Origin: Lysobacter silvisoli | GTDB lineage: Bacteria > Pseudomonadota > Gammaproteobacteria > Xanthomonadales > Xanthomonadaceae | Direction of reading: 5' to 3' | Assembly: GCF_003382365.1 (NCBI RefSeq) | Contig: NZ_QTSU01000001.1 | Coordinates: 1,984,001 to 2,048,000, forward strand | DNA length: 64,000 nt | Shown here: positions 1-64,000 of the stretch, piece by piece | How positions within the stretch are numbered: the first letter of the stretch is position 1 | Layout of the letters: every line of letters starts with the position of its first letter | Position numbers and translations under genes: made by a program | The notes under the pieces: generated by a model | The model's input: only the letters and a program-made list of their open reading frames with translations | Database searches by the model: none | What the model was told of the DNA's origin: nothing

Positions 1-1700
1 CCGACGACGGCCGCGGCATGCCGGTGGACATCCACCCCGAGGAGAAGATCCCGGGCGTGGAGCTGATCCTGACCCGCCTGCACGCGGGCGGTAAGTTCAG
101 CAACAAGAACTACACCTTCTCCGGCGGCCTGCACGGCGTCGGCGTGAGCGTGGTCAACGCGCTGTCCAAGCTGGTCGAAGTGCACATCAAGCGCGACGGC
201 AGCGAATACCGCATGACCTTCAAGGACGGCGACCGCGCCACCCCGCTGGAGGTGGTCGGCACCGTCGGCAAGAAGAACACCGGCACCCGCGTGCGCTTCT
301 GGCCCGACGCCAAGTATTTCGACACGCCCAAGTTCTCGCTGCGCGCGCTCAAGCACGTGCTGCGCGCCAAGGCGGTGCTGTGCCCGGGCCTGAACGTCAA
401 GCTGTTCGACGAGGCCAGCGGCGAGCGTCTGGAGTGGTACTACGAGGACGGCCTGCGCGACTACCTGTCCGGCGAGCTGCGCGAAGGCCAGCCGCAGCGC
501 GAACTGCTGCCGCCGGAACTGTTCGTGGGCCAGCTCAAGAAGGACACCGAGGTCGTGGACTGGGCGGTGGCCTGGGCGCCCGACGGCGAGCTGGTGCAGG
601 AAAGCTACGTCAACCTGATCCCGACCGCACAGCACGGCACCCACGTCAACGGCCTGCGCACCGGTTTCACCGACGCGCTGCGCGAGTTCTGCGACTTCCG
701 CAACCTGCTGCCGCGCGGCGTCAAGCTGGCGCCGGAAGACGTGTGGGACCGCGTCGCCTTCGTGCTCAGCATCAAGATGACCGACCCGCAGTTCAGCGGC
801 CAGACCAAGGAGCGCTTGTCCTCGCGCCAGGCCGCAGGCTTCGTCGAGGGCGCCGCACACGACGCGTTCTCGCTGTGGCTCAACCAGCACACCGAACTGG
901 GCGAGAAGATCGCCCAGCTGGCGATCGAGCGCGCCGCCGCGCGCCTGAAGACCGAAAAGCAGATCGTCCGCAAGAAGGTCACCCAGGGCCCCGCCCTGCC
1001 CGGCAAGCTCGCCGACTGCAGTTCGCAGGATCTCTCACGCACCGAACTGTTCCTGGTCGAGGGCGACTCGGCCGGCGGCAGCGCGCGCCAGGCGCGCGAC
1101 AAGGATTTCCAGGCGATCCTGCCGCTGCGCGGCAAGATCCTCAACACCTGGGAAGTGGCCTCGGGCAGCGTGCTGGGTTCGCAGGAAGTGCACGACCTGG
1201 CGGTGGCGATCGGCTGCGATCCGGGCAAGGACGACATCAGCGGCCTGCGCTACGGCAAGGTGGTGATCCTGGCCGACGCCGACTCCGACGGCCTGCACAT
1301 CGCGACCCTGCTCAGCGCGCTGTTCCTCAAGCACTTCCCGGCCCTGGTCGCGGCCGGCCACATCTTCGTGGCCATGCCGCCGCTGTTCCGCGTGGACGTG
1401 GGCAAGCAGGTGTTCTACGCGCTGGACGAAGAGGAAAAGCGCATCCTGCTGGAGAAGATCGAACGCGAGAAAGTCCGCGGCGCGATCAACGTGACCCGCT
1501 TCAAGGGCCTGGGCGAGATGAACGCCGGGCAGCTGCGCGAGTCCACCATCCACCCCGACACGCGCCGCCTGGTGCAGCTGACGGTGGACGATTCGGCCGA
1601 AACGCATTCGCTGATGGACATGCTGCTGGCCAAGAAGCGCGCCGGCGACCGCAAGTATTGGTTGGAAACCAAGGGCGATCTGGCCACGCTGGAAGTCTGA
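1..1700 (+). CDS. parE: DNA topoisomerase IV subunit B, 5'-truncated by window edge
   Basis: ATPase and TOPRIM subunit of topoisomerase IV, which with ParC unlinks daughter chromosomes. The frame is open from base 3, where DDGRGM precedes the first in-window ATG at 18, so the true start lies upstream. Visible are the end of the GHKL ATP-binding fold (DDGRGMPVD, SGGLHGVGVSVVNALS), the transducer domain, and the TOPRIM domain with EGDSAGG near base 1065 and the metal site DADSDG near base 1275. About 565 residues remain of a protein usually near 630. The GHKL N-terminus is the missing part. ParE rather than GyrB is preferred because the long GyrB insert is absent and the C-terminus ends directly after the KYWLETKG stretch. 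Confidence 0.95.
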   Translation, partial: DDGRGMPVDIHPEEKIPGVELILTRLHAGGKFSNKNYTFSGGLHGVGVSVVNALSKLVEVHIKRDGSEYRMTFKDGDRATPLEVVGTVGKKNTGTRVRFWPDAKYFDTPKFSLRALKHVLRAKAVLCPGLNVKLFDEASGERLEWYYEDGLRDYLSGELREGQPQRELLPPELFVGQLKKDTEVVDWAVAWAPDGELVQESYVNLIPTAQHGTHVNGLRTGFTDALREFCDFRNLLPRGVKLAPEDVWDRVAFVLSIKMTDPQFSGQTKERLSSRQAAGFVEGAAHDAFSLWLNQHTELGEKIAQLAIERAAARLKTEKQIVRKKVTQGPALPGKLADCSSQDLSRTELFLVEGDSAGGSARQARDKDFQAILPLRGKILNTWEVASGSVLGSQEVHDLAVAIGCDPGKDDISGLRYGKVVILADADSDGLHIATLLSALFLKHFPALVAAGHIFVAMPPLFRVDVGKQVFYALDEEEKRILLEKIEREKVRGAINVTRFKGLGEMNAGQLRESTIHPDTRRLVQLTVDDSAETHSLMDMLLAKKRAGDRKYWLETKGDLATLEV

Positions 1701-1792
1701 GCGGCTTGTGCCGCGGCCGCGAACCGGTATCGTGCAGCGATGCCGGTTCGCGCGCAGACGCGGACCCACGCGCCCGCCGCAAGGAGCAACGC

Positions 1793-2089
1793 ATGCCGCC
1801 GCCGCTACCCGCGCCCAAGACCGTCTGGCTGTGGACGGCCATCATGGCCGCCGGCGCGCATCTGCCGCTGATCAGCCTGCTGATGATCTGGGCGCAGGAA
1901 GGCCACTGCGGCGACGGGCTGTGCGGCTTCATGGAATCGGTGTTCGTGTGGCTGCTGTGCGGCTTCGTCGCGCTGGTCGCGGCGATCGTCGGCCTGGCGC
2001 GCGGCGAGCGGCCGCGGTGGCTGGCGCTGGTGGCGTTGGCGACGATGGTGGTGCCGATGGCGGTGTTGATGGGGGTGGCGGCGCTGTAG
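1793..2089 (+). CDS. small integral membrane protein, function unknown
   Basis: A 98-residue protein starting at an ATG with an AAGGAG ribosome site at 1781-1786. It shows three hydrophobic stretches: WLWTAIMAAGAHLPLISLLMI near residues 12-32, VFVWLLCGFVALVAAIVGLA near 45-65, and LALVALATMVVPMAVLMGVAAL at the C-terminus. A short Cys-containing loop (GHCGDGLCGF) lies between the first two. It begins 92 bases after parE on the same strand and could be cotranscribed with it. I do not recognise the family. The good ribosome site and typical membrane pattern support a real gene. Confidence 0.7.
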   Translation: MPPPLPAPKTVWLWTAIMAAGAHLPLISLLMIWAQEGHCGDGLCGFMESVFVWLLCGFVALVAAIVGLARGERPRWLALVALATMVVPMAVLMGVAAL

Positions 2090-2123
2090 GCGCCGCTCGC
2101 CCCGCTCTCCCCTTTGCTTGTCT

Positions 2124-2231
2124 TCCCCCTTTGAAAAAGGGGGATTGAGGGGGATTTGCTTTTCGCTTTGGGGAGAGGCAGAAGCAACAGCAACAGCAAA
2201 TCCCCCCTAGCCCCCCTTTTTCAAAGGGGGA
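2124..2231. repeat. intergenic palindromic element, family A copy 1
   Basis: Two arms of roughly 35 bases face each other. The left arm has CCCCCTTT and GGGGATTTGCTTTT; the right arm has AGCAAATCCCCCC and TTTCAAAGGGGG. The centre carries CAACAGCAACAGC. The same motifs recur at 11110-11213 and, partly, at 23238-23299. It sits between convergent genes (the small membrane gene and the glycosylase), so it may also end transcription from both sides. Confidence 0.75.
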
Positions 2232-2247
2232 ACTAAAGGAGGGGGAG

Positions 2248-3501
2248 CTAAGCGGACGCGAGTGCTTTCAACGCCGCGCGCAGCGGTGCGCGCAATGCAG
2301 CCGGATAGCAGCGCGTCACCGCCACTTTCGGCGTGCCGTGCCAACGCGCGCAGTCGTCGATGGCGCGGGCGATGTCGTCCACCGGCGCGCGTTCGGGCGC
2401 GATGCCCTCTTCCAGGTGCAGGGCTTTGACCTCGAACACGCCTTCGCGGCGGTGCGCCTTGGCGTCCAGGCGCCCGACCAGGCGGCCGCGGGCGAGGATG
2501 GGCAGTACGAAGTAGCCGTAGCGGCGCTTGGCCTCGGGCGTGTAGCACTCCAGGGTGTAGTCGAAGCCGAGGAATTCGCGCGCGCGCTCGCGGTCCCAGA
2601 CCAGCGGATCGAACGGCGACAGCAGCGCGCAATGGGTGGCGCGCAGGCGCCCGGCCGCGGCCTGCGCCAACACCTGCGCATGATCGGCGTGCACGTAGCC
2701 CGGCGCGTCCCAGCCCTGCACCTCCACGCGCAGCAGATCGCCCTGCTCCACCAGCGGCTGCAGGTCGGCATCGCGCAGGCGCGGTTTGGTCCGGTAGTAG
2801 TCGGCGACCCAGCGCGCCTGGGCGATGCCCAGGGCCTTGACCGACTTCAGGATGGTCTGGTGGCGCACCTGGGCGAGCTCGAGTTCGGTGCTGTCCCAGC
2901 CCGGCACTACGGCGCCGGCCACGCGTTCGCTCAGGTCGTACACGCGCTGGAAGTTGTCGCGCCGCGCCACCATCAGTTCGCCCAGGGCGAAGCCGGTTTC
3001 CAGCCAGCGCTTCTCGTCCTTCCAGCCCCACCAGCCGCCAGCGCCGGGCTGCTTGCGCTCGAAGTCCGAGGACTTGACCGCGCCCAGGTCGCGGATGTGC
3101 GCCAGCAGGCGGTCGATCTTGGCGCCGCTGCGGCTGCGGTGCGCCTGCGCGTTGCGGATCGCCCAGTGGTGGGCGCGCTGCGGCATGGCGTTGCGATGCA
3201 GCAGGTAGTCGTCCATCGGCGCGAAGCAGGCCTCGTGCGCCCAGACTTCGAAGATCGCGCGCTCGGCCAGCAGCTCTTCCAGCCAGCGCGACGGGTAGTC
3301 GCCCAGGCGCGCGTGCAGCACCAGGTAGGGGCTGCGCGCGACCACGTGGATGGTGTCGATCTGCAGCAGCTGCATGCGCGCGATCGCGGCCAGCACGTCG
3401 GCCTTGCGCGCGCGTTTGCGCGGCCGCGCGAGCAGGCCCTGCGCGGCCAGGTGCAGCGCGCGCGCCTGCGCCGGGCTCAGCGGCGCCGCGGCCAGGCTCA
3501 T
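2248..3501 (-). CDS. winged-helix DNA glycosylase, YcaQ family (crosslink repair)
   Basis: A 417-residue member of the HTH_42/YcaQ family, known for unhooking DNA interstrand crosslinks and, in Streptomyces relatives, for azinomycin resistance. Family-like features are ARKADVLAAIARMQLLQIDTIHVVARSPYLVL near the N-terminus, the EVWAHEACFAP segment, GWWGWKDEKRWLE, and the LLSPFDPLVWDRERAREFLGFDY block followed by RYGYFVLPIL in the C-terminal third. The ATG start is the second half of an ATGA overlap with the upstream deformylase stop, giving translational coupling. The frame extends further upstream, but those residues lie inside the deformylase gene and are not family-like. Confidence 0.88.
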   Translation of the reverse strand: MSLAAAPLSPAQARALHLAAQGLLARPRKRARKADVLAAIARMQLLQIDTIHVVARSPYLVLHARLGDYPSRWLEELLAERAIFEVWAHEACFAPMDDYLLHRNAMPQRAHHWAIRNAQAHRSRSGAKIDRLLAHIRDLGAVKSSDFERKQPGAGGWWGWKDEKRWLETGFALGELMVARRDNFQRVYDLSERVAGAVVPGWDSTELELAQVRHQTILKSVKALGIAQARWVADYYRTKPRLRDADLQPLVEQGDLLRVEVQGWDAPGYVHADHAQVLAQAAAGRLRATHCALLSPFDPLVWDRERAREFLGFDYTLECYTPEAKRRYGYFVLPILARGRLVGRLDAKAHRREGVFEVKALHLEEGIAPERAPVDDIARAIDDCARWHGTPKVAVTRCYPAALRAPLRAALKALASA

Positions 3502-4304
3502 GGGTCCAGACAGGCGCGCAGCAGGCGTTCCAGCAGCGGCTGTAGGCGCACCGCCACGGCTTCGTCGTAGGCGTAGCTGCGCTCGTCCATGTAGTTGCGC
3601 TGGCTCAGCTCCAACTGCACCGCCTGCACGCCGGTCTCGGGCGAAGCGTAGTGGCGGGTGATGTAGCCGCCTTTGAAGCGGCCGTTGACCACGTAGTCGT
3701 AGTCGCCTTGCGCGGCCAGCAGCGCTTCCAGCCGGGCCTGCAGCTGCGGCGAACAGCTGGCGCCGCCGGAGGTGCCCAGGTTGAGGTCGGGCAGCCGGCC
3801 CTCGAACAGGAACGGCAGGTCGCTGCCCTTGATCGAATGGCCTTCCCACAGCACCACGCGGCCATGCTCGCCGCGAATGCGCGCGAGCTCGGCGTCCAGG
3901 TTCTCGTGATAGGGGCGCCAGTACAGGTCCACGCGCTGCGCCACTTCCTCGGGGGTGGGCTCCTGACCGTCCAGGTACACCGGCTCGCCGGTGAAGCGCA
4001 CCGCCGGGCACAGGCCGGTGGTGTTCTGGCCCGGATACAGTGAGGTGTCGTCGGGCGGACGGTTCAGGTCGACCACGTAGCGCGAGTAGCGCGGCACCAG
4101 GATCGAGGCGCCCAGTTCGCGCGCGAACGAATACAGCAGCGCCACGTGCCAATCGGTATCCGGCGCCTCGCGCGCCTGCGGCTGCATGCGCGCAGCCAGC
4201 TCCGGCGGGATCTGGCTGCCGTTGTGCGGCAGGCTGATCAACAGCGGCGCGCTGCCGCGATGGAGTTCGAAGACCGGTTCGGCCGGCGCGGGGACGTGGC
4301 TCAT
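3498..4304 (-). CDS. hutG: N-formylglutamate deformylase (N-formylglutamate amidohydrolase)
   Basis: A 268-residue cytosolic hydrolase that converts N-formyl-L-glutamate to glutamate and formate in the formimino branch of histidine use. Typical motifs are LISLPHNGSQIPP near residue 23, DTDWHVALLYSFARELGAS near 49, SRYVVDLNRPPDD and LWEGHSIKG. No other hut gene lies in the window, so a role outside histidine breakdown is possible. It starts 5 bases after the S9 peptidase stop and its TGA overlaps the next ATG, so it is the fourth gene of a five-gene operon. Confidence 0.88.
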   Translation of the reverse strand: MSHVPAPAEPVFELHRGSAPLLISLPHNGSQIPPELAARMQPQAREAPDTDWHVALLYSFARELGASILVPRYSRYVVDLNRPPDDTSLYPGQNTTGLCPAVRFTGEPVYLDGQEPTPEEVAQRVDLYWRPYHENLDAELARIRGEHGRVVLWEGHSIKGSDLPFLFEGRLPDLNLGTSGGASCSPQLQARLEALLAAQGDYDYVVNGRFKGGYITRHYASPETGVQAVQLELSQRNYMDERSYAYDEAVAVRLQPLLERLLRACLDP

Positions 4305-4309
4305 GGCGT

Positions 4310-6382
4310 TCAGGGTTTCAGGTGGCGCTGGAAGAAGTCCATGGTACTGCGGTGCACCTGCAGCCAGGTCGCATAGCGCAGGAAGAAGTGGTCTTCGTCG
4401 GGCAGCACCAGGCTCTGCACCGGCACGCCCCGCGCGCGCAGGCGCTCGGCCAGGTCCACGCCCTGGCTGAACTTGACCGCGCGGTCGTCGTCGCCGTGCA
4501 CCAGCAGTACCGGCGAACGCCAGCCTTCCACGCGGGTGACCGGCGAGGAGCGGCCGGCCAGTTCCAGCTCATCGGGCTTCAGGCCCCACAGCCCGCTGTT
4601 GTCGCCGCCCTTGGCGCTCTCGCGCCAGTCGTGCACGCCGTGACGGTCCACGCCGGCGGCGAACAGGTCGGAATTGCGCGCCAGCGCCTGCGCGGTGAGG
4701 TAGCCGCCGTAGGAACCGCCGTAGATGCCGATACGGCGCGCATCGATCTCGCTGCGCGCGGCCAGCCAGGCCTGTGCGGCCAGCACGTCCTGGTATTCGC
4801 TGGCGCCGCGCGGGCCCTGCTGGGCGGCGCGGCGGAAGGCCTGGCCGTAGCCGGTGCCGGCGCGGAAGTTCAGCGCCAGCACCACGAAACCGCGGCTGGC
4901 CAGCCATTGGTTGCTGGCGTAGTCGTTGTAGTAGTAGCTGCTGTAGTGCCAGCCCGGCAGCATCTGCCGGATCGGCCCGCCGTGCACGTAGATCAGCGCC
5001 GGGCGCTTGCCCTTGAACGCAGCCGGCGGGTGGAACACGGTGGCGTGCGCGACCACGCCGTCGGCCGCGCGCAGGGTGATGGTCTCCGGCTCCACCAGCT
5101 GCGCCGTCGGGAAGGCGGCCGGCAGTTGCGCGGGGAAGATGCGCCGCGGTTCGCCGCCGGCGATGGGCATGACCGCGATCGCGGTCGGCCGGCGCGCGTC
5201 GGCGTGGCGGAAGGCCAGCCAGGGCGCGCCCACCAGCGGCAGCGGATCGGTGGCGATCTGGCCGTCGCCGCTCAGGCGTTGCGGCGCACCCTGCGCCGGC
5301 GCCGCGTACAGCTGACGGCGTTCGATGTCGCCGCAGTTGGCGCTGTAGACGAAGGCGCCTTCGCGGTTGGACGCGGCGCTTTCCACCTCGCATTCGCCGC
5401 GGCTCACCGGCACCGGCGCGCCGCCCGCGGGCGAGAGCGCGTGCCAATGCAGCCAGCCGCTTTCCTCGGACGCGAACAGCAGGCGGCCGTCGCGGTGCCA
5501 GCGCAGCGGCTCGGTCACCGCGAACTGGGCGTAGCCGCCGGCGTCGGCGCCGGAGCGGAACACGCGACGCGCGTCGCTGCCGTCGGCGTTGGCCACCCAG
5601 ATCTCGAAGGCGTTGGCCGCGGTGAGGTCGAAGGCCTGGCCCGGCCGGGTGCCGGCGGTGCGCAGGAAAGCGATGCGGCGGCCGTCGGGCGACCACGCCG
5701 GCGCGCTGTCGTTGTTGTAGTCCGGCGCGATCCAGGTCACCGCGCGCGCGGCCAGGTCGAGCACGCCGACGAAGGCGTGATCGCCGCGGTTGCTGACGAA
5801 CAGCAGGCGACCGCCGTCGGGCGAGAACGCCACCGCGCTGTTGGCGCCGCGCGTCTTCAGCAGCGCTTCCCTGCACCACGCCGGCGCGGTCGCGCCGGGG
5901 CGCGCGTAGCAGCTCAGCCCCTTGCCTTGCACGATCAGCGCGTCGCCGCCCGGTGCGAACAGCGCCGAGCGGCCGGCGGCCACGCGCTGCGGCGCGGCCG
6001 AACCGTCGCTGGGCACCCACCACACCGCCTGCTCGGCACCGTCGGGGTCGCCGGTGGGATTGCTGTTGTTGCCGGCCGCGTCGGGGCCGCCGCCGCGCAC
6101 GTAGGCCAGCCAGCGGCCGTCGGCGCTCAGGCTCAGGCCGCTGAGCTGCTGGCCGTCGTCCTCGTCATAAGAGGAGAGCTGGCGCGGCGCGAACTCCGGC
6201 GCGCGCGCGCTCCACAGATTGCGCACGCCGCGCTCGTTCGCGGCCCAGGCGATCACCGGCGCCTGCGCCGCGGCCACTGGCGCGTCGGGCTGCGGCGCGC
6301 CGATCAGGTCGGCGATCTCCATGCCCTGCGCCATCGGCGCGGCCAGCGCACCGATCAAGCCCCATACCCACCGTTGCTTCAT
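4310..6382 (-). CDS. S9 family peptidase (prolyl oligopeptidase type), exported
   Basis: A 690-residue serine peptidase. An N-terminal signal peptide (MKQRWVWGLIGALAAPMAQG) points to the periplasm. A TolB/WD40-like beta-propeller follows, with repeated SADGRW, SPDGGR and SPDGRRIAF motifs over roughly residues 50-400. The C-terminal alpha/beta-hydrolase domain carries the nucleophile in GGSYGGY (Ser about 557), an HGDDDRAV motif holding the acid near 632 and the histidine in DEDHFF (about 665). Members usually act as oligopeptidases or dipeptidyl/acylaminoacyl peptidases. It follows the glutathione reductase by 46 bases. Neighbours that handle amino acids fit a peptide-scavenging role, but the substrate cannot be read. 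Confidence 0.92.
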   Translation of the reverse strand: MKQRWVWGLIGALAAPMAQGMEIADLIGAPQPDAPVAAAQAPVIAWAANERGVRNLWSARAPEFAPRQLSSYDEDDGQQLSGLSLSADGRWLAYVRGGGPDAAGNNSNPTGDPDGAEQAVWWVPSDGSAAPQRVAAGRSALFAPGGDALIVQGKGLSCYARPGATAPAWCREALLKTRGANSAVAFSPDGGRLLFVSNRGDHAFVGVLDLAARAVTWIAPDYNNDSAPAWSPDGRRIAFLRTAGTRPGQAFDLTAANAFEIWVANADGSDARRVFRSGADAGGYAQFAVTEPLRWHRDGRLLFASEESGWLHWHALSPAGGAPVPVSRGECEVESAASNREGAFVYSANCGDIERRQLYAAPAQGAPQRLSGDGQIATDPLPLVGAPWLAFRHADARRPTAIAVMPIAGGEPRRIFPAQLPAAFPTAQLVEPETITLRAADGVVAHATVFHPPAAFKGKRPALIYVHGGPIRQMLPGWHYSSYYYNDYASNQWLASRGFVVLALNFRAGTGYGQAFRRAAQQGPRGASEYQDVLAAQAWLAARSEIDARRIGIYGGSYGGYLTAQALARNSDLFAAGVDRHGVHDWRESAKGGDNSGLWGLKPDELELAGRSSPVTRVEGWRSPVLLVHGDDDRAVKFSQGVDLAERLRARGVPVQSLVLPDEDHFFLRYATWLQVHRSTMDFFQRHLKP

Positions 6383-6428
6383 GCCGTGCTCCCGATCCTT
6401 GTTTGCAGGTTGCGGTGCGGTGCCGCGC

Positions 6429-7790
6429 TCAGCGCATCAGCACCACTTCTTCGGCGCTGGTCGGGTGAATGGCCACCGTCTCGCGCAAGTCGTCCAGAGT
6501 GATGCCGCGTTTGATCGCCACGGCATACCCCTGCAGGATTTCGTCGGCGGCCTCGCCGAGCAAGTGCAGGCCGACCACCTGCCTTTCGGCACCCACGCAC
6601 ACCAGTTTGAACAAGCTGCGCTGCGGCGAATTGGCCAAAGCGTGCAACATCGGCCGGAAGCCGGCGCGGTACACGTGCACCTCGTCGCCGTGGCGCTCGC
6701 GCGCCTGCGCCTCGGTCAGGCCGACCTTGCCCAATGGCGGATGCGAGAAGGTCACGGTGGGAATGTCGCGCTGGTCGAGCACGCTGCTGGAACCGCCGTA
6801 CAAACGGTCCATGAGCCGGCGCGCGGCGGCGATCGCCACCGGCGTCAAGGCGAGGTTCGCGGTCACGTCGCCCACCGCATGGATGCCGGCCACGTTGGTG
6901 GCGTGGCGCTCGTCGACCTGCACATAGCCGTCGGCATCGGTGGCCACGCCGGCGGCGGCCAGGTCCAGGGAGGCGGTGTTGGCGCGGCGGCCGGTGGCGA
7001 ACAGCAGGCGGTCGTAGGGTTCGCTGAGGCGGCCGTCGCGGTCGCGCAGGCGCAGGCCGTCGCCGTCGCACTCGACCGCGGCCAGGTGATGGCCGAACTC
7101 GATGTGCACGCCGGCGTGGCGGTAGTCCTCGGCCAGTTGCTCGACCAGCTCCACGTCGAAACCGTCGAGCAGGCGGCCGCGCACCAGCAGATCGACGCGG
7201 CTGCCCAGGGCCTGCAGCAATCCCGCCAACTCCACGCCGATGTAGCCGCCGCCGACCACGGCCACGCGCGCGGGCGCCGCGGTCCACTGGAAGAAATCGT
7301 CGGACACGCCGCCCAGCTCGGCGCCGGGCAGGTCCGGCCGCACGGGGTGGCCGCCGGTGGCGATCAGTATCTGCGAGGCGCTCAAGCGCACGCCGTCCAT
7401 GCATTCGATGGTGCGCGCGTCGATGAACCTGGCCCGCATCGGCGCCAGCACGATGCCGGCCGCGTCCAGGCGGTGGCGGTAGCTGTCGTGGATGCCGGCG
7501 ATGTAGCGCTGGCGGTGGGCGATGAAGGTCGGCCAGTCCAGCGACGGCGAGTCGGCCACGTCGAAGCCCAGGTCGCGCGCCATGCGCAGGCGGCCGGCGA
7601 CTTCGGCGGCCAGCCACATCGCCTTCTTCGGCACGCAGCCCACGTTGACGCAGGTGCCGCCGAGCAGATGCGGTTCCAGCAGGGCCACGCGCGCACCGTG
7701 CTGGGCCGCGCGGAACGCGCCGGCGAGACCGCCGGAGCCGCCGCCGATCACGATCAGGTCGAAGTCGCGCTGCGGGTCGCTGGCGCTCAT
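6429..7790 (-). CDS. gor: glutathione-disulfide reductase
   Basis: A 453-residue class I pyridine nucleotide-disulfide oxidoreductase. In order: FAD-binding IGGGSGGLAGA at about residue 15, the redox-active disulfide GGTCVNVGCVPKK (Cys47/Cys52), the NAD(P)H dinucleotide site VVGGGYIGVELAG, the FAD contact GIHAVGDV, and the dimer-interface HP motif in AIHPTSAEE near the C-terminus, which distinguishes glutathione reductase from lipoamide dehydrogenase less well than from mercuric reductase. Length and the VNVGCVPKK form fit Gor. Its ATG overlaps the stop of the upstream dehydrogenase (ATGA at 7787-7790). Confidence 0.9.
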   Translation of the reverse strand: MSASDPQRDFDLIVIGGGSGGLAGAFRAAQHGARVALLEPHLLGGTCVNVGCVPKKAMWLAAEVAGRLRMARDLGFDVADSPSLDWPTFIAHRQRYIAGIHDSYRHRLDAAGIVLAPMRARFIDARTIECMDGVRLSASQILIATGGHPVRPDLPGAELGGVSDDFFQWTAAPARVAVVGGGYIGVELAGLLQALGSRVDLLVRGRLLDGFDVELVEQLAEDYRHAGVHIEFGHHLAAVECDGDGLRLRDRDGRLSEPYDRLLFATGRRANTASLDLAAAGVATDADGYVQVDERHATNVAGIHAVGDVTANLALTPVAIAAARRLMDRLYGGSSSVLDQRDIPTVTFSHPPLGKVGLTEAQARERHGDEVHVYRAGFRPMLHALANSPQRSLFKLVCVGAERQVVGLHLLGEAADEILQGYAVAIKRGITLDDLRETVAIHPTSAEEVVLMR

Positions 7791-9079
7791 GCGAAACGCT
7801 CCGGTCGGTAGGGCTGGGGATCGATGGCCGGGGCGCGGTCCAGCATCAGGTCGGCCAGCAACTGGCCGCTGCCCACGCTCATGCTCACGCCCATCATGCC
7901 GTGGCCGGTGGACAGCCATAGGCCGTCGCGGCCGGGCACGCGGCCGATCAAGGGAATGTCGTCGCTGCTCATCGGCCGCCAGCCGTACCAGCGCTCGCGC
8001 TCGACCGGACCGACCGGCGCGTGCAGGTATTCGGCGGCGCCGCGCTCCAACGCGGCCAGGCGGCGCGGGTTGAGGCTGTCGTCGTAGCCGGAGAATTCCA
8101 TGGTGCTGCCCAGGCGGTAGCCGCTGTCCCAGGCGGTCACGCAGACCTTGCGCTCGCGCAGCACCACCGGCCGCCGCGGCACCTGGGCGGGACGGTCGTA
8201 GGTGATCGAATAGCCCTTGCCGGGCTGGATCGCACGCTTCAGCGACGGCAGGCCGATGGCGTCGGACAGCTGCGGCGACCACGCGCCCAGCGCCAGCACC
8301 ACGTCCTTGGCGCGCAGCTCGCCCTGGCTGCTGCGCAGGCGGCAGGCGTCGCCATCGCGGTCCAGGCCTTGCACGCGGCAGTGCTCGACGATGACGCCGC
8401 CGCGCCCGCGCACCGCCTTGGCCAGCGCATCCACATAGCGATCCGGGCGCAGCACGGCGTCGTGCTCGAAACAGATCGCCCCGGCCAGGCCCGGCTTGAA
8501 CGCGGAATCGCGCGCTTCGTAAGTACGCCCATCGACGACCTCCACGCGCACGCCCAGTTCGCGCAGCAGGTCCAGTTCGATCTGGCCGGCGGCGAAAGCG
8601 CGCTCGTCGCGGAAGATGTAGTCCACGCCGGTCTGGGCGAACTCGCATTCCAGGCCGTAATCGGCCACCCATTGCTGCAAGCGCTCGCGCGAGTCGTTGA
8701 GCAGCGCCGATTTCGCCAGCGCGCTGCTGCGCCAGTCACGCGCATTGCAGCGCAGGGCGAAACGCAGCAGCCAGCCCCACAGGCGCGGGTCCAGGCGCGG
8801 ATGCACGTACAGCGGCGCGTCGGGCGTGAGCATCCAGCGCAGCGCCAGCGCGATCACGCCGGGCGCGGCCAGCGGCGTGGCGTGGCTGGGGGTGATGGTG
8901 CCGCAGTTGCCGTGCGAACTGCCGCTGCCCAGGGTGTTGGCCTCCAGCACCTGCACGCTGCGGCCGGCTTGCAGCAGGGCCAGCGCGGCGGTCAGACCGA
9001 TCACGCCGCCGCCGACGACCGCCACATCGGTGGCGCGCAGCGCGTCTGCGCCGGGAGTGTGTGGATCGTGGCTGGACAA
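7787..9079 (-). CDS. FAD-dependent D-amino-acid dehydrogenase-like oxidoreductase (DadA/DAO fold)
   Basis: About 430 residues if translation begins at a TTG at 9079. The frame is open to 9286, but the extra residues are not family-like and lie in the divergent promoter region. No strong ribosome site is seen, and a GTG a few codons before the Rossmann motif is an alternative. The fold is clear: VAVVGGGVIGLTAALALLQAG, SGSSHGNCGTI, and the C-terminal GWRPMSSDDIPLIGRV plus STGHGMMGVSMSVGSGQLLADL. The family oxidises D-amino acids, glycine or D-hydroxyproline and passes electrons to the respiratory chain; the substrate cannot be fixed here. It heads the operon that continues with gor. Confidence 0.82.
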   Translation of the reverse strand: MSSHDPHTPGADALRATDVAVVGGGVIGLTAALALLQAGRSVQVLEANTLGSGSSHGNCGTITPSHATPLAAPGVIALALRWMLTPDAPLYVHPRLDPRLWGWLLRFALRCNARDWRSSALAKSALLNDSRERLQQWVADYGLECEFAQTGVDYIFRDERAFAAGQIELDLLRELGVRVEVVDGRTYEARDSAFKPGLAGAICFEHDAVLRPDRYVDALAKAVRGRGGVIVEHCRVQGLDRDGDACRLRSSQGELRAKDVVLALGAWSPQLSDAIGLPSLKRAIQPGKGYSITYDRPAQVPRRPVVLRERKVCVTAWDSGYRLGSTMEFSGYDDSLNPRRLAALERGAAEYLHAPVGPVERERWYGWRPMSSDDIPLIGRVPGRDGLWLSTGHGMMGVSMSVGSGQLLADLMLDRAPAIDPQPYRPERFA

Positions 9080-9306
9080 AATACGCGCTCGATTCGACCG
9101 GAAATCCGGAAGTGTGATCGTAATCAGGTTGCGAGCTGCGTGGTCCGGTTGCGCGACGCGACGCTGCGTTCCAGCGCGCCCTACGGTTCCAGTCGTCCAC
9201 GGCGACACGCGATGGAATCGTACTCGCCCGCACACGTTGTGGATCCAAACAGTACCGGATGTTGAAGCGTTCCACCAATCACTCAAGGACCCGGGAGACT
9301 CGCGCC

Positions 9307-11085
9307 ATGCAAAGGAAAACCGCCGTACTCAGCACCGCCATCGTCGCCGGCTTGGCCCTGCTGGCTGGCCGCGCCATCGCGCCCGACGACACCGCCGCCC
9401 ACGGCGCGGTTGCTGCCGGCGCGTCCGCCGCGGCGGACGCCGCCAGCGCGACCGCCCGCCATCCGGCCGCGCGCGGCCTGCAGCCCGCCGCCGTGGAATT
9501 CGCCAGCGGCCGCGGCCCGCACGCCAGCGACCTGATGTTCGCCTCGACCTCGCCCGAGGAAGCCGACGCCTCGCCCGCCGCCGATCGCGCGCGCGGCCTG
9601 CTCGCCGGCGCCGCCGCGCGCCAGGTGCACCGCGTGCCCGGCGATGGCTTCGTCGCCCGCGACGTCTTGGTGGACCGCGACGGCACCGAGCACGTGCGCA
9701 TGGACCGCCGCTACCAGGACCTGCCGGTGATCGGCGGCGACATGGTCGTGCATTCGCGCAACGGCCGCGTGCTGTCCATCACCCAGGCCGAGGGCATGCG
9801 CAGCGACGCGCGCCCGCAGCTCAAGCCCGGCATCGACGCCGACCGCGCGCTGCTGGAGGCCGGCAGCCTGTTCGACGGCCGCATCGACGACATCGCCGCC
9901 CAGTTGGTGATCTACGCGCGCGGCGCCGCGCCGACCCTGGCCTACCAGGTCTCGCTGACCGGCCAGCGCAGCGACCAGTCGCCGGGCAACCTGTCCTATT
10001 ACCTGGACGCGCGCAACGGCAAGCTGCTGCAGGAAGACGATCACTTCCACACCGCCGCGGCCACCGGCACCGGCCGCAGCCTGACCCTGGGCAACGTGTC
10101 CATCGTCACCAACTCGGTCAGCGGCGGCTACCAGATGACCGACCCCTCGCGCGGCAACGGCCAGACCCTGGACGCGCGCAACCGCAGCAGCACCTCCGGC
10201 GCCACGGTGTTCAGCGACAGCGACAACACCTGGGGCAACAACACGGTCGGCGACCGCGCCTCGGCCGCCGCCGACGCGCACTACGGCGTGGCGGCCACGT
10301 TCGACTATTTCAAGAACACCCACGGCCGCAACGGTATCGGCAACAACGGCAACGGCGTGCGCAGCTATGTGCACTGGGGCAGCAACTACGTCAACGCCGG
10401 CTGGAACGGTTCGTACATGGTCTACGGCGATGGCGACGGCGTGACCTATAAGCCGCTGGTGGCGCTGGACGTGGCCGGCCACGAAATGGCCCACGGCGTG
10501 ACCGGCGCGACCGCGCGGCTGGGCTACTACAACGTCAAGGACGCCGGCGGCCTCAACGAGTCCACCTCGGACATCTTCGGCACCCTGGTGGAATACGGCG
10601 TGGCCAACAGCAACGATCCGGGCGACTTCCTGATCGGCGAGGAGATCTACATCAGCAACCCGGGCGACACCAAGGCCCTGCGCCTGATGTTCAAGCAGGA
10701 CGCCGACGGCAAGTCCTTCGCCTGCTATCCCGCCGGCGGTTTCAGCGCGAGCCTCGCCTATGCGCGCGGCCCGCACGATCCGCACCAGACCTCGGGCGTG
10801 GGCAACCGCTTCTTCTACCTGCTTGCGCAGGGCGCGGTGGCGGCACCGGGCTTCAGCTACACCCCGGCGCAGCTGGTCTGCAACGGCGACACCGGCATCG
10901 TCGGCATCGGCCGGACCAAGGCCGGCGCGATCTGGTACCGCGCGCTGACCCGCTACTTCGTCTCCAGCACCACCTATCCGCAGGCGCGCACGGGCACGCT
11001 GCAGGCGGCGGCGGATTTGTACGGCAATGGGTCGGCGGAGTATCAGGCGGTGGCTAGGGCCTGGTCGGCGGTGCAGGTGAACTGA
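9307..11085 (+). CDS. secreted M4 family metallopeptidase (thermolysin-like) with propeptide
   Basis: A 592-residue zinc protease. The chosen ATG has GGGAG at 9293-9297; an upstream ATG at 9259 is less likely. A signal peptide (AVLSTAIVAGLALLAGRAIA) is followed by a long FTP/PepSY-type propeptide to about residue 240. The catalytic domain shows GHEMAHGVTG (zinc ligands about His392/His396, catalytic Glu393), GGLNESTSDIFG (zinc ligand about Glu418) and a later ARGPHDPHQTSG segment carrying the transition-state histidine. It ends without the C-terminal PPC or P domain found in some relatives. Lysobacter-type predators secrete such proteases for lysis and nutrition. It is transcribed alone, divergently from the dehydrogenase operon. 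Confidence 0.93.
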   Translation: MQRKTAVLSTAIVAGLALLAGRAIAPDDTAAHGAVAAGASAAADAASATARHPAARGLQPAAVEFASGRGPHASDLMFASTSPEEADASPAADRARGLLAGAAARQVHRVPGDGFVARDVLVDRDGTEHVRMDRRYQDLPVIGGDMVVHSRNGRVLSITQAEGMRSDARPQLKPGIDADRALLEAGSLFDGRIDDIAAQLVIYARGAAPTLAYQVSLTGQRSDQSPGNLSYYLDARNGKLLQEDDHFHTAAATGTGRSLTLGNVSIVTNSVSGGYQMTDPSRGNGQTLDARNRSSTSGATVFSDSDNTWGNNTVGDRASAAADAHYGVAATFDYFKNTHGRNGIGNNGNGVRSYVHWGSNYVNAGWNGSYMVYGDGDGVTYKPLVALDVAGHEMAHGVTGATARLGYYNVKDAGGLNESTSDIFGTLVEYGVANSNDPGDFLIGEEIYISNPGDTKALRLMFKQDADGKSFACYPAGGFSASLAYARGPHDPHQTSGVGNRFFYLLAQGAVAAPGFSYTPAQLVCNGDTGIVGIGRTKAGAIWYRALTRYFVSSTTYPQARTGTLQAAADLYGNGSAEYQAVARAWSAVQVN

Positions 11086-11109
11086 CCGATTCCTCACCGC
11101 CTTTGAGCT

Positions 11110-11213
11110 CCCCCCTTTGTTGCGGGGGGCTGGGGGGATTTGCTGTTGCTGTCGCGAAAAGCAAATCCCCCTCAATCCCCCTTTTCCAAAGGGGGAGGCT
11201 AAAAGCAAAGGGG
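11110..11213. repeat. intergenic palindromic element, family A copy 2
   Basis: Contains CCCCCCTTTGTTGCGGGGGG, GGGGATTTGCTGTTGCTG, and the facing arm AGCAAATCCCCCTCAATCCCCC with a closing TTTCCAAAGGGGG. It is the same family as 2124-2231 and lies between the convergent M4 protease and DUF418 genes. Confidence 0.75.
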
Positions 11214-11226
11214 GAAGTATCGAGCA

Positions 11227-12444
11227 TCAAGCCCTCACCCACTCCGGCCGCCGCGCATACGTAAACCATCGCCACAGCCACTCCACCGGTCCATAGCGGA
11301 AACGCAAGAACCATAGCCGCGCGAACGCGAGCTGCAACGCGAACAACACGCACACGCCCAGCACCTGCACCGCCCGCGGCACCTGCCCCCACCAGCCCAG
11401 CCCGTAGCCGTAGAACACCAGCGTGCCGATCAGCGACTGCATCAGGTACAGGGTCAGCGCCATGCGCCCGGCCGGGGCGAACCACAGCGGCCAACGCGCG
11501 CCGCGCTGCAGCGCGCCGACGATCCAGGCCAGGTAGGCCAGCGACATCAGCGGCGCGCCGGCCATCTGCAGGGTCGCGGCGAACAGGTCGCTGCCGCGCA
11601 CGCCCGGCCCGACCAGGATCGGCTCGCTGTCCACCGCCATGCCGGCCAGGGTGATCGCCAGGCCCAACGGACCGGCGCCCCACAGCAGCCAGCGATACAG
11701 GCGCGGGTGGCTCTCGGGCTCGGCGATCGCGCCGCTGCGCACGAACCAGCTGCCGACCGCGAACAGACCCCAGGCCATCGGTACGAACACGATCAGCGTG
11801 GCCAGGGTCTGTTCGTAGAAGTAACGCAGCCGCATCATCGTGGCCTGGGCATAACTGCCTTGGGCATAGGCGGCGATCTCGTCCTTGCGCAAGCTCAAGT
11901 CGGCCGATGCGTCGGACGCGGCGGCCATGATGCTGCCGGCGAAAGCCATGGCGACGGAGGCCAGCAGCAGCATCATCACCAAGCTCAGGTGGGTGAGCAG
12001 GCCGATCGGCCACAACGCGCCCAGCGGCGCATGGCGCAGGGCCAGCAAGCCGAACGCGGCCAGCGCGTAGCAAACCAGCACGTCGCCCGACCACAGCAGG
12101 ATCGCGTGCAGCAGGCCGATCGCCAGCAGGCCCAGGCTGCGGCGCAGGTAGATCGGGCCGAACGCGGCGCCGGCCGCCTGCGCGCGCTGGCTCATGACCG
12201 CGAAGCCCATGCCGAACAGCAGCGCGAACAGGGTCCAGAACTTGCCCTGCACGAACAGATACACGAAACCGTCGGCGAGGCGGTCGGCCAGGCCCTGGCC
12301 GGGGTCGATGCCGCTGCCGGCGTCGAGCATGGACGTGGTGAACGATTCCACGTTCATCAGCCAGATGCCGAGCAGGGCGATGCCGCGCACCGCGTCCAGG
12401 GCGTGCAGGCGGTCGGCGGCGGGCAGCGGCGAGAAGGCGGTCAT
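11227..12444 (-). CDS. DUF418 family membrane protein (YeiB-like)
   Basis: A 405-residue polytopic protein. The N-terminal RLHALDAVRGIALLGIWLMNVESF is the hallmark of DUF418/YeiB proteins, which resemble acyltransferase-3 membrane proteins. About ten hydrophobic segments follow. The C-terminal half carries the conserved GRMALTLYLMQSLIGTLVFYGYGLG and the end pattern FRYGPVEWLWRWFTYARRP. ATG at 12444 is chosen because MTAFSPLP directly precedes the family start; the open frame extends to 12678 but that part is arginine-rich and unlike the family. Function is not established. It may handle acyl groups at the inner membrane. Confidence 0.88.
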   Translation of the reverse strand: MTAFSPLPAADRLHALDAVRGIALLGIWLMNVESFTTSMLDAGSGIDPGQGLADRLADGFVYLFVQGKFWTLFALLFGMGFAVMSQRAQAAGAAFGPIYLRRSLGLLAIGLLHAILLWSGDVLVCYALAAFGLLALRHAPLGALWPIGLLTHLSLVMMLLLASVAMAFAGSIMAAASDASADLSLRKDEIAAYAQGSYAQATMMRLRYFYEQTLATLIVFVPMAWGLFAVGSWFVRSGAIAEPESHPRLYRWLLWGAGPLGLAITLAGMAVDSEPILVGPGVRGSDLFAATLQMAGAPLMSLAYLAWIVGALQRGARWPLWFAPAGRMALTLYLMQSLIGTLVFYGYGLGWWGQVPRAVQVLGVCVLFALQLAFARLWFLRFRYGPVEWLWRWFTYARRPEWVRA

Positions 12445-12543
12445 GCGGGCGTCCGTGGCGGGCGGGTGCGGACGATGTAGCCGCAGTCGCCAGCGATAAC
12501 GCAAGGACGGAAGGTCACCCCACCCGCGCGGACGGCGAAAACG

Positions 12544-12572
12544 CGAACGGCCCGCATCGCGCGGGCCGTTCG
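12544..12572 (-). terminator. hairpin terminator after slyD
   Basis: A near-perfect stem CGAACGGCCCGC / GCGGGCCGTTCG with a short loop, 24 bases beyond the slyD stop, followed on the minus strand by GCGTTTTCG. The T tract is short, so efficiency is uncertain. Confidence 0.6.
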
Positions 12573-12595
12573 GGGTACTGCGTGGAGCGTGCGGC

Positions 12596-13075
12596 TTAGT
12601 GGTGGTGGCCGCCGTCGCCGTGCACGTGGCCGTGCTCGATCTCTTCCGGGCTGGCCTCGCGCACGTCGACGATCTCAACGGCGAAGTGCAGGTCCTTGCC
12701 GGCCATCGGGTGGTTCAGGTCCACGTCGACCACGCTCATGCCCACCTTCAGGATGGTCACCGCGCGCGGGCCGAAGTTGGTCGGCAGCACGGCCTGCATG
12801 CCCGGCTCCAGGCGCGCGTCCTTGAAGTACTTCTTCGGCACGCGCTGGGTCAGGCCTTCCTGGCGCACGCCGTAGGCGTCGGCCGCGGCCACGTCGGCCT
12901 CGAACTTGTCACCGGCCTCGCGGCCGTCCATCGCCGTTTCCAGGCCCGGGATGATGTTGCCGTGGCCGATCAGGATCGCCAGCGGATCGCGGCCTTCCGA
13001 GCTCTCCAGCGGCTCCTGGCCGGCTTCGGAGACGGTGTAATGGAAACGGACGACGCGATCTTTCTCGATTTTCAT
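12596..13075 (-). CDS. slyD: FKBP-type peptidyl-prolyl isomerase SlyD
   Basis: A 159-residue cytosolic prolyl isomerase, chaperone and metal-binding protein. MKIEKDRVVRFHYTVSEAG begins the FKBP domain; GHGNIIPGLETAMDGREAGDKFE and the IF-domain insert (AYGVRQEGLTQRVPKKYF) are typical. NHPMAGKDLHFAVEIVDVREAS closes the FKBP domain. The tail is histidine-rich (HGHVHGDGGHHH), shorter than in E. coli SlyD, and suits Ni or Zn binding. ATG at 13075 is chosen because it gives the family N-terminus; the open frame upstream is not conserved. It is divergent from the first NlpC/P60 gene. Confidence 0.93.
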   Translation of the reverse strand: MKIEKDRVVRFHYTVSEAGQEPLESSEGRDPLAILIGHGNIIPGLETAMDGREAGDKFEADVAAADAYGVRQEGLTQRVPKKYFKDARLEPGMQAVLPTNFGPRAVTILKVGMSVVDVDLNHPMAGKDLHFAVEIVDVREASPEEIEHGHVHGDGGHHH

Positions 13076-13193
13076 TGCGGGACTCGGCTGGCGGCCGCCG
13101 GCGGCGGCGCGGATAGGAATTGCGCGGCATCGGCACGGGCGCCGGCGTCGCGAAGGCTTGTCGTCGTAGGCGGCAGCCGCCAAGCTGACGGCC

Positions 13194-13775
13194 ATGACGA
13201 AGGCCGCGCATTATCCCGGCAACACCGCCCCCGCGCCAGCGCGCGGCCGTTCGCTGCGCTCCGGCGCGCGCTGGCTGGTCCTGGCCGGCGCCTGCGCCGT
13301 GCTGCTGGCGGCCTGCGGCGGCGGCCGCGAGAGCGTGCGCCGGCCCGCGCCGAAAGCGCCGCTGCGCAGCTGGCCGGTGGTGGAGCCGGCCGACCCGGCC
13401 GCGGCCAACGCCGTGCTCATGCGCGCCCTGAGCCTGGTCGGCACGCCCTACCGCTACGGCGGCAACACCCCCGACAGCGGCTTCGACTGCTCCGGTCTGG
13501 TCAACTACGTCTACCGCGACATGCTGGCGCTGAACCTGCCGCGCACCTCCCGCGACCTGGCCGGCTACCAGGGCCCCAAGATCGCCCCGGAGCGGCTGGC
13601 GGCGGCCGATCTGGTGTTTTTCGCCAGCGGTGGCACCGTCACCCATGTCGGTATCTATGTCGGCGAAGGCCGCTTCGTCCACGCCCCCAGCAGCGGCGGC
13701 ACGGTCCGCCTGGACCACCTGGACGGCCCCTACTGGCGCGATCACTACAGCGGCGCCAAGCGCGTGCTGAAGTAG
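13194..13775 (+). CDS. NlpC/P60 (C40) peptidoglycan endopeptidase, lipoprotein
   Basis: A 193-residue cell-wall hydrolase that cleaves D-gamma-Glu-(m)Dap bonds in peptidoglycan. After a basic N-terminus there is a lipoprotein signal with lipobox LLAAC (Cys41). The NlpC/P60 domain spans roughly residues 73-193: ALSLVGTPYRYGGNTPDSGFDCSGL with catalytic Cys99, and VTHVGIYVGEGRFVHAPSSGG with catalytic His151 and the third polar residue His163. It is followed on the same strand by a second C40 gene 118 bases away. The two share the catalytic layout but differ in N-terminal targeting. Confidence 0.92.
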   Translation: MTKAAHYPGNTAPAPARGRSLRSGARWLVLAGACAVLLAACGGGRESVRRPAPKAPLRSWPVVEPADPAAANAVLMRALSLVGTPYRYGGNTPDSGFDCSGLVNYVYRDMLALNLPRTSRDLAGYQGPKIAPERLAAADLVFFASGGTVTHVGIYVGEGRFVHAPSSGGTVRLDHLDGPYWRDHYSGAKRVLK

Positions 13776-13893
13776 GCTGCGGACAAAAATGTGAGCAAAA
13801 TCACGCGCTTGTTAACGAGCTGCTAACGAAATTTGAACCATCTGTTGCGCTTCGGCAGGCATGATCGCCCGGTGACGACTTAGTGATGACCGC

Positions 13894-14610
13894 GTGACGA
13901 CCCAGCTTTCCTGCCAAGGCCGCCCAGCAGCCACCACCGCCTCCCGCCTCCCGCGGGCCGCATTCCGCATTTCCCTAGCCCTCGCGCTGGCCGCCCTGGC
14001 CCTGCCCGCGATGGCCCAGGAACAGCCTTCCGCCTCGGCCAGCCTGGCCGGCGGCTCGGCCCTGAGCAGCGATTCGGCCGACGCCCTGGCTCCGGCCGCG
14101 CGCAGCCTGCTGCCCGAGGCCATGACCCTGCCCGACCGCGCCCTGCTGCTGGCCACCGACCTGAACCGCCTGCTGGCGCCATCCTCGGCCACCGGCGAGA
14201 TCAAGCCCGGCGCCGCCCCGGCCGGCGAAGGCCGGATCAAGGGCATGCTGCAGCGCGCCCTGGCCCTGCTGGGCACGCCCTACCGCTGGGGCGGCAACAG
14301 CCCCGAGAAGGGTTTCGACTGCAGCGGCCTGGTCGGCTACGTGTTCCGCAACGCCCTGGGCATCGAGCTGCCGCGCGTCTCGCGCGAGATGGCCAAGACC
14401 GGCGAACTGATCCGCGACCGCGACGAACTCAGCGAAGGCGATCTGGTGTTCTTCGGCCGCAAGGGCCGGGTCGACCACGTCGGCATCTACCTGGGCGAAG
14501 GCCGCTTCGTGCACGCCCCGCGCACCGGCAAGGACGTGACCGTGTCCAGCCTGGACACCGGCTACTGGAGCGGCAAGTTCATGGAAGCGCGCCGGGTCGA
14601 AGGGATCTGA
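13894..14610 (+). CDS. NlpC/P60 (C40) peptidoglycan endopeptidase, exported
   Basis: A 238-residue paralogue of the preceding gene. The start is a GTG at 13894; nearby ATGs are closed by stops within a few codons. A signal peptide (ISLALALAALALPAMAQ) directs export without a lipobox. An Ala/Ser-rich linker precedes the C40 domain at about 118-238: ALALLGTPYRWGGNSPEKGFDCSGLVGYV with Cys143, then RVDHVGIYLGEGRFVHAPRTG carrying the two histidines. The tandem pair probably serves in cell-wall remodelling, one copy lipid-anchored and one soluble in the periplasm or secreted. Confidence 0.92.
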   Translation: MTTQLSCQGRPAATTASRLPRAAFRISLALALAALALPAMAQEQPSASASLAGGSALSSDSADALAPAARSLLPEAMTLPDRALLLATDLNRLLAPSSATGEIKPGAAPAGEGRIKGMLQRALALLGTPYRWGGNSPEKGFDCSGLVGYVFRNALGIELPRVSREMAKTGELIRDRDELSEGDLVFFGRKGRVDHVGIYLGEGRFVHAPRTGKDVTVSSLDTGYWSGKFMEARRVEGI

Positions 14611-14634
14611 GGCTTCGCGCCGTAACTCATAGAG

Positions 14635-14664
14635 AAGGCCGCCTCCGGGCGGCCTTTTGCTTTT
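14635..14664 (+). terminator. rho-independent terminator after the C40 gene
   Basis: Stem AAGGCCGCC / GGCGGCCTT with loop TCCG, followed by TTGCTTTT, 25 bases after the stop. Confidence 0.85.
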
Positions 14665-14669
14665 GGCCT

Positions 14670-15070
14670 GTCATCCCCGCGAAGGCGGGGATCCAGGGCT
14701 TCATCCAGGCATGACTCTGAAGTCTCTGGATCCCCGCTTTCGCGGGGATGACAAGCAAGAGCACACGCCACGTCCCTCAGCCGTCATTCCCGCGAACGCG
14801 GGAATCTAGGGCTTCATCCAGGCATGACTCTGAAGGCTCTGGATTGCCGCCTTCGCGGGGATGACGAGCGGAAGCTGCGGCGCTTCTCGCTCTTGCTCGT
14901 CATTCCCGCGAACGCGGGAATCCAGGGCTACATCCAGGCATGACTCTGAAGTCTCTGGATCCCCGCCTTCGCGGGGATGACGAGCAAAAGCAGATGCCGA
15001 AGCCCTCAGCCGTCGTTCCCGCGAACGCGGGAACCCAGGGCTTCATCCAGGCATGACTCTGAAATCTCTC
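14670..15070. repeat. tandem array of four 83-bp palindromic elements (family B)
   Basis: Units start at 14670, 14783, 14899 and 15012, with spacing of 113, 116 and 113 bases. Each unit opens with GTCATCCCCGCGAA or GTCATTCCCGCGAA, has a constant centre (CATCCAGGCATGACTCTGAAG), and closes with TTCGCGGGGATGAC, so the ends form a long hairpin. The fourth unit is cut short before its right arm. Linkers of about 30 bases separate the units. Together with the terminator it fills the whole 505-base gap between the C40 gene and the DUF2149 gene. A single copy sits at 34222-34304. Confidence 0.9.
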
Positions 15071-15115
15071 TTTCCGGCCATCGGGCACAGCCCGATGGCG
15101 CAGCGCAATCGAGCC

Positions 15116-15412
15116 CTAGCGCTCGATCAGAATCAGCTTGCCGGTCTTGGGATCGCGATACACCTGCCCCACCGCCTCATAGCCGGCGCCGGCCTGTTGC
15201 TCGCCCTGCAACGGGCGCTCGATCGTGCGGCCGCGTTCGACCGGCGCCGGCACGCGCTGCTGCGCGACCGCGCCGATCGCCGCCAACAGGCCGCAGGCGA
15301 ACACCAGCATCACGTCGACCAGGTTGACCAAGCTGGCGCGCGGGTCCTCGTCGTCGTGGTCGAAGCGGGTGCGCAGGCGGGCGGCCGCGCGGCTGCGGCG
15401 CGGCGGGCTCAT
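15116..15412 (-). CDS. DUF2149 protein, ExbD-like single-pass membrane partner
   Basis: A 98-residue protein. A basic cytoplasmic N-terminus precedes one membrane helix, LVNLVDVMLVFACGLLAAIGAV (about residues 29-50). The LVDVMLVF core matches the helix of ExbD/TolR, where the Asp carries protons. The rest is a short polar domain (RDPKTGKLILIER at the end). Its ATG overlaps the stop of the ExbB-like gene (ATGA at 15409-15412), and it is the last gene of the cobalamin-riboswitch operon. DUF2149 proteins are known neighbours of CobN-like genes. The ExbD role is inferred from the helix and context. Confidence 0.85.
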   Translation of the reverse strand: MSPPRRSRAAARLRTRFDHDDEDPRASLVNLVDVMLVFACGLLAAIGAVAQQRVPAPVERGRTIERPLQGEQQAGAGYEAVGQVYRDPKTGKLILIER

Positions 15413-15852
15413 GCGGCGGCCTCCATGCGTTCCAGCAGTTCCTCGTACCAGCGCTTGCGCAGCCGGCCGATCCACAGGCCGGCGATGCCGGCCAGCAGGC
15501 CCAGCACGGTGGCGTCGAAGGCCACGGTGACCGCGCTGGCCAGCTGCGCCGGATCGCCCTGTCCCAGCGCGGCCAGACCCGGGCCCAGCGGAATGATGGT
15601 GGCCATCAGGCCCAGCATCGGCGGCACCCGCGCGAGCAGGTCGCAACGCTCGATGCGGCGGCGCGCCAGCCGCGCCACCGCCTCGATGTCGCCGCTGCGC
15701 TGCAGCCGGCGCAGACCCAGCCAGCGCTCGCCCAGGGCCAGGCCGGCCTCGACCAGGGCCAATGCGCAGGCGGCCAGCAGTATCGCCAGCACCGCCGGCA
15801 GCAGCAGCGCGATCAGCCGGTGCAGGGTGTCGAAATGGATCCAGCCTTCCAT
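15409..15852 (-). CDS. MotA/TolQ/ExbB-type proton channel protein
   Basis: A 147-residue inner-membrane protein with three helices. The first is LIALLLPAVLAILLAACALALVEAGLAL near residues 13-40; after a basic cytoplasmic loop (RRRIERCDLLARVPP) come PMLGLMATIIPLGPGLAAL and SAVTVAFDATVLGLLAGIAGLWIG. The last two match the conserved ExbB/TolQ pair that forms the proton path. It is shorter than E. coli ExbB. It begins 15 bases after the CobN-like stop and overlaps DUF2149, so all three should be made together as an energised complex. Confidence 0.88.
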   Translation of the reverse strand: MEGWIHFDTLHRLIALLLPAVLAILLAACALALVEAGLALGERWLGLRRLQRSGDIEAVARLARRRIERCDLLARVPPMLGLMATIIPLGPGLAALGQGDPAQLASAVTVAFDATVLGLLAGIAGLWIGRLRKRWYEELLERMEAAA

Positions 15853-15867
15853 CGGGTGCGGCCTCGT

Positions 15868-18800
15868 CTAGGACTGCGAATCGGCGCTCGCCGGCGACGG
15901 CCGGCGGCGTGCGGTGGGTGCGGCCAGGCCGCGGCGCAGGCCGAAGCCCAGCAGGATCAGCGCCAGCAGCGCGAGCGCGGCGGCGGGCAGCGGATGGCGG
16001 CGGATCAGCGCCTGCGGCGCCAGGCGCAGCAGTTCGCTGGCGCGCTCGGGTGGCGTTGCAGGTGCGGCCGGCGGCGTTGACGGCTGGGCAGACGCCGCGC
16101 GTGCGGCGGCGGCCGGCGCAGACGGCGTGCTCCGCGCGGATTCGGCTTGCGGCGGCGCTTGCGCCAAGGCCTCGCGTGCGCGCTGCGGCGCACCCAGCGC
16201 ATACGTGGACACCGCGCCGCGTTCGCCGCGCGCGCGCGCCAGCACTTCCTGCAAGCGCGCACGTGCCGCCGGCGCCAGGCGCGGCTGCAACCAGGCCCAC
16301 ATCGGATGGTCGGGCGCGGCGTGGCCGCTGCCGGGCAGACCGTTGCGCGCGACCAGCTCGGCCAGTTCGCCGCCGAGCTTGGCGACGTTGGCGTCGCTGG
16401 TGGACCAGTAACCCTTGTGCGCGGCCACCAGCATCAGCGCCAGCATGTGCGCCTTGGCGTGCTGCGAATGGCCCTTGGACAGGAACTCGTTCACGCCCAG
16501 GCCGTGGCGGTCGTCCAGGTAGACGCGCTGCACCTCGTCCCAGGCCCAGCCGCGGATCAGGTCCGGCCGGGTCACCTCCCAGCCCCACAGGTTCTCCAGG
16601 AATTCCTGGCTGATGGTGCGCGCGCCGGCGTAGTCGTGGCGCATCAGCGGGCGGATCCAGGCGGGGTTGAGATAACGCCCGCGGAACTCGCGCAGCAGCG
16701 CCGCCTGCAGCGGTTCCACGTCGGCGCGCTCGGCGTCGACGTTGTACAGCACCTGCGCCTGCGGCACGCGGCCGGTCAGGGTTTCCACCGCCAGCGACAG
16801 GCCGCCGAAATAGTCGAAGGCGTCGTTGTTGTCGAGCAGGCCGTACAGATGCGAGGCGCGGCCGTGGTAGCTGCGCTCCACGCCGCGCAAGCCGGTGGCG
16901 AAGGCCTGGTGCGCGGGCGTGCCTTCGGCGTCCAGGCCGTAGGCGTGACCCATGCGGTTGAGGTAGGCGCGGCCGATCTGGGCGCGTTCGCGCCAGGCGC
17001 CGGAGCGTTCGGTCAGCCGGTTCACGCCGGCGCCGTAAGCGCCGGGCGCATCGCCGTATACGCGCCAGGCCGCTTCGCGCCCCGCCGCTTCGTCGGCCAG
17101 GCCTTGCGCGCGCAAGGCATCCACGCGCTGCAGCCATTGACGCGCCACGCCGTTGTCGGCGATCGCCTCCTTGCCCTGCTCGAACTGTTCGCCCAACGGC
17201 GCCAATGCGGCGTCCAACGCGGCGGCCAGATCCGGGCGCTGCGCGCGCAGGCTGTGCGCGCTGGAGGCGAGCGCCAGACGTCCGCCGCGGTCCAGCAGCA
17301 ACACCAGATTCGGATACAGATCGCGGAACAGGCCGGAGGTGGTGACCAGCACGTCGCGGCGCGGCTGGCCCGGCGGCATCGGCCGCAGTTCCAGGCCCTG
17401 GACGATGCCGCGCGCGTTCCAGCGCGGCTGCACGCCCATCAAGGCCAGGGCGAAGCCGACCATCACGCCTTCGTCGCGCACCGCGTCGGAGGCCCACAGC
17501 ACCACGCCTTCGCTACCGCTGCGCGCCGCGCCGCTGGCGAGCACGCGCTCGGCCTGCTGCGCGCCCAGGCGCTGGGCCAACGGCGTGGGCAGCACGTCGC
17601 CGTCCAGGCCGTGGAAGTTGCGGCCGGTGGGCAGCGCCTCGGGCGCGCGCAAGGGATCGTTGCCCTTGCCCGGCAGCACGTAGCCGCCTTCCAAACCATG
17701 CAGCAGCGCGGCCATCTCCGCCGGCGGCGACGCCTGCAGCTTGGCGCGCAGGGCATCGGCCTCGCCCAGTTCGCGCATCGACTCGAGCATGGTCCGCAGC
17801 TGGGTGTCGTCCCAGGCCTGGCCGAACACGTGCAGGCCGTGCGGCATGAACTTTTCCTGCAACTTGGTCAGGTAGTGGCCGATCTCGTGCGCGAGCAGAT
17901 CGTCGTCGGCCTGCTCGAAACCGATGCCGCGCACCTGCAGCACATCGGCCATGCTCGCTTCCAGTTCGGCGCGCAGCTGCAGCGCTTCGACTTGTTCGCG
18001 CATCTCGCTGGCGGCCTGCGCGCGCAGCGGCTCGCTGCTGCTGCTTTCGAAGCTCTCCACCAACTGGCGCAGGCGCAGCAGGCGGTCGTACAGCGGCGTG
18101 GCCGCCAGCGGCGGGGTGAGGTGATCCACGATCACCGCCAGACCGCGGCGCTTGGCCTGGGTGCCCTCGCCCACGCCATCGACGATGTAGGGATAGACAC
18201 CGGGCACGTCGCCGGCGATCAGGCGCGAGTAGTCGTCGCTGGCCAGACCCACGGCCTTGCCGGGCAGGAATTCGTAAGTGGAATGGCGGCCGACGTGGAC
18301 GATCACGTCGGCGCCGAACACGTCGCGCAGCCAGTGGTAATAGGCCAGGTACTGGTGCGGCGGCAGGATCTGGGTGTTGGCGTGCAGCAGTTCCTCATCC
18401 ACCTCCCAACCGCGCGGCGGCTGCGGGCCGATGAACACGTTGCCCAGGCGCAGGCCCGGGATCACCACCGCGCCGTCGTGCACCATCACCTTGCCCGGCG
18501 CCGGGCCCCAGCCACGCAGGCCGGGCACCTGCAAGGCCTGCAGCGAGGCTTGCACGCGCCCGGCTTCGGCGCAGGCGGCATCGGCCGCGGCGTCCTGGCC
18601 GCGCAGGCAGCGCAGGTGCGCGTCGATCAGTTGACGGAACTGCGCCAGCGCGGCGTCGCGTGCGCGATGGTCGACGCCTTCGAGCAGGTGCAGCAGTTCG
18701 CGCTCGGCATCGCGCACGCGGCGTTCGCCCAGCTCGAGCTCCTGCGCCTGGCGCGCGAGCGCGACCTGCGCGCGCAGGCGCGCGAGCGGCCCGTCGCTGA

Positions 18801-20286
18801 CTTCGCCACGCACGCCCTCGGGCAGACCGGCGAACCAGCGCCGGTAGTCGTCGCCGGACAGCGTGGTCACCTGCTGGGCCATGGCCGCGAGTTCGCCGCC
18901 GTCCTCGGGCGTGTTCACGCCTTCGCGCATCATCCGGTCCAGCAGCAGCGCGGGCGTGGCCGGCAGATCGTCCACGCGGTACCCCTGCGCGCGCATCGCG
19001 CTGAGGATGCCGTGCAGCGAAGCCGGCACGTCCAGGTTGTCGGCGCCGATGTTCTGCCGCCCGGGCGGATGGTTGTAGTAGATCACCGCCACCTTGCGCT
19101 GCGCCGGCGCTTTCTCGCGCAGGCGGCGCCAGCGCTGCGCGCGTTCGACCAGGGACTGCATCTCCTGGGTCAGCGGTTGCGGGCGTTGCAGGCGCACGCC
19201 GGTCAGCGCATCGATGCTGGCGGGCCCGGCGGCGGCCAGCACCAGCGGTTGGCTGGCGCCCTGCAGCTCGGACATGGCCACGCGGTACTGCACGCTGGAC
19301 GCGGGCAGGCCGTCGCCGGACAAACGCCATTGCGCTTCGGTGCGGTCGAGCACGCGGATGGCCTTGAACACCGGCACGTCCAGCTCGGCGATCGCGGTGC
19401 TGGCGGCGTCGCGGCCCTCGGCGGCGCCGACCACGAAGTCCTGCAGCACCACCACCGCGGCCAGCGGGCGCGCGCCCGCGAGCGCACGCAGGTCCTGCAC
19501 CGCGCGCAGCGAGGCTTCGCCCCAGCGCGCGTAAACGCCCAGGCAGTCCAAGCCCGCACGCTCGGCTTGCGCACACAGCGCATCGCCGGTGGCGACGTCG
19601 GCATTGTTGAGATCGAGCACCGCGAGCAAGGGGCGTTCGTCCGGCGCAACCGCCGTCACGCTACGGCCGCGTTGGCGCAGCACCCGGTCGGGTTGCGGTT
19701 CCGGTGCCGGCACCGCACCGCCCTCCAGCAGGAAGCGCAGCGCGCGTTGCAGGTTGCGGCCGCCGCCTTCGCGCCACAGCGCGCGCACCTCCAGCCATTC
19801 GCGCGCGAAAGGATCGGCCTGTGCACGCGCGAGCAGCGCCGGCAGCGGCGTTTCCTGCGTCAGCTGGGTCAGCTCGGTGGCGTTGAACGCGCCCAGGCCG
19901 CGGCGGTCGCGGTAGCTGGCCAGGGCCAGGCCGGCTTCGCCATGGAAGGCGTACAGGCGCTTGGGCCCCTGCCCGCGCCGGTGCAGGGCGGTGGCGGCTT
20001 CGCGCAGGCGCACGCCTTGCTCGCCGAACAGCGCGACCGCGATCACCGCGTCGCTGCCGGCGACCAGCTCGCGCAACTGTGCGCGGTCCAGTTCCTGCAG
20101 TTGCTGCGGCGTGCGCAGGATTATGCGGTCGCCCGGCCGCGCGGCCAGCACTTCGCGCGCGGCCTCGGCGGTTTCCGGCGCGGCGCGCTCGGACACCACG
20201 CCCAGCAGCGTGGCCGCCTGCGCGTGCATCGAAGCGCAGCAGAGCAGCGCCGCCGCCCACAGCGCCCGCCAATTCCTGCGCGCCAT
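15868..20286 (-). CDS. cobN: CobN/BchH-like chelatase large subunit, exported and membrane-anchored
   Basis: About 1472 residues, larger than standard CobN (near 1250-1280). ATG at 20286 gives a signal peptide, MARRNWRALWAAALLCCASMHAQA, so the body should be periplasmic. CobN/BchH landmarks are YYNHPPGRQNIGADNLDVPASL, HVGRHSTYEFLPGKAVGLASDDYSRL and GLLDNNDAFDYFGGLSLAVETL. The C-terminus has an Ala/Pro-rich linker and one helix, LPAAALALLALILLGFGLRR, then a basic tail. Classical CobN is cytosolic and inserts cobalt with the ATPases CobS and CobT; neither is nearby. Here the partners are an ExbB-like channel and DUF2149. A cobalamin riboswitch precedes the gene. The reaction is uncertain: metal insertion, removal or corrinoid uptake are all possible. 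Confidence 0.9.
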   Translation of the reverse strand: MARRNWRALWAAALLCCASMHAQAATLLGVVSERAAPETAEAAREVLAARPGDRIILRTPQQLQELDRAQLRELVAGSDAVIAVALFGEQGVRLREAATALHRRGQGPKRLYAFHGEAGLALASYRDRRGLGAFNATELTQLTQETPLPALLARAQADPFAREWLEVRALWREGGGRNLQRALRFLLEGGAVPAPEPQPDRVLRQRGRSVTAVAPDERPLLAVLDLNNADVATGDALCAQAERAGLDCLGVYARWGEASLRAVQDLRALAGARPLAAVVVLQDFVVGAAEGRDAASTAIAELDVPVFKAIRVLDRTEAQWRLSGDGLPASSVQYRVAMSELQGASQPLVLAAAGPASIDALTGVRLQRPQPLTQEMQSLVERAQRWRRLREKAPAQRKVAVIYYNHPPGRQNIGADNLDVPASLHGILSAMRAQGYRVDDLPATPALLLDRMMREGVNTPEDGGELAAMAQQVTTLSGDDYRRWFAGLPEGVRGEVSDGPLARLRAQVALARQAQELELGERRVRDAERELLHLLEGVDHRARDAALAQFRQLIDAHLRCLRGQDAAADAACAEAGRVQASLQALQVPGLRGWGPAPGKVMVHDGAVVIPGLRLGNVFIGPQPPRGWEVDEELLHANTQILPPHQYLAYYHWLRDVFGADVIVHVGRHSTYEFLPGKAVGLASDDYSRLIAGDVPGVYPYIVDGVGEGTQAKRRGLAVIVDHLTPPLAATPLYDRLLRLRQLVESFESSSSEPLRAQAASEMREQVEALQLRAELEASMADVLQVRGIGFEQADDDLLAHEIGHYLTKLQEKFMPHGLHVFGQAWDDTQLRTMLESMRELGEADALRAKLQASPPAEMAALLHGLEGGYVLPGKGNDPLRAPEALPTGRNFHGLDGDVLPTPLAQRLGAQQAERVLASGAARSGSEGVVLWASDAVRDEGVMVGFALALMGVQPRWNARGIVQGLELRPMPPGQPRRDVLVTTSGLFRDLYPNLVLLLDRGGRLALASSAHSLRAQRPDLAAALDAALAPLGEQFEQGKEAIADNGVARQWLQRVDALRAQGLADEAAGREAAWRVYGDAPGAYGAGVNRLTERSGAWRERAQIGRAYLNRMGHAYGLDAEGTPAHQAFATGLRGVERSYHGRASHLYGLLDNNDAFDYFGGLSLAVETLTGRVPQAQVLYNVDAERADVEPLQAALLREFRGRYLNPAWIRPLMRHDYAGARTISQEFLENLWGWEVTRPDLIRGWAWDEVQRVYLDDRHGLGVNEFLSKGHSQHAKAHMLALMLVAAHKGYWSTSDANVAKLGGELAELVARNGLPGSGHAAPDHPMWAWLQPRLAPAARARLQEVLARARGERGAVSTYALGAPQRAREALAQAPPQAESARSTPSAPAAAARAASAQPSTPPAAPATPPERASELLRLAPQALIRRHPLPAAALALLALILLGFGLRRGLAAPTARRRPSPASADSQS

Positions 20287-20454
20287 ACGCGCGCCACTTG
20301 CCTTCACCGCACACCGCATCGACGACCTCGCCCCCGCACGCCCTGTGCGGACCGGATGGAAGGGGCGGACGTAGCGAAGGCAAAACCGCACGGAGCCGGC
20401 GCCGGACGGGCGCGAGCGCGCGCGACGTCGCCCTCCGCAACGTCCACCGCGTAC

Positions 20455-20660
20455 GCATCGGCCGGTCTCCGGGCTTGCGAGTGCCGGGGAATCCCGGCGG
20501 CATCGGCGCCTTCCCGGAACCATGGTTCCAGTGGCGGTGTGCCGATGCTTTGCTCGCTCACCGTTGCAGGGGCAGCGCCGGACTGATTCGCCTGGTCGAG
20601 GCGAACGCACCGGCTTCCCGTTCAACCGCGACCGCCGGAACGGCGGGCGCGGCACCAGAT
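20455..20660 (-). promoter_or_regulatory. cobalamin (adenosylcobalamin-type) riboswitch upstream of cobN
   Basis: Read on the minus strand, conserved blocks appear in the right order: AACGGGAAGCCGGTG near 20625-20607, the B12-box core CTGCCCCTGCAACGGTGAG at 20575-20557, a CCACTGG element near 20530, GGGAAGG near 20515, and the closing AAGCCCGGAGACCGGCC to about 20460. It lies 170 bases before the cobN start, so vitamin B12 should shut off the whole cobN-exbB-DUF2149 operon. The exact ends and the expression platform were not folded. Confidence 0.92.
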
Positions 20661-20728
20661 GCAAAGCGCGCGCAATCTAGCACAGGCGCGCGCGCGGCGT
20701 CCGCGCGGGCGGTCGCGCCAGGGCGCGG

Positions 20729-21229
20729 TCAGTCGTTGTCGCGCACGTAGCGCTCGACCGTGGCTTCGATGCCCTTGCTCAGTTCCATCACCTTCAATGC
20801 GTACTCGGCCAGGCGCTTGTCGTCCTCGCTGACCGGGGTCCACGGCGGCACCGGCGTGGGCTTGCCCTCGGCCTGGTCCATGGCCACGAACACGATCACG
20901 CAATGGGTGCACAGGCGCTCTTCCGGCTCGCGGTCGTCCAGACCCGGATCGCGCGCCTTCACGTCCACCGCGAAGTGCATGCTGGTGGTGCCGGTGTGGA
21001 TCAGCTTGGTGTGCACGGTGACCAGGTCGCTGATCCGGATCGGGGCGACGAAGCGGATGCCGCCCACCGCCACGGTCACGCTGTACTTGCCGCTCCAGCC
21101 GACCGCGGCGGCGTAGCCGGCCTGGTCGATCCACTTCATCACCATGCCGCCGTGGACCTTGCCGCCGTAGTTCACGTCGGTGGGCTGAGCGAGGAAACGC
21201 AGGTTGAGTTCGCGCTGCTGGCCTTTCAT
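20729..21229 (-). CDS. acyl-CoA thioesterase, hotdog fold (YciA-like)
   Basis: A 166-residue cytosolic thioesterase that hydrolyses acyl-CoA. The hotdog signature runs PTDVNYGGKVHGGMVMKWIDQAGYAAAVGWSG (catalytic Asp/Asn region), then GGIRFVAPIRISDLVTVHTKLIHTGTTSMHF. ATG at 21229 overlaps the upstream reductase stop (ATGA) and has AAGGGAG eight bases ahead; a longer start seven codons upstream is less likely. It is coupled to the FMN reductase gene. The physiological substrate is unknown. Confidence 0.9.
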   Translation of the reverse strand: MKGQQRELNLRFLAQPTDVNYGGKVHGGMVMKWIDQAGYAAAVGWSGKYSVTVAVGGIRFVAPIRISDLVTVHTKLIHTGTTSMHFAVDVKARDPGLDDREPEERLCTHCVIVFVAMDQAEGKPTPVPPWTPVSEDDKRLAEYALKVMELSKGIEATVERYVRDND

Positions 21230-21867
21230 GCCTTCGCTCCCTTGCACAGATGGCGGACCACGGCCGCGCCCACGTTGAGCACGGCGCTGCGCAGGCGTTC
21301 GTCGGCGAGCACGCCGGTGTCGGGCAGGCGCTCGGCGGCGTTGCCCACCGCGACCTGCTGCGGCACCACCAGCAGGCCGAGCTTGGACAGCGCGTCGCGC
21401 AGCACGATCAGCGAGCGGATGCCGCCCAGCGGACCCGGCGAGGCCGAGACGATGCCGGCCATCTTGTCCTGGAACAGCAGGGTGCCGGACTTGCCCTCGA
21501 CGGTGGCGCGCGACATCCAGTCCAGGGTGTTCTTGACCAGGGCCGGCATCGAGCCGTTGTACTCGGGCGTGCTGATCAGCAGGCCGTCGCTGGCGGCCAT
21601 CAGCGCCTGCAGGCGGTACACGTTGTCGGGCATGCCGGCGGCCTCGATGTCGCCGTCGTACACCGGCAGCGGATAGTCGCGCAGCTCGATCAGGTCGACA
21701 TCGGCGCCGGCCTCGCGCGCGCCCTGCGCCAGCAGCGGCACCAGGCGGCGGTTGTAGGACGCCGCGCGCAGGCTGCCGGCGAAGGCCAGCAGGCGCGGGC
21801 GCGGCGGCGGGGTGGCGATGGTGCGGTCGGCCTCGGGCGAGCGCGGATCGGACGGGCTGGCGGACAT
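21226..21867 (-). CDS. NAD(P)H-dependent FMN reductase (flavodoxin-like fold)
   Basis: A 213-residue oxidoreductase of the FMN_red family. AFAGSLRAASYNRRLVPLL binds the FMN phosphate, STPEYNGSMPALVKNTLDWMSR is the family signature, and SASPGPLGGIRSL contacts the isoalloxazine ring. The ATG has AGGAG a few bases ahead. Members reduce FMN, quinones, azo dyes or chromate using NAD(P)H. It is the first gene of a two-gene unit with the thioesterase and divergent from the membrane pair at 21974. Confidence 0.9.
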   Translation of the reverse strand: MSASPSDPRSPEADRTIATPPPRPRLLAFAGSLRAASYNRRLVPLLAQGAREAGADVDLIELRDYPLPVYDGDIEAAGMPDNVYRLQALMAASDGLLISTPEYNGSMPALVKNTLDWMSRATVEGKSGTLLFQDKMAGIVSASPGPLGGIRSLIVLRDALSKLGLLVVPQQVAVGNAAERLPDTGVLADERLRSAVLNVGAAVVRHLCKGAKA

Positions 21868-21973
21868 GCGCTGGCTCCTGGGGGACGGCCGACGATTATG
21901 CGCACAGGCGCCGCGCTTGCGGCAGCCGCCGCGACCGGCGATGCTCGCCGCCGACGCAACGGGGAGACCGGCC

Positions 21974-22381
21974 ATGGGACGCACGATCGTCGCGGTACTG
22001 GTGGGGCTGATAGCGGCCTGGATCACCATCATGCTGTGCGAGTTCGGCAGCGCGGCGCTGTCGCCGCCGCCGACCGGCATCGACCTGAGCGATCCGACCG
22101 CGCTGGCCGCCCACATCGCCGCCGCGCCGCCGGCGGCCATGGCCCTGGTGCTGGCCGGCTGGACCCTGGGCGCCTTCGACGGCGGCCTGATCGCCGCGTT
22201 GATTTCGCGCCGCCACAAGACCGGCGCCGCTTTGACCATCGGCGTGCTGGTGGTGCTGGGCGTGATCGCCAACAGCCTGCTGATCCCGCACCCGCTGTGG
22301 ATGACCGTCGCTGGCCTGGCGCTGCCGATCCCGGCGGCGTGGCTGGCTTCGCGCGTGGTCTCGCGCAAGGCCGCCGCATGA
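21974..22381 (+). CDS. small membrane protein, function unknown
   Basis: A 135-residue protein with four likely helices: IVAVLVGLIAAWITIMLCEFGSAAL at the N-terminus, AAMALVLAGWTLGAFDGGLIAALI, TIGVLVVLGVIANSLLI and WMTVAGLALPIPAAWLASRVV. The GWTLGAFDGG motif between helices resembles small uncharacterised integral membrane proteins of proteobacteria. ATG at 21974 follows GGGGAG at 21961-21966. Its TGA overlaps the next ATG at 22378, so the two products are made together. Confidence 0.75.
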   Translation: MGRTIVAVLVGLIAAWITIMLCEFGSAALSPPPTGIDLSDPTALAAHIAAAPPAAMALVLAGWTLGAFDGGLIAALISRRHKTGAALTIGVLVVLGVIANSLLIPHPLWMTVAGLALPIPAAWLASRVVSRKAAA

Positions 22382-22845
22382 GTCGCAGCCCCTCGCACGG
22401 CAAGGCCCTGCTGTACACCGTGGGCCTGTTCGCCGGCGCCTTCGCCATCGGTGCCTGGCTGGCCGGCTTCGCCGCGCCCGCACACGAGGCGGCGTGGTGG
22501 ATCAGCGGCGCGCTACTCGCGGTGGGCCTGGTCGTGGGGCTGAAGGTCCTGGAGGCTGCTGCGCTGCTGGTCGCACCGCTGGTGCTGGCCCGGATGGCCG
22601 CGCGCTGGGCCGTGACCGGCAAGCCGCTGGATACGCGCAAGGACGGCGACCGGCACGATTGGATCGCCTATCTGTTGTTCATTCCATCGTATGCGGTGTT
22701 TGCGCTGTTGACGGGTGCCGGTGTCGGCTTCGTCGATGGCGGCTTGGGGTTCTTTTTAAGCGCGCTGCTGTATGGCGCGATCGGCTTGGTGCTTGGGGCG
22801 GTCGGTGCGCGGGTCATCGTCAAGTACGCGATGGAGGCGGGTTGA
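22378..22845 (+). CDS. small membrane protein, function unknown, coupled to the previous gene
   Basis: A 155-residue protein with about four helices: LLYTVGLFAGAFAIGAWLAGF, AAWWISGALLAVGLVVGLKVLEAAALLVAPLVLA, and two C-terminal helices in IAYLLFIPSYAVFALLTGAG and FFLSALLYGAIGLVLGAVGARVIV. Start and stop codons overlap with the upstream gene (ATGA at 22378-22381). I do not recognise the family. The last quarter of the gene is visibly less GC-rich at third positions than its neighbours. Confidence 0.75.
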   Translation: MSRSPSHGKALLYTVGLFAGAFAIGAWLAGFAAPAHEAAWWISGALLAVGLVVGLKVLEAAALLVAPLVLARMAARWAVTGKPLDTRKDGDRHDWIAYLLFIPSYAVFALLTGAGVGFVDGGLGFFLSALLYGAIGLVLGAVGARVIVKYAMEAG

Positions 22846-23464
22846 GCGGTCGCCCGGCACGGCTCGCGTGAACTTGCGCGGGAGTTGGTTGCTTCGCGCG
22901 CCCTCACCCCAACCCCTCTCCCGCAAGCGAGAGAGGGGCTAAAACAGCAAGCGGCGTCGAATGCATCCCCTCTCCCGCTTGCGGGAGAGGGCTAGGGTGA
23001 GGGGATGAGCGCAAAGCGCGAATGCTCTTGATCGGGCATTGAACTCGCCGCGCAAACAGAAGACCCAAAGGGCGGCGCACAGGACGTGCGCCGTTTTCCG
23101 CTCGGGCAGGAGGCCCGATCGGAAAATCCCGGCGCCCGCTTCGATCTCGCAAGGGAGCTCTGGGGCAGCGTTTTTCTTTGGTTACTTTCTTTTGACGCTT
23201 ATCAAAAGAAAGTGACCCGGCCGCTTGCGGACGGAAGCTGTTGCTGTTGCTTAGGAGCTAAGAGCAAATCCCCCTCAATCCCCCTCAACAAAGGGGGAAG
23301 ACAAGCAGGGCGGAAGCAGGGGCGAAGGTTGCGACGTAGGTGAGGATTCGCGGTCGCAGCTTGCGCAGCTCCTACAGGGGGCTCGAGAGGTTTGTCGCAG
23401 ATGTGGATTCGCGGTCGCGGCTTATGCCGCTCCTACCCCAAGGCTTAGGCCGGCGGCGCGGACG
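22846..23464. repeat. non-coding interval made of four kinds of short repeats
   Basis: No gene is supported here. 22901-23004 is an inverted pair built from CCCTCACCCCAACCCCTCTC and its complement. 23168-23218 carries TTTCTTTGGTTACTTTCTTTTG facing CAAAAGAAAGTGACCC, a hairpin-forming motif that I recall as common between genes in this family. 23238-23299 is a partial family A element. 23341-23376 and 23402-23437 are two direct copies of a GATTCGCGGTCGCRGCTT...GCTCCTAC element of the REP type known from pseudomonads and xanthomonads. Confidence 0.75.
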
Positions 23465-23496
23465 AAAAACCCCGCTTCTTTCGAAGCGGGGTTTTT
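23465..23496 (-). terminator. strong terminator after the M16 pair
   Basis: Stem AAAAACCCCGCTTC / GAAGCGGGGTTTTT with loop TTTC, 23 bases beyond the M16 stop. The A/T flanks are symmetric, so it can work in both directions. Confidence 0.9.
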
Positions 23497-23518
23497 CGGG
23501 ATTACGGCGTTAACTGGC

Positions 23519-24937
23519 TTACTTCGCGGGCGCGGAGAACTCGCCGTAGGTCTTGAGCTGCTCGGCCACCGCCTTACCGTCGCCGACCACGATGATCGAC
23601 TGGTCGCCCGGCGCGTAGTACTTCTTCGCCATCGCCTGCACCTGGGCCGCATCCACCGCGCGGATCTTGGGCACGTACTCGCCCAGGAACTCCGGCGGCA
23701 GGCCCACCAGCCAGTTGTTGGCCAGCTGGCTGGCCACCGAGTACTGCAACTGGTTGCTGATCAGATAGCCGCCGGCCACATAACGTTTGGTGTCTTCCAG
23801 CTCCTGCGCCGGCACCGGCTCGCTGCCCAGGCGCTCGAACTCGTGGAAGAACTCCTTGATCGCCGCGCCGGTGACCTCGTTGCGCACGTCCGCGCCCGCC
23901 TGCACCCGCCCGCCCGCACGCGCGGCCGAGAGGCCGGCGCTGGCGCCGTAGGTGTAGCCCTTGGCCTCGCGCAGGTTCTGGTTGACGCGGCTGCTGAAGC
24001 CGCCGCCGAGCACGGTGCCGGCCAGCTGCATCGGCACGTAGTCGGCATCGGTGGCCGGAATCGCCGGGCGGCCCAGGCGCACGGTGGACTGCACGCTGCC
24101 GTCGCGCTGGATCAGCACGTGCGCCGGCGAGGCGCTGCGGCGCGCGGCCGGGGTGTCGGCGCTGGCCGTGCCGCTGTTCTTCCAATCGCCGAACGCGCGC
24201 TCGGCAAGCTTGAAGCCCTCATCGGCGCCGATCCGGCCGGTCACGATCAACAGCGCATGGTCGGGACGGAAACGGCGCGCGTGCTCGGCGCGCAGGCGCT
24301 CGGGCGTGACCGCGGCGATCGAGGCCTCGGTCTGCTGCACGCGCGCGTAAGGATGGTCGCCGTAGGTGGCGGCCAGCAGCGCGCGCGTGGCCTTGAAGCC
24401 GGGCTGCGCCTCGGCGGCCTTGAGCCCCTGCAGCGCGTTGGCCTGGGCCAGCTTCACCTCCTTCTCGGGGAAGGCCGGCGTGCGCACCACTTCGGCCAGC
24501 AGCTCCAGCATCGGCGCGGCCATCGACGGCAACGCGTTGGCGCCCACGGTGATGCCGTCGTTGTTGGCGTTGCTGCCGATGCTGCCGCCATAGCCCTGCG
24601 CGGCCTCGGCGATGGCCTTGGAGTCGCGCTTGGCGGTGCCTTCGCTGAGCAGGCCCGCGTACAGACTGGCGAAGCCCGGCGCATCGGCGGCGTCGGCGGC
24701 GAAGCCGGCGTTGCGCACGGCCAGGGTGTAGTCCACGCGCGGCAGGCCCTGGCGCGGGATCACCCACACCTGCAAGCCGTTGGCCAGGCGCTTTTGCGCG
24801 ATCTGCGGCACCGGCAGCGGCCGGTCGGGCGCATAGGCGGGCAGTTCCTTGGGCAGCTCGGCCTTGGGGCCGGCCACGGCGGCGCCGCACAGCACCAGCG
24901 AGACGGAGAGCGCGAGCGTAGCGATTCGGATAGCCAT
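23519..24937 (-). CDS. M16 family peptidase-like protein without the zinc site (partner subunit)
   Basis: A 472-residue exported protein (signal MAIRIATLALSVSLVLCGAAVAG). It has the two M16 domains: RLANGLQVWVIPRQGLPRVDYTLAVRNAG at the N-terminus and HARRFRPDHALLIVTG between the halves. Where active M16 enzymes carry HxxEH, this protein reads GFASLYAGLLSEGT, so the catalytic histidines and glutamate are missing. Inactive M16 subunits normally pair with an active one; the active paralogue lies 10 bases upstream. The GGGFSSRVNQNLREAKGYTYG segment is the conserved R/Y motif supplied by the second domain in such pairs. Confidence 0.9.
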   Translation of the reverse strand: MAIRIATLALSVSLVLCGAAVAGPKAELPKELPAYAPDRPLPVPQIAQKRLANGLQVWVIPRQGLPRVDYTLAVRNAGFAADAADAPGFASLYAGLLSEGTAKRDSKAIAEAAQGYGGSIGSNANNDGITVGANALPSMAAPMLELLAEVVRTPAFPEKEVKLAQANALQGLKAAEAQPGFKATRALLAATYGDHPYARVQQTEASIAAVTPERLRAEHARRFRPDHALLIVTGRIGADEGFKLAERAFGDWKNSGTASADTPAARRSASPAHVLIQRDGSVQSTVRLGRPAIPATDADYVPMQLAGTVLGGGFSSRVNQNLREAKGYTYGASAGLSAARAGGRVQAGADVRNEVTGAAIKEFFHEFERLGSEPVPAQELEDTKRYVAGGYLISNQLQYSVASQLANNWLVGLPPEFLGEYVPKIRAVDAAQVQAMAKKYYAPGDQSIIVVGDGKAVAEQLKTYGEFSAPAK

Positions 24938-24947
24938 GGTCGTCTCC

Positions 24948-26324
24948 TTACTCCGGCTTCTTGGCGGCCGGGGCCAGCATGGCTGCCGGCTTGCGGTCGA
25001 TGACGGTGCGGTTGGGCACGGTCAGGTAGGTGCGCGCGACGCGCTGCAGATCGGCCGAGCTCACGCCTTCGATCCAGCCGGGAATCTTGTTCACGGTGGC
25101 GGCATCGCCCCACAGCGTCTGCAGCTTGGCCAGGGTGTCGGCGCGGTTGATGAAGCTTTCGATGCCGTTGTACCAATCGGCCAGCATGCGGGTCTTGACC
25201 CGCTTCAGCGTGGCCTCGTCCACGCCCTGCTCGGCGACCTTGGCGATCTCCTCGTCCATGGCCTTGAGCACGGCATCGGCGTTGGTGTCGGGCTTGTACA
25301 GCGCGAACACGGTGAACAGCGTGGGACCGTCGTAGGTCCAGGGGTCGGTCAGGCCGTACAGCGCTTCGACGTTGAGCGCGAGCTCGCGGCCCTTGACGAT
25401 GCCCTGGTAGAAGCGCGAGGCGTCGCCTTCGGCCAGCAGCGCGCCCAGCACCGCCATCGGCGCCTGGTCGGCGCTGCCGCGATCGGGCATCTTCCAGGCC
25501 GCGGCGATCGCCGGCACCTGCGCCAGCGCGTCGCTCTGGGTGACGCGCTTTTCCTTGGTGTTCAGGCCTTCGCGGTAGTCCGGCGCTGGCGGCGCGGGGC
25601 GCGAGGGGATGCCGCCGAAGTACTTCTCGGCCAGGGCGAAGGCCTCGGCCGGCGCGATGTCGCCGGCAATGCCCAGCACCGCATTGTTGGGGCCGTAGTA
25701 GTCGCGGTGGAACGCGGCCACGTCCTTCAGGTTGGCGTTCTCCAGGTCCTGGAAGCTGCCGTAACCGTCGTGGTTGTTCTCCCACTTCTCGAACGCGTGC
25801 TGGCCGATGTCGATCCACATGAAGCCGCCGTAGGGCTGATTCTTCACGTTAACCCGGATCTCCTCCTTGACCACGTCCTGCTGGTTCTTCAGCGTGACCG
25901 GATTGAAGTCCAGGGTCTTCATGCGATCGGCTTCGAGCCACAGGATCGGCTCCAGCGCGGACACCGGCGCGACCTCGATGTAGTTGGTGAAATCGGCGCG
26001 GGTGGACCCGTTGTTGCGGCCGCCGCCGCCGGTGATCACGCGGTCGAAGACGCCTTCCTTCGCGTTGGGCGTGCCCTCGAACATCAGGTGCTCGAACAGG
26101 TGGGCGAAGCCGGTGCGGTTCTTCGGTTCCAGGCGCATGCCCACGTGATAGACCACGCTGATGCCCACGGTGGGCGAGCTGTGGTCTTCGGACACGACCA
26201 CGGTCAGGCCGTTGTCGAGTTTCTTGACCGCCACCGGCAAGGTCCAGCGATCGCCGTCCGCCGCCAGGGCGGTGGAGGCGAGCGTGAGTCCGGCCAGCAG
26301 CAGCGCGAGGCGACGCTTGCGCAT
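24948..26324 (-). CDS. M16 family zinc metallopeptidase, catalytic subunit
   Basis: A 458-residue periplasmic peptidase (signal MRKRRLALLLAGLTLASTALA). The zinc motif is intact, HLFEH within GFAHLFEHLMFEGTPN, with the downstream glutamate expected in the NLKDVAAFHRDYYGPNNAVLGIAGD region's preceding helix (VKEEIRVN). ATG at 26324 has AGGGAG seven bases ahead and gives the signal peptide; the longer frame to 26495 is rejected. It is the first gene of a two-gene operon with the zinc-less paralogue, an arrangement like the active/inactive heterodimers of the PqqL/processing-peptidase family. Confidence 0.92.
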   Translation of the reverse strand: MRKRRLALLLAGLTLASTALAADGDRWTLPVAVKKLDNGLTVVVSEDHSSPTVGISVVYHVGMRLEPKNRTGFAHLFEHLMFEGTPNAKEGVFDRVITGGGGRNNGSTRADFTNYIEVAPVSALEPILWLEADRMKTLDFNPVTLKNQQDVVKEEIRVNVKNQPYGGFMWIDIGQHAFEKWENNHDGYGSFQDLENANLKDVAAFHRDYYGPNNAVLGIAGDIAPAEAFALAEKYFGGIPSRPAPPAPDYREGLNTKEKRVTQSDALAQVPAIAAAWKMPDRGSADQAPMAVLGALLAEGDASRFYQGIVKGRELALNVEALYGLTDPWTYDGPTLFTVFALYKPDTNADAVLKAMDEEIAKVAEQGVDEATLKRVKTRMLADWYNGIESFINRADTLAKLQTLWGDAATVNKIPGWIEGVSSADLQRVARTYLTVPNRTVIDRKPAAMLAPAAKKPE

Positions 26325-26534
26325 GGAAGTCTCCCTACTTGTATGAAGTTCCGTGATGAAGACCGCCACCCTAACGCCGCCCGCGCGGGCGCCATACCGG
26401 CCAGAAGTCATGTCGGGCGGAGGCACCGTGCCTGCGTTGGCGAGTCGCCGAAACGGGCGCGCGATGCTGGCTGCGCCGGCGCGGATCGCCGACACTTAAG
26501 CTTCTCCCCCGCCGCCCCCAGCCACCGCCCGCCC

Positions 26535-27416
26535 ATGCCTTCGATCCGCCGCTGCGCCGCCGTTGCCGCCCTCGTCCTCGCTCCCGCCTTCGCCCCCACC
26601 GCCTCTGCCGCCGAGCCCGTGCTGCCGCAGGGCCGCGGCTACGAAACCCCCGAATACTGGCGCCAGCCCGTGGCGCCGTTCACGCTGGCCCAGCGCAGCT
26701 GGTACATCGGCACCGCCGGATTGAGCGCGGTGCTGATCAAGACCGACGCCGGCGCGGTGCTCATCGACGGCGGCCTGCCGCAGGCGGCCGACCTGATCCT
26801 GGCGCGCATGCAGCAGCTGGGCGTGGCGCCCTCGGACCTGCGTCTGATCCTGATCGGCCACGCCCATGCCGACCACGCCGGCCCGGTGGCCGCGATCCGC
26901 CGCGCGACCGGCGCGCGCGTGGTCGCCAGCGCCGAATCGGCGGTGCTGCTGGCGCGCGGCGGCACCGACGACATCCACAACGGCGACGGCCTGGACTTCC
27001 CGCCGGTGACGGTGGACCGCATCGTCATGGACGGCGAGATCGTCGAACTCGGCGGCGTGCGCATCACCACCCATTTCACTCCCGCGCACACGCCCGGCAG
27101 CACCAGCTGGACCTGGACCGACCAGCGCGACGGCAAGCCGCTGCGCATCGCCTATGCCGACAGCCTGAGCGCGCCGGGTTACAAGCTCATCGACAATCCG
27201 CGCTACCCGCATATCGTCGACGACTACCGCCGCGGCTACGCCGCCGTGCGCGCCCTGCCCTGCGACTTGCTGCTGACCCCGCACCCGGACGCCTCGGGCT
27301 GGAAGCCCGATAACACCGCCCAGCCGCATCCGCAGCCCATGAGCTGCGCGGCCTACGCCGACAAGGCCGAGCAGGCGCTGGACCAGCAGATCGCGCAGCA
27401 GCGCGGAGGCCGCTGA
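26535..27416 (+). CDS. subclass B3 metallo-beta-lactamase-like hydrolase, exported
   Basis: A 293-residue zinc hydrolase with signal peptide (AVAALVLAPAFAPTASAA). The B3 motif HAHADH (about residues 109-114) gives His/His/Asp/His; AHTPGSTSWTW supplies the next zinc histidine, ADSLSAPGYKLIDNPRYPHIVDDYRR carries the B3 serine segment, and LLLTPHPDASGW the last zinc histidine. All zinc ligands of L1-type enzymes are present, so beta-lactam hydrolysis, including carbapenems, is plausible. Its TGA overlaps the Nudix ATG (TGATG). No resistance island or mobile element is nearby, so it looks intrinsic. Confidence 0.9.
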   Translation: MPSIRRCAAVAALVLAPAFAPTASAAEPVLPQGRGYETPEYWRQPVAPFTLAQRSWYIGTAGLSAVLIKTDAGAVLIDGGLPQAADLILARMQQLGVAPSDLRLILIGHAHADHAGPVAAIRRATGARVVASAESAVLLARGGTDDIHNGDGLDFPPVTVDRIVMDGEIVELGGVRITTHFTPAHTPGSTSWTWTDQRDGKPLRIAYADSLSAPGYKLIDNPRYPHIVDDYRRGYAAVRALPCDLLLTPHPDASGWKPDNTAQPHPQPMSCAAYADKAEQALDQQIAQQRGGR

Positions 27417-27904
27417 TGCCCTACACGCCTATCGTGGCCACCCTGGGCTACGTGCTTTCGCCCGACGGCGAACAGGTGCTGATGGTCCACCGCAACGCGC
27501 GGCCCGACGATCACCAGCTGGGCAAGTACAACGGCCTGGGCGGCAAGCTCGAGCGCGACGAGGACGTGATGGCCGGCATGCGCCGCGAGATCCTCGAGGA
27601 GGCCGGCATCGCCTGCGATGAGCTGCAACTGCGCGGCACCGTCAGCTGGCCGGGCTTCGGCAAGCAAGGCGAGGACTGGCTGGGTTTCGTCTTCACCATC
27701 AGCCGCTACAGCGGCACGCCGTATGCAAGCAATCCCGAGGGCACGCTGGAATGGGTGCCGCTGGCGCGGCTGCACGAACTGCCGATGTGGGAAGGCGACC
27801 GCGAGTTCCTGCCGCTGGTGTTCGACCGCGATCCGCGGCCGTTCCATGGGGTGATGCCGTATCGCGACGGGCGCATGCAGTCGTGGCGGTATTCGCGCGG
27901 TTGA
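27416..27904 (+). CDS. Nudix hydrolase, MutT/8-oxo-dGTP diphosphatase type
   Basis: A 162-residue protein with a complete Nudix box, GGKLERDEDVMAGMRREILEEAGI (about residues 42-65), preceded by LGKYNGLGGK. The pattern resembles MTH1/YvcI-type 8-oxo-dGTP diphosphatases that clean the nucleotide pool. Start overlaps the metallo-beta-lactamase stop. Substrate is inferred from similarity only. Confidence 0.88.
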   Translation: MPYTPIVATLGYVLSPDGEQVLMVHRNARPDDHQLGKYNGLGGKLERDEDVMAGMRREILEEAGIACDELQLRGTVSWPGFGKQGEDWLGFVFTISRYSGTPYASNPEGTLEWVPLARLHELPMWEGDREFLPLVFDRDPRPFHGVMPYRDGRMQSWRYSRG

Positions 27905-27936
27905 GACCCGCGCGGTCGATGCCCACCACCTCCACC

Positions 27937-28042
27937 GTCATTCCGGCGCAAGCCGGAACCCACTTTGATCTTGCTTCAGGCCTATCGCCGCGCCTCGAGC
28001 AACAGCAACCACAACATGGGTTCCGGCTTACGCCGCAATGAC
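27937..28042. repeat. family C palindromic element, copy 1
   Basis: Starts GTCATTCCGGCGCAAGCCGG, followed by AACCCACTTTGA, and ends with ATGGGTTCCGGCTTACGCCG then CAATGAC. Each end also folds on itself (CCGGC / GCCGG). Further copies: 30738-30769 (one end only), 53795-53894 and 62129-62236. Confidence 0.85.
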
Positions 28043-28127
28043 GGTGATGGTGCAGCCTTAAGAATTCGATGCGCGAATCCGGGACGTACTCAACCTGCGA
28101 TGCGCATCCCCGCCCGGATCGAACGCC

Positions 28128-28334
28128 CTACCCTCCGCGCCGATGCCGTCGCAAGGCCGGCCGCCACGTCGGCGCCGGCAGCGTCGCGGCGGCCGTAGCC
28201 GAGAGCAGCCGCAGAAAGGCGGCTCGCAAGTCGCAGTGCAGCTCGGGGTCCGCGGGGTTGGCGCTGAACGCAGCGTTGCGAGCCGCCGCAAGCGCGGTCG
28301 CGTCGTCGGCATCCTCGGAAGTCGGGAAACCCAA
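28128..28334 (-). CDS. possible small ORF, doubtful
   Basis: A 68-codon frame from a TTG, downstream of the alpha/beta hydrolase on the same strand. It contains a helix-prone segment, NPADPELHCDLRAAFLRLLSA, but no ribosome site and no recognised family. Apart from this frame and the family C repeat, I see nothing in 27905-28370. Confidence 0.2.
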   Translation of the reverse strand: MGFPTSEDADDATALAAARNAAFSANPADPELHCDLRAAFLRLLSATAAATLPAPTWRPALRRHRRGG

Positions 28335-28370
28335 GGCGCGATCGGATCCGTTCGGCGACGGCGGCCGGAC

Positions 28371-29066
28371 TCAGCCGGCCGTAGCCTGCGCGGCCTCGTC
28401 GATCAACGCCGCCACCTCCGCCGGCCGCGACGCCAGCGACGCGTGGCTGGCATCGAGCTTGAGCACCTTCTTCGCGCCCATGCGCACCGACATGTGCTCC
28501 TGGTTCTCGGGGTGGATCATGCGGTCCTGAGTGGACAGCTGGTACCAGCACGGTTTTTTCTTCCAGGCCGGCGCGGTGATGTTGTCGCCGAAGGTGCCGG
28601 CCAGCGGCGCTTTCTGGGTGACCGCCATCACCAGCGCTTCGTCGGCGCTCAGGTCCTGGCAGAAACTCTCGTGGAACTTGTCGGCCTTCAGCCACAGGTA
28701 GCCGTCGCTGTCCGGCGCCAGGTTCGGCGCGGCCTGCGGCAGATGGGCCTGGGTGATGCCGCCCGGGCTTTCGCCCATGTCCGGCGCGAACGCGGCGATG
28801 TAGACCAGGGCCTGCACGTTGGCCTGGTCGCCCATCTGGGTGATGACCGCGCCGCCATAGGAATGCCCCACCAGCACCACCGGGCCGTCCACCTGCGCCA
28901 CCATCTTGCGCGTGCGCTCGGCGTCGTCGGCCAGCGAAGTCAGCGGATTTTCGACCGCACGGATGTCGCCGTAACCCATCCGGGCCAACGCGACGATCAC
29001 CTTCGACCAGTGGGCCGCTCCGCCCCAAAAACCGTGCACCAGCACCACCGTGGGTTTGTTGCTCAT
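28371..29066 (-). CDS. alpha/beta hydrolase
   Basis: A 231-residue cytosolic hydrolase of the Abhydrolase_6 group that includes small esterases and methyl-ester hydrolases. VVLVHGFWGGAAHW is the oxyanion loop, VGHSYGG the nucleophile elbow (Ser69), and LDASHASLASRP the catalytic histidine near residue 206. The ATG has GGGAGG upstream. It is transcribed divergently from an AraC-type regulator across 257 bases, which suggests that the regulator controls it. Substrate unknown. Confidence 0.88.
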   Translation of the reverse strand: MSNKPTVVLVHGFWGGAAHWSKVIVALARMGYGDIRAVENPLTSLADDAERTRKMVAQVDGPVVLVGHSYGGAVITQMGDQANVQALVYIAAFAPDMGESPGGITQAHLPQAAPNLAPDSDGYLWLKADKFHESFCQDLSADEALVMAVTQKAPLAGTFGDNITAPAWKKKPCWYQLSTQDRMIHPENQEHMSVRMGAKKVLKLDASHASLASRPAEVAALIDEAAQATAG

Positions 29067-29323
29067 GGCCCTGCCCTCCCGAATCGAAGCGTGGATCGAT
29101 ATGCACTTTCAACGTGGCAACGGCGCGAAAGCGGTCGGCACGAAGTTTGCGTACGGCAAGTAATCGCTTTCGATAGCGCGCAGGAAACTCGCTTCGCCGA
29201 AAGAACGAAGCTTCTGCGCTATATCGATGCCCGGTCGCGTGGTTTCCTCTGGACGAGAATGTGGATTCGGTGCAACTGTATTCGTAGCCCGATCATGGGT
29301 CTTGATCGAAACGCCGTAACGCC

Positions 29324-30241
29324 ATGCCGAAACGCCAAATCGCCTTGAAAACGCCCGCATCGGCCGCCCCCGACGCATTCTTCGAAGTCTTCAGCCTGAC
29401 CCGAATGCGTGGCGAATCGGTGACCAACGATCAATTGCTAAGAAACGAATCAAGAGATTTTCCCAGCGCCGCGGCTTATTTCCATTCCCTAGACGGACCT
29501 TCCTGCACCTTACGCATCGCCGACAGCAGACGAAAACTCACCCTGCACTCCGGCGATCTGATTTTCCTTCCGCACGGCGATGCGCACCGCATCGAATACG
29601 CCGCCAAGCACGACGCCCCCGTGCGGCTCACCACCGGGGTTTTCCGCTTCGAATCCGCCTACGGCAACGCGCTCACGCGTTCGCTGCCGCAGTGGCTGCA
29701 CGTATCGCAACTGGACCGCATGCCGACCTCGCCGCCGATCAGCGCGGTGGAATGGCTGGCGGTGACGCTGGCGGCGATGCACGTGGAAACCGAACAACCC
29801 ACGCTGGGCAGCGCGGTGATGCTGTCGCGGCTGATCGACCTGCTGTTCGTGTGGGCGGTGCGGCATTGGCTGGCCAGTTCGCCCAAGCAGCCCAGCGGCT
29901 GGATCGCCGCGCTGCAGGACCCGATGATCGGCGAGGCGCTGTCGCTGCTGCATTCCGACCCGGCCCACGACTGGAGCGTGGAGGCGCTGGCCGAACGCCT
30001 GCATCAGTCGCGCTCCGGGCTGTCGCAGCGCTTCGTCGCCCTGGTCGGCGAACCGCCGATCCGCTACCTGACCCGCTGGCGCATGCATCTGGCCGCGGAA
30101 CTGCTGGCCTCGTCCAACCTGCGCGTGTCGCAGATCGCCGAACGCGTGGGCTACGACTCCGAGCCCGCCTTCAGCCGCGCCTTCCGCCGCTACCTGGGCG
30201 AGGCGCCGGTGGAGTACCGCAATGCGCGCAAGGCCGCCTGA
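29324..30241 (+). CDS. AraC family transcriptional regulator with cupin N-terminus
   Basis: A 305-residue regulator. The N-terminal part fits an AraC-binding (cupin_6) domain: LTLHSGDLIFLPHGDAHRIEY near residue 75. The C-terminal 100 residues form the double helix-turn-helix: WSVEALAERLHQSRSGLSQRFVALVGEPPIRYLTRWRM and LASSNLRVSQIAERVGYDSEPAFSRAFRRYLGEAPVEYR. Its divergent neighbour, the alpha/beta hydrolase, is the likely target. The first 60 codons are less GC-rich than surrounding genes. Confidence 0.92.
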   Translation: MPKRQIALKTPASAAPDAFFEVFSLTRMRGESVTNDQLLRNESRDFPSAAAYFHSLDGPSCTLRIADSRRKLTLHSGDLIFLPHGDAHRIEYAAKHDAPVRLTTGVFRFESAYGNALTRSLPQWLHVSQLDRMPTSPPISAVEWLAVTLAAMHVETEQPTLGSAVMLSRLIDLLFVWAVRHWLASSPKQPSGWIAALQDPMIGEALSLLHSDPAHDWSVEALAERLHQSRSGLSQRFVALVGEPPIRYLTRWRMHLAAELLASSNLRVSQIAERVGYDSEPAFSRAFRRYLGEAPVEYRNARKAA

Positions 30242-30322
30242 ACCGCGTCCGCGGCCGGCCGGGGCCTAGCTGGCCCCGGCGATGTCCGCTTTCCAGCGCG
30301 ATCCCCGAAAGACGACTGTGCC

Positions 30323-30715
30323 ATGAGCCACTCCGCCCGCCTTTGCGCCGACTACCGCGAGTACCTGGCCCTGTTCGGCCCGCACCTGAGCCTGCCCGAA
30401 TTCGCCCAGGCCTACCGGGCGACGCGCCGGCCCGCGGGCGGGCGCGACCGGCGCGCGCGTTACCGCACGCTGCGCGCCTGGATCGCCGCGGCGGCCGAGA
30501 CGGAGCTGGCGCAGCAGCGCGAACGGCTGCGCCAATGCCGGATCAAATTGGCGGCGCGCCCCGCGCTCAAGGGCGCGGCCAGCGAGGAACGCATCGCCAC
30601 CCAGCGCATCGTGCGCGCGCATTACCGGCTGATGGAGTTGCGGCGCAGCGAGCCGGTGGCGCGGGCTGCGGGTGCGCGTGCCTCATCGGCCCGCGCGTCC
30701 GCCGCACGGGTTTGA
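30323..30715 (+). CDS. hypothetical protein, basic and helical
   Basis: A 130-residue frame beginning at an ATG 81 bases after the AraC gene. The product is arginine- and alanine-rich with a long helical stretch, AAAETELAQQRERLRQCRIKLAARP, and no signal or membrane segment. I do not recognise it. The ribosome site is weak (GAAAG about ten bases upstream). The absence of a better reading in the other frames gives moderate support. Confidence 0.45.
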   Translation: MSHSARLCADYREYLALFGPHLSLPEFAQAYRATRRPAGGRDRRARYRTLRAWIAAAAETELAQQRERLRQCRIKLAARPALKGAASEERIATQRIVRAHYRLMELRRSEPVARAAGARASSARASAARV

Positions 30716-30737
30716 GGGCGCCCTACGGGCTCTGGAA

Positions 30738-30769
30738 TCAAAATGGGTTCCGGCTTTCGCCGGAATGAC
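30738..30769. repeat. family C palindromic element, single end
   Basis: Reads TCAAAATGGGTTCCGGCTTT then CGCCGGAATGAC, matching the right end of the complete family C copies. No left end is present. Confidence 0.75.
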
Positions 30770-30854
30770 GGTATGAGCGGTGCGCGACCGATTCGAAGGC
30801 TGGAACGGCAGGCAGCAGCGTGCGCCCCCACCAAAGCGGGCCGATATTGAAACG

Positions 30855-30884
30855 ATAGGGTGAGAATAGGGTGGAAATAGGGTG
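30855..30884. repeat. three helically phased ATAGGGTG repeats
   Basis: ATAGGGTG occurs at 30855, 30866 and 30877, an exact 11-base period, 46 bases beyond the 3' end of tRNA-Pro. It could be a protein-binding array; no partner gene is adjacent. Confidence 0.5.
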
Positions 30885-30929
30885 GGCGAAAAAATCGCCA
30901 CTTCCAACCCGTTGATTTATCGCAAGTAA

Positions 30930-31006
30930 TGGTCGGGACGGCCGGATTTGAACCGACGACCCTCTGCCCCCCAGGCAGATGCGCTACCAGGCTGCGCTAC
31001 GCCCCG
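30930..31006 (-). tRNA. tRNA-Pro (anticodon GGG)
   Basis: 77 bases including an encoded CCA. The acceptor CGGGGCG pairs with CGTCCCG (one G-U), discriminator A. The anticodon loop CTGGGGG sits in the stem TCTGC/GCAGA, and the T arm contains GGTTCAAATCC. It follows ihfA and merR, the order I know from xanthomonads and pseudomonads. Confidence 0.97.
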
Positions 31007-31060
31007 ACGTGTTGCGATCACCGCCCTTGCGAGCGGGCGGCAAGTATAGCCGCAAAACGA

Positions 31061-31417
31061 TCAGCGCCGCAGCAGTTGCAGCACTTCTTCCAGTTCCATC
31101 CGCACCTGGCGGATGATTTGCGAGCTCAGCGCCGACTCGTCCTTGGCGGCTTCCCCTTCCAGGCGCAGGCGGGCGCCGCCGATAGTGTAGCCCTGTTCGT
31201 ACAGCAGGCCGCGGATCTGCCGCACCATCAGCACTTCGTGGCGCTGGTAATAACGGCGGTTGCCGCGGCGCTTGACCGGATTGAGGGTCGGAAACTCGGT
31301 TTCCCAGTAACGCAGCACATGCGGCTTGACGTCGCACAGCTCGCTGACCTCACCGATGGTGAAGTAGCGCTTCGCCGGGATCGGCGGAAGTTCGCGATTA
31401 CTGCCCGGATCCAGCAT
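31061..31417 (-). CDS. MerR family transcriptional regulator (ihfA-linked)
   Basis: A 118-residue regulator. The winged helix reads [53 protein letters not shown], followed by a short dimerisation helix ending in [10 protein letters not shown]-type heptads. There is no metal-binding cysteine cluster, so it is not a classical metal sensor. Its first codons overlap the end of ihfA by 20 bases, a fixed arrangement downstream of pheT-ihfA in many gammaproteobacteria. Its targets are not known to me. Confidence 0.93.
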
Positions 31418-31697
31418 AAGCCTCCACCCGCTCCTTGAGTTTCTGGCCCGGGCGGAAGGTCACCACCGTCCGCGCCGAGATCGGAATTTCCTCGCCGGTC
31501 TTCGGATTGCGCCCCGGCCGCTGATTCTTGCGGCGCAGGTCGAAATTGCCGAAGCCCGACAGCTTGACCTGCCGGCCCTGCTCCAACGCTTCGCGCAACG
31601 CGTCGAAGAACGCGTCGACGAATTCCTTGGCTTCGCGCTTGTTCAGACCGACTTCGTCGAACAGCCGTTCCGCCATTTCAGCCTTGGTCAATGCCAC
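31398..31697 (-). CDS. ihfA: integration host factor subunit alpha
   Basis: A 99-residue DNA-bending protein that forms a heterodimer with Ihf[39 protein letters not shown] and [47 protein letters not shown] are diagnostic; the [10 protein letters not shown] arm inserts into the minor groove with its proline. It begins 34 bases after pheT and belongs to the same transcription unit. Confidence 0.97.
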
Positions 31698-31731
31698 ATC
31701 GTTTCCCCTGTTCCTATGCCGCGATGCGCGC

Positions 31732-34134
31732 TCAGGCGCGGATCTTGGCGCCGTGGTCGCGTTCGATCGCCGCCATCACCGCCTTCACCACTTCTTCCAC
31801 ATCGCGGTCGGTCAGGGTGCGCGATTCATCCTGCAGAATCAAGCCCATAGCGAGACTCTTGCATCCGGTTTCCACCCCCTTGCCCTGGTAGCGGTCGAAC
31901 AGCACCAGATCACGCAGGGACGGGCCCGCAGCCGCCTGAACAGAGGCCGCCAGGGCCGACCAGGGCACGTCCTGGGCGACGACGAACGCGAGGTCGCGGC
32001 GGACGGACGGATAGCGCGACAGCGCCCCGGCGCGCGGCAGCGGGCGCTGGGCCAGCGGCGCCAGGTCGAGCTCGAAGCCCAGCACCTCGGCGTCCAGGTC
32101 CAGGGCGCGCTGCAGGCGCGGGTGCAACTGGCCGATCCAGCCCAGGCAGGTCTCGCCCTGCCCGTCGACGCGGTAGACGTCGGCCGAGCGGCCCGGGTGG
32201 GCCCAGGCCGGCTGCGAGGCGCGGTAGTCCAGGCGCGCGCCGGACAGCGCGGCCAGGCTGTCCAGGTCGCCCTTGAGATCGTGGAAGCCCAGCGGGCGGC
32301 TCTTGCCGTCCCACTGCTCGGCGCCGGCATCGCCGCAGGCCACCGCGGCGATGCGCAGGGTCTCCAGCGGCGCCTGGCCCGCGCGCGCGGCGAATACGTT
32401 GCCCAGCTCGAACAGGCGCACGCGCGGCTGCTGGCGCGCGAGGTTGCGGCCCAACGCGGCGACCAGGCCCGGCAACAGGCGCGTGCGCATGGCGCCGAGC
32501 TCGGCGCTGAGCGGATTGGCCAGCGGCACCATGCCGTCCTGGGCCTGCCAGGTGGCGAGCAGGCCGGCGTCGACGAAGGCATAGTTCACCGCCTCCAGAT
32601 AATCGCGTGCGGCCAATTGGCGGCGCAGCACCGACGCGTCGACGCGGGTTTCGCTGGGCGCGATCAGGCGCGCGGCGCCGGCCGGCAGCGTGGTCGGCAC
32701 GGCGTCGTAGCCGTGGATGCGCGCGATCTCCTCGATCAGGTCTTCCTCGATCGCCAGATCGAAGCGGCGGCTGGGCGCGGTCACGCTCCAACCCTCGTCG
32801 GTGGCGGCGACCGCCAGGCCCAGCGCGCTCAGGATGCGTTCGACTTCGGCGTCGGCCACGCGCAGGCCGAGCACGCGCGCCAGGCGCTCGCGGCGCAGGC
32901 GCACCGGCTGCGGCGCGGACAGGTGCTCGGGCAGCACCGCCTCGGTCGTGGGGCCCGGCACGCCGCCGGCGATCTCGACGATCAGGCGGGTGGCGGTTTC
33001 CACGGCCTGGCGCGGCAGTTCGGGGTCCACGCCGCGCTCGAAGCGATGGCCGGCATCGGTGTGCAGGCCGAGCTTGCGGCCGCGGCCGATGATCGCCGAG
33101 GGAATCCAGTGCGCGGCTTCCAGGAACACATTGACGGTGGCGTCGGTCACGCGGGTGTCGTGGCCGCCCATGATGCCGCCCAGGGCCACGGCGCGCGCGC
33201 CGCGTCCGCCCTGGCTGTCGGCCACGACCAGGAAATCCTCGTCCAGGCTCACCGTGCGGCCGTCGAGCAGCTTGCACTGCTCGCCCGCGCGCGCCGGACG
33301 CACCACCACCGGCGCGCTCAGGCTGTCGCGATCGAAGGCGTGCATGGGCTGGCCCAGCTCCAGCATCACGTACTGGGTCACGTCGACCAGGAAGCTGATC
33401 GGGCGGATGCCGCTGCGGCGCAGGCGCTCGACCATCCACACCGGGGTCTGCGCGCGCGCATTCACGCCGTCGATGGCGCGGCCGACGAAGCGCGGCACCT
33501 TGGCGCCGGCGTCCAGTTCCACCGCCATCTGCGCATCGCTCAGCGCCGGCATCGGCGCGGCGTCCAGCGGCACCACGCTGGAACCGCAGGCCGCGGCCAC
33601 GTCGAAGGCGATACCGCGCACGCTGAAGCAGTCGGCGCGGTTCGGGGTCAGCTTGATCTCGATGCTGGCGTCGGGCAGGCCCAGGTACTGCGCCAGCGGC
33701 GCGCCCACCGGCGCGTCCTCGGGCAGTTCCAGCAGGCCGGACGCGTCCGGGTCCACGCCCAGTTCCTTGGCCGAGCACAGCATGCCGAAGGATTCCACGC
33801 CGCGCAGCTTGGCGGCCTTGATCGCCATGCCGCCGGGCAGCAGCGCGCCGACCGTGGCCAGCGGCGCCTTCAGGCCCGCGCGCGCGTTGGGCGCGCCGCA
33901 CACGATCTGTACCGTGGCGCCGTCGCCGATCTCGACCTGACACACCTGCAGGCGGTCGGCCTCGGGGTGTTTTTCGGCGCTGACGATGCGCGCCACCACC
34001 ACGCCGTCCAGGGACTCGCCCAGCGCGACGACCTCTTCGACCTCCAGGCCGATCGCGGTCAACGTCGCGGCCAGCTGCTCGCGGGTCGCGTCGGTCGGCA
34101 CGTGCTGGCGCAGCCAGTTTTCGCTGAATTTCAT
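31732..34134 (-). CDS. pheT: phenylalanine--tRNA ligase subunit beta
   Basis: An 800-residue subunit of the heterotetrameric PheRS; length is normal. The N-terminal [35 protein letters not shown], the tRNA-binding OB domain ([29 protein letters not shown]), the B3/B4 editing domain, the B5 domain ([22 protein letters not shown]) and the C-terminal anticodon-binding domain ([19 protein letters not shown]) appear in order. It is separated from pheS by 197 bases that contain a family B repeat, much wider than the usual pheS-pheT gap. Confidence 0.97.
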
Positions 34135-34221
34135 AAGGGACTCGGGAGACTGGGGTCGAGAATCTGGATGTCTGTGTTCGGAACTGCAGAAGCACTACGG
34201 CGGCGGTCGTCGTTTCGTTCC

Positions 34222-34304
34222 GTCATCCCCGCGCACGCGGGGATCCAGGGCTCTATCGAGGCATGACTCTGAAGTCTCTGGATCCCCGCCTTCGCGGGGA
34301 TGAC
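34222..34304. repeat. family B 83-bp palindromic element inside the pheS-pheT gap
   Basis: Begins GTCATCCCCGCGCACGCGGG, has the constant centre GGCATGACTCTGAAGTCT, and ends CTTCGCGGGGATGAC. It has the same length and layout as the tandem copies at 14670-15070. As RNA it would form a long hairpin between two genes that must be made in equal amounts. Confidence 0.88.
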
Positions 34305-34331
34305 GAACGAAAGCCCGGTCGCCGCGACCGA

Positions 34332-35462
<1,131 letters not shown>

Positions 35463-35528
35463 TTAACCACGTTGTCCTCGCACCGAACCAGTGCAGGGCA
35501 CGTGGCTCGGGACGGGGATGGAAACAGG

Positions 35529-35888
35529 TTACGCCGCGAGCGCGCTTTTAGCCTTTTCAGCCAGCGCCGCAAAACCCGCCGCATCGTGCACGGCGATATC
35601 CGCCAGCACCTTGCGGTCCAGGGTGATGCCGGACTTGAGCAGGCCGTTCATGAAGCGGCTGTAGCTCATGCCGTTGATGCGGGCCGCCGCGTTGATGCGG
35701 GTGATCCACAGCGAACGGAAGTTGCGCTTCTTCTGCTTACGACCGATGTAGGCGTACTGCAGAGCCTTCGTCACCGCCTGCTTGGCGACGCGGAAGACCT
35801 TGCGGCGGGCGTGATAGTAGCCCTTGGCCTGCTTCAGGATTTTCTTGTGACGGCGGCGCGCCGTAACACCACGCTTGACTCGTGCCAT
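35529..35888 (-). CDS. rplT: 50S ribosomal protein L20
   Basis: A 119-residue ribosomal protein that binds 23S rRNA early in 50S assembly. [39 protein letters not shown] and [29 protein letters not shown] are diagnostic. Starts 13 bases after rpmI, as in the standard operon, where L20 represses rpmI-rplT translation. Confidence 0.98.
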
Positions 35889-35901
35889 TGTTCAGTCCTC
35901 C

Positions 35902-36099
35902 TCAGAGATACGGCAGCATGCGGACCAGACGGCCTGCGTCCTCGGCACGAACGTGGTTCGTCTGCCGCAGGTTGCGCTTACGCTTGGTCGCCTTCTTGGT
36001 GAGGATGTGGCTCTTGTTGGCGTGGCCGCACTTGAACTTGCCGGAAGCGGTCTTCCGGAAGCGCTTGGCTGCCGCCCGATTGGTCTTGATCTTGGGCAT
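35902..36099 (-). CDS. rpmI: 50S ribosomal protein L35
   Basis: A 65-residue basic ribosomal protein: [36 protein letters not shown] is diagnostic. AAAGGA precedes the ATG. In most bacteria rpmI directly follows infC, but here infC is 2.5 kb away and ends with its own terminator, so rpmI must have its own promoter in 36100-36225. That region holds a hairpin TGATCC-GAAAG-GGATCA at 36188-36204 that could take part in leader control by L20. Confidence 0.98.
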
Positions 36100-36228
36100 T
36101 GCGATGTCCTTTCGGAGATTAGGTCACTGGCCTGGGCGGTGGCTGTCGCCACGCTTTCCGTCCTGCCCTTGCCGGCTTATAAGTCGTTGATCCGAAAGGG
36201 ATCACGACAGGTCCGTAGTACTGCATAC

Positions 36229-36252
36229 AACAAACCCGGCGAACCGGGCCGG
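36229..36252 (-). terminator. terminator after the lipase gene
   Basis: GGCCCGG / CCGGGTT around a TTCG loop, followed by TGTTGT, 90 bases after the lipase stop and upstream of rpmI. Confidence 0.6.
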
Positions 36253-36343
36253 CCATTATGCCCGCACCGCGGCCCGCATGCAAACGGGCCCGGGATCGAA
36301 TTCCCAGGCAAATCATGGCGTTGGCGGCCGGCGGCCGCCGGGC

Positions 36344-37549
36344 TCAGCGGCCGCGTGCGGCCAGGGCGGGCTCCAGGGCCGGCGCGGGCGCGGCCTGCGC
36401 CGGCTCGCGCTGGGCCAGCTGCAGCGACTGCTCGCTGCTGCGCGCCAGCGGCTGCTCGCGCGCGGCGGCCACGTCCACGTGGGCCACGCGCTGCGATTCG
36501 GCCTGCTGGCCCTGCACCGCGAAGGCGCGACGGCCGTCCTCGCCGAACACCACCCTGTCCACGCGCTGCAGATCGCCGCGCTGGGCCTCCAGCGCCAGCG
36601 CGCCGGCCAGGCGCTGGGTCTGCTCGCCGTCCAGGCCGCGCGCGGCGGCCTGGCCCTGCAGGCCCTCCAGCGACTGCCGGTACAGGCCGTTGGCCGGGTG
36701 CGCGGGCTGGTCCATGCGCGCCATGCCGCGCTGCTCGAAGTCCTTGCCGAACTTCTTTTCCTGGGCCTCGATCACCGCGTCGATGTAGTGCATCTCCACG
36801 CCGTGCTTGATCGACTTGACCGGATTGAGCTTCTGCCAGAACGACAGCGGGTCCGGGTCGGGCAGTTCGATCTTGTGGCCGACCGCGTCGGGCATGAGGT
36901 GGCGGATGATCGGCTTGTTTTCCTGCAACTCGGTCAGGATCTCGTTGTCCACCGCGTAGCGGCGGATCAGGCCCCGCTCGGCCTCGCGCTTGACCGCGTC
37001 CGGGTCCAGGCCCACACGCTCCAGGGTGCGGTCGTGCACGCCGGCGGCGTTGAAGGTGACCGCCGGGGTGTCGGTGGACACCGCCGCGGCCGCGGCCAGG
37101 CCGCCGCCCAGCGAATGGCCGGTGATGACCAGGTCCTGGCCGAAGGCGACCTTGGCCTGGCGCGCCAGGGCCATGGCCTGGTTGTACTGCGAGGTCTCGA
37201 AACCCAGGCCCTGGCCGAAGTTGGTCAGCCAGTCCTTGGCCTCGTCGGTGCCGCTGTAGGCCAGCACGTGGCGCCCCTGGCCGTCGCCGTAGACCACGGC
37301 GAGGAAGCCGCTGCTCTGGTTCTTGAGCAGGGTCGGGTCGATGCCGACGCCGCGCAGTTCGTCCTCGCCCAAGGGCTTCCAGGCGCCCACGCCCTCCTGG
37401 CGGCCGTTGCGGTCGTAGTCGTAGACGTCGCGCATGAGCTTGGCCAAGGTCACGTCCACCGGCAGCGCGGACTGGCCGCGCACCTCATCGGCGAACGTAG
37501 GCCGCTGGCCCTGCGCGCTCAGGCGCTCCGGATCGATCTGTGCATTCAT
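36344..37549 (-). CDS. putative X-T4SS antibacterial lipase effector: class-3-type lipase with C-terminal XVIPCD-like domain
   Basis: A 401-residue protein with no signal peptide. Residues about 30-260 form a lipase_3/Mbeg1-like alpha/beta hydrolase: FLAVVYGDGQGRHVLAYSGT, then GHSLGGGLAAAAA with nucleophile Ser146, and a histidine in VEMHYIDAV (about 254). The last 120 residues match the XVIPCD layout of Xanthomonadaceae type IV secretion effectors: DQPAHPANGLYRQSLEGL, LAGALALEAQRGDLQRVDRVVF, RRAFAVQGQQ, then RVAHVDVAAAREQPLARSSEQS and a Gln-rich tail. Such effectors are injected into rival bacteria. AGGGGAG precedes the ATG. An ankyrin lipoprotein gene lies 82 bases upstream, the probable immunity gene. 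The T4SS itself is not in this window. Confidence 0.85.
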   Translation of the reverse strand: MNAQIDPERLSAQGQRPTFADEVRGQSALPVDVTLAKLMRDVYDYDRNGRQEGVGAWKPLGEDELRGVGIDPTLLKNQSSGFLAVVYGDGQGRHVLAYSGTDEAKDWLTNFGQGLGFETSQYNQAMALARQAKVAFGQDLVITGHSLGGGLAAAAAVSTDTPAVTFNAAGVHDRTLERVGLDPDAVKREAERGLIRRYAVDNEILTELQENKPIIRHLMPDAVGHKIELPDPDPLSFWQKLNPVKSIKHGVEMHYIDAVIEAQEKKFGKDFEQRGMARMDQPAHPANGLYRQSLEGLQGQAAARGLDGEQTQRLAGALALEAQRGDLQRVDRVVFGEDGRRAFAVQGQQAESQRVAHVDVAAAREQPLARSSEQSLQLAQREPAQAAPAPALEPALAARGR

Positions 37550-37631
37550 CCCTGCCGCTCCCCTCTACAACTCCTGACGGATGCCAACCGGCCGCGTCGT
37601 GCGGCCGATCCCCTGGCCTACCCGGCCGCGC

Positions 37632-38408
37632 TCAGCGCGGTCCTTCCAGCGCCACGCCGTGCGACGTGAGCCAGGCCTCCACTTCTTCCCGCCGCTGGCG
37701 GGTTTGCGCGTTCAGCAGCGACGCGCGGGTCATGAACAGATAGCGCTGAAAGGTGGCGCCCTGGGCGTTGCGCGCCTTCGGGTCGGCGCCGGCTTTGAGC
37801 AGATCCAGCGCGCGCGCCGGTTCGTTGATCTGGCCGGCGGTATGCAGCGGCGTGTTGCCGACGCGGTCGGCCAGGTTCGGATCGGCGCCGGCGGCCAGCA
37901 GCGCGTGGAACTGCGCCTCGCGCTCGCCCATCAGCGCCGAGCGCAGCGGGCCGGCGCCGGATTCGGGATTGCGCACGTTCGGATCGACGCCGCGCGCGAG
38001 CAATTCGGTCAGGTAGGACGCGTCGTTGGCCATCGCCGCCAGGTGCACGACGGTGTCGCCGTCCACCCCGGGCTGCTTGGGGTCGGCGCCGGCGTCGAGC
38101 AGCGCCTTGAGGCTGTCCAGGCGCTGGTTCAGCAGCGCCCATTGCAGCAGGGTCACGTTCTTGTCGCCGCGCGCGGACAGGTCGGTGCCGGCGGCCAGCG
38201 CGCGCACGCGGCTGTCGTCGCCCTGGGCCACGGCTTCGGCGAGCGCCGCCACCGCCGGGTCGGCGAAAATCTGCTGCGCGTGCGGACGGGTTTCGGTTGC
38301 GAGCATTGCGTTCTTCTCCATGGCGCAAGTCGTACAGGCCGCGCATGCGGCGATCGACAGCAAGATGGCCTGCGCCATCCCTCGGGCCTTCGCGCTATCC
38401 AGTCGCAT
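37632..38408 (-). CDS. ankyrin-repeat lipoprotein, probable immunity protein for the lipase effector
   Basis: A 258-residue protein. The N-terminus MRLDSAKARGMAQAILLSIAAC has a lipobox IAAC (Cys22), so it should be lipid-anchored in the periplasm. Residues about 75-250 hold ankyrin repeats: NVTLLQWALLNQRLDSLKALLDAGADPKQPG, DTVVHLAAMANDASYLTELLARGVDPNVRN, AGPLRSALMGEREAQFHALLAAGADPNLAD and NTPLHTAGQINEPARALDLLKAGADPKARN. Immunity proteins of X-T4SS effectors are typically periplasmic lipoproteins encoded just upstream of the effector, which fits. GAGG precedes the ATG; an alternative start is Met11. Binding to the lipase is inferred. Confidence 0.85.
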   Translation of the reverse strand: MRLDSAKARGMAQAILLSIAACAACTTCAMEKNAMLATETRPHAQQIFADPAVAALAEAVAQGDDSRVRALAAGTDLSARGDKNVTLLQWALLNQRLDSLKALLDAGADPKQPGVDGDTVVHLAAMANDASYLTELLARGVDPNVRNPESGAGPLRSALMGEREAQFHALLAAGADPNLADRVGNTPLHTAGQINEPARALDLLKAGADPKARNAQGATFQRYLFMTRASLLNAQTRQRREEVEAWLTSHGVALEGPR

Positions 38409-38553
38409 CAGCACCTCTTGGCACGCTCCCCGCGTACCTACTGCACCGCATGGTGCCGGGAAGGGATGACAGGAACAAGCGCCCCGGGCCTGTCTCTTGG
38501 CCCTATGCGACGGAACGCCCCGGGCTGTGCGCCCAGTCACGCTTCCGGGCCCC

Positions 38554-38588
38554 GAAAACAAAAACCCCCGCACCAGGCGGGGGTTCTC
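38554..38588 (-). terminator. rho-independent terminator after infC
   Basis: On the minus strand CCCCCGC / GCGGGGG around CTGGT, followed by TTTTTGTTTT, about 30 bases after the infC stop. It separates thrS-infC from the effector pair. Confidence 0.9.
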
Positions 38589-38617
38589 GGATCGGTTCCG
38601 GCGCGCGCGCCGGACGA

Positions 38618-39142
38618 TCAGGTCTTCTTCTTCGGCGCGATCATCATGACCATCTGCCGCCCTTCCAGACGCGGGCGCGACTCGATCACGATCTCGTCGC
38701 CCAGGTCGGCCTCGATCCGCGCCGCCATTTCGCGACCGAGCTCCTGATGGCTCATTTCGCGGCCGCGGAAGCGGATGTTGACCTTGACCTTGTCGCCCTC
38801 TTCCAGGAACCGGCGCATGTTGCGCAGCTTGATCTGGTAGTCGCCCTCGTCGGTGACCGGACGGAACTTGAGTTCCTTGATCTCGACCTGCTTCTGCTTC
38901 TTCTTGGCCTCGTTGGCCTTCTTCTGCTGCTCGAAGCGGAACTTGCCGAAATCCATGATCTTGCAGACCGGCGGATCGGCGTTGGGCTGGATTTCCACGA
39001 GATCCAGGTCTTCGTCCTCGGCCATGCGCAGCGCTTCGTCGCGCGTGAGCACGCCGATCATTTCGCCATCGCTGCCGATCACGCGCACGCGCGGTACGCG
39101 GATTTCCTGGTTCTTGCGGTTCGGCTTCTCGGGGGTACTGAT
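38618..39142 (-). CDS. infC: translation initiation factor IF-3 with AUC start codon
   Basis: A 174-residue initiation factor. Two domains are complete: [30 protein letters not shown] at the N-terminus and the linker and C-domain [55 protein letters not shown]. The first ATG or GTG in frame would cut conserved residues. GGAG at 39154-39151 lies eight bases before an ATC codon at 39142-39140, giving M(I)[19 protein letters not shown]-3 genes are known to use rare starts (AUU in E. coli) for self-repression, so AUC is the natural reading. It is followed by a terminator rather than by rpmI. Confidence 0.93.
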
Positions 39143-39228
39143 GTTGCAATCTCCAATAGTGGCACGCCCTGCGTGCCGGGCCGTCCCGGACGGTTCCGGG
39201 ACGGAGTCTGTTATCTGCTGCTGCGCGG

Positions 39229-41145
39229 TTAGGCTTTGCTCTCGCCTTGCAAACGCGTGGCGAACTCGGCGACGGTCATCGTCCCCAGGTCCTCCCCTCC
39301 CCGCGTACGCACGGCAATCATGCCATTTTCCTTCTCGCGGTCGCCGGCCACGAGCAGGTACGGCACGCGCTGCAGCGTGTGCTCGCGAATCTTATAGCCG
39401 ATCTTTTCGTTCCGCAAATCGGACTGGACCCGGAACCCTTGATTTGCAAGGAGTTTCCGAACTTCGTCCACATAATCGGCCTGGGCGTCGGTAATGTTCA
39501 TGACCACTGCCTGGACCGGGGCCAGCCAGGCCGGGAACTGGCCGGCGTGGTGCTCGATCAGGATGCCGATGAACCGCTCCATGGAGCCGACGATGGCCCG
39601 GTGCAGCATGACCGGGGTCCGGCGCTGGCTGTTCTCGTCCACGTACTCGGCGCCCAGGCGGCCGGGCATCATGAAATCGACCTGCATGGTGCCCAGCTGC
39701 CAGGTCCGGCCGATGGCGTCCTTGAGGTGGTACTCGACCTTGGGGCCGTAGAAGGCGCCCTCGCCGGGCAGCTCCTGCCACTCCACCCCACAGGCGCCCA
39801 GGGCGCTGCGCAGCGCGGCCTCGGCCTTGTCCCAGGTGGCGTCGTCGCCCAGGCGCGATTCCGGGCGCAGGGCGATCTTGATCTGGACATGCTCTTTAGA
39901 ATCGGCGTCGAAACCGAAGTCGCCGTACACCGCCAGCGCCTGCTGGTGGAAGGCGGTGACCTCGGCCTCGATCTGGTCTTCCAGGCAGAAGATGTGGCCG
40001 TCGTCCTGGGTGAAGCCGCGCACGCGCAGGATGCCGTGCAGCGCGCCGGAGGGCTCGTTGCGGTGGCAGGAGCCGAACTCGCCGTAGCGGATGGGCAGGT
40101 CGCGGTAGCTGTGCAGGCCCTGGTTGAACACCTGGACGTGGCCCGGGCAGTTCATCGGCTTGACCGCGTAGGTGCGCTTCTCCGACTCGGTGAAGAACAT
40201 GTTCTCCTTGTAGTTGTCCCAGTGGCCGGACTTCTGCCACAGCGACACGTCCAGGATCTGCGGGCAGCGCACCTCGCCGTAGCCGCTCTCGCGGTAGACG
40301 CGGCGCATGTACTGCTCCACCACCTGCCAGATCGACCAGCCCTTGGGGTGCCAGAACACCAGGCCCGGCGCCTCTTCCTGCAGGTGGAACAGGTCCTGCT
40401 GCTTGCCGATCTTGCGGTGGTCGCGCTTCTCGGCTTCCTCGATGCGCTGGATGTAGGCCGACAGCTGCTTCTTGTCGGCCCAGGCCGTGCCGTACACGCG
40501 CTGCAGCTGCTCGTTCTTGGAGTCGCCGCGCCAGTAGGCGCCGGAAATGCGGGTCAGCTTGAAGGCCTTGAGGAAGCGCGTGTTGGGCACGTGCGGGCCG
40601 CGGCACATGTCCACGTATTCCTCGTGGTAATACAGGCCCATGGCCTTTTCGTCGGGCATGTCCTCGACCAGGCGCAGCTTGTAGTCCTCGCCGCGCGCGG
40701 CGAACACCGCGATCACCTCCTCGCGCGGCGTGACCTTCTTGATCACGTCGTAGTCCTTGTCGATCAGCTCGATCATGCGCGCTTCGATCGCGGCCAGGTC
40801 CTCGGGCGTGAACGGGCGCTCGTACCAGATGTCGTAGTAGAAGCCTTCCTCGATGACCGGGCCGATCACCATCTTCGCGGTCGGGTACAGCTGCTTGACC
40901 GCGTGGCCGACCAGGTGGGCGCAGGAGTGACGGATGATCTCCACGCCCTCGGGGTCCTTGGGCGTGATGATGCGCAGCTTGGCGTCGTGGTCGATGCGGT
41001 CGCTGGCATCGACCAGCCTGCCGTCGACCTCACCGGCGACGGTGGCCTTGGCCAGGCCGGCGCCGATCGAGGCGGCGACCTCCATGACCGTAACGGGGTG
41101 GTCGAACTCGCGGCGGCTGCCGTCGGGAAGGGTAATGGCGATCAT
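39229..41145 (-). CDS. thrS: threonine--tRNA ligase
   Basis: A 638-residue class II synthetase. [38 protein letters not shown] is the TGS domain, [17 protein letters not shown] opens the editing domain (zinc-site-like HxxxH), and the catalytic core has [36 protein letters not shown] (zinc Cys, motif 2) and [25 protein letters not shown] (motif 3). The C-terminal anticodon domain ends [14 protein letters not shown] at 41145 is chosen for the TGS start. A leader with a promoter, a Thr-containing mini-ORF and a terminator hairpin precedes it. Confidence 0.97.
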
Positions 41146-41232
41146 GGCGGGCACGTGTCGGAAACTGGGGCGGGAGCGGCGCGTAGCGGCCGCTCCGGCG
41201 GGGTTCTGGGGGCTTGCGGGCAAGCCAGGGGC

Positions 41233-41257
41233 AAGAAAAAAGCGCCCGAGGGCGCCT
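41233..41257 (-). terminator. terminator-like hairpin in the thrS leader (candidate attenuator)
   Basis: On the minus strand GCGCCC / GGGCGC with a very short loop followed by TTTTTTCTTG, placed 88 bases upstream of the thrS ATG and downstream of a likely promoter. An intrinsic terminator inside a leader is the basic element of attenuation. Confidence 0.7.
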
Positions 41258-41280
41258 GCGCTTGCGGGGCCTGGGCAGGT

Positions 41281-41307
41281 TCAGCGATGGGCGGAGGTAG
41301 TGTCCAT
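41281..41307 (-). CDS. candidate thrS leader peptide (MDTTSAHR)
   Basis: A nine-codon ATG-to-TGA frame carrying two adjacent Thr codons (ACT ACC), 24 bases before the leader hairpin. The ribosome site is poor. The position fits a leader peptide whose slow translation under low charged tRNA-Thr would favour read-through into thrS. Composition alone could arise by chance. Confidence 0.4.
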   Translation of the reverse strand: MDTTSAHR

Positions 41308-41380
41308 GTCGCACGCTAGACCGGCGGGTACGCCGCGGGCCACCTGATGGAGCGCTGCGGCCGGATGCCGCAACGGATTG

Positions 41381-41408
41381 CACATAGTTGGGGACGCGGC
41401 GGGGTCAA
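41381..41408 (-). promoter_or_regulatory. candidate sigma-70 promoter for thrS-infC
   Basis: TTGACC and TATGTG separated by 16 bases, read on the minus strand. Start would be about 225 bases before thrS, just above the mini-ORF and hairpin. Confidence 0.5.
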
Positions 41409-41437
41409 GTCAACGGCGGCGGCTCGGCCGGCCCGCC

Positions 41438-41473
41438 GAAAAAGCGAAAGGCCCGGCTTGCGCCGGGCCTTTC
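41438..41473 (-). terminator. terminator after tRNA-Val
   Basis: AAAGGCCCGGC / GCCGGGCCTTT around GCAA, followed on the minus strand by CGCTTTTTCGG. Confidence 0.85.
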
Positions 41474-41483
41474 GTCACCGAAG

Positions 41484-41558
41484 TGGTGGGCGGTACAGGG
41501 TTCGAACCTGTGACCCCTACCATGTCAAGGTAGTGCTCTACCGCTGAGCTAACCGCCC
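41484..41558 (-). tRNA. tRNA-Val (anticodon GAC)
   Basis: 75 bases including encoded CCA. The acceptor GGGCGGT pairs with ACCGCCC; the anticodon loop TTGACAT sits in stem CTACC/GGTAG; the T arm has GGTTCGAACC. Confidence 0.97.
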
Positions 41559-41657
41559 GTCGCCGACAACTTCCCGGCGAAGGGCGCGCAGTGTAGCCCA
41601 GCGCCGCCCGGGCGACAACCGCTTTGTGCGCCGCCGGCGGCCCCGGCGACGGCCCGC

Positions 41658-43697
41658 TCAGGCCGCGAAACCGGCGTCCTTGAGCTTGTGCAGCTGGTCG
41701 CGCACGGCCGCGGCCTCCTCGAATTCCAGGTCGCGGGCGTGCTGGTACATCTGCTGCTCCAGCTGCTTGATCTTGGCCGCGAACTGGGCCGGGCTGAGCG
41801 CGGCGTAATCGGCTGCGGTCTCGGCCACCTTGCGCGCCTTGCCGCGGCCGCGCGCGGTCTGCTCCGGCTCGGCGCGCGCGCCCTCGAACAGGTCCACCAC
41901 CGGCTTGGCCACCGACCTGGGGGTGATGCCGTGCTCGGTGTTGTACTCGACCTGCTTGCTGCGGCGGCGGTCGGTTTCGTCGATCGCCGCCTGCATCGAG
42001 CGGGTGATCTTGTCGGCGTACAGGATCGCCTTGCCGCGCACGTTGCGCGCGGCGCGGCCGATGGTCTGGATCAGCGAGCCGGTCGAACGCAGGAAGCCTT
42101 CCTTGTCCGCGTCCAGGATCGCCACCAGCGACACCTCGGGCATGTCCAGGCCCTCGCGCAGCAGGTTGATGCCCACCAGCACGTCGAACTTGCCCAGGCG
42201 CAGGTCGCGGATGATTTCCACGCGCTCCACCGTGTCCACGTCCGAGTGCAGGTAGCGCACGCGCACGCCGTGCTCGCCCAGGTACTCGGTCAGGTTCTCG
42301 GCCATGCGCTTGGTCAGGGTGGTGATCAGCACGCGATCGCCGATGGCCACGCGCTCGTTGATCTCGCCCAGCACGTCGTCGACCTGGGTGCCGACCGGAC
42401 GGATCTCCACCACCGGGTCGATCAGGCCGGTGGGGCGCACCACCAGCTCGGTGATCTGCCCTTCCGACTTGCGCAGCTCGTAGGGGCCGGGCGTGGCGGA
42501 GACGAAGATCGCGCGCGGCGAACGGCCTTCCCATTCCTCGAAGCGCAACGGGCGGTTGTCCAGCGCCGAGGGCAGGCGGAAGCCGAACTCGACCAGGGTT
42601 TCCTTGCGCGAGCGGTCGCCTTTGTACATGGCGCCGATCTGCGGCACGGTCACGTGCGATTCGTCCACCACCAGCAGCGCGTCCGGCGGCAGGTAGTCGA
42701 ACAGGCACGGCGGCGGCTCGCCGGGCATGTGCCCGGTCAGGTGGCGCGAGTAGTTCTCGATGCCGTTGCAGTAGCCCACCTCGGCCAGCATTTCCAGGTC
42801 GAACTGGGTGCGCTGGGCCAGGCGCTGGGCCTCGACCAGCTTGTTCTGCGCGTACAGCTGTTCCAGGCGCTCGCGCAGCTCGTTCTTGATCGCGTCGATC
42901 GCGTCCAGCACGGTGCGGCGCGTGGTCACGTAATGCGACTTGGGGTAGATGGTGTAGCGCGGCAGCTTGCGCAGGCTCTCGCCGGTGAGCGGGTCGAACG
43001 CGGTCAGGTTCTCGATCTCGCCGTCGAACAACTCGATGCGCAGCGCCTCCATTTCCGATTCGGCCGGATGCACGTCGATGACCTCGCCGCGCACCCGGTA
43101 GGTGCCGCGGCGCAGCTCGGTGTCGTTGCGGGTGTACTGCATTTCGGTCAGGCGACGGATCAGCTCGCGCTGGTCGATGCGCTCGCCGCGCACCATGTGC
43201 AGCACCATGCGGAAGTATTCGTTGGGGTCGCCCAGGCCGTAGATCGCCGACACCGTGCACACGATGATGGTGTCGCGGCGCTCCAGCAGCGCCTTGGTCG
43301 CCGACAGGCGCATCTGCTCGATGTGCTCGTTCACCGAGCTGTCCTTCTCGATGAAGGTGTCGCTGGACGGCACGTAGGCTTCGGGCTGGTAGTAGTCGTA
43401 GTAGCTGACGAAGTATTCGACCGCGTTGTGCGGGAAGAAGGCCTTGAACTCGCCGTACAGCTGCGCGGCCAGGGTCTTGTTCGGCGCCATCACCAGGGTC
43501 GGCTTCTGCACCGCCTGGACCACGTTGGCGATGGTGTAGGTCTTGCCCGAACCGGTCACGCCCAGCAGGGTCTGCTGCACGAGGCCGTTGTCGAAACCGG
43601 CGATCAGGCGCTCGATCGCCAAGGGCTGGTCGCCGGCCGGCGAATACGGCGCGACCAGCTGGAATCCTGCGGGGTGGATGAGCTCGTTCATGGTCAT
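41658..43697 (-). CDS. uvrB: excinuclease ABC subunit B
   Basis: A 679-residue nucleotide excision repair helicase-like protein that verifies damage with UvrA and loads UvrC. The Walker A motif is [10 protein letters not shown] (about residue 45), followed by the beta-hairpin region [36 protein letters not shown]; motif II is VVDESHVT; motif VI is QTIGRAARN. The C-terminal UVR motif ([31 protein letters not shown]) binds UvrC. It may start at Met1 or Met3 (MTMNELIHP). Divergent from the GspH-like gene. Confidence 0.97.
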
Positions 43698-43841
43698 CGG
43701 CTGCGGTCGATCCTCAAGTGTACCCAGACTCCGGCGACGCGCCGGCGGGCGGTTTTCCTACCCTGCATGCGGCCGGCTTCCGATACGCACGCCCGGCCCA
43801 CGAACGGCAGGCTGGCGACGGTTAGAACGGAATCGGCCGAC

Positions 43842-44354
43842 ATGAACAAACGACAACGACGCGGCATCGGCCTGGCGCTGGGCCTGCTCGCCGCCGGGGC
43901 CGCGCCCGCCCATGCGGAGGCGGAAACGGTCACGCTGCAGCGCGATCGGCTGCAACGCGCCGTGCAGGCGCTGGGCACCGATCTCGCCTACGCCAGAAGT
44001 GCGGCCATTCGGCGCGGAACCCAAGTGGTGCTGTGTCCGCGCGCGAGCGACGGCCGCTGCCGTCCCAACGGGCGCTGGGAACAGGGCTGGCTGGTGTTCG
44101 TGGATCGCGACGGCGACGGCCGCCCCGACGGCGCCGGCGGCCTGCTGCGCGTGTCCGCGCCCGCGCGCGCCGGGCTCACCATCCGCTCCACCGTGGGCGA
44201 ACCGGTGCTGCGTTACGGCCCGGGCGGACGCGGCGCGTGGCAACGCCTGCTGATCTGCGGCGGCGAGCGTCTATTGGGCGAAATGGAGGTGAGCGCCGAC
44301 GGCCGCGTGCGCAGCGCCCGGCCCAAGGTCCAGCGGCCCTGCCCCGCACCGTGA
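43842..44354 (+). CDS. GspH/FimT-like pseudopilin head with an ordinary signal peptide
   Basis: A 170-residue exported protein. Residues about 30-165 follow the GspH/FimT pattern: LQRAVQALGTDLAYARSAAIRRGTQVVLCPRASDGRC, then GRWEQGWLVFVDRDGDGRPD and the closing GEMEVSADGRVRSARP. True GspH/FimU proteins begin with a class III leader (GFTLIEL) and a long hydrophobic helix used for assembly. Here the N-terminus is MNKRQRRGIGLALGLLAAGAAPAHA, a normal Sec signal with a cleavage site and no prepilin peptidase motif. The product is probably a soluble periplasmic relative. It is alone, between uvrB and tRNA-Asn, far from the pilin operon. Confidence 0.75.
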   Translation: MNKRQRRGIGLALGLLAAGAAPAHAEAETVTLQRDRLQRAVQALGTDLAYARSAAIRRGTQVVLCPRASDGRCRPNGRWEQGWLVFVDRDGDGRPDGAGGLLRVSAPARAGLTIRSTVGEPVLRYGPGGRGAWQRLLICGGERLLGEMEVSADGRVRSARPKVQRPCPAP

Positions 44355-44433
44355 TCGCCGAAGCCACGGAAACGCCGCAAAACGCGAACAGCCCTTGACC
44401 CCCACGGGACGGCCCCCTAGGATATGCGTCCCC

Positions 44434-44510
44434 GCCCGAATAGCTCAGCCGGTTAGAGCACTTGACTGTTAATCAGGGGGTCGTTGGTTCGAGTCCAACT
44501 TCGGGCGCCA
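44434..44510 (+). tRNA. tRNA-Asn (anticodon GTT)
   Basis: 77 bases including encoded CCA. The acceptor GCCCGAA pairs with TTCGGGC; the anticodon loop CTGTTAA sits between CTTGA and TCAGG; the T arm has GGTTCGAGTCC. Confidence 0.97.
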
Positions 44511-44518
44511 AATACTCA

Positions 44519-44551
44519 AAAAGGCTCGCAGCGATGCGGGCCTTTTTGTTT
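44519..44551 (+). terminator. terminator after tRNA-Asn
   Basis: AAAGGCTCGCA / TGCGGGCCTTT around GCGA, with TTTTTGTTT at the end. Confidence 0.8.
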
Positions 44552-44610
44552 GGCCGCACGTTTTGCATGTGTCGAGCATGCAGCGCCGACGCGTCTTGCA
44601 CGGGCGAGCC

Positions 44611-45345
44611 TCATGGCGCGCACTGGCAATCGCCGGTGAAACTGCGGCAGTCCGACGGCACCATCCACTGTTCGCGATATCCGCCCTCGTCCGGCGTCAG
44701 CCGCACCACGCCACGGCGCGCGCCGATGTACCAGCGGTCCTTGTGGCCGACGATGCTGGACGGCCCCAGCTGCCACCAGTTCAGATTGGTGTGCAAGCGC
44801 CGCGCCTGCAGGGTGCGCAGGTCCAGATGGGTCACGCCGATGGCGGTGACCAGGGTCCACTCGCCCTCGCGCGCATAAGTGCCCAACGGTGCTTCCTGCA
44901 GGTCCAGCACCCGGTCGATCTGCCAGCGCCCGTTGTCGCGCGCGCGCAGCCGGTAGATCGAGCCGTCGCCCTCGATCCGGTGCGACAGGCCGGCGGCGAC
45001 GAAGATGTCGCCGCGGTATTGGGCGAAGCCGATCGGGGTGATGTCCAGCAGCTTCTGCCGCGGCCCGCCGCCGGCGGGCAGCCAATCCAGCGAGCCGCCG
45101 GCCAGGCCGCGGTTGTTGCCGATCAGGCGGCCGCGCTTGCCGATGGCCCAGACCAGTTCCGGCTCGCCCTGCCCCGCTCCGGTGCGCGGCGCGAAGCGCA
45201 GCTCGCCGTGCCGCCCGACCTGGGCGCGCCATTCCTTCTGCACGCTGGAGGTGCACAGATAATCGACCCGCGACTGCGGCGGTTCGATCACGGTCCAGCT
45301 GGAAGCCGCGGTGGTCGCGGTCAGCCAGGCTAAGGCGTTGAGCAT
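44611..45345 (-). CDS. hypothetical exported protein
   Basis: A 244-residue protein. ATG at 45345 gives a short hydrophobic start (MLNALAWLTATTAAS) that resembles a signal peptide; the frame extends to 45402. The body has repeating short strands with aromatic and Gly-rich turns (ELVWAIGKRGRLIGNNRG, GFAQYRGDIFVAAGLSHRIEGDGSIYRLR, WTLVTAIGVTHLDLRTLQARRL, HKDRWYIGARRGVVRL), which suggests an incomplete beta-propeller. Four cysteines lie near the ends, three of them in the C-terminal tail CRSFTGDCQCAP. I do not recognise the family. It follows the zinc peptidase-like gene on the same strand. Confidence 0.65.
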   Translation of the reverse strand: MLNALAWLTATTAASSWTVIEPPQSRVDYLCTSSVQKEWRAQVGRHGELRFAPRTGAGQGEPELVWAIGKRGRLIGNNRGLAGGSLDWLPAGGGPRQKLLDITPIGFAQYRGDIFVAAGLSHRIEGDGSIYRLRARDNGRWQIDRVLDLQEAPLGTYAREGEWTLVTAIGVTHLDLRTLQARRLHTNLNWWQLGPSSIVGHKDRWYIGARRGVVRLTPDEGGYREQWMVPSDCRSFTGDCQCAP

Positions 45346-45438
45346 CGGCGACGGTTCCCTGTGTCCGACGGCGGCCTCCGCGAGCGCCGCCTCGTCCCGC
45401 ATCTTCGCACCGAATGCAGCGTGGCGCGCGGATGCCGC

Positions 45439-46356
45439 TCAGGGGTCGACGACCAGCACCTCGCGCACCGGCTCCTGGCGCACGATCCCGCGCCGCAGGT
45501 AGTCGTACCACTCGCGCTCCACCTGCTCCACCGGGCCGATCAGGCGCTCGAAACCGGCCAGGCTGCCGCCCTCGCGCAGCAGCGCGCGATAGCCCTGCGC
45601 GTAGCGGCCGTTTTGGTGATGGAACAGGAAGTGGGTCAGGCTCCAGTAGCCGATGTAGTACTGGTTGAAGCGGCGGTTGAGGTCCTTTCGATCGCTGGCG
45701 ATGAGCTGGCGCAGGCCGACGATGCGCTTGTTCTTTATGTCGCTTTGCAGGTCGCCGCTCAGGACCAGGTCGCCCAGCCACCAGATCGGATAGGTGTTGG
45801 CGTCGACGGTGCCGACCTGCAGCCGACCGTCCGCGTAGCGGCTGGTGCTGAAGTAACTGGCCAGGCCCTCGTCCAGCCAGCGCGCAGGCTTGAGCCCCGC
45901 GACCTCGCGGGTCAGCTGGTGCGTGGCCTCGTGCAGCATCCAGTGATACGGATTGGCGCCGTCGTCGGCATAGGCGTAGCAATTGGGCCGCAGGTAGTAG
46001 GCCTCGGCCCAGGCGCTGCTGCGGTTGTTGGCGCGGAACTCGGCGCGGCTGCCGAACAGCACCAGTTGCCGTTTGCCGCCGCCGGCGGGGGCGGCCGCGA
46101 CTTCGGGGAACACCGTTAGATACGCACGATGCAGCGCTTCCACCGCCTGCAAGGTCGCCCGCGTGCGCTCGGGCGAGGCCGAGCTGGCGGCCAGGTAATG
46201 TTCGCTCTCGTAGCGTTGCCCGCGCGGGTGCGCCTGTTCCAAGGTCAGCGCGGAAGGGGCCGGCGGTTGGCTGGAGGGCCGTGGCCACGAATACATGCCC
46301 GCCGCCACGGCGACGACCGCCCCCAGACCCCAGCCGAACCGGCTCCCTGCGCGCAT
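45439..46356 (-). CDS. putative exported zinc metallopeptidase (gluzincin, peptidase MA-like)
   Basis: A 305-residue protein with an N-terminal hydrophobic segment, FGWGLGAVVAVAAGMYSW, that anchors or exports it. The core has HEATHQLTREVAG, an HExxH zinc site, followed about 20 residues later by RWLDEGLASYFSTSRY, whose glutamate would be the third ligand, the pattern of gluzincins such as DUF1570 and peptidase MA proteins. Upstream, KRQLVLFGSRAEFRANN is typical of the small domain preceding the site. Substrate unknown. It lies just downstream of the pilin operon terminator and forms a pair with the following hypothetical gene. Confidence 0.78.
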   Translation of the reverse strand: MRAGSRFGWGLGAVVAVAAGMYSWPRPSSQPPAPSALTLEQAHPRGQRYESEHYLAASSASPERTRATLQAVEALHRAYLTVFPEVAAAPAGGGKRQLVLFGSRAEFRANNRSSAWAEAYYLRPNCYAYADDGANPYHWMLHEATHQLTREVAGLKPARWLDEGLASYFSTSRYADGRLQVGTVDANTYPIWWLGDLVLSGDLQSDIKNKRIVGLRQLIASDRKDLNRRFNQYYIGYWSLTHFLFHHQNGRYAQGYRALLREGGSLAGFERLIGPVEQVEREWYDYLRRGIVRQEPVREVLVVDP

Positions 46357-46421
46357 CGCAGCCCCCTGCCCTCGCCTGGGCCGACAGTGACGCGGGGCTG
46401 CGCACGATGCAAGCGGCGCAT

Positions 46422-46450
46422 AAAAAAGGGCCGCGGTGTTCCGCGGCCCT
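46422..46450 (-). terminator. terminator at the end of the pilin operon
   Basis: AGGGCCGCGG / CCGCGGCCCT around AACA followed by TTTTTTATG on the minus strand, 26 bases after the pilE-like stop. Confidence 0.88.
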
Positions 46451-46475
46451 GGTGTGTCGCCGAACCGATCCGGAT

Positions 46476-46874
46476 TTACCAGCAGCGATCCGTGGTGGGC
46501 GTCTTGGCACCCGCGGCATTGAGCCCCAACGTGCCGCAGGTGTCTTGAGTCTGCACCCCCTGCGGCGTCGCGGTCAGGGTGTAGCCGGTGGCGTTCTGGT
46601 TGGCGATGGCGATGTTGTAGAACGCCGTGCCCTGGCGCGGCGACACGTTCATGCCGGCCGGAATCGCGAAGCCGGTGTAGGTGTTGTTGACCGTGCGGAA
46701 GCGCTCGGCCAGCTGCGCGATCTCGACCAGATCGGCCTTGGCCTGCCCACGCCGCGACTTGCGCACGCTGTCCTGGTAGGCCGGTACCGCAATGGCGACC
46801 AGGATGCCGACGATCGCGATGGCGATCATCAGCTCGATCAGGGTGAAACCTTTGCTGCGGTTATGACGGTTCAT
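46476..46874 (-). CDS. pilE: type IV pilin-like protein PilE
   Basis: A 132-residue prepilin. The short basic leader MNRHNRSKG is cut before [40 protein letters not shown], with Phe+1 and Glu+5 both present. The C-terminal part has two cysteines ([12 protein letters not shown]...TDRCW) that should form the pilin D-loop disulfide. It is the last gene of the fimU-pilVWXY1E operon and begins 22 bases after pilY1, where PilE acts as a minor pilin at the fibre tip. Confidence 0.93.
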
Positions 46875-46896
46875 GTCTTAAGCATCCCTAATCGCA

Positions 46897-49800
46897 TTAA
46901 CGGGCCTGGCGCCAGGATTGGCGACCGCACATGCCCCACTTGTACAGCGGCGGACCACCGGCGGCCTGCACGATGCGCGAACACTGCGGCGTATTCAAGC
47001 GCGCATCGATCTCGGCCTGGGTCGCGCCCGAGCCCAGCGGCGCCGGCGGCGGCGGGCTCATCACGTTGACGTCGGTGATGGGACCGCTGGTATCGGCTTC
47101 CAGACGCAGGGCGCCGGAACCGGCCGACATCGGATCGCCGGTGGGCGAGCCCGGCCGCACGCTGCTCATGTAGGCACTGCCGCTGAGCGCGCTCAAACCG
47201 TACAGCCAGTTGGTACCGCCTGCCGCGCAGCCGCTTTCGGCCGCGTTGGCCGACGACGCGGTGATCGGCTCGAAGGTCGGGAAGAAGAAGGTGCCGTCCT
47301 GCACGCGCGGGCGGCCGACCATGCGTTCGCCGGTCTGCACCGGTGCCGCCGCACCCACCTTCACCGCCAGATCCATGTACCAACCGGACTTGGTCAGGAA
47401 GTTGACCGAGTTCTGGGTGACCTCGCGGATGTCGTCGTTGTTGTCGTTGCTCAGCACCTGCTGCTGCAGCGCCGTCTCGCGCGCAGCGGTAATGCGCACT
47501 CCGCGGTCGATCACGCCGTACACCGACTGCATGTCCTTGTTGTCGGCATCGCCGCCGAAGGAGTAGGCGCCGGTGCCGAACAGGATCATCACGCCGTTGG
47601 ACGGGCCGGCCACCGCGTTCAGATCGCCCAGGATGGGCTGGCGCTTGCCGGCCGAGTCCTTGGCGGTGAACAGCGGCAGGTTGGCGCCGAACGAGGCGAC
47701 GTTGGTGCGCAGGTCGAATTTCCAGATGTTGCCGTGCAGGTCGCCGCCGTAGACGGTGTCGGCGTAGCCGTCGCTGCCTTCGCTAAAGGTGCCGCTGTCG
47801 AACACGTAGCGGTCCAGGGCGATGATGTTGCCCAGCCCGTTGGGTTCGGTCGGCACGCCGGTGCCGGGGGTTTCGGCGACTTCGATGGTCACCACCGAAC
47901 CGTCGAGCACGTCGACGATGAACAGCGAAGCCTTACCGCTGATGCTGCCGTAGCCGTTGCCGAAGATCGCCTTCCAGCGCGTGCCCGAGGCGGTGCGCAC
48001 CGGCAGGATCACCGGCTTGCCCAGCACGTGGCCGATGCGCTGGCCGGTCGTGCCGGTGACCTTGTCGTTGACTTCCCACAACACGCTGCCCGAGGTGAAC
48101 AGGCTGGGATCGCTCACGTCCAGGCCGAACACGCTGCGGCCGCCGGCGCCCGAGGTGCCTACCATCGCGGTGCTCCAGCCGGTGCCGGAGTACACGTCGG
48201 ACACGGTGATCGGACCGTCGACGAAGTAGCGGTGCTGGAAGATCTGGTCGCCCTTGCGGTCCGGATCGTAGGGGAACAGCAGGTTGCCCATATGACCCAC
48301 GGCCGTGGCCGGAATGTAGCCGAACGCTTCGCCGCCGGTGTCGCCGCGGAAGCCGTGGATCATGCCGTCGTTGGCGCCCACGTAGACCATCGGAATCCGG
48401 GTCTTCTTCTGGGTCAGATAGGCTTCGTAGTTGTACGGGTCGAACTCGGTGGCGTTGGCGCCGCGCAGGGTCATGAAGCCGTAGTTGTCCAGCGGCGAGG
48501 TCACCAGCGGCGAGGAGTTGATGATGTCGCCCAGGCGCGTGGTGCGGTCGCGCAGCTTGCCGCCGTTCTTCTTCTCGCCCGAGTCCTGGCCGGCCAGGTA
48601 GGCCACGGCCTCGGATTCGGTCACGCCCAGGGTGGTGACCGCGGCCTTGGTGCAGGTCGACAGGGTGTCGGCGCACAGGGTGGTGAACACATCGCCCAGG
48701 TTGCCGCTGGTGAACGAGCGCACGACCGGCTTGACCGCGCCGCCGCTGGTGGTGCCGAACAGCAGGTTGCGGCCGGTGCGCGGCAGCTGCGCGCTGGCCT
48801 CCCACTTGGGCGTGAAAGTGACCTGACCGGCGGCGTTGGCGCTGACGCTGGACGCGTTGAGGCGGCTGTACCAATCGGTGTTGTTGTTCTTGGACTCGTA
48901 GAACGGCACCACCGACAGCGAGTTGCTGGAGATGCGCGCGCCGCTCAGGCCGACGCTGCCCGAGGGGCTGGCGCCACCGGCCACCGAGGCCAGCACGCGG
49001 CGCATGGCGGCGGTGATGTCGGCCGGGGTCTTGGCGTTGATGTACTCGCCGCGGGTGTTGACCGTGGCGTGCCAGATGTCGTCGACGGTGGTCGGATTGT
49101 CGTTCTGCCAGCCGGGCCAGGCCGGGTTGGTCACGAACGGATCCTGGGCCACGTCCGGGTTGAAGATGGTGCCGCGGGCGCCCAGGGTGATGCCGTAGAA
49201 GTTCAGGTGCAGGCGGCGCTCGCAGTCGAGCTTCTTGCTGGGCGAGGCGTTCTTACACTCGTCCGGCACCGGCACGCGGCCGCCGTTGGCGCCCAGGGCG
49301 AAGTTGCCGTCGCTGCGCAGCGGCACCACGCCGCCGTTGGCCGTGTCCAGGTAGTACTGCGACACGATATCGGCCATGGTATCGGAGTTGCCGTCGGCGA
49401 ACGGCGCGCCCATGTTGCCGTCGACGTTGCCCACGGTGACCGAGTTCTGGTTGCTGTAGCCGTCGGTGAACAGCATGACGGCGTTCTTCTGGCACACGCG
49501 CAACACCGGCGCGCCGCCCTTACCGTCGGCGACCGCGTCGGTACGTTGGAACTGGCTGGCCGCCGCACTCACCGCCTGGCGGTTCGGCGTGCTGCCACTG
49601 GCCCCCAGGGCGAAGATGCCGTTGGTGTACAGATCGTCGCGACGGGCCTGCACGCTCATGTCCTGCATGTAGACGCGTTCGGCGGCGTTGGTCAGCGGCG
49701 AGTTGTAGCTGCCATGCGAGTTGATCGGGAAGAAGCCGACGCGCATGTCCTTGATGTCGGCCAGCGAGCGGCTCATGCCGGCGACCATCGCGCGGTTGCG

Positions 49801-50754
49801 GTTACCGTAGTAGCTGAACCAGTTGGCGAAGTTCTGCAGCTGGTTGGTGTAGTTCGCCGTGGTGTCGAAGTTGCCCGAGGCGATGGTGTACTTCCACAGG
49901 TTGCAGCCGGTGCCGCATCCGTTGGTGATGACCGGGCGCGAGGTCGCGTCGGTCTTGTACCCCACCGGCTGCTGCGCCGCCGGCGTGGTCGTCTTCATAT
50001 AGAAGGTCGCCGGGTAGTACTGCATGTAGACGTTGGTGGTGCCGCCGGTCCAGGTCGTGCCGCCAGTGGGCGCGGTGAACGCGTTGCCGTTGCTGACGAT
50101 CTGGTAGTTGGTGCCGGCCGGCAGGAACATGCCGGTGCGCAGCGTGAACACTTCGGCCGTGGTGTAACGGTTGGCGGCCAGGTTGACGGTGCCGGTGTTG
50201 CGCGGATCGATCTTGGTGGCGCTGGTCGACGCGTTGCCGTTCGGATTGCCGGCGCTGTAGTCGTACGGCACCTTGGTCGGCGGCATCGACGAGGTCAGCC
50301 AGGCGTCGTACTTGACGTTGGGGTTGTAGAACGAGGGGTTGAAGTCGGGCGAACGCGCCGCGCCCAGCTGGTCCAGCGGCGGCAGGCCCAGGAAGCCGGT
50401 GCCCGCGCGCGGGCCGGGCAGCAGATAGAAGTGGTCGCAGCTGCCGTCGGTACGCGGCTTACCGGCGTTGCCACCGGTGGTGTAGAACAGGCCGTAGGGC
50501 TCGCTGGAACTGTCGCGGCCGAAGCAGACCTCGCCGTCCTGACCGGGGAACATGGTCTGGAAGGTCATCGAACCCGAGTCGTCCACCGCCATCATGAAGG
50601 CCGGCGGCACGCCGTCGCCGCCCAGGTTCAGCGGCGCCTGGGCCAAAGTACCGGCGCCCTGCGTGGTGGTGTTGGCGACCAGCTGCGGCGCGCGGATGCC
50701 GAGCACCGCCAGGCTGGTGGCGGCGACGATGAGAAGAATGCGATTGGTATTCAT
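46897..50754 (-). CDS. pilY1: PilY1 pilus tip adhesin/assembly factor
   Basis: A 1285-residue exported protein (signal NRILLIVAATSLAVLGIRA). The N-terminal half has a divergent von Willebrand A-like region beginning PPAFMMAVDDSGSMTFQTMFPGQ, which has the DxSxS MIDAS sequence. The C-terminal half is the conserved PilY1 beta-propeller: RIPMVYVGANDGMIHGFRGDTGGEAFGYIPATAVGHMGNLLFPYDPDRKGDQIFQHRYFVDGP, then GWSTAMVGTSGAGGRSVFGLDVSDP and DTVYGGDLHGNIWKFDL. PilY1 caps the type IV pilus, supports extension and twitching, and binds surfaces. It sits between pilX and pilE. Confidence 0.95.
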   Translation of the reverse strand: MNTNRILLIVAATSLAVLGIRAPQLVANTTTQGAGTLAQAPLNLGGDGVPPAFMMAVDDSGSMTFQTMFPGQDGEVCFGRDSSSEPYGLFYTTGGNAGKPRTDGSCDHFYLLPGPRAGTGFLGLPPLDQLGAARSPDFNPSFYNPNVKYDAWLTSSMPPTKVPYDYSAGNPNGNASTSATKIDPRNTGTVNLAANRYTTAEVFTLRTGMFLPAGTNYQIVSNGNAFTAPTGGTTWTGGTTNVYMQYYPATFYMKTTTPAAQQPVGYKTDATSRPVITNGCGTGCNLWKYTIASGNFDTTANYTNQLQNFANWFSYYGNRNRAMVAGMSRSLADIKDMRVGFFPINSHGSYNSPLTNAAERVYMQDMSVQARRDDLYTNGIFALGASGSTPNRQAVSAAASQFQRTDAVADGKGGAPVLRVCQKNAVMLFTDGYSNQNSVTVGNVDGNMGAPFADGNSDTMADIVSQYYLDTANGGVVPLRSDGNFALGANGGRVPVPDECKNASPSKKLDCERRLHLNFYGITLGARGTIFNPDVAQDPFVTNPAWPGWQNDNPTTVDDIWHATVNTRGEYINAKTPADITAAMRRVLASVAGGASPSGSVGLSGARISSNSLSVVPFYESKNNNTDWYSRLNASSVSANAAGQVTFTPKWEASAQLPRTGRNLLFGTTSGGAVKPVVRSFTSGNLGDVFTTLCADTLSTCTKAAVTTLGVTESEAVAYLAGQDSGEKKNGGKLRDRTTRLGDIINSSPLVTSPLDNYGFMTLRGANATEFDPYNYEAYLTQKKTRIPMVYVGANDGMIHGFRGDTGGEAFGYIPATAVGHMGNLLFPYDPDRKGDQIFQHRYFVDGPITVSDVYSGTGWSTAMVGTSGAGGRSVFGLDVSDPSLFTSGSVLWEVNDKVTGTTGQRIGHVLGKPVILPVRTASGTRWKAIFGNGYGSISGKASLFIVDVLDGSVVTIEVAETPGTGVPTEPNGLGNIIALDRYVFDSGTFSEGSDGYADTVYGGDLHGNIWKFDLRTNVASFGANLPLFTAKDSAGKRQPILGDLNAVAGPSNGVMILFGTGAYSFGGDADNKDMQSVYGVIDRGVRITAARETALQQQVLSNDNNDDIREVTQNSVNFLTKSGWYMDLAVKVGAAAPVQTGERMVGRPRVQDGTFFFPTFEPITASSANAAESGCAAGGTNWLYGLSALSGSAYMSSVRPGSPTGDPMSAGSGALRLEADTSGPITDVNVMSPPPPAPLGSGATQAEIDARLNTPQCSRIVQAAGGPPLYKWGMCGRQSWRQAR

Positions 50755-50765
50755 GACCGGGCCGC

Positions 50766-51242
50766 TCAGGGCTGGATGAAGATGGAGTCGACCACGGCGT
50801 CCGAAGTCGGATCGGCCGGGCGGTCTTCGCGGTAGGCGGTGATGCGGAAACGGGCGAACACGTCCTCGCTTTCCGGACGCTTGCCCAGGCTCAGGTCGCC
50901 GCCGGGAATGCAGCGCTTGATGTTGCGCACACGCACCGGCTCCTCCGCCGGGCTGGGCGGTTTGATCGCCGCATCCACGCCGAATTGCTCCGGCGAGAAG
51001 CCGCCGCAGTTTTCCTCTAGCGGAATGGACGGTCCGGCCGTCAGCTCGGCCTCGCGCGAGGCGGCCTCGGCGCGCTGGAACGCCAGGTTGGTGGCCAGGT
51101 AGTTGGCCGACATGCGCTCTTGCATGGTGGCCACCTGCATGCCCGTCACGCCCAGCAGAGCCAGGATGATCAGGAAGATCAGCGCGACGTACAGCGCCGC
51201 ACCCTGTTGCTTACGCGGACCGTGGAATCCGGAACGGCTCAT
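50766..51242 (-). CDS. pilX: minor pilin PilX
   Basis: A 158-residue minor pilin. KQQGAALYVALIFLIILALLGVTGMQVATMQERMSANYLATNLAFQRAEAA is the PilX N-terminal pattern: it has Gly-1 but lacks Glu+5, as in many GspK/PilX proteins at the pilus tip. It begins 12 bases after pilW and is followed by pilY1 after 11. Confidence 0.92.
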   Translation of the reverse strand: MSRSGFHGPRKQQGAALYVALIFLIILALLGVTGMQVATMQERMSANYLATNLAFQRAEAASREAELTAGPSIPLEENCGGFSPEQFGVDAAIKPPSPAEEPVRVRNIKRCIPGGDLSLGKRPESEDVFARFRITAYREDRPADPTSDAVVDSIFIQP

Positions 51243-51254
51243 GGGCCTGTCTCC

Positions 51255-52511
51255 TCAGTTCTCGAACAGGCGGTTGCGCTGGGCAACGGTGGTTTCGTAC
51301 ACCGAACGGTAGAAGCCGTCGTCTTGCGGGGTCACCTGGGTGCCCAGCACCGACATGCGCTGCGTGGCCGGATCCATTTGCGCCGACACCGCGCCTTCGG
51401 AGCTGCGCATCACCAGGCCCACCTGGACCGTGCCGATGCGGCGCCACAAATTGGCGTTGTTGCCGGCCGGATTGACCACGCCGCCGCCGACCTGGTTGGC
51501 GGTCCAGCTGGTGGTGACGTAGCCGCTGGGCGGCGCGTTGGCCGCGACCACGCGGTCCTGGCCGTACAGCAGCTGCAGCGACTCCACGCCCTCGACCAGT
51601 TCCTCGCGCTCGGCCTGCAAACCGCCGCCCGCGCCGCGCACGTAGCGCACGCGATACAGCGACGGGCCGGCCACGCCGGTGTTGCCGGTGCCGGCGCCCA
51701 CGCCGACGAAGTACACGATCACCTCGGCGCGGTACAACGTCGCCTTGCCGGTGTCGTAGGGCTCGCGGTCGCCCATGAAGTTGGACTTGTTCAGCGGGTC
51801 GCTGGACGAGCCGACCGTGACCACGCCGGCGCCGTTGACCGTGCCGGCGAACACGCTGGCGCTGCGGCAGTTGGCGAGCCCGAACAGGCCCGAGCCGCCG
51901 GTCGTCACCGCGGGCACGGTCGGCGTGATGGTGCTGGTGGGGTCGCCCGGGGCGAACCCGGTCATGCCGGAGGAAACCGGCGCGAAATAGCGCAGCACCA
52001 CGATGTCGCTGCCCGCCACCGGCTGCAGCGCGCCCAGGTCGGCCGGCAGCGACGGGCTCCACTGGTTGACGTTGCCCACCACCGGCGCGCCGGTGGCCAG
52101 ATTGACGGCGTCGCCCGGCGCGGTATTGACCGCTTCGAAGCCCTGCATGCCCACATCGAAGCGCAGCAGGTAGGGCGCGGCCGAGAAATTCGAGGCGATG
52201 CGATCGGCCTGGGTCAGGAACAGCAGGTTCAGGCCTTCCTCGGCCGGAATCGCCGACTGCATCAGCGCGGTGTCGTTGATGCAGCCCAGGTGGCCGGCCA
52301 TGCGCAGGTCGCGCTCCAGCGAGTCCATGGCGAAGCGCGCATTTTCCTGCGCGCGGCCTATGCCTTCGGCCAGGCGGTAGGCCGAGCGCGAGGCGGACAT
52401 CACCTGCACCAGGCCCAGCATCAGCAGCATGCCGATCGCCAGCGCGACCATCAGCTCGACCAGCGACAGACCCTGCTGGGAGCGGTAAGTAGGAGTCGGT
52501 AGGCGCGTCAT
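51255..52511 (-). CDS. pilW: minor pilin PilW
   Basis: A 418-residue minor pilin, typical for PilW. RSQQGLSLVELMVALAIGMLLMLGLVQVMSASRSAYRLAEGIGRAQENARFAMDSLERDLRMAGHLGC carries the class III leader (G, LSLVEL with Glu+5) and the PilW signature that follows. The large C-terminal domain is Gly/Val/Thr-rich. ATG at 52511 overlaps the pilV stop (ATGA), giving coupling. Confidence 0.93.
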   Translation of the reverse strand: MTRLPTPTYRSQQGLSLVELMVALAIGMLLMLGLVQVMSASRSAYRLAEGIGRAQENARFAMDSLERDLRMAGHLGCINDTALMQSAIPAEEGLNLLFLTQADRIASNFSAAPYLLRFDVGMQGFEAVNTAPGDAVNLATGAPVVGNVNQWSPSLPADLGALQPVAGSDIVVLRYFAPVSSGMTGFAPGDPTSTITPTVPAVTTGGSGLFGLANCRSASVFAGTVNGAGVVTVGSSSDPLNKSNFMGDREPYDTGKATLYRAEVIVYFVGVGAGTGNTGVAGPSLYRVRYVRGAGGGLQAEREELVEGVESLQLLYGQDRVVAANAPPSGYVTTSWTANQVGGGVVNPAGNNANLWRRIGTVQVGLVMRSSEGAVSAQMDPATQRMSVLGTQVTPQDDGFYRSVYETTVAQRNRLFEN

Positions 52512-52993
52512 AGCCGTGTGGTCACCACGTAGGTGGATTGGGCCTGGCCCAGCGCGGCCTGGCTGAGGTCGTCGTTCCAGCGCACGGTCACGGTGACCTG
52601 GTCGCCGTTGAAGGTGACCTGGCCCTGCCCGCCCGGCAGGCTGGAGCTCACTTCGCAGCGCCACACGTTCATGTTGGCGTTGAAGTCGACGGCGGCGCCG
52701 CGGCCGCAACCGGCCACCGCCGGCGCGGCCGGGAAGCTGTTGAAGGTCAGCGCCGCGTACTGGCGCGACACCACCCGGTTGCTGCGCATCATGTCGATGA
52801 CCTGATGCGAGAGGTTGGCCGCTGCGGTGCGGTGGTTGGCGCTCTGGGTGTAGCGGATGTTGAGCGTCTGCAGGAAGGCTAAGCCGAGCAGGCCGAAGGC
52901 CAGCACCAGCAGCGCGACCAATACTTCGATCAGGGAGAAGCCGCCGGCGGCGCGGCGCAGCGGCCGCCAGCTACGGGGAAGGGGCCGGCTCAT
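52508..52993 (-). CDS. pilV: minor pilin PilV
   Basis: A 161-residue minor pilin. GGFSLIEVLVALLVLAFGLLGLAFLQTLNIRYTQSANHRTAAANLSHQVIDMMRSNR is diagnostic, with the class III cleavage site and Glu+5. ATG at 52993 overlaps the fimU stop (ATGA at 52990-52993); a TTG two codons earlier is less likely. Confidence 0.93.
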   Translation of the reverse strand: MSRPLPRSWRPLRRAAGGFSLIEVLVALLVLAFGLLGLAFLQTLNIRYTQSANHRTAAANLSHQVIDMMRSNRVVSRQYAALTFNSFPAAPAVAGCGRGAAVDFNANMNVWRCEVSSSLPGGQGQVTFNGDQVTVTVRWNDDLSQAALGQAQSTYVVTTRL

Positions 52994-53523
52994 GTGCAAT
53001 TGGCCTTCTGGATCCGCACCTGACCAGCGCGGGTGATGGTGAGGGTGCGTTGCTTATCGACCGCACCGGTCTGGCAGCCCACCGCCTTGGCGTTCAGCAC
53101 CACATTGGCGGCCGGAGCGGCCATGCGACCGCGGCGGTCGAACACGATCGCCGGGACCGGCAGCGCAGAACCGAAGGTCAGCTGCTCCGGGTTGCCCTGG
53201 AAGTAGCGGATCGCAGGCTCATTGGCGTCCTTGACGTTGTTCATGTCGCGGTCGTTCCAGACCAGCCAGCCCGCGCTCCAGTCGTTGCCGCAGATGGCGC
53301 CGTCGGCGCTGGGGCACAGGCCGCCCGCCAGGTTGCTGCGGGTGGCCTCGCTGCGCGCCAGGTTGACCCCGGCGATCATCGAATTGGACGCCGCGGCCAG
53401 GCGATTGGATTCCAGCATCGCCGTGAACGACGGCCAGGCCAGGCCCAGCAGCACGCCCAGGATGGCGATCGCGATCATCAACTCCATCAGGGTGAAGCCC
53501 CGAATGGCACTTATTCTGGACAT
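52990..53523 (-). CDS. fimU: minor pilin FimU (GspH/FimT family)
   Basis: A 177-residue minor pilin. The leader MSRISAIRG precedes [53 protein letters not shown], with Glu+5. The GspH head shows GGLCPSADGAICGNDWSAGWLVWNDRDMNNVKDANEP. First gene of the six-gene minor pilin operon; GGGGAGAG precedes the ATG. Confidence 0.94.
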   Translation of the reverse strand: MSRISAIRGFTLMELMIAIAILGVLLGLAWPSFTAMLESNRLAAASNSMIAGVNLARSEATRSNLAGGLCPSADGAICGNDWSAGWLVWNDRDMNNVKDANEPAIRYFQGNPEQLTFGSALPVPAIVFDRRGRMAAPAANVVLNAKAVGCQTGAVDKQRTLTITRAGQVRIQKANCT

Positions 53524-53581
53524 GCTCTCTCCCCAGCATTCACGCGATGGATGCTAAAGGAGTGCCGTTGAGCTGCAAGAC

Positions 53582-53601
53582 TTGACCGGACGGGCGGTCA
53601 A
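53582..53601 (-). promoter_or_regulatory. palindrome upstream of the pilin operon (operator candidate)
   Basis: TTGACC and GGTCAA face each other across eight bases, 59 bases before fimU. It could hold a regulator site or a -35 element; no clear -10 or sigma-54 box was found beside it. Confidence 0.35.
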
Positions 53602-53794
53602 GCGGTGGGGATAGGCGTGCCAGAACGCGACATTTTGTGACGCAGAACGCTCACGAAACCCGACACTGGTACGTGCTGATTCCAAGCATGCGATGCACTT
53701 GCGCGGAATCGTTAAATTCTCGCTTTGGCACGCTTTTCGCCGGGAGGGCTTGCACCTCGCACACGCAGCCTACGCATGCCGCGCACCCTACTCC

Positions 53795-53894
53795 GTCATT
53801 CCGGCGCAAGCCGGAACCCATTTTGATTTGCCGGCCTAGGCCGTCGTAAGCACGCACCAAAGTCGAATTGGCTTCCGGCTTGCGCCGGAATGAC
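53795..53894. repeat. family C palindromic element, copy 3
   Basis: Full element: GTCATTCCGGCGCAAGCCGG with AACCCATTTTGA, and the matching end TTCCGGCTTGCGCCGGAATGAC. It lies between the divergent ends of the pilin promoter region and ppnN. Nothing else is seen in 53602-53794. Confidence 0.88.
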
Positions 53895-53971
53895 GGATGG
53901 AACGCAAAAACGACGCGGCCCGCGACGAAGCGCGGGCCGGTCGTAGCGGGGCGGCAGGCGCCACCTTATCG

Positions 53972-54005
53972 AAGCGAACTCGAACTCGAACTCGAACTCG
54001 AACTC
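53972..54005. repeat. hexanucleotide tract (GAACTC)n at the ppnN stop
   Basis: About five and a half direct copies of GAACTC run up to and into the ppnN stop codon region. Read in another minus-strand frame it would give a run of serines. Slippage could change the end of neighbouring frames or mRNA stability. Confidence 0.8.
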
Positions 54006-55407
54006 AGGTCACCACGCGATAACAGGGCTTGTACTCGCCCGCGATCTTCATGCGCCGCTGCTCCACGAACGCGCGCAGCAGCGCGTCCAGCGACTGCATC
54101 ATGTCGGCATCGCCGTGGATCTCGAACGGGCCGAATTCCTCGATCCGGCGCATGCCGTCCTCCTTGACGTTGCCGGCGACGATGCCCGAGAACGCGCGGC
54201 GCAGGTCCGCGGCCAGCTCGTGCGGCTTGCGGCCGTGGTGCAGGTCCAGCGCGGCCATGGCCTCGTGGGTCGGCGCGAACGGGCGCTGGAACTCGACCGG
54301 AATGTCGATCGACCAGTTGAAGTAGAACGAGTCCTTCTGCGCGATGCGGTGCTCGCGCACCTTGCGGATGCCCGCGGTCATGCGCTTGGCCACCGTCTCC
54401 GGGTCGCCGACCACGATCTCGTAGCGCGAGGTCGCCGCCTCGCCCAGGGTCAGGCGCAAGAAGCGGTCGATCTGCTCGAAGTAAGGCGCCGACGCGGTCG
54501 GGCCGGTCAGGATCAGCGGGAACGGCAGGTGCGCGTTTTCCTCGCGCAGCAGGATGCCCAGCAGGTACAGGATTTCCTCGGCCGTACCCACGCCGCCGGG
54601 GAATACGATGATGCCGTGACCCAGGCGGACGAAGGCCTCCAGGCGCTTCTCGATGTCCGGCATGATCACCAGGTGATTCACGATCGGGTTCGGCGACTCG
54701 GCCGCGATGATGCCCGGCTCGGTGATGCCGATGTAACGCATGCGGCGCTTGCGCTGCTTGGCGTGGGCGATGGTCGCGCCCTTCATCGGCCCTTTCATCG
54801 CGCCCGGGCCGCAGCCGGTGCAGATGTCCAGACCGCGCAGGCCCAACTCGTAACCCACCTGCTTGGTGTAGATGTACTCGTCGCGCGAGATCGAATGGCC
54901 GCCCCAGCACACCACCAGGTTCGGGTCGGCCGGGTGCAGGATGCGCGCATTGCGCAGCAGGCCGAACACCGCATCGGTGATGCCGTCGCTGCTGACCAGG
55001 TCGCGGCCGCCGTCGGCGCCCAGCTCGATCGCCGTGTAAGCCAGGTCGCGAACCACCGCGAACAGCAGCTCGGCCACGCCGCGGATGATCTCGCCGTCGA
55101 CGAAGGCCATGGCCGGCGCGTGGCTCAGGTCGATGCGCACGCCACGGTCCTGCTGATGGACCTGGATGTCGAAATCGGGGTACAGCTCGCGCGCCGCGCG
55201 CGGGTCGTCGGAGGCGCTGCCGCTGGTGAGCACCGCCAGGGCGCAGCGGCGCAGCAGATCGTGCATGCCGGTGGACGCGTCGCGCAGGCGCGCGACCTCG
55301 TCGCGGGACAGGACGTCCAGCCCGCCCTTGGGATAGATGCGTGCGTTCACCGTCGGCAGGGCGGTGGTGATGGTTGCGGTCATGCTTGCCTTCTTTTGGG
55401 TGTTCAT
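54004..55407 (-). CDS. ppnN: pyrimidine/purine nucleotide 5'-monophosphate nucleosidase PpnN
   Basis: A 467-residue cytosolic LOG-family enzyme that splits nucleoside monophosphates into base and ribose 5-phosphate; the E. coli homologue is activated by (p)ppGpp. The family motif is FPGGVGTAEEILYLLGIL, with LDICTGCGPGAMKGPMKGA as the nucleotide-binding loop and the extra N- and C-terminal domains expected for PpnN rather than a short LOG protein. Start may be Met1 or Met9 (MTATITTAL). Monocistronic. Confidence 0.92.
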   Translation of the reverse strand: MNTQKKASMTATITTALPTVNARIYPKGGLDVLSRDEVARLRDASTGMHDLLRRCALAVLTSGSASDDPRAARELYPDFDIQVHQQDRGVRIDLSHAPAMAFVDGEIIRGVAELLFAVVRDLAYTAIELGADGGRDLVSSDGITDAVFGLLRNARILHPADPNLVVCWGGHSISRDEYIYTKQVGYELGLRGLDICTGCGPGAMKGPMKGATIAHAKQRKRRMRYIGITEPGIIAAESPNPIVNHLVIMPDIEKRLEAFVRLGHGIIVFPGGVGTAEEILYLLGILLREENAHLPFPLILTGPTASAPYFEQIDRFLRLTLGEAATSRYEIVVGDPETVAKRMTAGIRKVREHRIAQKDSFYFNWSIDIPVEFQRPFAPTHEAMAALDLHHGRKPHELAADLRRAFSGIVAGNVKEDGMRRIEEFGPFEIHGDADMMQSLDALLRAFVEQRRMKIAGEYKPCYRVVT

Positions 55408-55446
55408 CGTCGATTTTGGACAGTGACTCTAGCGCAGGGGTCCCCC

Positions 55447-55481
55447 AAAAAGAAAACGGCCGGGTTTCCCCGGCCGTTTCC
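55447..55481 (-). terminator. terminator after the TonB-dependent receptor
   Basis: AAACGGCCGGG / CCCGGCCGTTT around GAAA, then TCTTTTTGGG on the minus strand, 24 bases after the stop. Confidence 0.9.
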
Positions 55482-55504
55482 TGGTGTCGCAAGGCAGGCG
55501 CCGC

Positions 55505-58500
55505 TTAGAACTTGTAGCGGAAGCTGACCTGAGCGGCCCAGCGCGAGATGCCCTTATCGTCGTAGATGTTCAGGGCGTCCGGACCGTTGTAGCGGTACAC
55601 GTACTTGCCGGCGTTGCCGACGCAGGTACCGGTCAGCGGAGCGCCGCCGGCGCCGCAGATGCCGCCGTACTCGACGATGCCGCGGTAGCCCGGGAAGCCC
55701 ATTTCCTCGACGCTGCCCCACTTCTTGTTGAGCAGGTTGCCGACGTTGAGGATGTCCAGGGCGATTTCGGCCTTGTGGCCTTCCATGAAGCCCGGGATCT
55801 CCTGCGAGATGCGCATGTCGAACTGGTTGACCCAGCGGCCGTGCGCGGCGTTGCGCTCGGCGACCTGCCCCAGGTGACTCTTCAGGTAGTCGTTCGAGTT
55901 CACGAACGCCCAGAAGCCGGCGGCCTCGGCGGCGCTGCCGAACACCACGTCGGTCAGGTCCTTCGGGATGTACAGCAGGTCGTTGGCGCGGCCGTCGCCG
56001 TTGGCGTCGTTGTCGAAGGTGTAGCTGTACGGACGGCCCGAACGGCCTTCGTAGAACATCGACACGCTGGTGTTGTAGTCGCCGAAGAAGGCGTGCTTCC
56101 AGCTGACCGCCGCGGTGAAGCGGTTCTTGATCTCGTAGCTGGAGGTGGCCGACACCTCTTCGTTGGACTGGAACACCGCCACGTTGCCCAGCTGCGAGCC
56201 CGAGGTGGAACTGGTCAGCGGGCTGACTTCGTTGGCGTTGGTGTAGGTGTATGCCAGCAACCAGGACCAGTCGCTCTCGTTGAACGGCTTGTTCAACGAC
56301 AGGGTCAGCTGCTGGCTTTCGCCCTTGCTGGTCGAACGGGCGATGATCGCGTCGTTGAAGGTGCGGTTGCGGTTGAAGCGCGCGTCGGTGCCGGTGCCCA
56401 CGCCCAGCTGGTTCCAGCTGTTCGGACGCAGGCCGTTGTTGGCGCCGGTGTTGTTCCAGTAGATCTTGCGGCCGTCCTGACCGATAGCGGTCGGGTTGCC
56501 CAGGTTCAGCTGCTGGTAGTAGATACCTTCCTTAACCGAGGTCAGCACGACTTCGGCCGAACCCACCACGCCCCACCACGGCAGCTCGGTTTCGAACGCC
56601 AGGTTGGCCTTCCACACCGAGGGCTGGCCCAGGTCCGGATCGATGAAGTCGACCGATTGGGTGCCGCCGGTGCCCGGGGTGAACTGGTTCAGCTGGTCGG
56701 CCGGATCCGGATCGAAACGGGTGATGCCGGTCGAGAAGAAGTAGTCGGTGTACGACACGCCGTTGTTGGCGTACGGGTTGGCCAGCCACACGGTCGCGGC
56801 CGAGCCCTGGAACAGGCCGATGCCGCCGCGCAGCTGGGTCGGGCGCTCGCTGTCGAAGGTGTAGTTGAAGCCGAAGCGCGGCGACAGCAGGCCGTTGCCG
56901 TCGATGGTGTTGTCGTTGCGCACGCCGAACGCGGTCGAGGCGGCGGCGTTGTAGGCCGGCTTCTGATCCACCATCGGCTCGTCGTAGCGCACGCCGAAGG
57001 TCAGGGTCAGGTTGTTGTTGACCGCCCAGGTGTCCTGCACGAACAGGCCCAGGTTCTTGAGCTTGAACTCGGCGGCCATGTTGTTGATGTCGCCGCCGCG
57101 CGGGTAGAACAGCTGGTAACGGCTGGAGATGCCGCTTTCGAACGACTTGGCGCAGCCAGCGCCCAGCGGACCGCTGGCGGTGTTGATGCAGTCGAAGGTG
57201 TACACGCCGTTCACGCGACGGCCGAAGAGGTTGTAGATCTCGTTCTCTTCGTAGTCGGCGCCGAACTTGATGGTGTGATCGCCCAGGAACCAGTTACCGG
57301 CGAAGAACGCGTTCTTCGTGGTGGTTTCCAGGATGTTGGCGTGGGTGTTCTCTTCGGTGCCCAGGTTCAGGGTGGCCGAACCGATGCGGATCGCGATCGC
57401 CGGCAGATCGGCCAGCGGGTTGCGCACGGCCGAGTAGTCGCGGTACGAGACCTTGGCTTCGGTGGAGAAGTTGTCGGTCCAGTCGCTGAACAGCTGCGCG
57501 GTGTACGACTCCAGCTCGAAGTCGCGCACGTAGTGGTAGGTGTTCAGGGCGAGCGTGGTGTTGCCGAAACCCTGCAGGTTGGCGGTGTTCTGCTCGGACT
57601 TGCTGTAGCGGAAGCTGGCGCGGTGGGCGTCGTTGATGTTCCAGTCGATCTTGATGCCGTATTCCTCGGCTTCCGAGTTCAGCGCCGGCTTGGCCAGCGT
57701 GCCCGGATTGAAGCCCTTGAGGCCGGCGAGGCGGATGACCTCATCGATCTGCGCCTGGGTGATGTTGACGATGTTGCTCTCGCCCGAGCCGATCGGACCG
57801 AAACCAGCGTTGCCGGTGAACAGGCCCTTGCCCTTGTAGTTCTCGTAGTTGGCGAAGAAGAACAGCTTGTCCTTGATCAGCGGGCCGCCGAAGGTCGCGC
57901 CGTAGGTGGTCTCGTTGTCGAACAGCTTGGGACGCACGTTGTTGCGGTTCTTGCCCGACCAGTCGCCGTCGCGGTAGATGCCGTACAGCGAGCCGTGGAA
58001 CTCGTTGGTGCCCGACTTGGTCACGGCGTTGATCACGCCGCCGGTGCCGCCGGAGATGGTGACGTCGTAGTTGGCCACGTCCACCGCCACTTCGTCGATG
58101 GTGTCCATCGAGAACGGCTGGCGCGGGGTCGGCAGGCTGTTGGATTCCAGGCCGAAGGAGTCGGCGGTGCTGATGCCGTCGACGCGGACCACGTTGTAGC
58201 GCGGGTTCTGGCCGCCGACCGAGATTTCGTTACGCGACTTGTCGGTCTGGGTCACGCGCGGGTCGAGGCGCACGTAGTCCTGCAGGTTGCGGTTGATCGA
58301 CGGGAACGCTTCCAGCTGCTGGCGGGTCACGTTCGAGCCGGCGCCCATCTTGGTGGCGCTGAACACTTCCGAGCCGCCGTAGGACACCGCGGTCACCGAC
58401 TCCAGGGTGGTGACGTCGTTGTTCAGCGACACGTCGACGTTGTTGACCTTGTCCAGGTTCAGGAACACGCCTTCTTGCGAACCGGTGCCGGAACCTTCCT

Positions 58501-58765
58501 TGGTGGTGGTGATCACGTACGGACCACCCACGCGCAGGCCGCGGGCGTTGTAGCGGCCGTCGGCGTCGGTCGTGGCGCGGCTGACGGTGCCCGACTCGGT
58601 GTGGGTGATGACGACTTCAGCGCCAGCGACGGGCTGACCATCGGCGCCGACCACGCGGCCGGCGACACCGGCGGACGTGCTCTGCGCGAAAACGGGCGCG
58701 GTGGCGAGAACGGCAAGCAGACCAAGCGTGAGCTTGGACAACCGGACGCTATTCGGATGGGTCAT
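55505..58765 (-). CDS. TonB-dependent receptor, Oar-like with carboxypeptidase-regulatory domain
   Basis: A 1086-residue outer-membrane protein with signal peptide (LGLLAVLATAPVFAQ). A CarboxypepD_reg-like domain follows (residues about 30-100: VAGRVVGADGQPVAGAEVVIT, TTDADGRYNARGL). The plug contains ANYDVTISGGTGGVINAVTKSGTNEFHGSLYG, typical of OmpA-related Oar proteins of Myxococcus and xanthomonads. The barrel ends in VSFRYKF with the terminal Phe needed for insertion. ATG at 58765 has GAGG upstream. Oar proteins have been tied to adhesion, development and export of protease PopC; substrate here unknown. Monocistronic. Confidence 0.93.
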   Translation of the reverse strand: MTHPNSVRLSKLTLGLLAVLATAPVFAQSTSAGVAGRVVGADGQPVAGAEVVITHTESGTVSRATTDADGRYNARGLRVGGPYVITTTKEGSGTGSQEGVFLNLDKVNNVDVSLNNDVTTLESVTAVSYGGSEVFSATKMGAGSNVTRQQLEAFPSINRNLQDYVRLDPRVTQTDKSRNEISVGGQNPRYNVVRVDGISTADSFGLESNSLPTPRQPFSMDTIDEVAVDVANYDVTISGGTGGVINAVTKSGTNEFHGSLYGIYRDGDWSGKNRNNVRPKLFDNETTYGATFGGPLIKDKLFFFANYENYKGKGLFTGNAGFGPIGSGESNIVNITQAQIDEVIRLAGLKGFNPGTLAKPALNSEAEEYGIKIDWNINDAHRASFRYSKSEQNTANLQGFGNTTLALNTYHYVRDFELESYTAQLFSDWTDNFSTEAKVSYRDYSAVRNPLADLPAIAIRIGSATLNLGTEENTHANILETTTKNAFFAGNWFLGDHTIKFGADYEENEIYNLFGRRVNGVYTFDCINTASGPLGAGCAKSFESGISSRYQLFYPRGGDINNMAAEFKLKNLGLFVQDTWAVNNNLTLTFGVRYDEPMVDQKPAYNAAASTAFGVRNDNTIDGNGLLSPRFGFNYTFDSERPTQLRGGIGLFQGSAATVWLANPYANNGVSYTDYFFSTGITRFDPDPADQLNQFTPGTGGTQSVDFIDPDLGQPSVWKANLAFETELPWWGVVGSAEVVLTSVKEGIYYQQLNLGNPTAIGQDGRKIYWNNTGANNGLRPNSWNQLGVGTGTDARFNRNRTFNDAIIARSTSKGESQQLTLSLNKPFNESDWSWLLAYTYTNANEVSPLTSSTSGSQLGNVAVFQSNEEVSATSSYEIKNRFTAAVSWKHAFFGDYNTSVSMFYEGRSGRPYSYTFDNDANGDGRANDLLYIPKDLTDVVFGSAAEAAGFWAFVNSNDYLKSHLGQVAERNAAHGRWVNQFDMRISQEIPGFMEGHKAEIALDILNVGNLLNKKWGSVEEMGFPGYRGIVEYGGICGAGGAPLTGTCVGNAGKYVYRYNGPDALNIYDDKGISRWAAQVSFRYKF

Positions 58766-59028
58766 TACGATGGCCTCAGTGCGTGGAATGCGTGTGGAAT
58801 TCTTGGCGAGTGGCAACAGGCGCGTGGCGCGCCATACGTTGCAGACTGGTATTCGTTCCGCCCCTGACCCGGGTGCAGCGCGTGCGGCCCCGCCGGGTTA
58901 ACAGCAGTTTAACAGGCTAGAGGGGCTGTGTGACAGAGACGTGACCAACGTCAAACCTTGTCACAGCGTGATCTTTGCCCGATTTGGCCGCTCACGAACC
59001 TGAACAACCGAGCCGGGTCCGGCCCGGC

Positions 59029-59625
59029 TCAGGGGGGCGAGATCTGCAGGTAGGTGCCCAGGCCGTCGAGGAACATCTGCACCGAAATGGCCACCAAAAG
59101 CATGCCCATAAGGCGCTCAACGGCGGTCAAGGCGCGCCGGCCCAGCAGCTTGTAGAGGAAGGTGGCCGAGAACAGGATCGCGGCGGTGGCGCCCCAGGCG
59201 ATCAGCAGGGCCAGGCTCCAGTCGCCCAGCCGGGTGGGCTCGTTGCTGCCCATCAGCATGACCGCGGCCATGCCCGAGGGGCCGGCCACCAGCGGGATGG
59301 CCATGGGCACGATGAAGGGCTCGCCGTCGGGCAGCTCGCCCATCAGTCCCTCCGGCGGCGGGAAGATCATGCGGATGCCGATCAGGAACAGCACGATGCC
59401 GCCGGCGATGGACACCGACTCCTGGCGCAGGTGCATCAGTTCCAGGGCGTACTTGCCGCCCCACAGGAACACCATCAGCACGCCCAGGGCGATCAGCAAT
59501 TCGCGCGCCAGGACGATGCGCTGGCGCTTGGGTGGCAGCCCGCGCAGCAGGCTCAGGAACACCGGGACGTTGCCCAGCGGGTCCAGGATCAGAAACAGCA
59601 GCAGCGCGGCCGAGGCGATGGTCAC
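59029..59625 (-). CDS. MarC family integral membrane protein
   Basis: A 198-residue protein with six helices. The N-terminal TIASAALLLFLILDPLGNVPVFLSLL and the internal FIVPMAIPLVAGPSGMAAVML are MarC/UPF0056 signatures. The start is a GTG whose last bases overlap the SDR stop (GTGA at 59622-59625). Function is unsettled; members were once thought to give multidrug resistance. Confidence 0.9.
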   Translation of the reverse strand: MTIASAALLLFLILDPLGNVPVFLSLLRGLPPKRQRIVLARELLIALGVLMVFLWGGKYALELMHLRQESVSIAGGIVLFLIGIRMIFPPPEGLMGELPDGEPFIVPMAIPLVAGPSGMAAVMLMGSNEPTRLGDWSLALLIAWGATAAILFSATFLYKLLGRRALTAVERLMGMLLVAISVQMFLDGLGTYLQISPP

Positions 59626-60392
59626 GCCTTGAGGCTCCCAGCTTGCACGCTCCAGACCTGGCCGCGGTGGGCGGCGCCGGCCGGCGACAGCAGGGTCACG
59701 CAGGCATCGGCATAAGCGCCGGGATCGCGCGCGGCGCGGTCGTTCTCTTCCACGTAGGCTTTGCCGCGCAGCGCGGTGCGCATGGGCCCGGGCTGCAGGC
59801 CGGACACCCGCACCGGCGAGTTCGCGCCCAGCTCGGCGTGGAGCATGCCCACCAGCGCGGCCAGCGCGGGCTGGACCAGACCGTAGCCGCCCCAGAACGC
59901 GGCGCCGACCCGCGCCGGGTCGTCGACGGCGAACACCAGCGCGGCGTCGGGCGCCTGCGCCAGCAGCGGCAGGCAGGCCTGCGACAGCCACCAGCGCGCG
60001 GTGAGGTTGACGTGCACGGCGCGCGCGAACGCGGCCGGGTCGGTCTGCGACAGCGGGGTCAGGCCGGCGAAGTCGGCGGCGCAATGCAGCACGCCGTCCA
60101 GGCGGCCGAATTCGTCGCCGATGCGCTGGGCCAAGTCGGCGTAGTCGTCGGGCGAGGCGCCTTCCAGGTCCAGCGGGTACAGCGCCGGTTCCGGGCCTTC
60201 TTTGGCCACGGCGTCGTACAGGCGGTTCAACTTGGCCGGCTTGCGGCCCAGCAGCACGGCGGTGGCGCCGGCACGCGCGCAGGCCAGGGCCGCGGCGCTG
60301 CCCAGCCCGCCCTGCGCGCCGGCCACCAGCACCACCCGCCCGGCCAGCGCGGCCGCGGCGGCGGGCGTGTCCATGCCGACCGCTGCGCTCAC
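59622..60392 (-). CDS. SDR family oxidoreductase
   Basis: A 256-residue Rossmann-fold dehydrogenase. VVLVAGAQGGLGSAAALACARAGATAVLLGR is the cofactor site (GxxxGxG, Arg favouring NADPH). The catalytic serine/tyrosine region is unusual: GGYGLVQPALAALVG has the Tyr, but the usual YxxxK lysine is replaced (YGLVQ), and the Ser position reads VFAVDDPARV. It may therefore not be a standard dehydrogenase. GTG start overlaps the glutaredoxin stop (GTGA at 60389-60392). Confidence 0.85.
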   Translation of the reverse strand: MSAAVGMDTPAAAAALAGRVVLVAGAQGGLGSAAALACARAGATAVLLGRKPAKLNRLYDAVAKEGPEPALYPLDLEGASPDDYADLAQRIGDEFGRLDGVLHCAADFAGLTPLSQTDPAAFARAVHVNLTARWWLSQACLPLLAQAPDAALVFAVDDPARVGAAFWGGYGLVQPALAALVGMLHAELGANSPVRVSGLQPGPMRTALRGKAYVEENDRAARDPGAYADACVTLLSPAGAAHRGQVWSVQAGSLKA

Positions 60393-60709
60393 TGGCGCTG
60401 GGTCTCGCTGATCATGCGCGCCAGCTCGCCGGACTCGTACAGCTCCAGGGTGATGTCGCAGCCGCCGATCAGCTCGCCGTGGATGAACAACTGCGGGAAG
60501 GTCGGCCAGTTCGAATAACGCGGCAGGTTGGCGCGGATCTCCGGATCCTCGAGCACGTTGACCGTGTGCAGCGTGGTCGCGCCGGCGGCCTTGAGCGCCT
60601 GCACCGCGCGGCTCGAAAAGCCGCACATCGGGAACTGCGCGGTCCCCTTCATGAAAAGAACGATCGGATGGCCTTCGACTTCGGCCTGGATCCGCTCCAT
60701 AACGGGCAT
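60389..60709 (-). CDS. grxD: monothiol glutaredoxin, Grx4/GrxD type
   Basis: A 106-residue CGFS glutaredoxin: KGTAQFPMCGFSSRAVQAL with Cys29, WPTFPQLFIHGELIGGCDIT with the cis-Pro and GG-D glutathione site. These proteins carry [2Fe-2S] clusters and pass them on. First gene of the grx-SDR-marC unit and divergent from sodB across 170 bases, so both may share iron or redox control. Confidence 0.95.
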   Translation of the reverse strand: MPVMERIQAEVEGHPIVLFMKGTAQFPMCGFSSRAVQALKAAGATTLHTVNVLEDPEIRANLPRYSNWPTFPQLFIHGELIGGCDITLELYESGELARMISETQRQ

Positions 60710-60879
60710 GACGGCAACTCCTGCAATGCTCTGTTGCGCCGTATACGTCCGGCCGACAGGGCGTGGGGATAGAATGCGCATTGTAAGCCTACGCGGCACC
60801 GCGGACGCGACCCGTAGCGGTCCGGGCCCCGGCCGCCGCCCCCGTAGCCAGCCCCCAGAATCCAGCAAGGAGCCCGCCA

Positions 60880-61458
60880 ATGGCCATCGAACTGCCCCCC
60901 CTGCCCTACGACCGCACCGCGCTCGAGCCGCACATCTCCGGCGAGACCATCGACTTCCACTACGGCAAGCACCACAAGACCTACGTGGACAACCTCAACA
61001 AGATGATCGAGGGCACCGAGTTCGCGGAGCTGTCGCTGGAAGAGATCGTGCGCAAGTCGCAGGGCGGCATGTTCAACAACGCCGCGCAGATCTGGAACCA
61101 CACCTTCTACTGGAACTGCCTGTCTCCGAAGGGCGGCGGCGAGCCCACCGGCAAGCTGGCCGAGGCCATCAACAAGGCCTTCGGCGACTTCGCCAAGTTC
61201 AAGGACGAGTTCACCAAGGTCACCGTGGGCACCTTCGGTTCGGGCTGGGGCTGGCTGGTGCAGCGCCCGGACGGCTCGCTGGCCCTGGTCAGCACCTCCA
61301 ACGCCGCCACCCCGCTGACCGGCGAGGACACCGCGCTGCTGACCTGCGACGTGTGGGAACACGCCTACTACATCGACTACCGCAACGCGCGACCGAAGTA
61401 CGTAGAGTCGTTCTGGAACCTGGTCAACTGGGACTTCGTGGCTTCGAACCTGAAGTAA
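60880..61458 (+). CDS. sodB: superoxide dismutase [Fe]
   Basis: A 192-residue cytosolic Fe-SOD. Metal ligands are in [16 protein letters not shown] (His26-28 region), [11 protein letters not shown], and [11 protein letters not shown] (Asp and His). The Gln in NNAAQIWN and FGSGWGWLV favour iron over manganese. AAGGAG precedes the ATG by eight bases, and a strong terminator follows. Confidence 0.96.
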
Positions 61459-61480
61459 GCCGAGCGTCCAGGCGACACCC

Positions 61481-61514
61481 AAACGGCCGGGGCGACCCGG
61501 CCGTTTTGCTTTTA
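61481..61514 (+). terminator. terminator after sodB
   Basis: AAACGGCCGGG / CCCGGCCGTTT around GCGA, followed by TGCTTTT. Confidence 0.9.
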
Positions 61515-61599
61515 TGGCCGGCCCGACGGCATTTGCGCGGCGGCCGGCGCGAGCGCAAGCTCGGGCCGCCGCGGCGTCGCGGCCTGATGGACCTTATCG

Positions 61600-62118
61600 A
61601 TGGCCTCGACGATCGCCACCACCGCTCCCTATTGGGTGCCCGCCTTGTCGGTGCTGCTGGTCTACCGGCGCATCCGCCGCAATTTCGGCGTGCAGCGCTG
61701 GCGGCCGGTGCGCGCGGGAATCCGGCTGGGGATCCTGGCCCTGGTCGCGGTCGCGCTAGGCGCGCTGGCGTTCGTGCAGCCGCAAGTGGGCATGGGGCTG
61801 GGCCTGGGCGCCGTGATCGGCGCGGCGTTGGGCGTGCTCGGGCTCAAGCACACCCACGTGGCCTGGCGCGACGGCCTGCGCACCTATACGCCCAACCCCT
61901 GGATCGGCGGCGCGCTGACCGCGCTGCTGATCGGCCGCCTGGCCTGGCGCTGGACCCATGAAGGCGTGAGCGCCGCGCAATCGCCCAGCGCGCTGACCCT
62001 GGGCATGGCCGCGGTGCTGATCGCCTATTCGCTGGTCTACGTGATCGGCCTGATGCTGCAGATGCGCAAGCTGGCGCTGCAGGCTCCGGCCGACACCCAA
62101 AACCCGCCCGAACCGTAG
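61600..62118 (+). CDS. hypothetical membrane protein
   Basis: A 172-residue protein with about five helices: WVPALSVLLVYRRIRRNFG at the start, ILALVAVALGALAF, GMGLGLGAVIGAALGVLGL, WIGGALTALLIGRLAWRW and LTLGMAAVLIAYSLVYVIGLML. The YRRIRRNFGVQRWRP start and the LKHTHVAWRDGLRTYTPNPWIG loop look like uncharacterised DUF1453/CcdC-type proteins, but I cannot assign it firmly. Confidence 0.7.
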   Translation: MASTIATTAPYWVPALSVLLVYRRIRRNFGVQRWRPVRAGIRLGILALVAVALGALAFVQPQVGMGLGLGAVIGAALGVLGLKHTHVAWRDGLRTYTPNPWIGGALTALLIGRLAWRWTHEGVSAAQSPSALTLGMAAVLIAYSLVYVIGLMLQMRKLALQAPADTQNPPEP

Positions 62119-62128
62119 CCGTTACTCC

Positions 62129-62236
62129 GTCATTCCGGCGGAAGCCGGAACCCATTTTGACTTTGCATTTCGAAACGGCGGTGGTGTACGGAGCAAACTC
62201 AGAAGCAAAATGGGTTCCGGCTTCCGCCGGAATGAC
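62129..62236. repeat. family C palindromic element, copy 4
   Basis: GTCATTCCGGCGGAAGCCGG and AACCCATTTTGA on one side; AAAATGGGTTCCGG, CTTCCGCCGG and AATGAC on the other. Fills most of the gap between two convergent genes. Confidence 0.88.
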
Positions 62237-62272
62237 GGTGTTGGTGTGCGCAACAGAACCGCGTGCGCCAGC

Positions 62273-62773
62273 TCAGTCGCAGCTGAGCCCGAACCGGAGT
62301 TTGAACGCCTCCGCCTGCTCCGGCGATTCCCGCGCGATCAAGGCGCAAGCGGTGAAGTTGCCGTGGGTGGCCTGGCGCTCGCTGTCGCGATAGGTCCAGT
62401 CGACGATCTCCTCGCGCGCGAACGCGTAGCGCTCGCCCATGTGCACGCGATGGACGATGCGCGGCTTGTTGTCGATCACCGCCGAGTAACCCTCGCCCTC
62501 GACCTGCAGGTCGCCCATCCAGAAGAACTCGGTGCGCTCGCCCTCCTTCACCCCGACCTTGACCGAGAAGCCGGTCAGGTGCGCAGGCGGTTCGCGCTGC
62601 AGCGCCAGGAATTCGTCCAGGCCGGCGCGCGCCTTGGCGTAGGCGGCCTGCATCTTCGGATCTTCGGCGCGGGTCAGCGCCACCTCGTCGCGCTGCGCGC
62701 GTTCGACCAACGTCTGCGCGTCCGCTGCGCCGAACGCGCACGCCAGCGCCATCGCGATTACGGTCTTGTGCAT
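62273..62773 (-). CDS. DUF2314 domain protein, exported
   Basis: A 166-residue protein with signal peptide (MHKTVIAMALACAFGAADA; ATG at 62773). The DUF2314 pattern runs through residues about 45-160: FSVKVGVKEGERTEFFWMGDLQVEGEGYSAVIDNKP, then RVHMGERYAFAREEIVDWTYRD and HGNFTACALI. DUF2314 proteins are mostly uncharacterised. The exported form differs from the usual cytosolic ones. Confidence 0.85.
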   Translation of the reverse strand: MHKTVIAMALACAFGAADAQTLVERAQRDEVALTRAEDPKMQAAYAKARAGLDEFLALQREPPAHLTGFSVKVGVKEGERTEFFWMGDLQVEGEGYSAVIDNKPRIVHRVHMGERYAFAREEIVDWTYRDSERQATHGNFTACALIARESPEQAEAFKLRFGLSCD

Positions 62774-62842
62774 CCCTGCCCCCAGGTCGATGGCGCATGC
62801 GTCGTGCACGCGCCCGGTAGCGCCCAGATTAGCAGCCGCCGG

Positions 62843-63982
62843 TCACCCCAGGCGTTCGATCACCGGCGCCACCTGGGCGTCGCGGCCCAATGCCTGCCCG
62901 ACCCGCGCGAGCGCCGCGGCCAGCTCGTTCGCGCTGCCCGCGCGCAGGGTCGCGTGCCCGACCTTGCGGCCGGCGCGCGGGGACTTGCCGTAGTCGTGCC
63001 AATGGCCGCCGGCCTCGGCCAACACCGGTGCGGCGCCCGGCATCTGCCCGATCCAGTTGAGCATGCAGGCCGTGCCGAGCATGCGCGTGTCGCCCAGCGG
63101 CAGGCCCAGCACCGCGCGCAGGTGGTTCTGGAACTGCGAGGTCTCGCTGCCTTCGATGGTCCAGTGGCCGGAGTTATGCACGCGCGGCGCCAGCTCGTTG
63201 GCCAGCAGTTCGCCGTCGCGGCAGAACAGCTCCAGCGCGAACACGCCGACGTAGTCCAGCGCTTCGGCCAGCTTGCGCGCGTAGGCGTGGGCGGTGTCGG
63301 CCAGCGCCGCGTCGGTCTGCGCCGGCGCCAGGCTGGCCGAGAGCACGCCGTCCACATGCCAGTTCTCGGTCAGCGGCCAGGCGCGGAACTCGCCGTCGCG
63401 GCCGCGCACCGCCACCACCGACAACTCGCGTTCGAAACGCACGAAGCCTTCCAGGATCAAGCCCACCGTGGCCGCCTGCGCGCCCAGCGCGGCCCAGGCC
63501 GCATCGGCGTCGGCCGCGCTCTTGAGGCGGAACTGGCCCTTGCCGTCGTAGCCCAGGCGGCGGGTCTTGAGGATGCAGGGCGTGCCGATCGCAGCGATGG
63601 CCGCGTCCAGCGCTTCGCGCGTGGGCACGTCGGCGAACTGCGGCACCGGAATGCCGAGCTCGCGGAACAGGGTCTTCTCGGCCAGGCGGTCCTGGGCCAC
63701 GGCCAGCGCGCGCGGGCTGGGGAACACCGGCACGCGCTGCGCCAGCCATTGCGCCGACTCGGCCGGCACGTTCTCGAAATCGAAGGTGGCCACGTCCACC
63801 TTGGACGCGAACTCGGCCAGCGCGGCCTGGTCGGTGTAGTCGCCCACCACCATCGGCGCGAACTGCCCCGCGCAGGCGTCGCCCGCGGTGTCCAGCACCA
63901 GGAAGCGCAGGCCCAGCGGCGCGCCCGACAGCGCCAGCATGCGGGCCAGCTGCCCGCCTCCGAGGATGCCGACGGTGGTCAC
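62843..63982 (-). CDS. purK: 5-(carboxyamino)imidazole ribonucleotide synthase
   Basis: A 379-residue ATP-grasp enzyme that carboxylates AIR to N5-CAIR with ATP and bicarbonate in purine synthesis. VGILGGGQLARMLALSG starts the N-terminal domain; ILKTRRLGYDGKGQ is the ATP-grasp loop; LSVVAVRGRDGEF and VFALELFCRDGELLANELAPRVHNSGHWTIE are the metal and substrate sites. The GTG start overlaps the stop of the upstream frame (GTGA at 63979-63982), as expected for purE-purK. Confidence 0.95.
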   Translation of the reverse strand: MTTVGILGGGQLARMLALSGAPLGLRFLVLDTAGDACAGQFAPMVVGDYTDQAALAEFASKVDVATFDFENVPAESAQWLAQRVPVFPSPRALAVAQDRLAEKTLFRELGIPVPQFADVPTREALDAAIAAIGTPCILKTRRLGYDGKGQFRLKSAADADAAWAALGAQAATVGLILEGFVRFERELSVVAVRGRDGEFRAWPLTENWHVDGVLSASLAPAQTDAALADTAHAYARKLAEALDYVGVFALELFCRDGELLANELAPRVHNSGHWTIEGSETSQFQNHLRAVLGLPLGDTRMLGTACMLNWIGQMPGAAPVLAEAGGHWHDYGKSPRAGRKVGHATLRAGSANELAAALARVGQALGRDAQVAPVIERLG

Positions 63983-64000
63983 TGCGCCGATCCCGAAACC
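63979..64000 (-). CDS. purE: 3' end of the upstream gene, probably purE (partial)
   Basis: Only the last six codons and a TGA are inside the window, reading VSGSAQ. The assignment rests on the stop/start overlap with purK, since purE normally precedes it. Confidence 0.4.

Follow-up and report, generated by a model that had tools for sequence, protein, structure and literature searches.

A predicted B12-regulated CobN-ExbB-DUF2149 operon of Lysobacter silvisoli as a possible proton-driven corrinoid machine

What does a CobN-like protein do behind a cobalamin riboswitch, beside an ExbB-type channel, in a genome without the methylases of the corrin ring? The operon was studied in a 64,000-nt stretch (the window) from the soil bacterium Lysobacter silvisoli, contig NZ_QTSU01000001.1. 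It lies on the minus strand in the order riboswitch, cobN, exbB, DUF2149 (the three genes are called the triad), and the frames of exbB and DUF2149 overlap by 4 nt (Table 1). An earlier note on this DNA had identified a cobalamin riboswitch and an ExbB/TolQ-like channel, and both score above their cut-offs; its span of 15116-20660 holds for the parts but not for the end at 20660, which leaves 15 nt of the riboswitch outside. The genome has four RF00174 riboswitches, the operon leader among them, and the aptamer was present at 14/14 related loci tested. On this evidence control by B12, also claimed earlier, stands as a prediction.

Table 1. Features of the operon, with window positions, strand and evidence.
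Feature	Positions	Strand	Evidence
Operon 5' leader: cobalamin riboswitch, RF00174 aptamer	20443..20675	-	85.9 bits over the whole model (1-189); gathering score 31.5
CobN-like protein of the class I chelatase family, 1472 aa (start ATG 20286)	15868..20286	-	Pfam CobN-Mg_chel, 826 bits
Likely signal peptide of CobN-like protein	20215..20286	-	Hydropathy and sequence by eye
His equivalent to HmuS His538, within VHVGRHSTYEFLPGK	18283..18285	-	Alignment; position hand-counted
Asp replacing HmuS His1209, within LYGLLDNNDAFDYFGG	16822..16824	-	Alignment; position hand-counted
C-terminal membrane anchor of CobN-like protein, residues 1432-1450	15937..15993	-	Hydropathy 2.25 over 19 residues
Channel protein (ExbB/TolQ/MotA family), 147 aa	15409..15852	-	Pfam MotA_ExbB, 37.7 bits, cut-off 22.9
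DUF2149 (PF09919) protein, 98 aa, one helix	15116..15412	-	Pfam, 35.3 bits, gathering cut-off 27.1

The Pfam match of the CobN-like protein is split over three stretches, and its frame holds a second possible start (ATG 20319, with GAGG in front, by eye). PDB matches were obtained to CobN (9uk9, 1.5e-107), ChlH (4zhj, 2.9e-99) and HmuS (9d26, 6.9e-93). The best score, 582.3 bits, falls short of the curated CobN equivalog cut-off (1619) and lies under the cut-offs of all nine families listed. By hydropathy and by eye, the N-terminus MARRNWRALWAAALLCCASMHAQA is signal-peptide-like and the C-terminal stretch is hydrophobic with basic residues behind it, in agreement with the signal peptide and C-terminal helix described earlier; a cytosolic CobN would have neither. 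Its sequence suggests that the protein is exported and held in the membrane by its C-terminus.

The operon ExbB has three hydrophobic segments and gave no PDB matches at 0.1 (phmmer). The helix of the DUF2149 protein bears the acidic motif LVDVMLVF, followed by a short conserved tail, and its Asp is kept in 38/38 triad sequences. The earlier comparison of this helix with ExbD was upheld for the helix, which aligned with the genome's own ExbD/TolR over 21 columns (hhalign, probability 36.8%, E 3.6e-4), and failed for the rest of the protein, where hhalign gave no alignment. The operon locus was missing from the result of a genome search with the ExbD family. The same genome holds three further ExbB-type loci adjoining ExbD-type genes.

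Only two TP-methylase genes, read as CysG and RsmI, were found in the genome, and there were no corrin-ring methylases and no second CobN; cobalt insertion as a de novo step was rejected for this genome on the methylase count. The absence of CobS/CobT, noted earlier, held for CobS among the AAA_5 candidates examined, genome-wide cover being partial: there were 22 AAA_5 matches, six were assigned by eye to Clp, MoxR or Lon, and three of these six, scanned against NCBIfam, gave zero CobS matches. A role of the triad as the inner-membrane importer was also judged unlikely: the btuB-cobO operon of Lysobacter encodes a pair of small membrane proteins, one with a match to a solved cobalamin transporter (8c7p, 1.8e-42), and a FecCD permease is present at related locus L044.

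Most related loci came from one pattern scan biased toward close relatives, and four with a cut or broken CobN (L057, L065, L068, L071) did not enter the alignment, the tree or the topology counts. The triad is fixed, with exbB at 38/40 loci and DUF2149 at 37/40, the remainder being cut by contig ends. In Methylophilaceae, btuB, cobO and cbiA stand upstream of cobN-exbB-DUF2149 at 9/9 loci; at two Rhodocyclales loci btuB and cobO come before the triad and cbiA after it. By hydrophobicity, the C-terminal anchor is present in 36/37 triad CobN, in the CobN of Runella, Diaphorobacter and Bacteroides finegoldii, and in 17/17 other motor-linked CobN (two weak), compared with 0/12 CobN/BchH with AAA+/VWA neighbours or in ring or bacteriochlorophyll clusters. 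Anchored CobN goes with ExbB/DUF2149, and AAA+/VWA-type CobN stands without them. At L039 the anchor is missing in frame; btuB and cbiA are split there too, which may reflect a draft error.

Co-occurrence was scored in 149 genomes of the family, where DUF2149 (10 genomes) and CobN (9) shared 7 (Fisher p 1.5e-8), or 9 once two Lysobacter pairs seen by sequence were added (p 7e-12); the looser DUF2149 search used for genomes overlooked the Lysobacter operon protein, although this passes the gathering cut-off in the Pfam scan. For plasmids, a first search matched 159 records, of which 16 neighbourhoods were examined and seven more came from further plasmid searches; records with a DUF2149 match had CobN too in 10/11 cases. 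Phage records gave two distant CobN matches. The tree was built by a quick method, has long branches at HmuS, BchH, Runella and Diaphorobacter, and is trusted for nothing beyond the tight triad clade (38 rows including Marinobacter M3C, support 100); a branch with support 99 has all motor-linked CobN to one side, a split that long branches may distort.

Several observations run against reading the triad as a motor-driven corrinoid machine. The triad-clade CobN of Marinobacter M3C has a signal peptide and no anchor, and its annotated operon lacks exbB and DUF2149. One genome (G052) has ExbB and DUF2149 with no CobN within ~6 kb, another (G142) a weak DUF2149 match without CobN, and a third (G007) a CobN fragment without DUF2149. 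The triad is no obligatory salvage step, because only 2/6 members of the genus have it and CbiA is found in 6/6. The CbiA cut-off was passed by 24/149 family genomes, of which only G000 and G090 carry the triad (G001 has an HmuS-like CobN), and the idea that CbiA is retained owing to CobN was rejected on these numbers. The Zoogloea triad also adjoins an early-cobalt ring cluster, a further point against. Directly after the triad of Zoogloea dura come a CbiM gene and this corrin-ring cluster; the cluster holds CbiX-like, CbiD and CbiG-type genes, which makes the triad an unlikely de novo cobalt inserter there, and the cytosolic CbiX-like protein would serve as the inserter.

In the alignment, the equivalent of HmuS His538 is His in 37/37 triad rows and the place of His1209 is Asp in 37/37, as it is in 9/11 sampled CobN of AAA or ring contexts. 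Runella and Diaphorobacter, where the gene contexts are not those of B12, share the Asp at this second place, a point against the corrinoid reading. The HmuS motif LSLDHxxEFMGG is missing from the triad, which has LYGLxDNNDAFDYxGG instead (37/37 Asp). At the HmuS heme ligands Met79 and His254, which lie where head and neck meet, Met was found in 0/37 and His in 0/37 triad rows, the alignment being less sure in the N-terminal domains. HmuS has a methionine-rich insertion; methionine density, a crude measure of it, reached a maximum of 4 per 60 residues in Lysobacter and 7 in B. finegoldii HmuS.

The reading we favour, at about even confidence, is that the Lysobacter triad forms an inner-membrane machine for corrinoid acquisition in which ExbB/DUF2149 drives CobN. 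The operon would be expressed when B12 is low, and a corrinoid delivered by a TonB-dependent receptor would be the substrate. ExbB and DUF2149 would form a stator-like proton motor acting on periplasmic CobN, doing for it what CobS/CobT or ChlI/ChlD do for its cytosolic relatives, and would force CobN through its cycle: to bind the macrocycle, bend it, insert or remove the metal and let it go. The product would pass to an inner-membrane importer (BtuM-like in Lysobacter) and on to CobO and CbiA. The earlier proposal of a periplasmic chelatase-like machine run on the proton gradient is retained in part: export and anchoring are borne out by the predicted topology, and comparison points to a proton-driven pair replacing AAA+/VWA partners. 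The chemistry is the least certain part. If the favoured reading is right, a CobN that inserts cobalt into corrins that are incomplete or lack a metal and one that binds, remodels and passes on intact corrinoids are two equally tentative options, cobalt removal is rather unlikely, and other chemistry is less likely again.

The most substantial rival, which we hold to be unlikely, takes ExbB/DUF2149 as a dedicated TonB energiser for corrinoid receptors, with a periplasmic CobN that only binds the imported corrinoid. It can draw on the ExbB family match, the ExbD-like DUF2149 helix and a receptor match in the fetched flanks at 26/40 loci (six receptor queries); the other 14/40 gave none, six queries missing some receptors and some flanks being short. 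HmuU/HmuV and PA1924 have been assigned to TonB-dependent transport in the portions available of PMC10100974 and PMC4542158. Yet DUF2149 lacks an ExbD-like periplasmic part (hhalign), and the Lysobacter genome has its other ExbB/ExbD-type pairs. Methanosarcina acetivorans, an archaeon without an outer membrane, has matches to CobN, MotA_ExbB and DUF2149 and none to ExbD (genome-level profile matches). The Trichlorobacter operon (L130) encodes ExbB-DUF2149-CobN and then its own complete ExbB-ExbD-TonB, and near the ExbB-DUF2149-CobN operon of Comamonadaceae OTU4NAUVB1 no receptor gene was annotated or matched (15.1 kb, six queries). Because the pair tracks anchored CobN, Trichlorobacter has a separate ExbB-ExbD-TonB and OTU4NAUVB1 has no receptor nearby, the comparison suggests that ExbB/DUF2149 powers CobN rather than TonB. 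No printed statement of this idea was found.

The triad might instead be a cobalt-scavenging de-chelatase, in which CobN frees cobalt from periplasmic corrinoids or cobalt tetrapyrroles and an importer takes up the metal; we consider this improbable. Corrin-bound cobalt is very hard to remove, and TP-methylase genes are so few (two in Lysobacter, two to four in 17/24 relatives) that free cobalt would be no remedy for B12 in such genomes. Such scavenging would fit the CbiM gene and ring cluster of Zoogloea dura, and Runella, where the same core adjoins a gene with the annotation urease accessory protein, set among genes for hydrogenase maturation. It would also fit the zinc regulation of PA1922-25 and the precedent of HmuS, which strips iron from heme (PMC12583661, available in part). 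Least probable of all is an HmuS-type heme de-chelatase with incidental B12 control: HmuS homology, partner genes and topology are alike, but the two heme ligands are absent and His1209 is replaced in every triad row, a B12 riboswitch and corrinoid genes surround the triad, and no HmuY- or HmuT-type gene was seen in the window operon.

ExbB-family motors are known from outer-membrane transport, from motility and from keeping the envelope intact. If the favoured reading is true, such motors would gain a new task, chemistry on a metal cofactor, exported CobN-like proteins without ATP or an AAA+ partner would have an energy source, and the labels 'cobaltochelatase CobN' and 'TonB energiser' on such operons would mislead. 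For B12 biology it would point, in bacteria unable to build the ring, to a periplasmic corrinoid step that has so far escaped notice. More broadly, and with confidence somewhat short of even, ExbB/DUF2149 may be a stator motor of a kind overlooked so far, driven by protons and acting on a class I tetrapyrrole chelatase. The module would be reused for heme and corrinoids (zinc- and nickel-related cargo by context only), with a separate CobN branch and regulator for each cargo; the TonB-energiser reading of HmuU/HmuV and PA1924 would be wrong.

That the arrangement is without precedent was not supported by comparison: it is the HmuS-HmuU-HmuV architecture (PMC12583661, PMC10100974, PMC10434189; partial texts). 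The hmu operon of Bacteroidota, as read in B. finegoldii (L074), likewise has an exported, anchored CobN-like protein with ExbB-type and DUF2149 partners; it differs in its iron/heme regulation and in having HmuY, HmuR and HmuT, whereas the Lysobacter operon lies behind a B12 riboswitch. His538 is essential in HmuS. According to the accessible part of PMC12583661, purified HmuS with NADH acts on heme without HmuU/HmuV, so the motor is, strictly, dispensable for HmuS. CobNST cobaltochelatase and ChlHID Mg-chelatase share the homologous large subunit and, for CobN, the second-site Asp (9/11 sampled), and are unlike Lysobacter in being cytosolic, with ATP-driven AAA+/VWA partners, a role in de novo synthesis and no anchor. 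PA1922-PA1925 of Pseudomonas aeruginosa combines CobN-like, ExbB/ExbD-type and DUF2149 genes with a receptor in one operon, under Zur/zinc control in the sections seen of PMC4542158, PMC9431628 and PMC13083405. On the Trichlorobacter (Geobacter) lovleyi plasmid, ExbB, DUF2149 and CobN also lie near cobamide genes, in the order exbB-DUF2149-cobN and with a second, canonical ExbB-ExbD-TonB after them; in the text available, its authors noted the absence of CobS/CobT and read exbB/exbD/tonB as transport genes only (PMC3403914). Closest in regulation are the Hmu-like operons of Bacteroides fragilis, for which cobalamin riboswitches were noted and cobalamin metabolism suggested (PMC10100974), and BtuS1/BtuS2, BtuS being the name for exported CobN-like proteins and a proposed third CobN-like type (PMC6460266, in part); these Bacteroidota systems, likened by description only, have the same architecture under a B12 riboswitch. 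Judged by sequence comparison, the Lysobacter triad is a distinct, predicted B12-regulated proteobacterial branch of this known architecture.

The operon described in the earlier note is real: on the minus strand of the window, a cobalamin riboswitch (table) is followed by a CobN-like frame and then by genes for an ExbB-family and a DUF2149 protein. The CobN-like protein matched Pfam CobN-Mg_chel (826 bits) and fell below the cut-off of all 9 NCBIfam-listed CobN/BchH families. Its nearest solved structures were CobN (9uk9, 1.5e-107) and ChlH (4zhj, 2.9e-99), with the heme de-chelatase HmuS (9d26, 6.9e-93) ranked lower. Sequence reading and hydropathy indicated a putative signal peptide and C-terminal anchor. 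Among named relatives, Lysobacter antibioticus HS124 was closest (80% identical over the best segment), and the genome carrying it (G090) falls within the genus group of the window, so the source is taken to be a Lysobacter.

Coordinates of the window riboswitch and of features in other fetched loci
Feature	Locus	Coordinates	Strand	Score
Cobalamin riboswitch	window	20675-20443	minus	85.9 bits
Two small membrane proteins	L008, host genome	12234-13455		
PepSY_TM protein	L060, Massilia timonae	15150-16586		43.3 bits
Riboswitch-led operon	L072, Marinobacter sp. M3C plasmid	2101-15048		
Receptor to CobN operon	L073, Runella slithyformis plasmid	2116-12833		
ExbB and DUF2149 genes	L120, genome G052	6043-10430		

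Scanning the collection of species genomes with a pattern yielded 52 stretches, of which 40 were relatives; most came from Methylophilaceae, Oxalobacteraceae and Zoogloeaceae/Rhodocyclales, others from Lysobacter and Marinobacterium. CobN was followed by ExbB in 38/40 loci and by DUF2149 in 37/40, the missing genes being cut by contig ends, and the DUF2149 helix Asp was identical in 38/38 sequences (window included). Rfam searches of 13 of the 40 relatives' loci plus the plasmid locus of Marinobacter M3C found a B12 riboswitch upstream on the same strand in 14/14; it immediately precedes cobN in 7, and in the remaining 7 it stands ahead of the operon or of its receptor gene. In 9/9 Methylophilaceae loci, btuB, cobO and cbiA precede the cobN-exbB-DUF2149 triad. 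The operon is conserved and, by prediction, B12-regulated. In Massilia timonae, downstream of the triad and a receptor gene, lies a PepSY_TM protein that might act as a membrane reductase on the cofactor being imported; in Massilia sp. H-1 (L071) the triad CobN is broken across many frames, reflecting a decayed gene or poor assembly.

The host genome (4.54 Mb, 99.99% complete) holds a single CobN and 4 cobalamin riboswitches, including that of the window. The second leads an operon that comprises btuB, genes for two small membrane proteins, cobO, cbiA, cobQ and cobT (intervening genes were read by eye); the other two, also by eye, precede a putative class I ribonucleotide reductase gene and a second btuB-like gene. 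The small membrane proteins, located between btuB and cobO, had no Pfam or NCBIfam match, and one resembled a solved cobalamin transporter (8c7p, 1.8e-42). A check for de novo corrin genes found only two TP-methylase genes, too few to make the ring by known routes. Of the 22 AAA_5 matches in the genome, six seen as ORFs resembled Clp, MoxR or Lon on reading, and no CobS was identified among the three of these six scanned with NCBIfam. Three further MotA_ExbB loci each lie beside ExbD-type genes.

Whole-genome searches of 24 relatives recovered the triad CobN in all, a second full CobN in 6 and a short extra fragment in one (G170). No AAA-type CobN was seen in these 24 genomes, because all 6 second copies lie in receptor-CobN-ExbB-DUF2149 arrays of the Runella/HmuS-like branch. 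A second array of this gene content, HmuS-like, occurs in Lysobacteraceae relatives (L121-L126), with a COG0523/CobW-like gene nearby in 2/6 loci, recalling the zinc-regulated PA1922-25 operon. TP methylases numbered at least 6 in 6 genomes, five in 1 and two to four in 17. In Zoogloea dura the triad is followed by a CbiM gene and a ring cluster of early-cobalt type, the only ring cluster profile-tested (CbiD, CbiE/T, CbiL, CbiH and CbiF scored above cut-off, the CbiX-like and CbiG-type genes below it); ring genes likewise adjoin the triad in another Zoogloea (G153).

Across 149 family genomes (host included), 10 had CobN, 9 had DUF2149 and 7 had both (Fisher P = 1.5e-8); adding two Lysobacter with divergent, initially missed DUF2149 gave 9 shared (P = 7e-12). 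The exceptions were G007 (CobN fragment, genome 72% complete), G142 (weak match) and G052, the clearest departure, where ExbB and DUF2149 genes had no CobN within about 6 kb. The triad was found in only 2/6 genus members and CbiA in 6/6, and is therefore an accessory gene set here. Among plasmid records with a DUF2149 match, 10/11 had CobN within about 4 kb; none was seen near the match in Paracoccus alcaliphilus.

CobN types were compared using annotated plasmid records. A terminal anchor was absent from 7 CobN with AAA+/VWA neighbours, 4 in ring clusters and 1 BchH, and present in 36/37 triad proteins and those of Runella, Diaphorobacter and B. finegoldii, all adjoined by the ExbB/DUF2149 pair. 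A further 17 motor-linked CobN had a hydrophobic C-terminal stretch, two of them weak (1.27, 1.30) and no better than the highest, non-terminal value within an AAA/ring protein (1.27). The counter-case is Marinobacter M3C, whose CobN falls in the triad clade with a signal peptide and no anchor, and whose annotated operon contains no ExbB/DUF2149 pair; its order is btuB-btuFCD-cbiA-cobN-cobO-cobQ-bluB, with CobN exported. The Runella operon (receptor, urease-accessory-type protein, ExbB, DUF2149, CobN) sits amid hypF/hypC/hypD/hypE, which suggests a nickel-related cargo for that branch.

The proton-motor idea of the earlier note has comparative support. We infer that the pair powers CobN, and four observations argue for CobN as the client. 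On a Trichlorobacter plasmid, receptor-DUF2162-ExbB-DUF2149-CobN is followed by a separate ExbB-ExbD-TonB and second receptor; in Comamonadaceae OTU4NAUVB1, a receptor was neither annotated nor found within 15.1 kb of ExbB-DUF2149-CobN; the likeness of DUF2149 to ExbD is confined to the helix; and the archaeon Methanosarcina acetivorans, which lacks an outer membrane, was positive at genome level, as a search control, for CobN, MotA_ExbB and DUF2149 and negative for ExbD. Counting against it are Marinobacter M3C, G052 and the purified HmuS, for which NADH alone suffices in the accessible text of PMC12583661. The available parts of PMC10100974 and PMC4542158 assign HmuU/HmuV and PA1924 to TonB, and that of PMC13227078 leaves room for an effect of HmuT, HmuU and HmuV on HmuS. 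No published proposal that the pair powers CobN was found in the titles and partial abstracts of papers returned by full-text searches, which covered few subscription papers.

What the earlier note did not recognise is that the window operon is a branch of a known family. Loss of His538 abolishes HmuS activity (PMC12583661, accessible text), and in the alignment the equivalents of His538 and Glu577 were retained in 37/37 triad rows, those of Met79 and His254 in 0/37. At the place of HmuS His1209, Asp was found in 37/37 triad rows and 9/11 AAA/ring CobN, whereas HmuS, BchH and Synechocystis ChlH have His. As Runella and Diaphorobacter CobN also have Asp there, this residue argues against a heme type more strongly than it establishes a corrin one.
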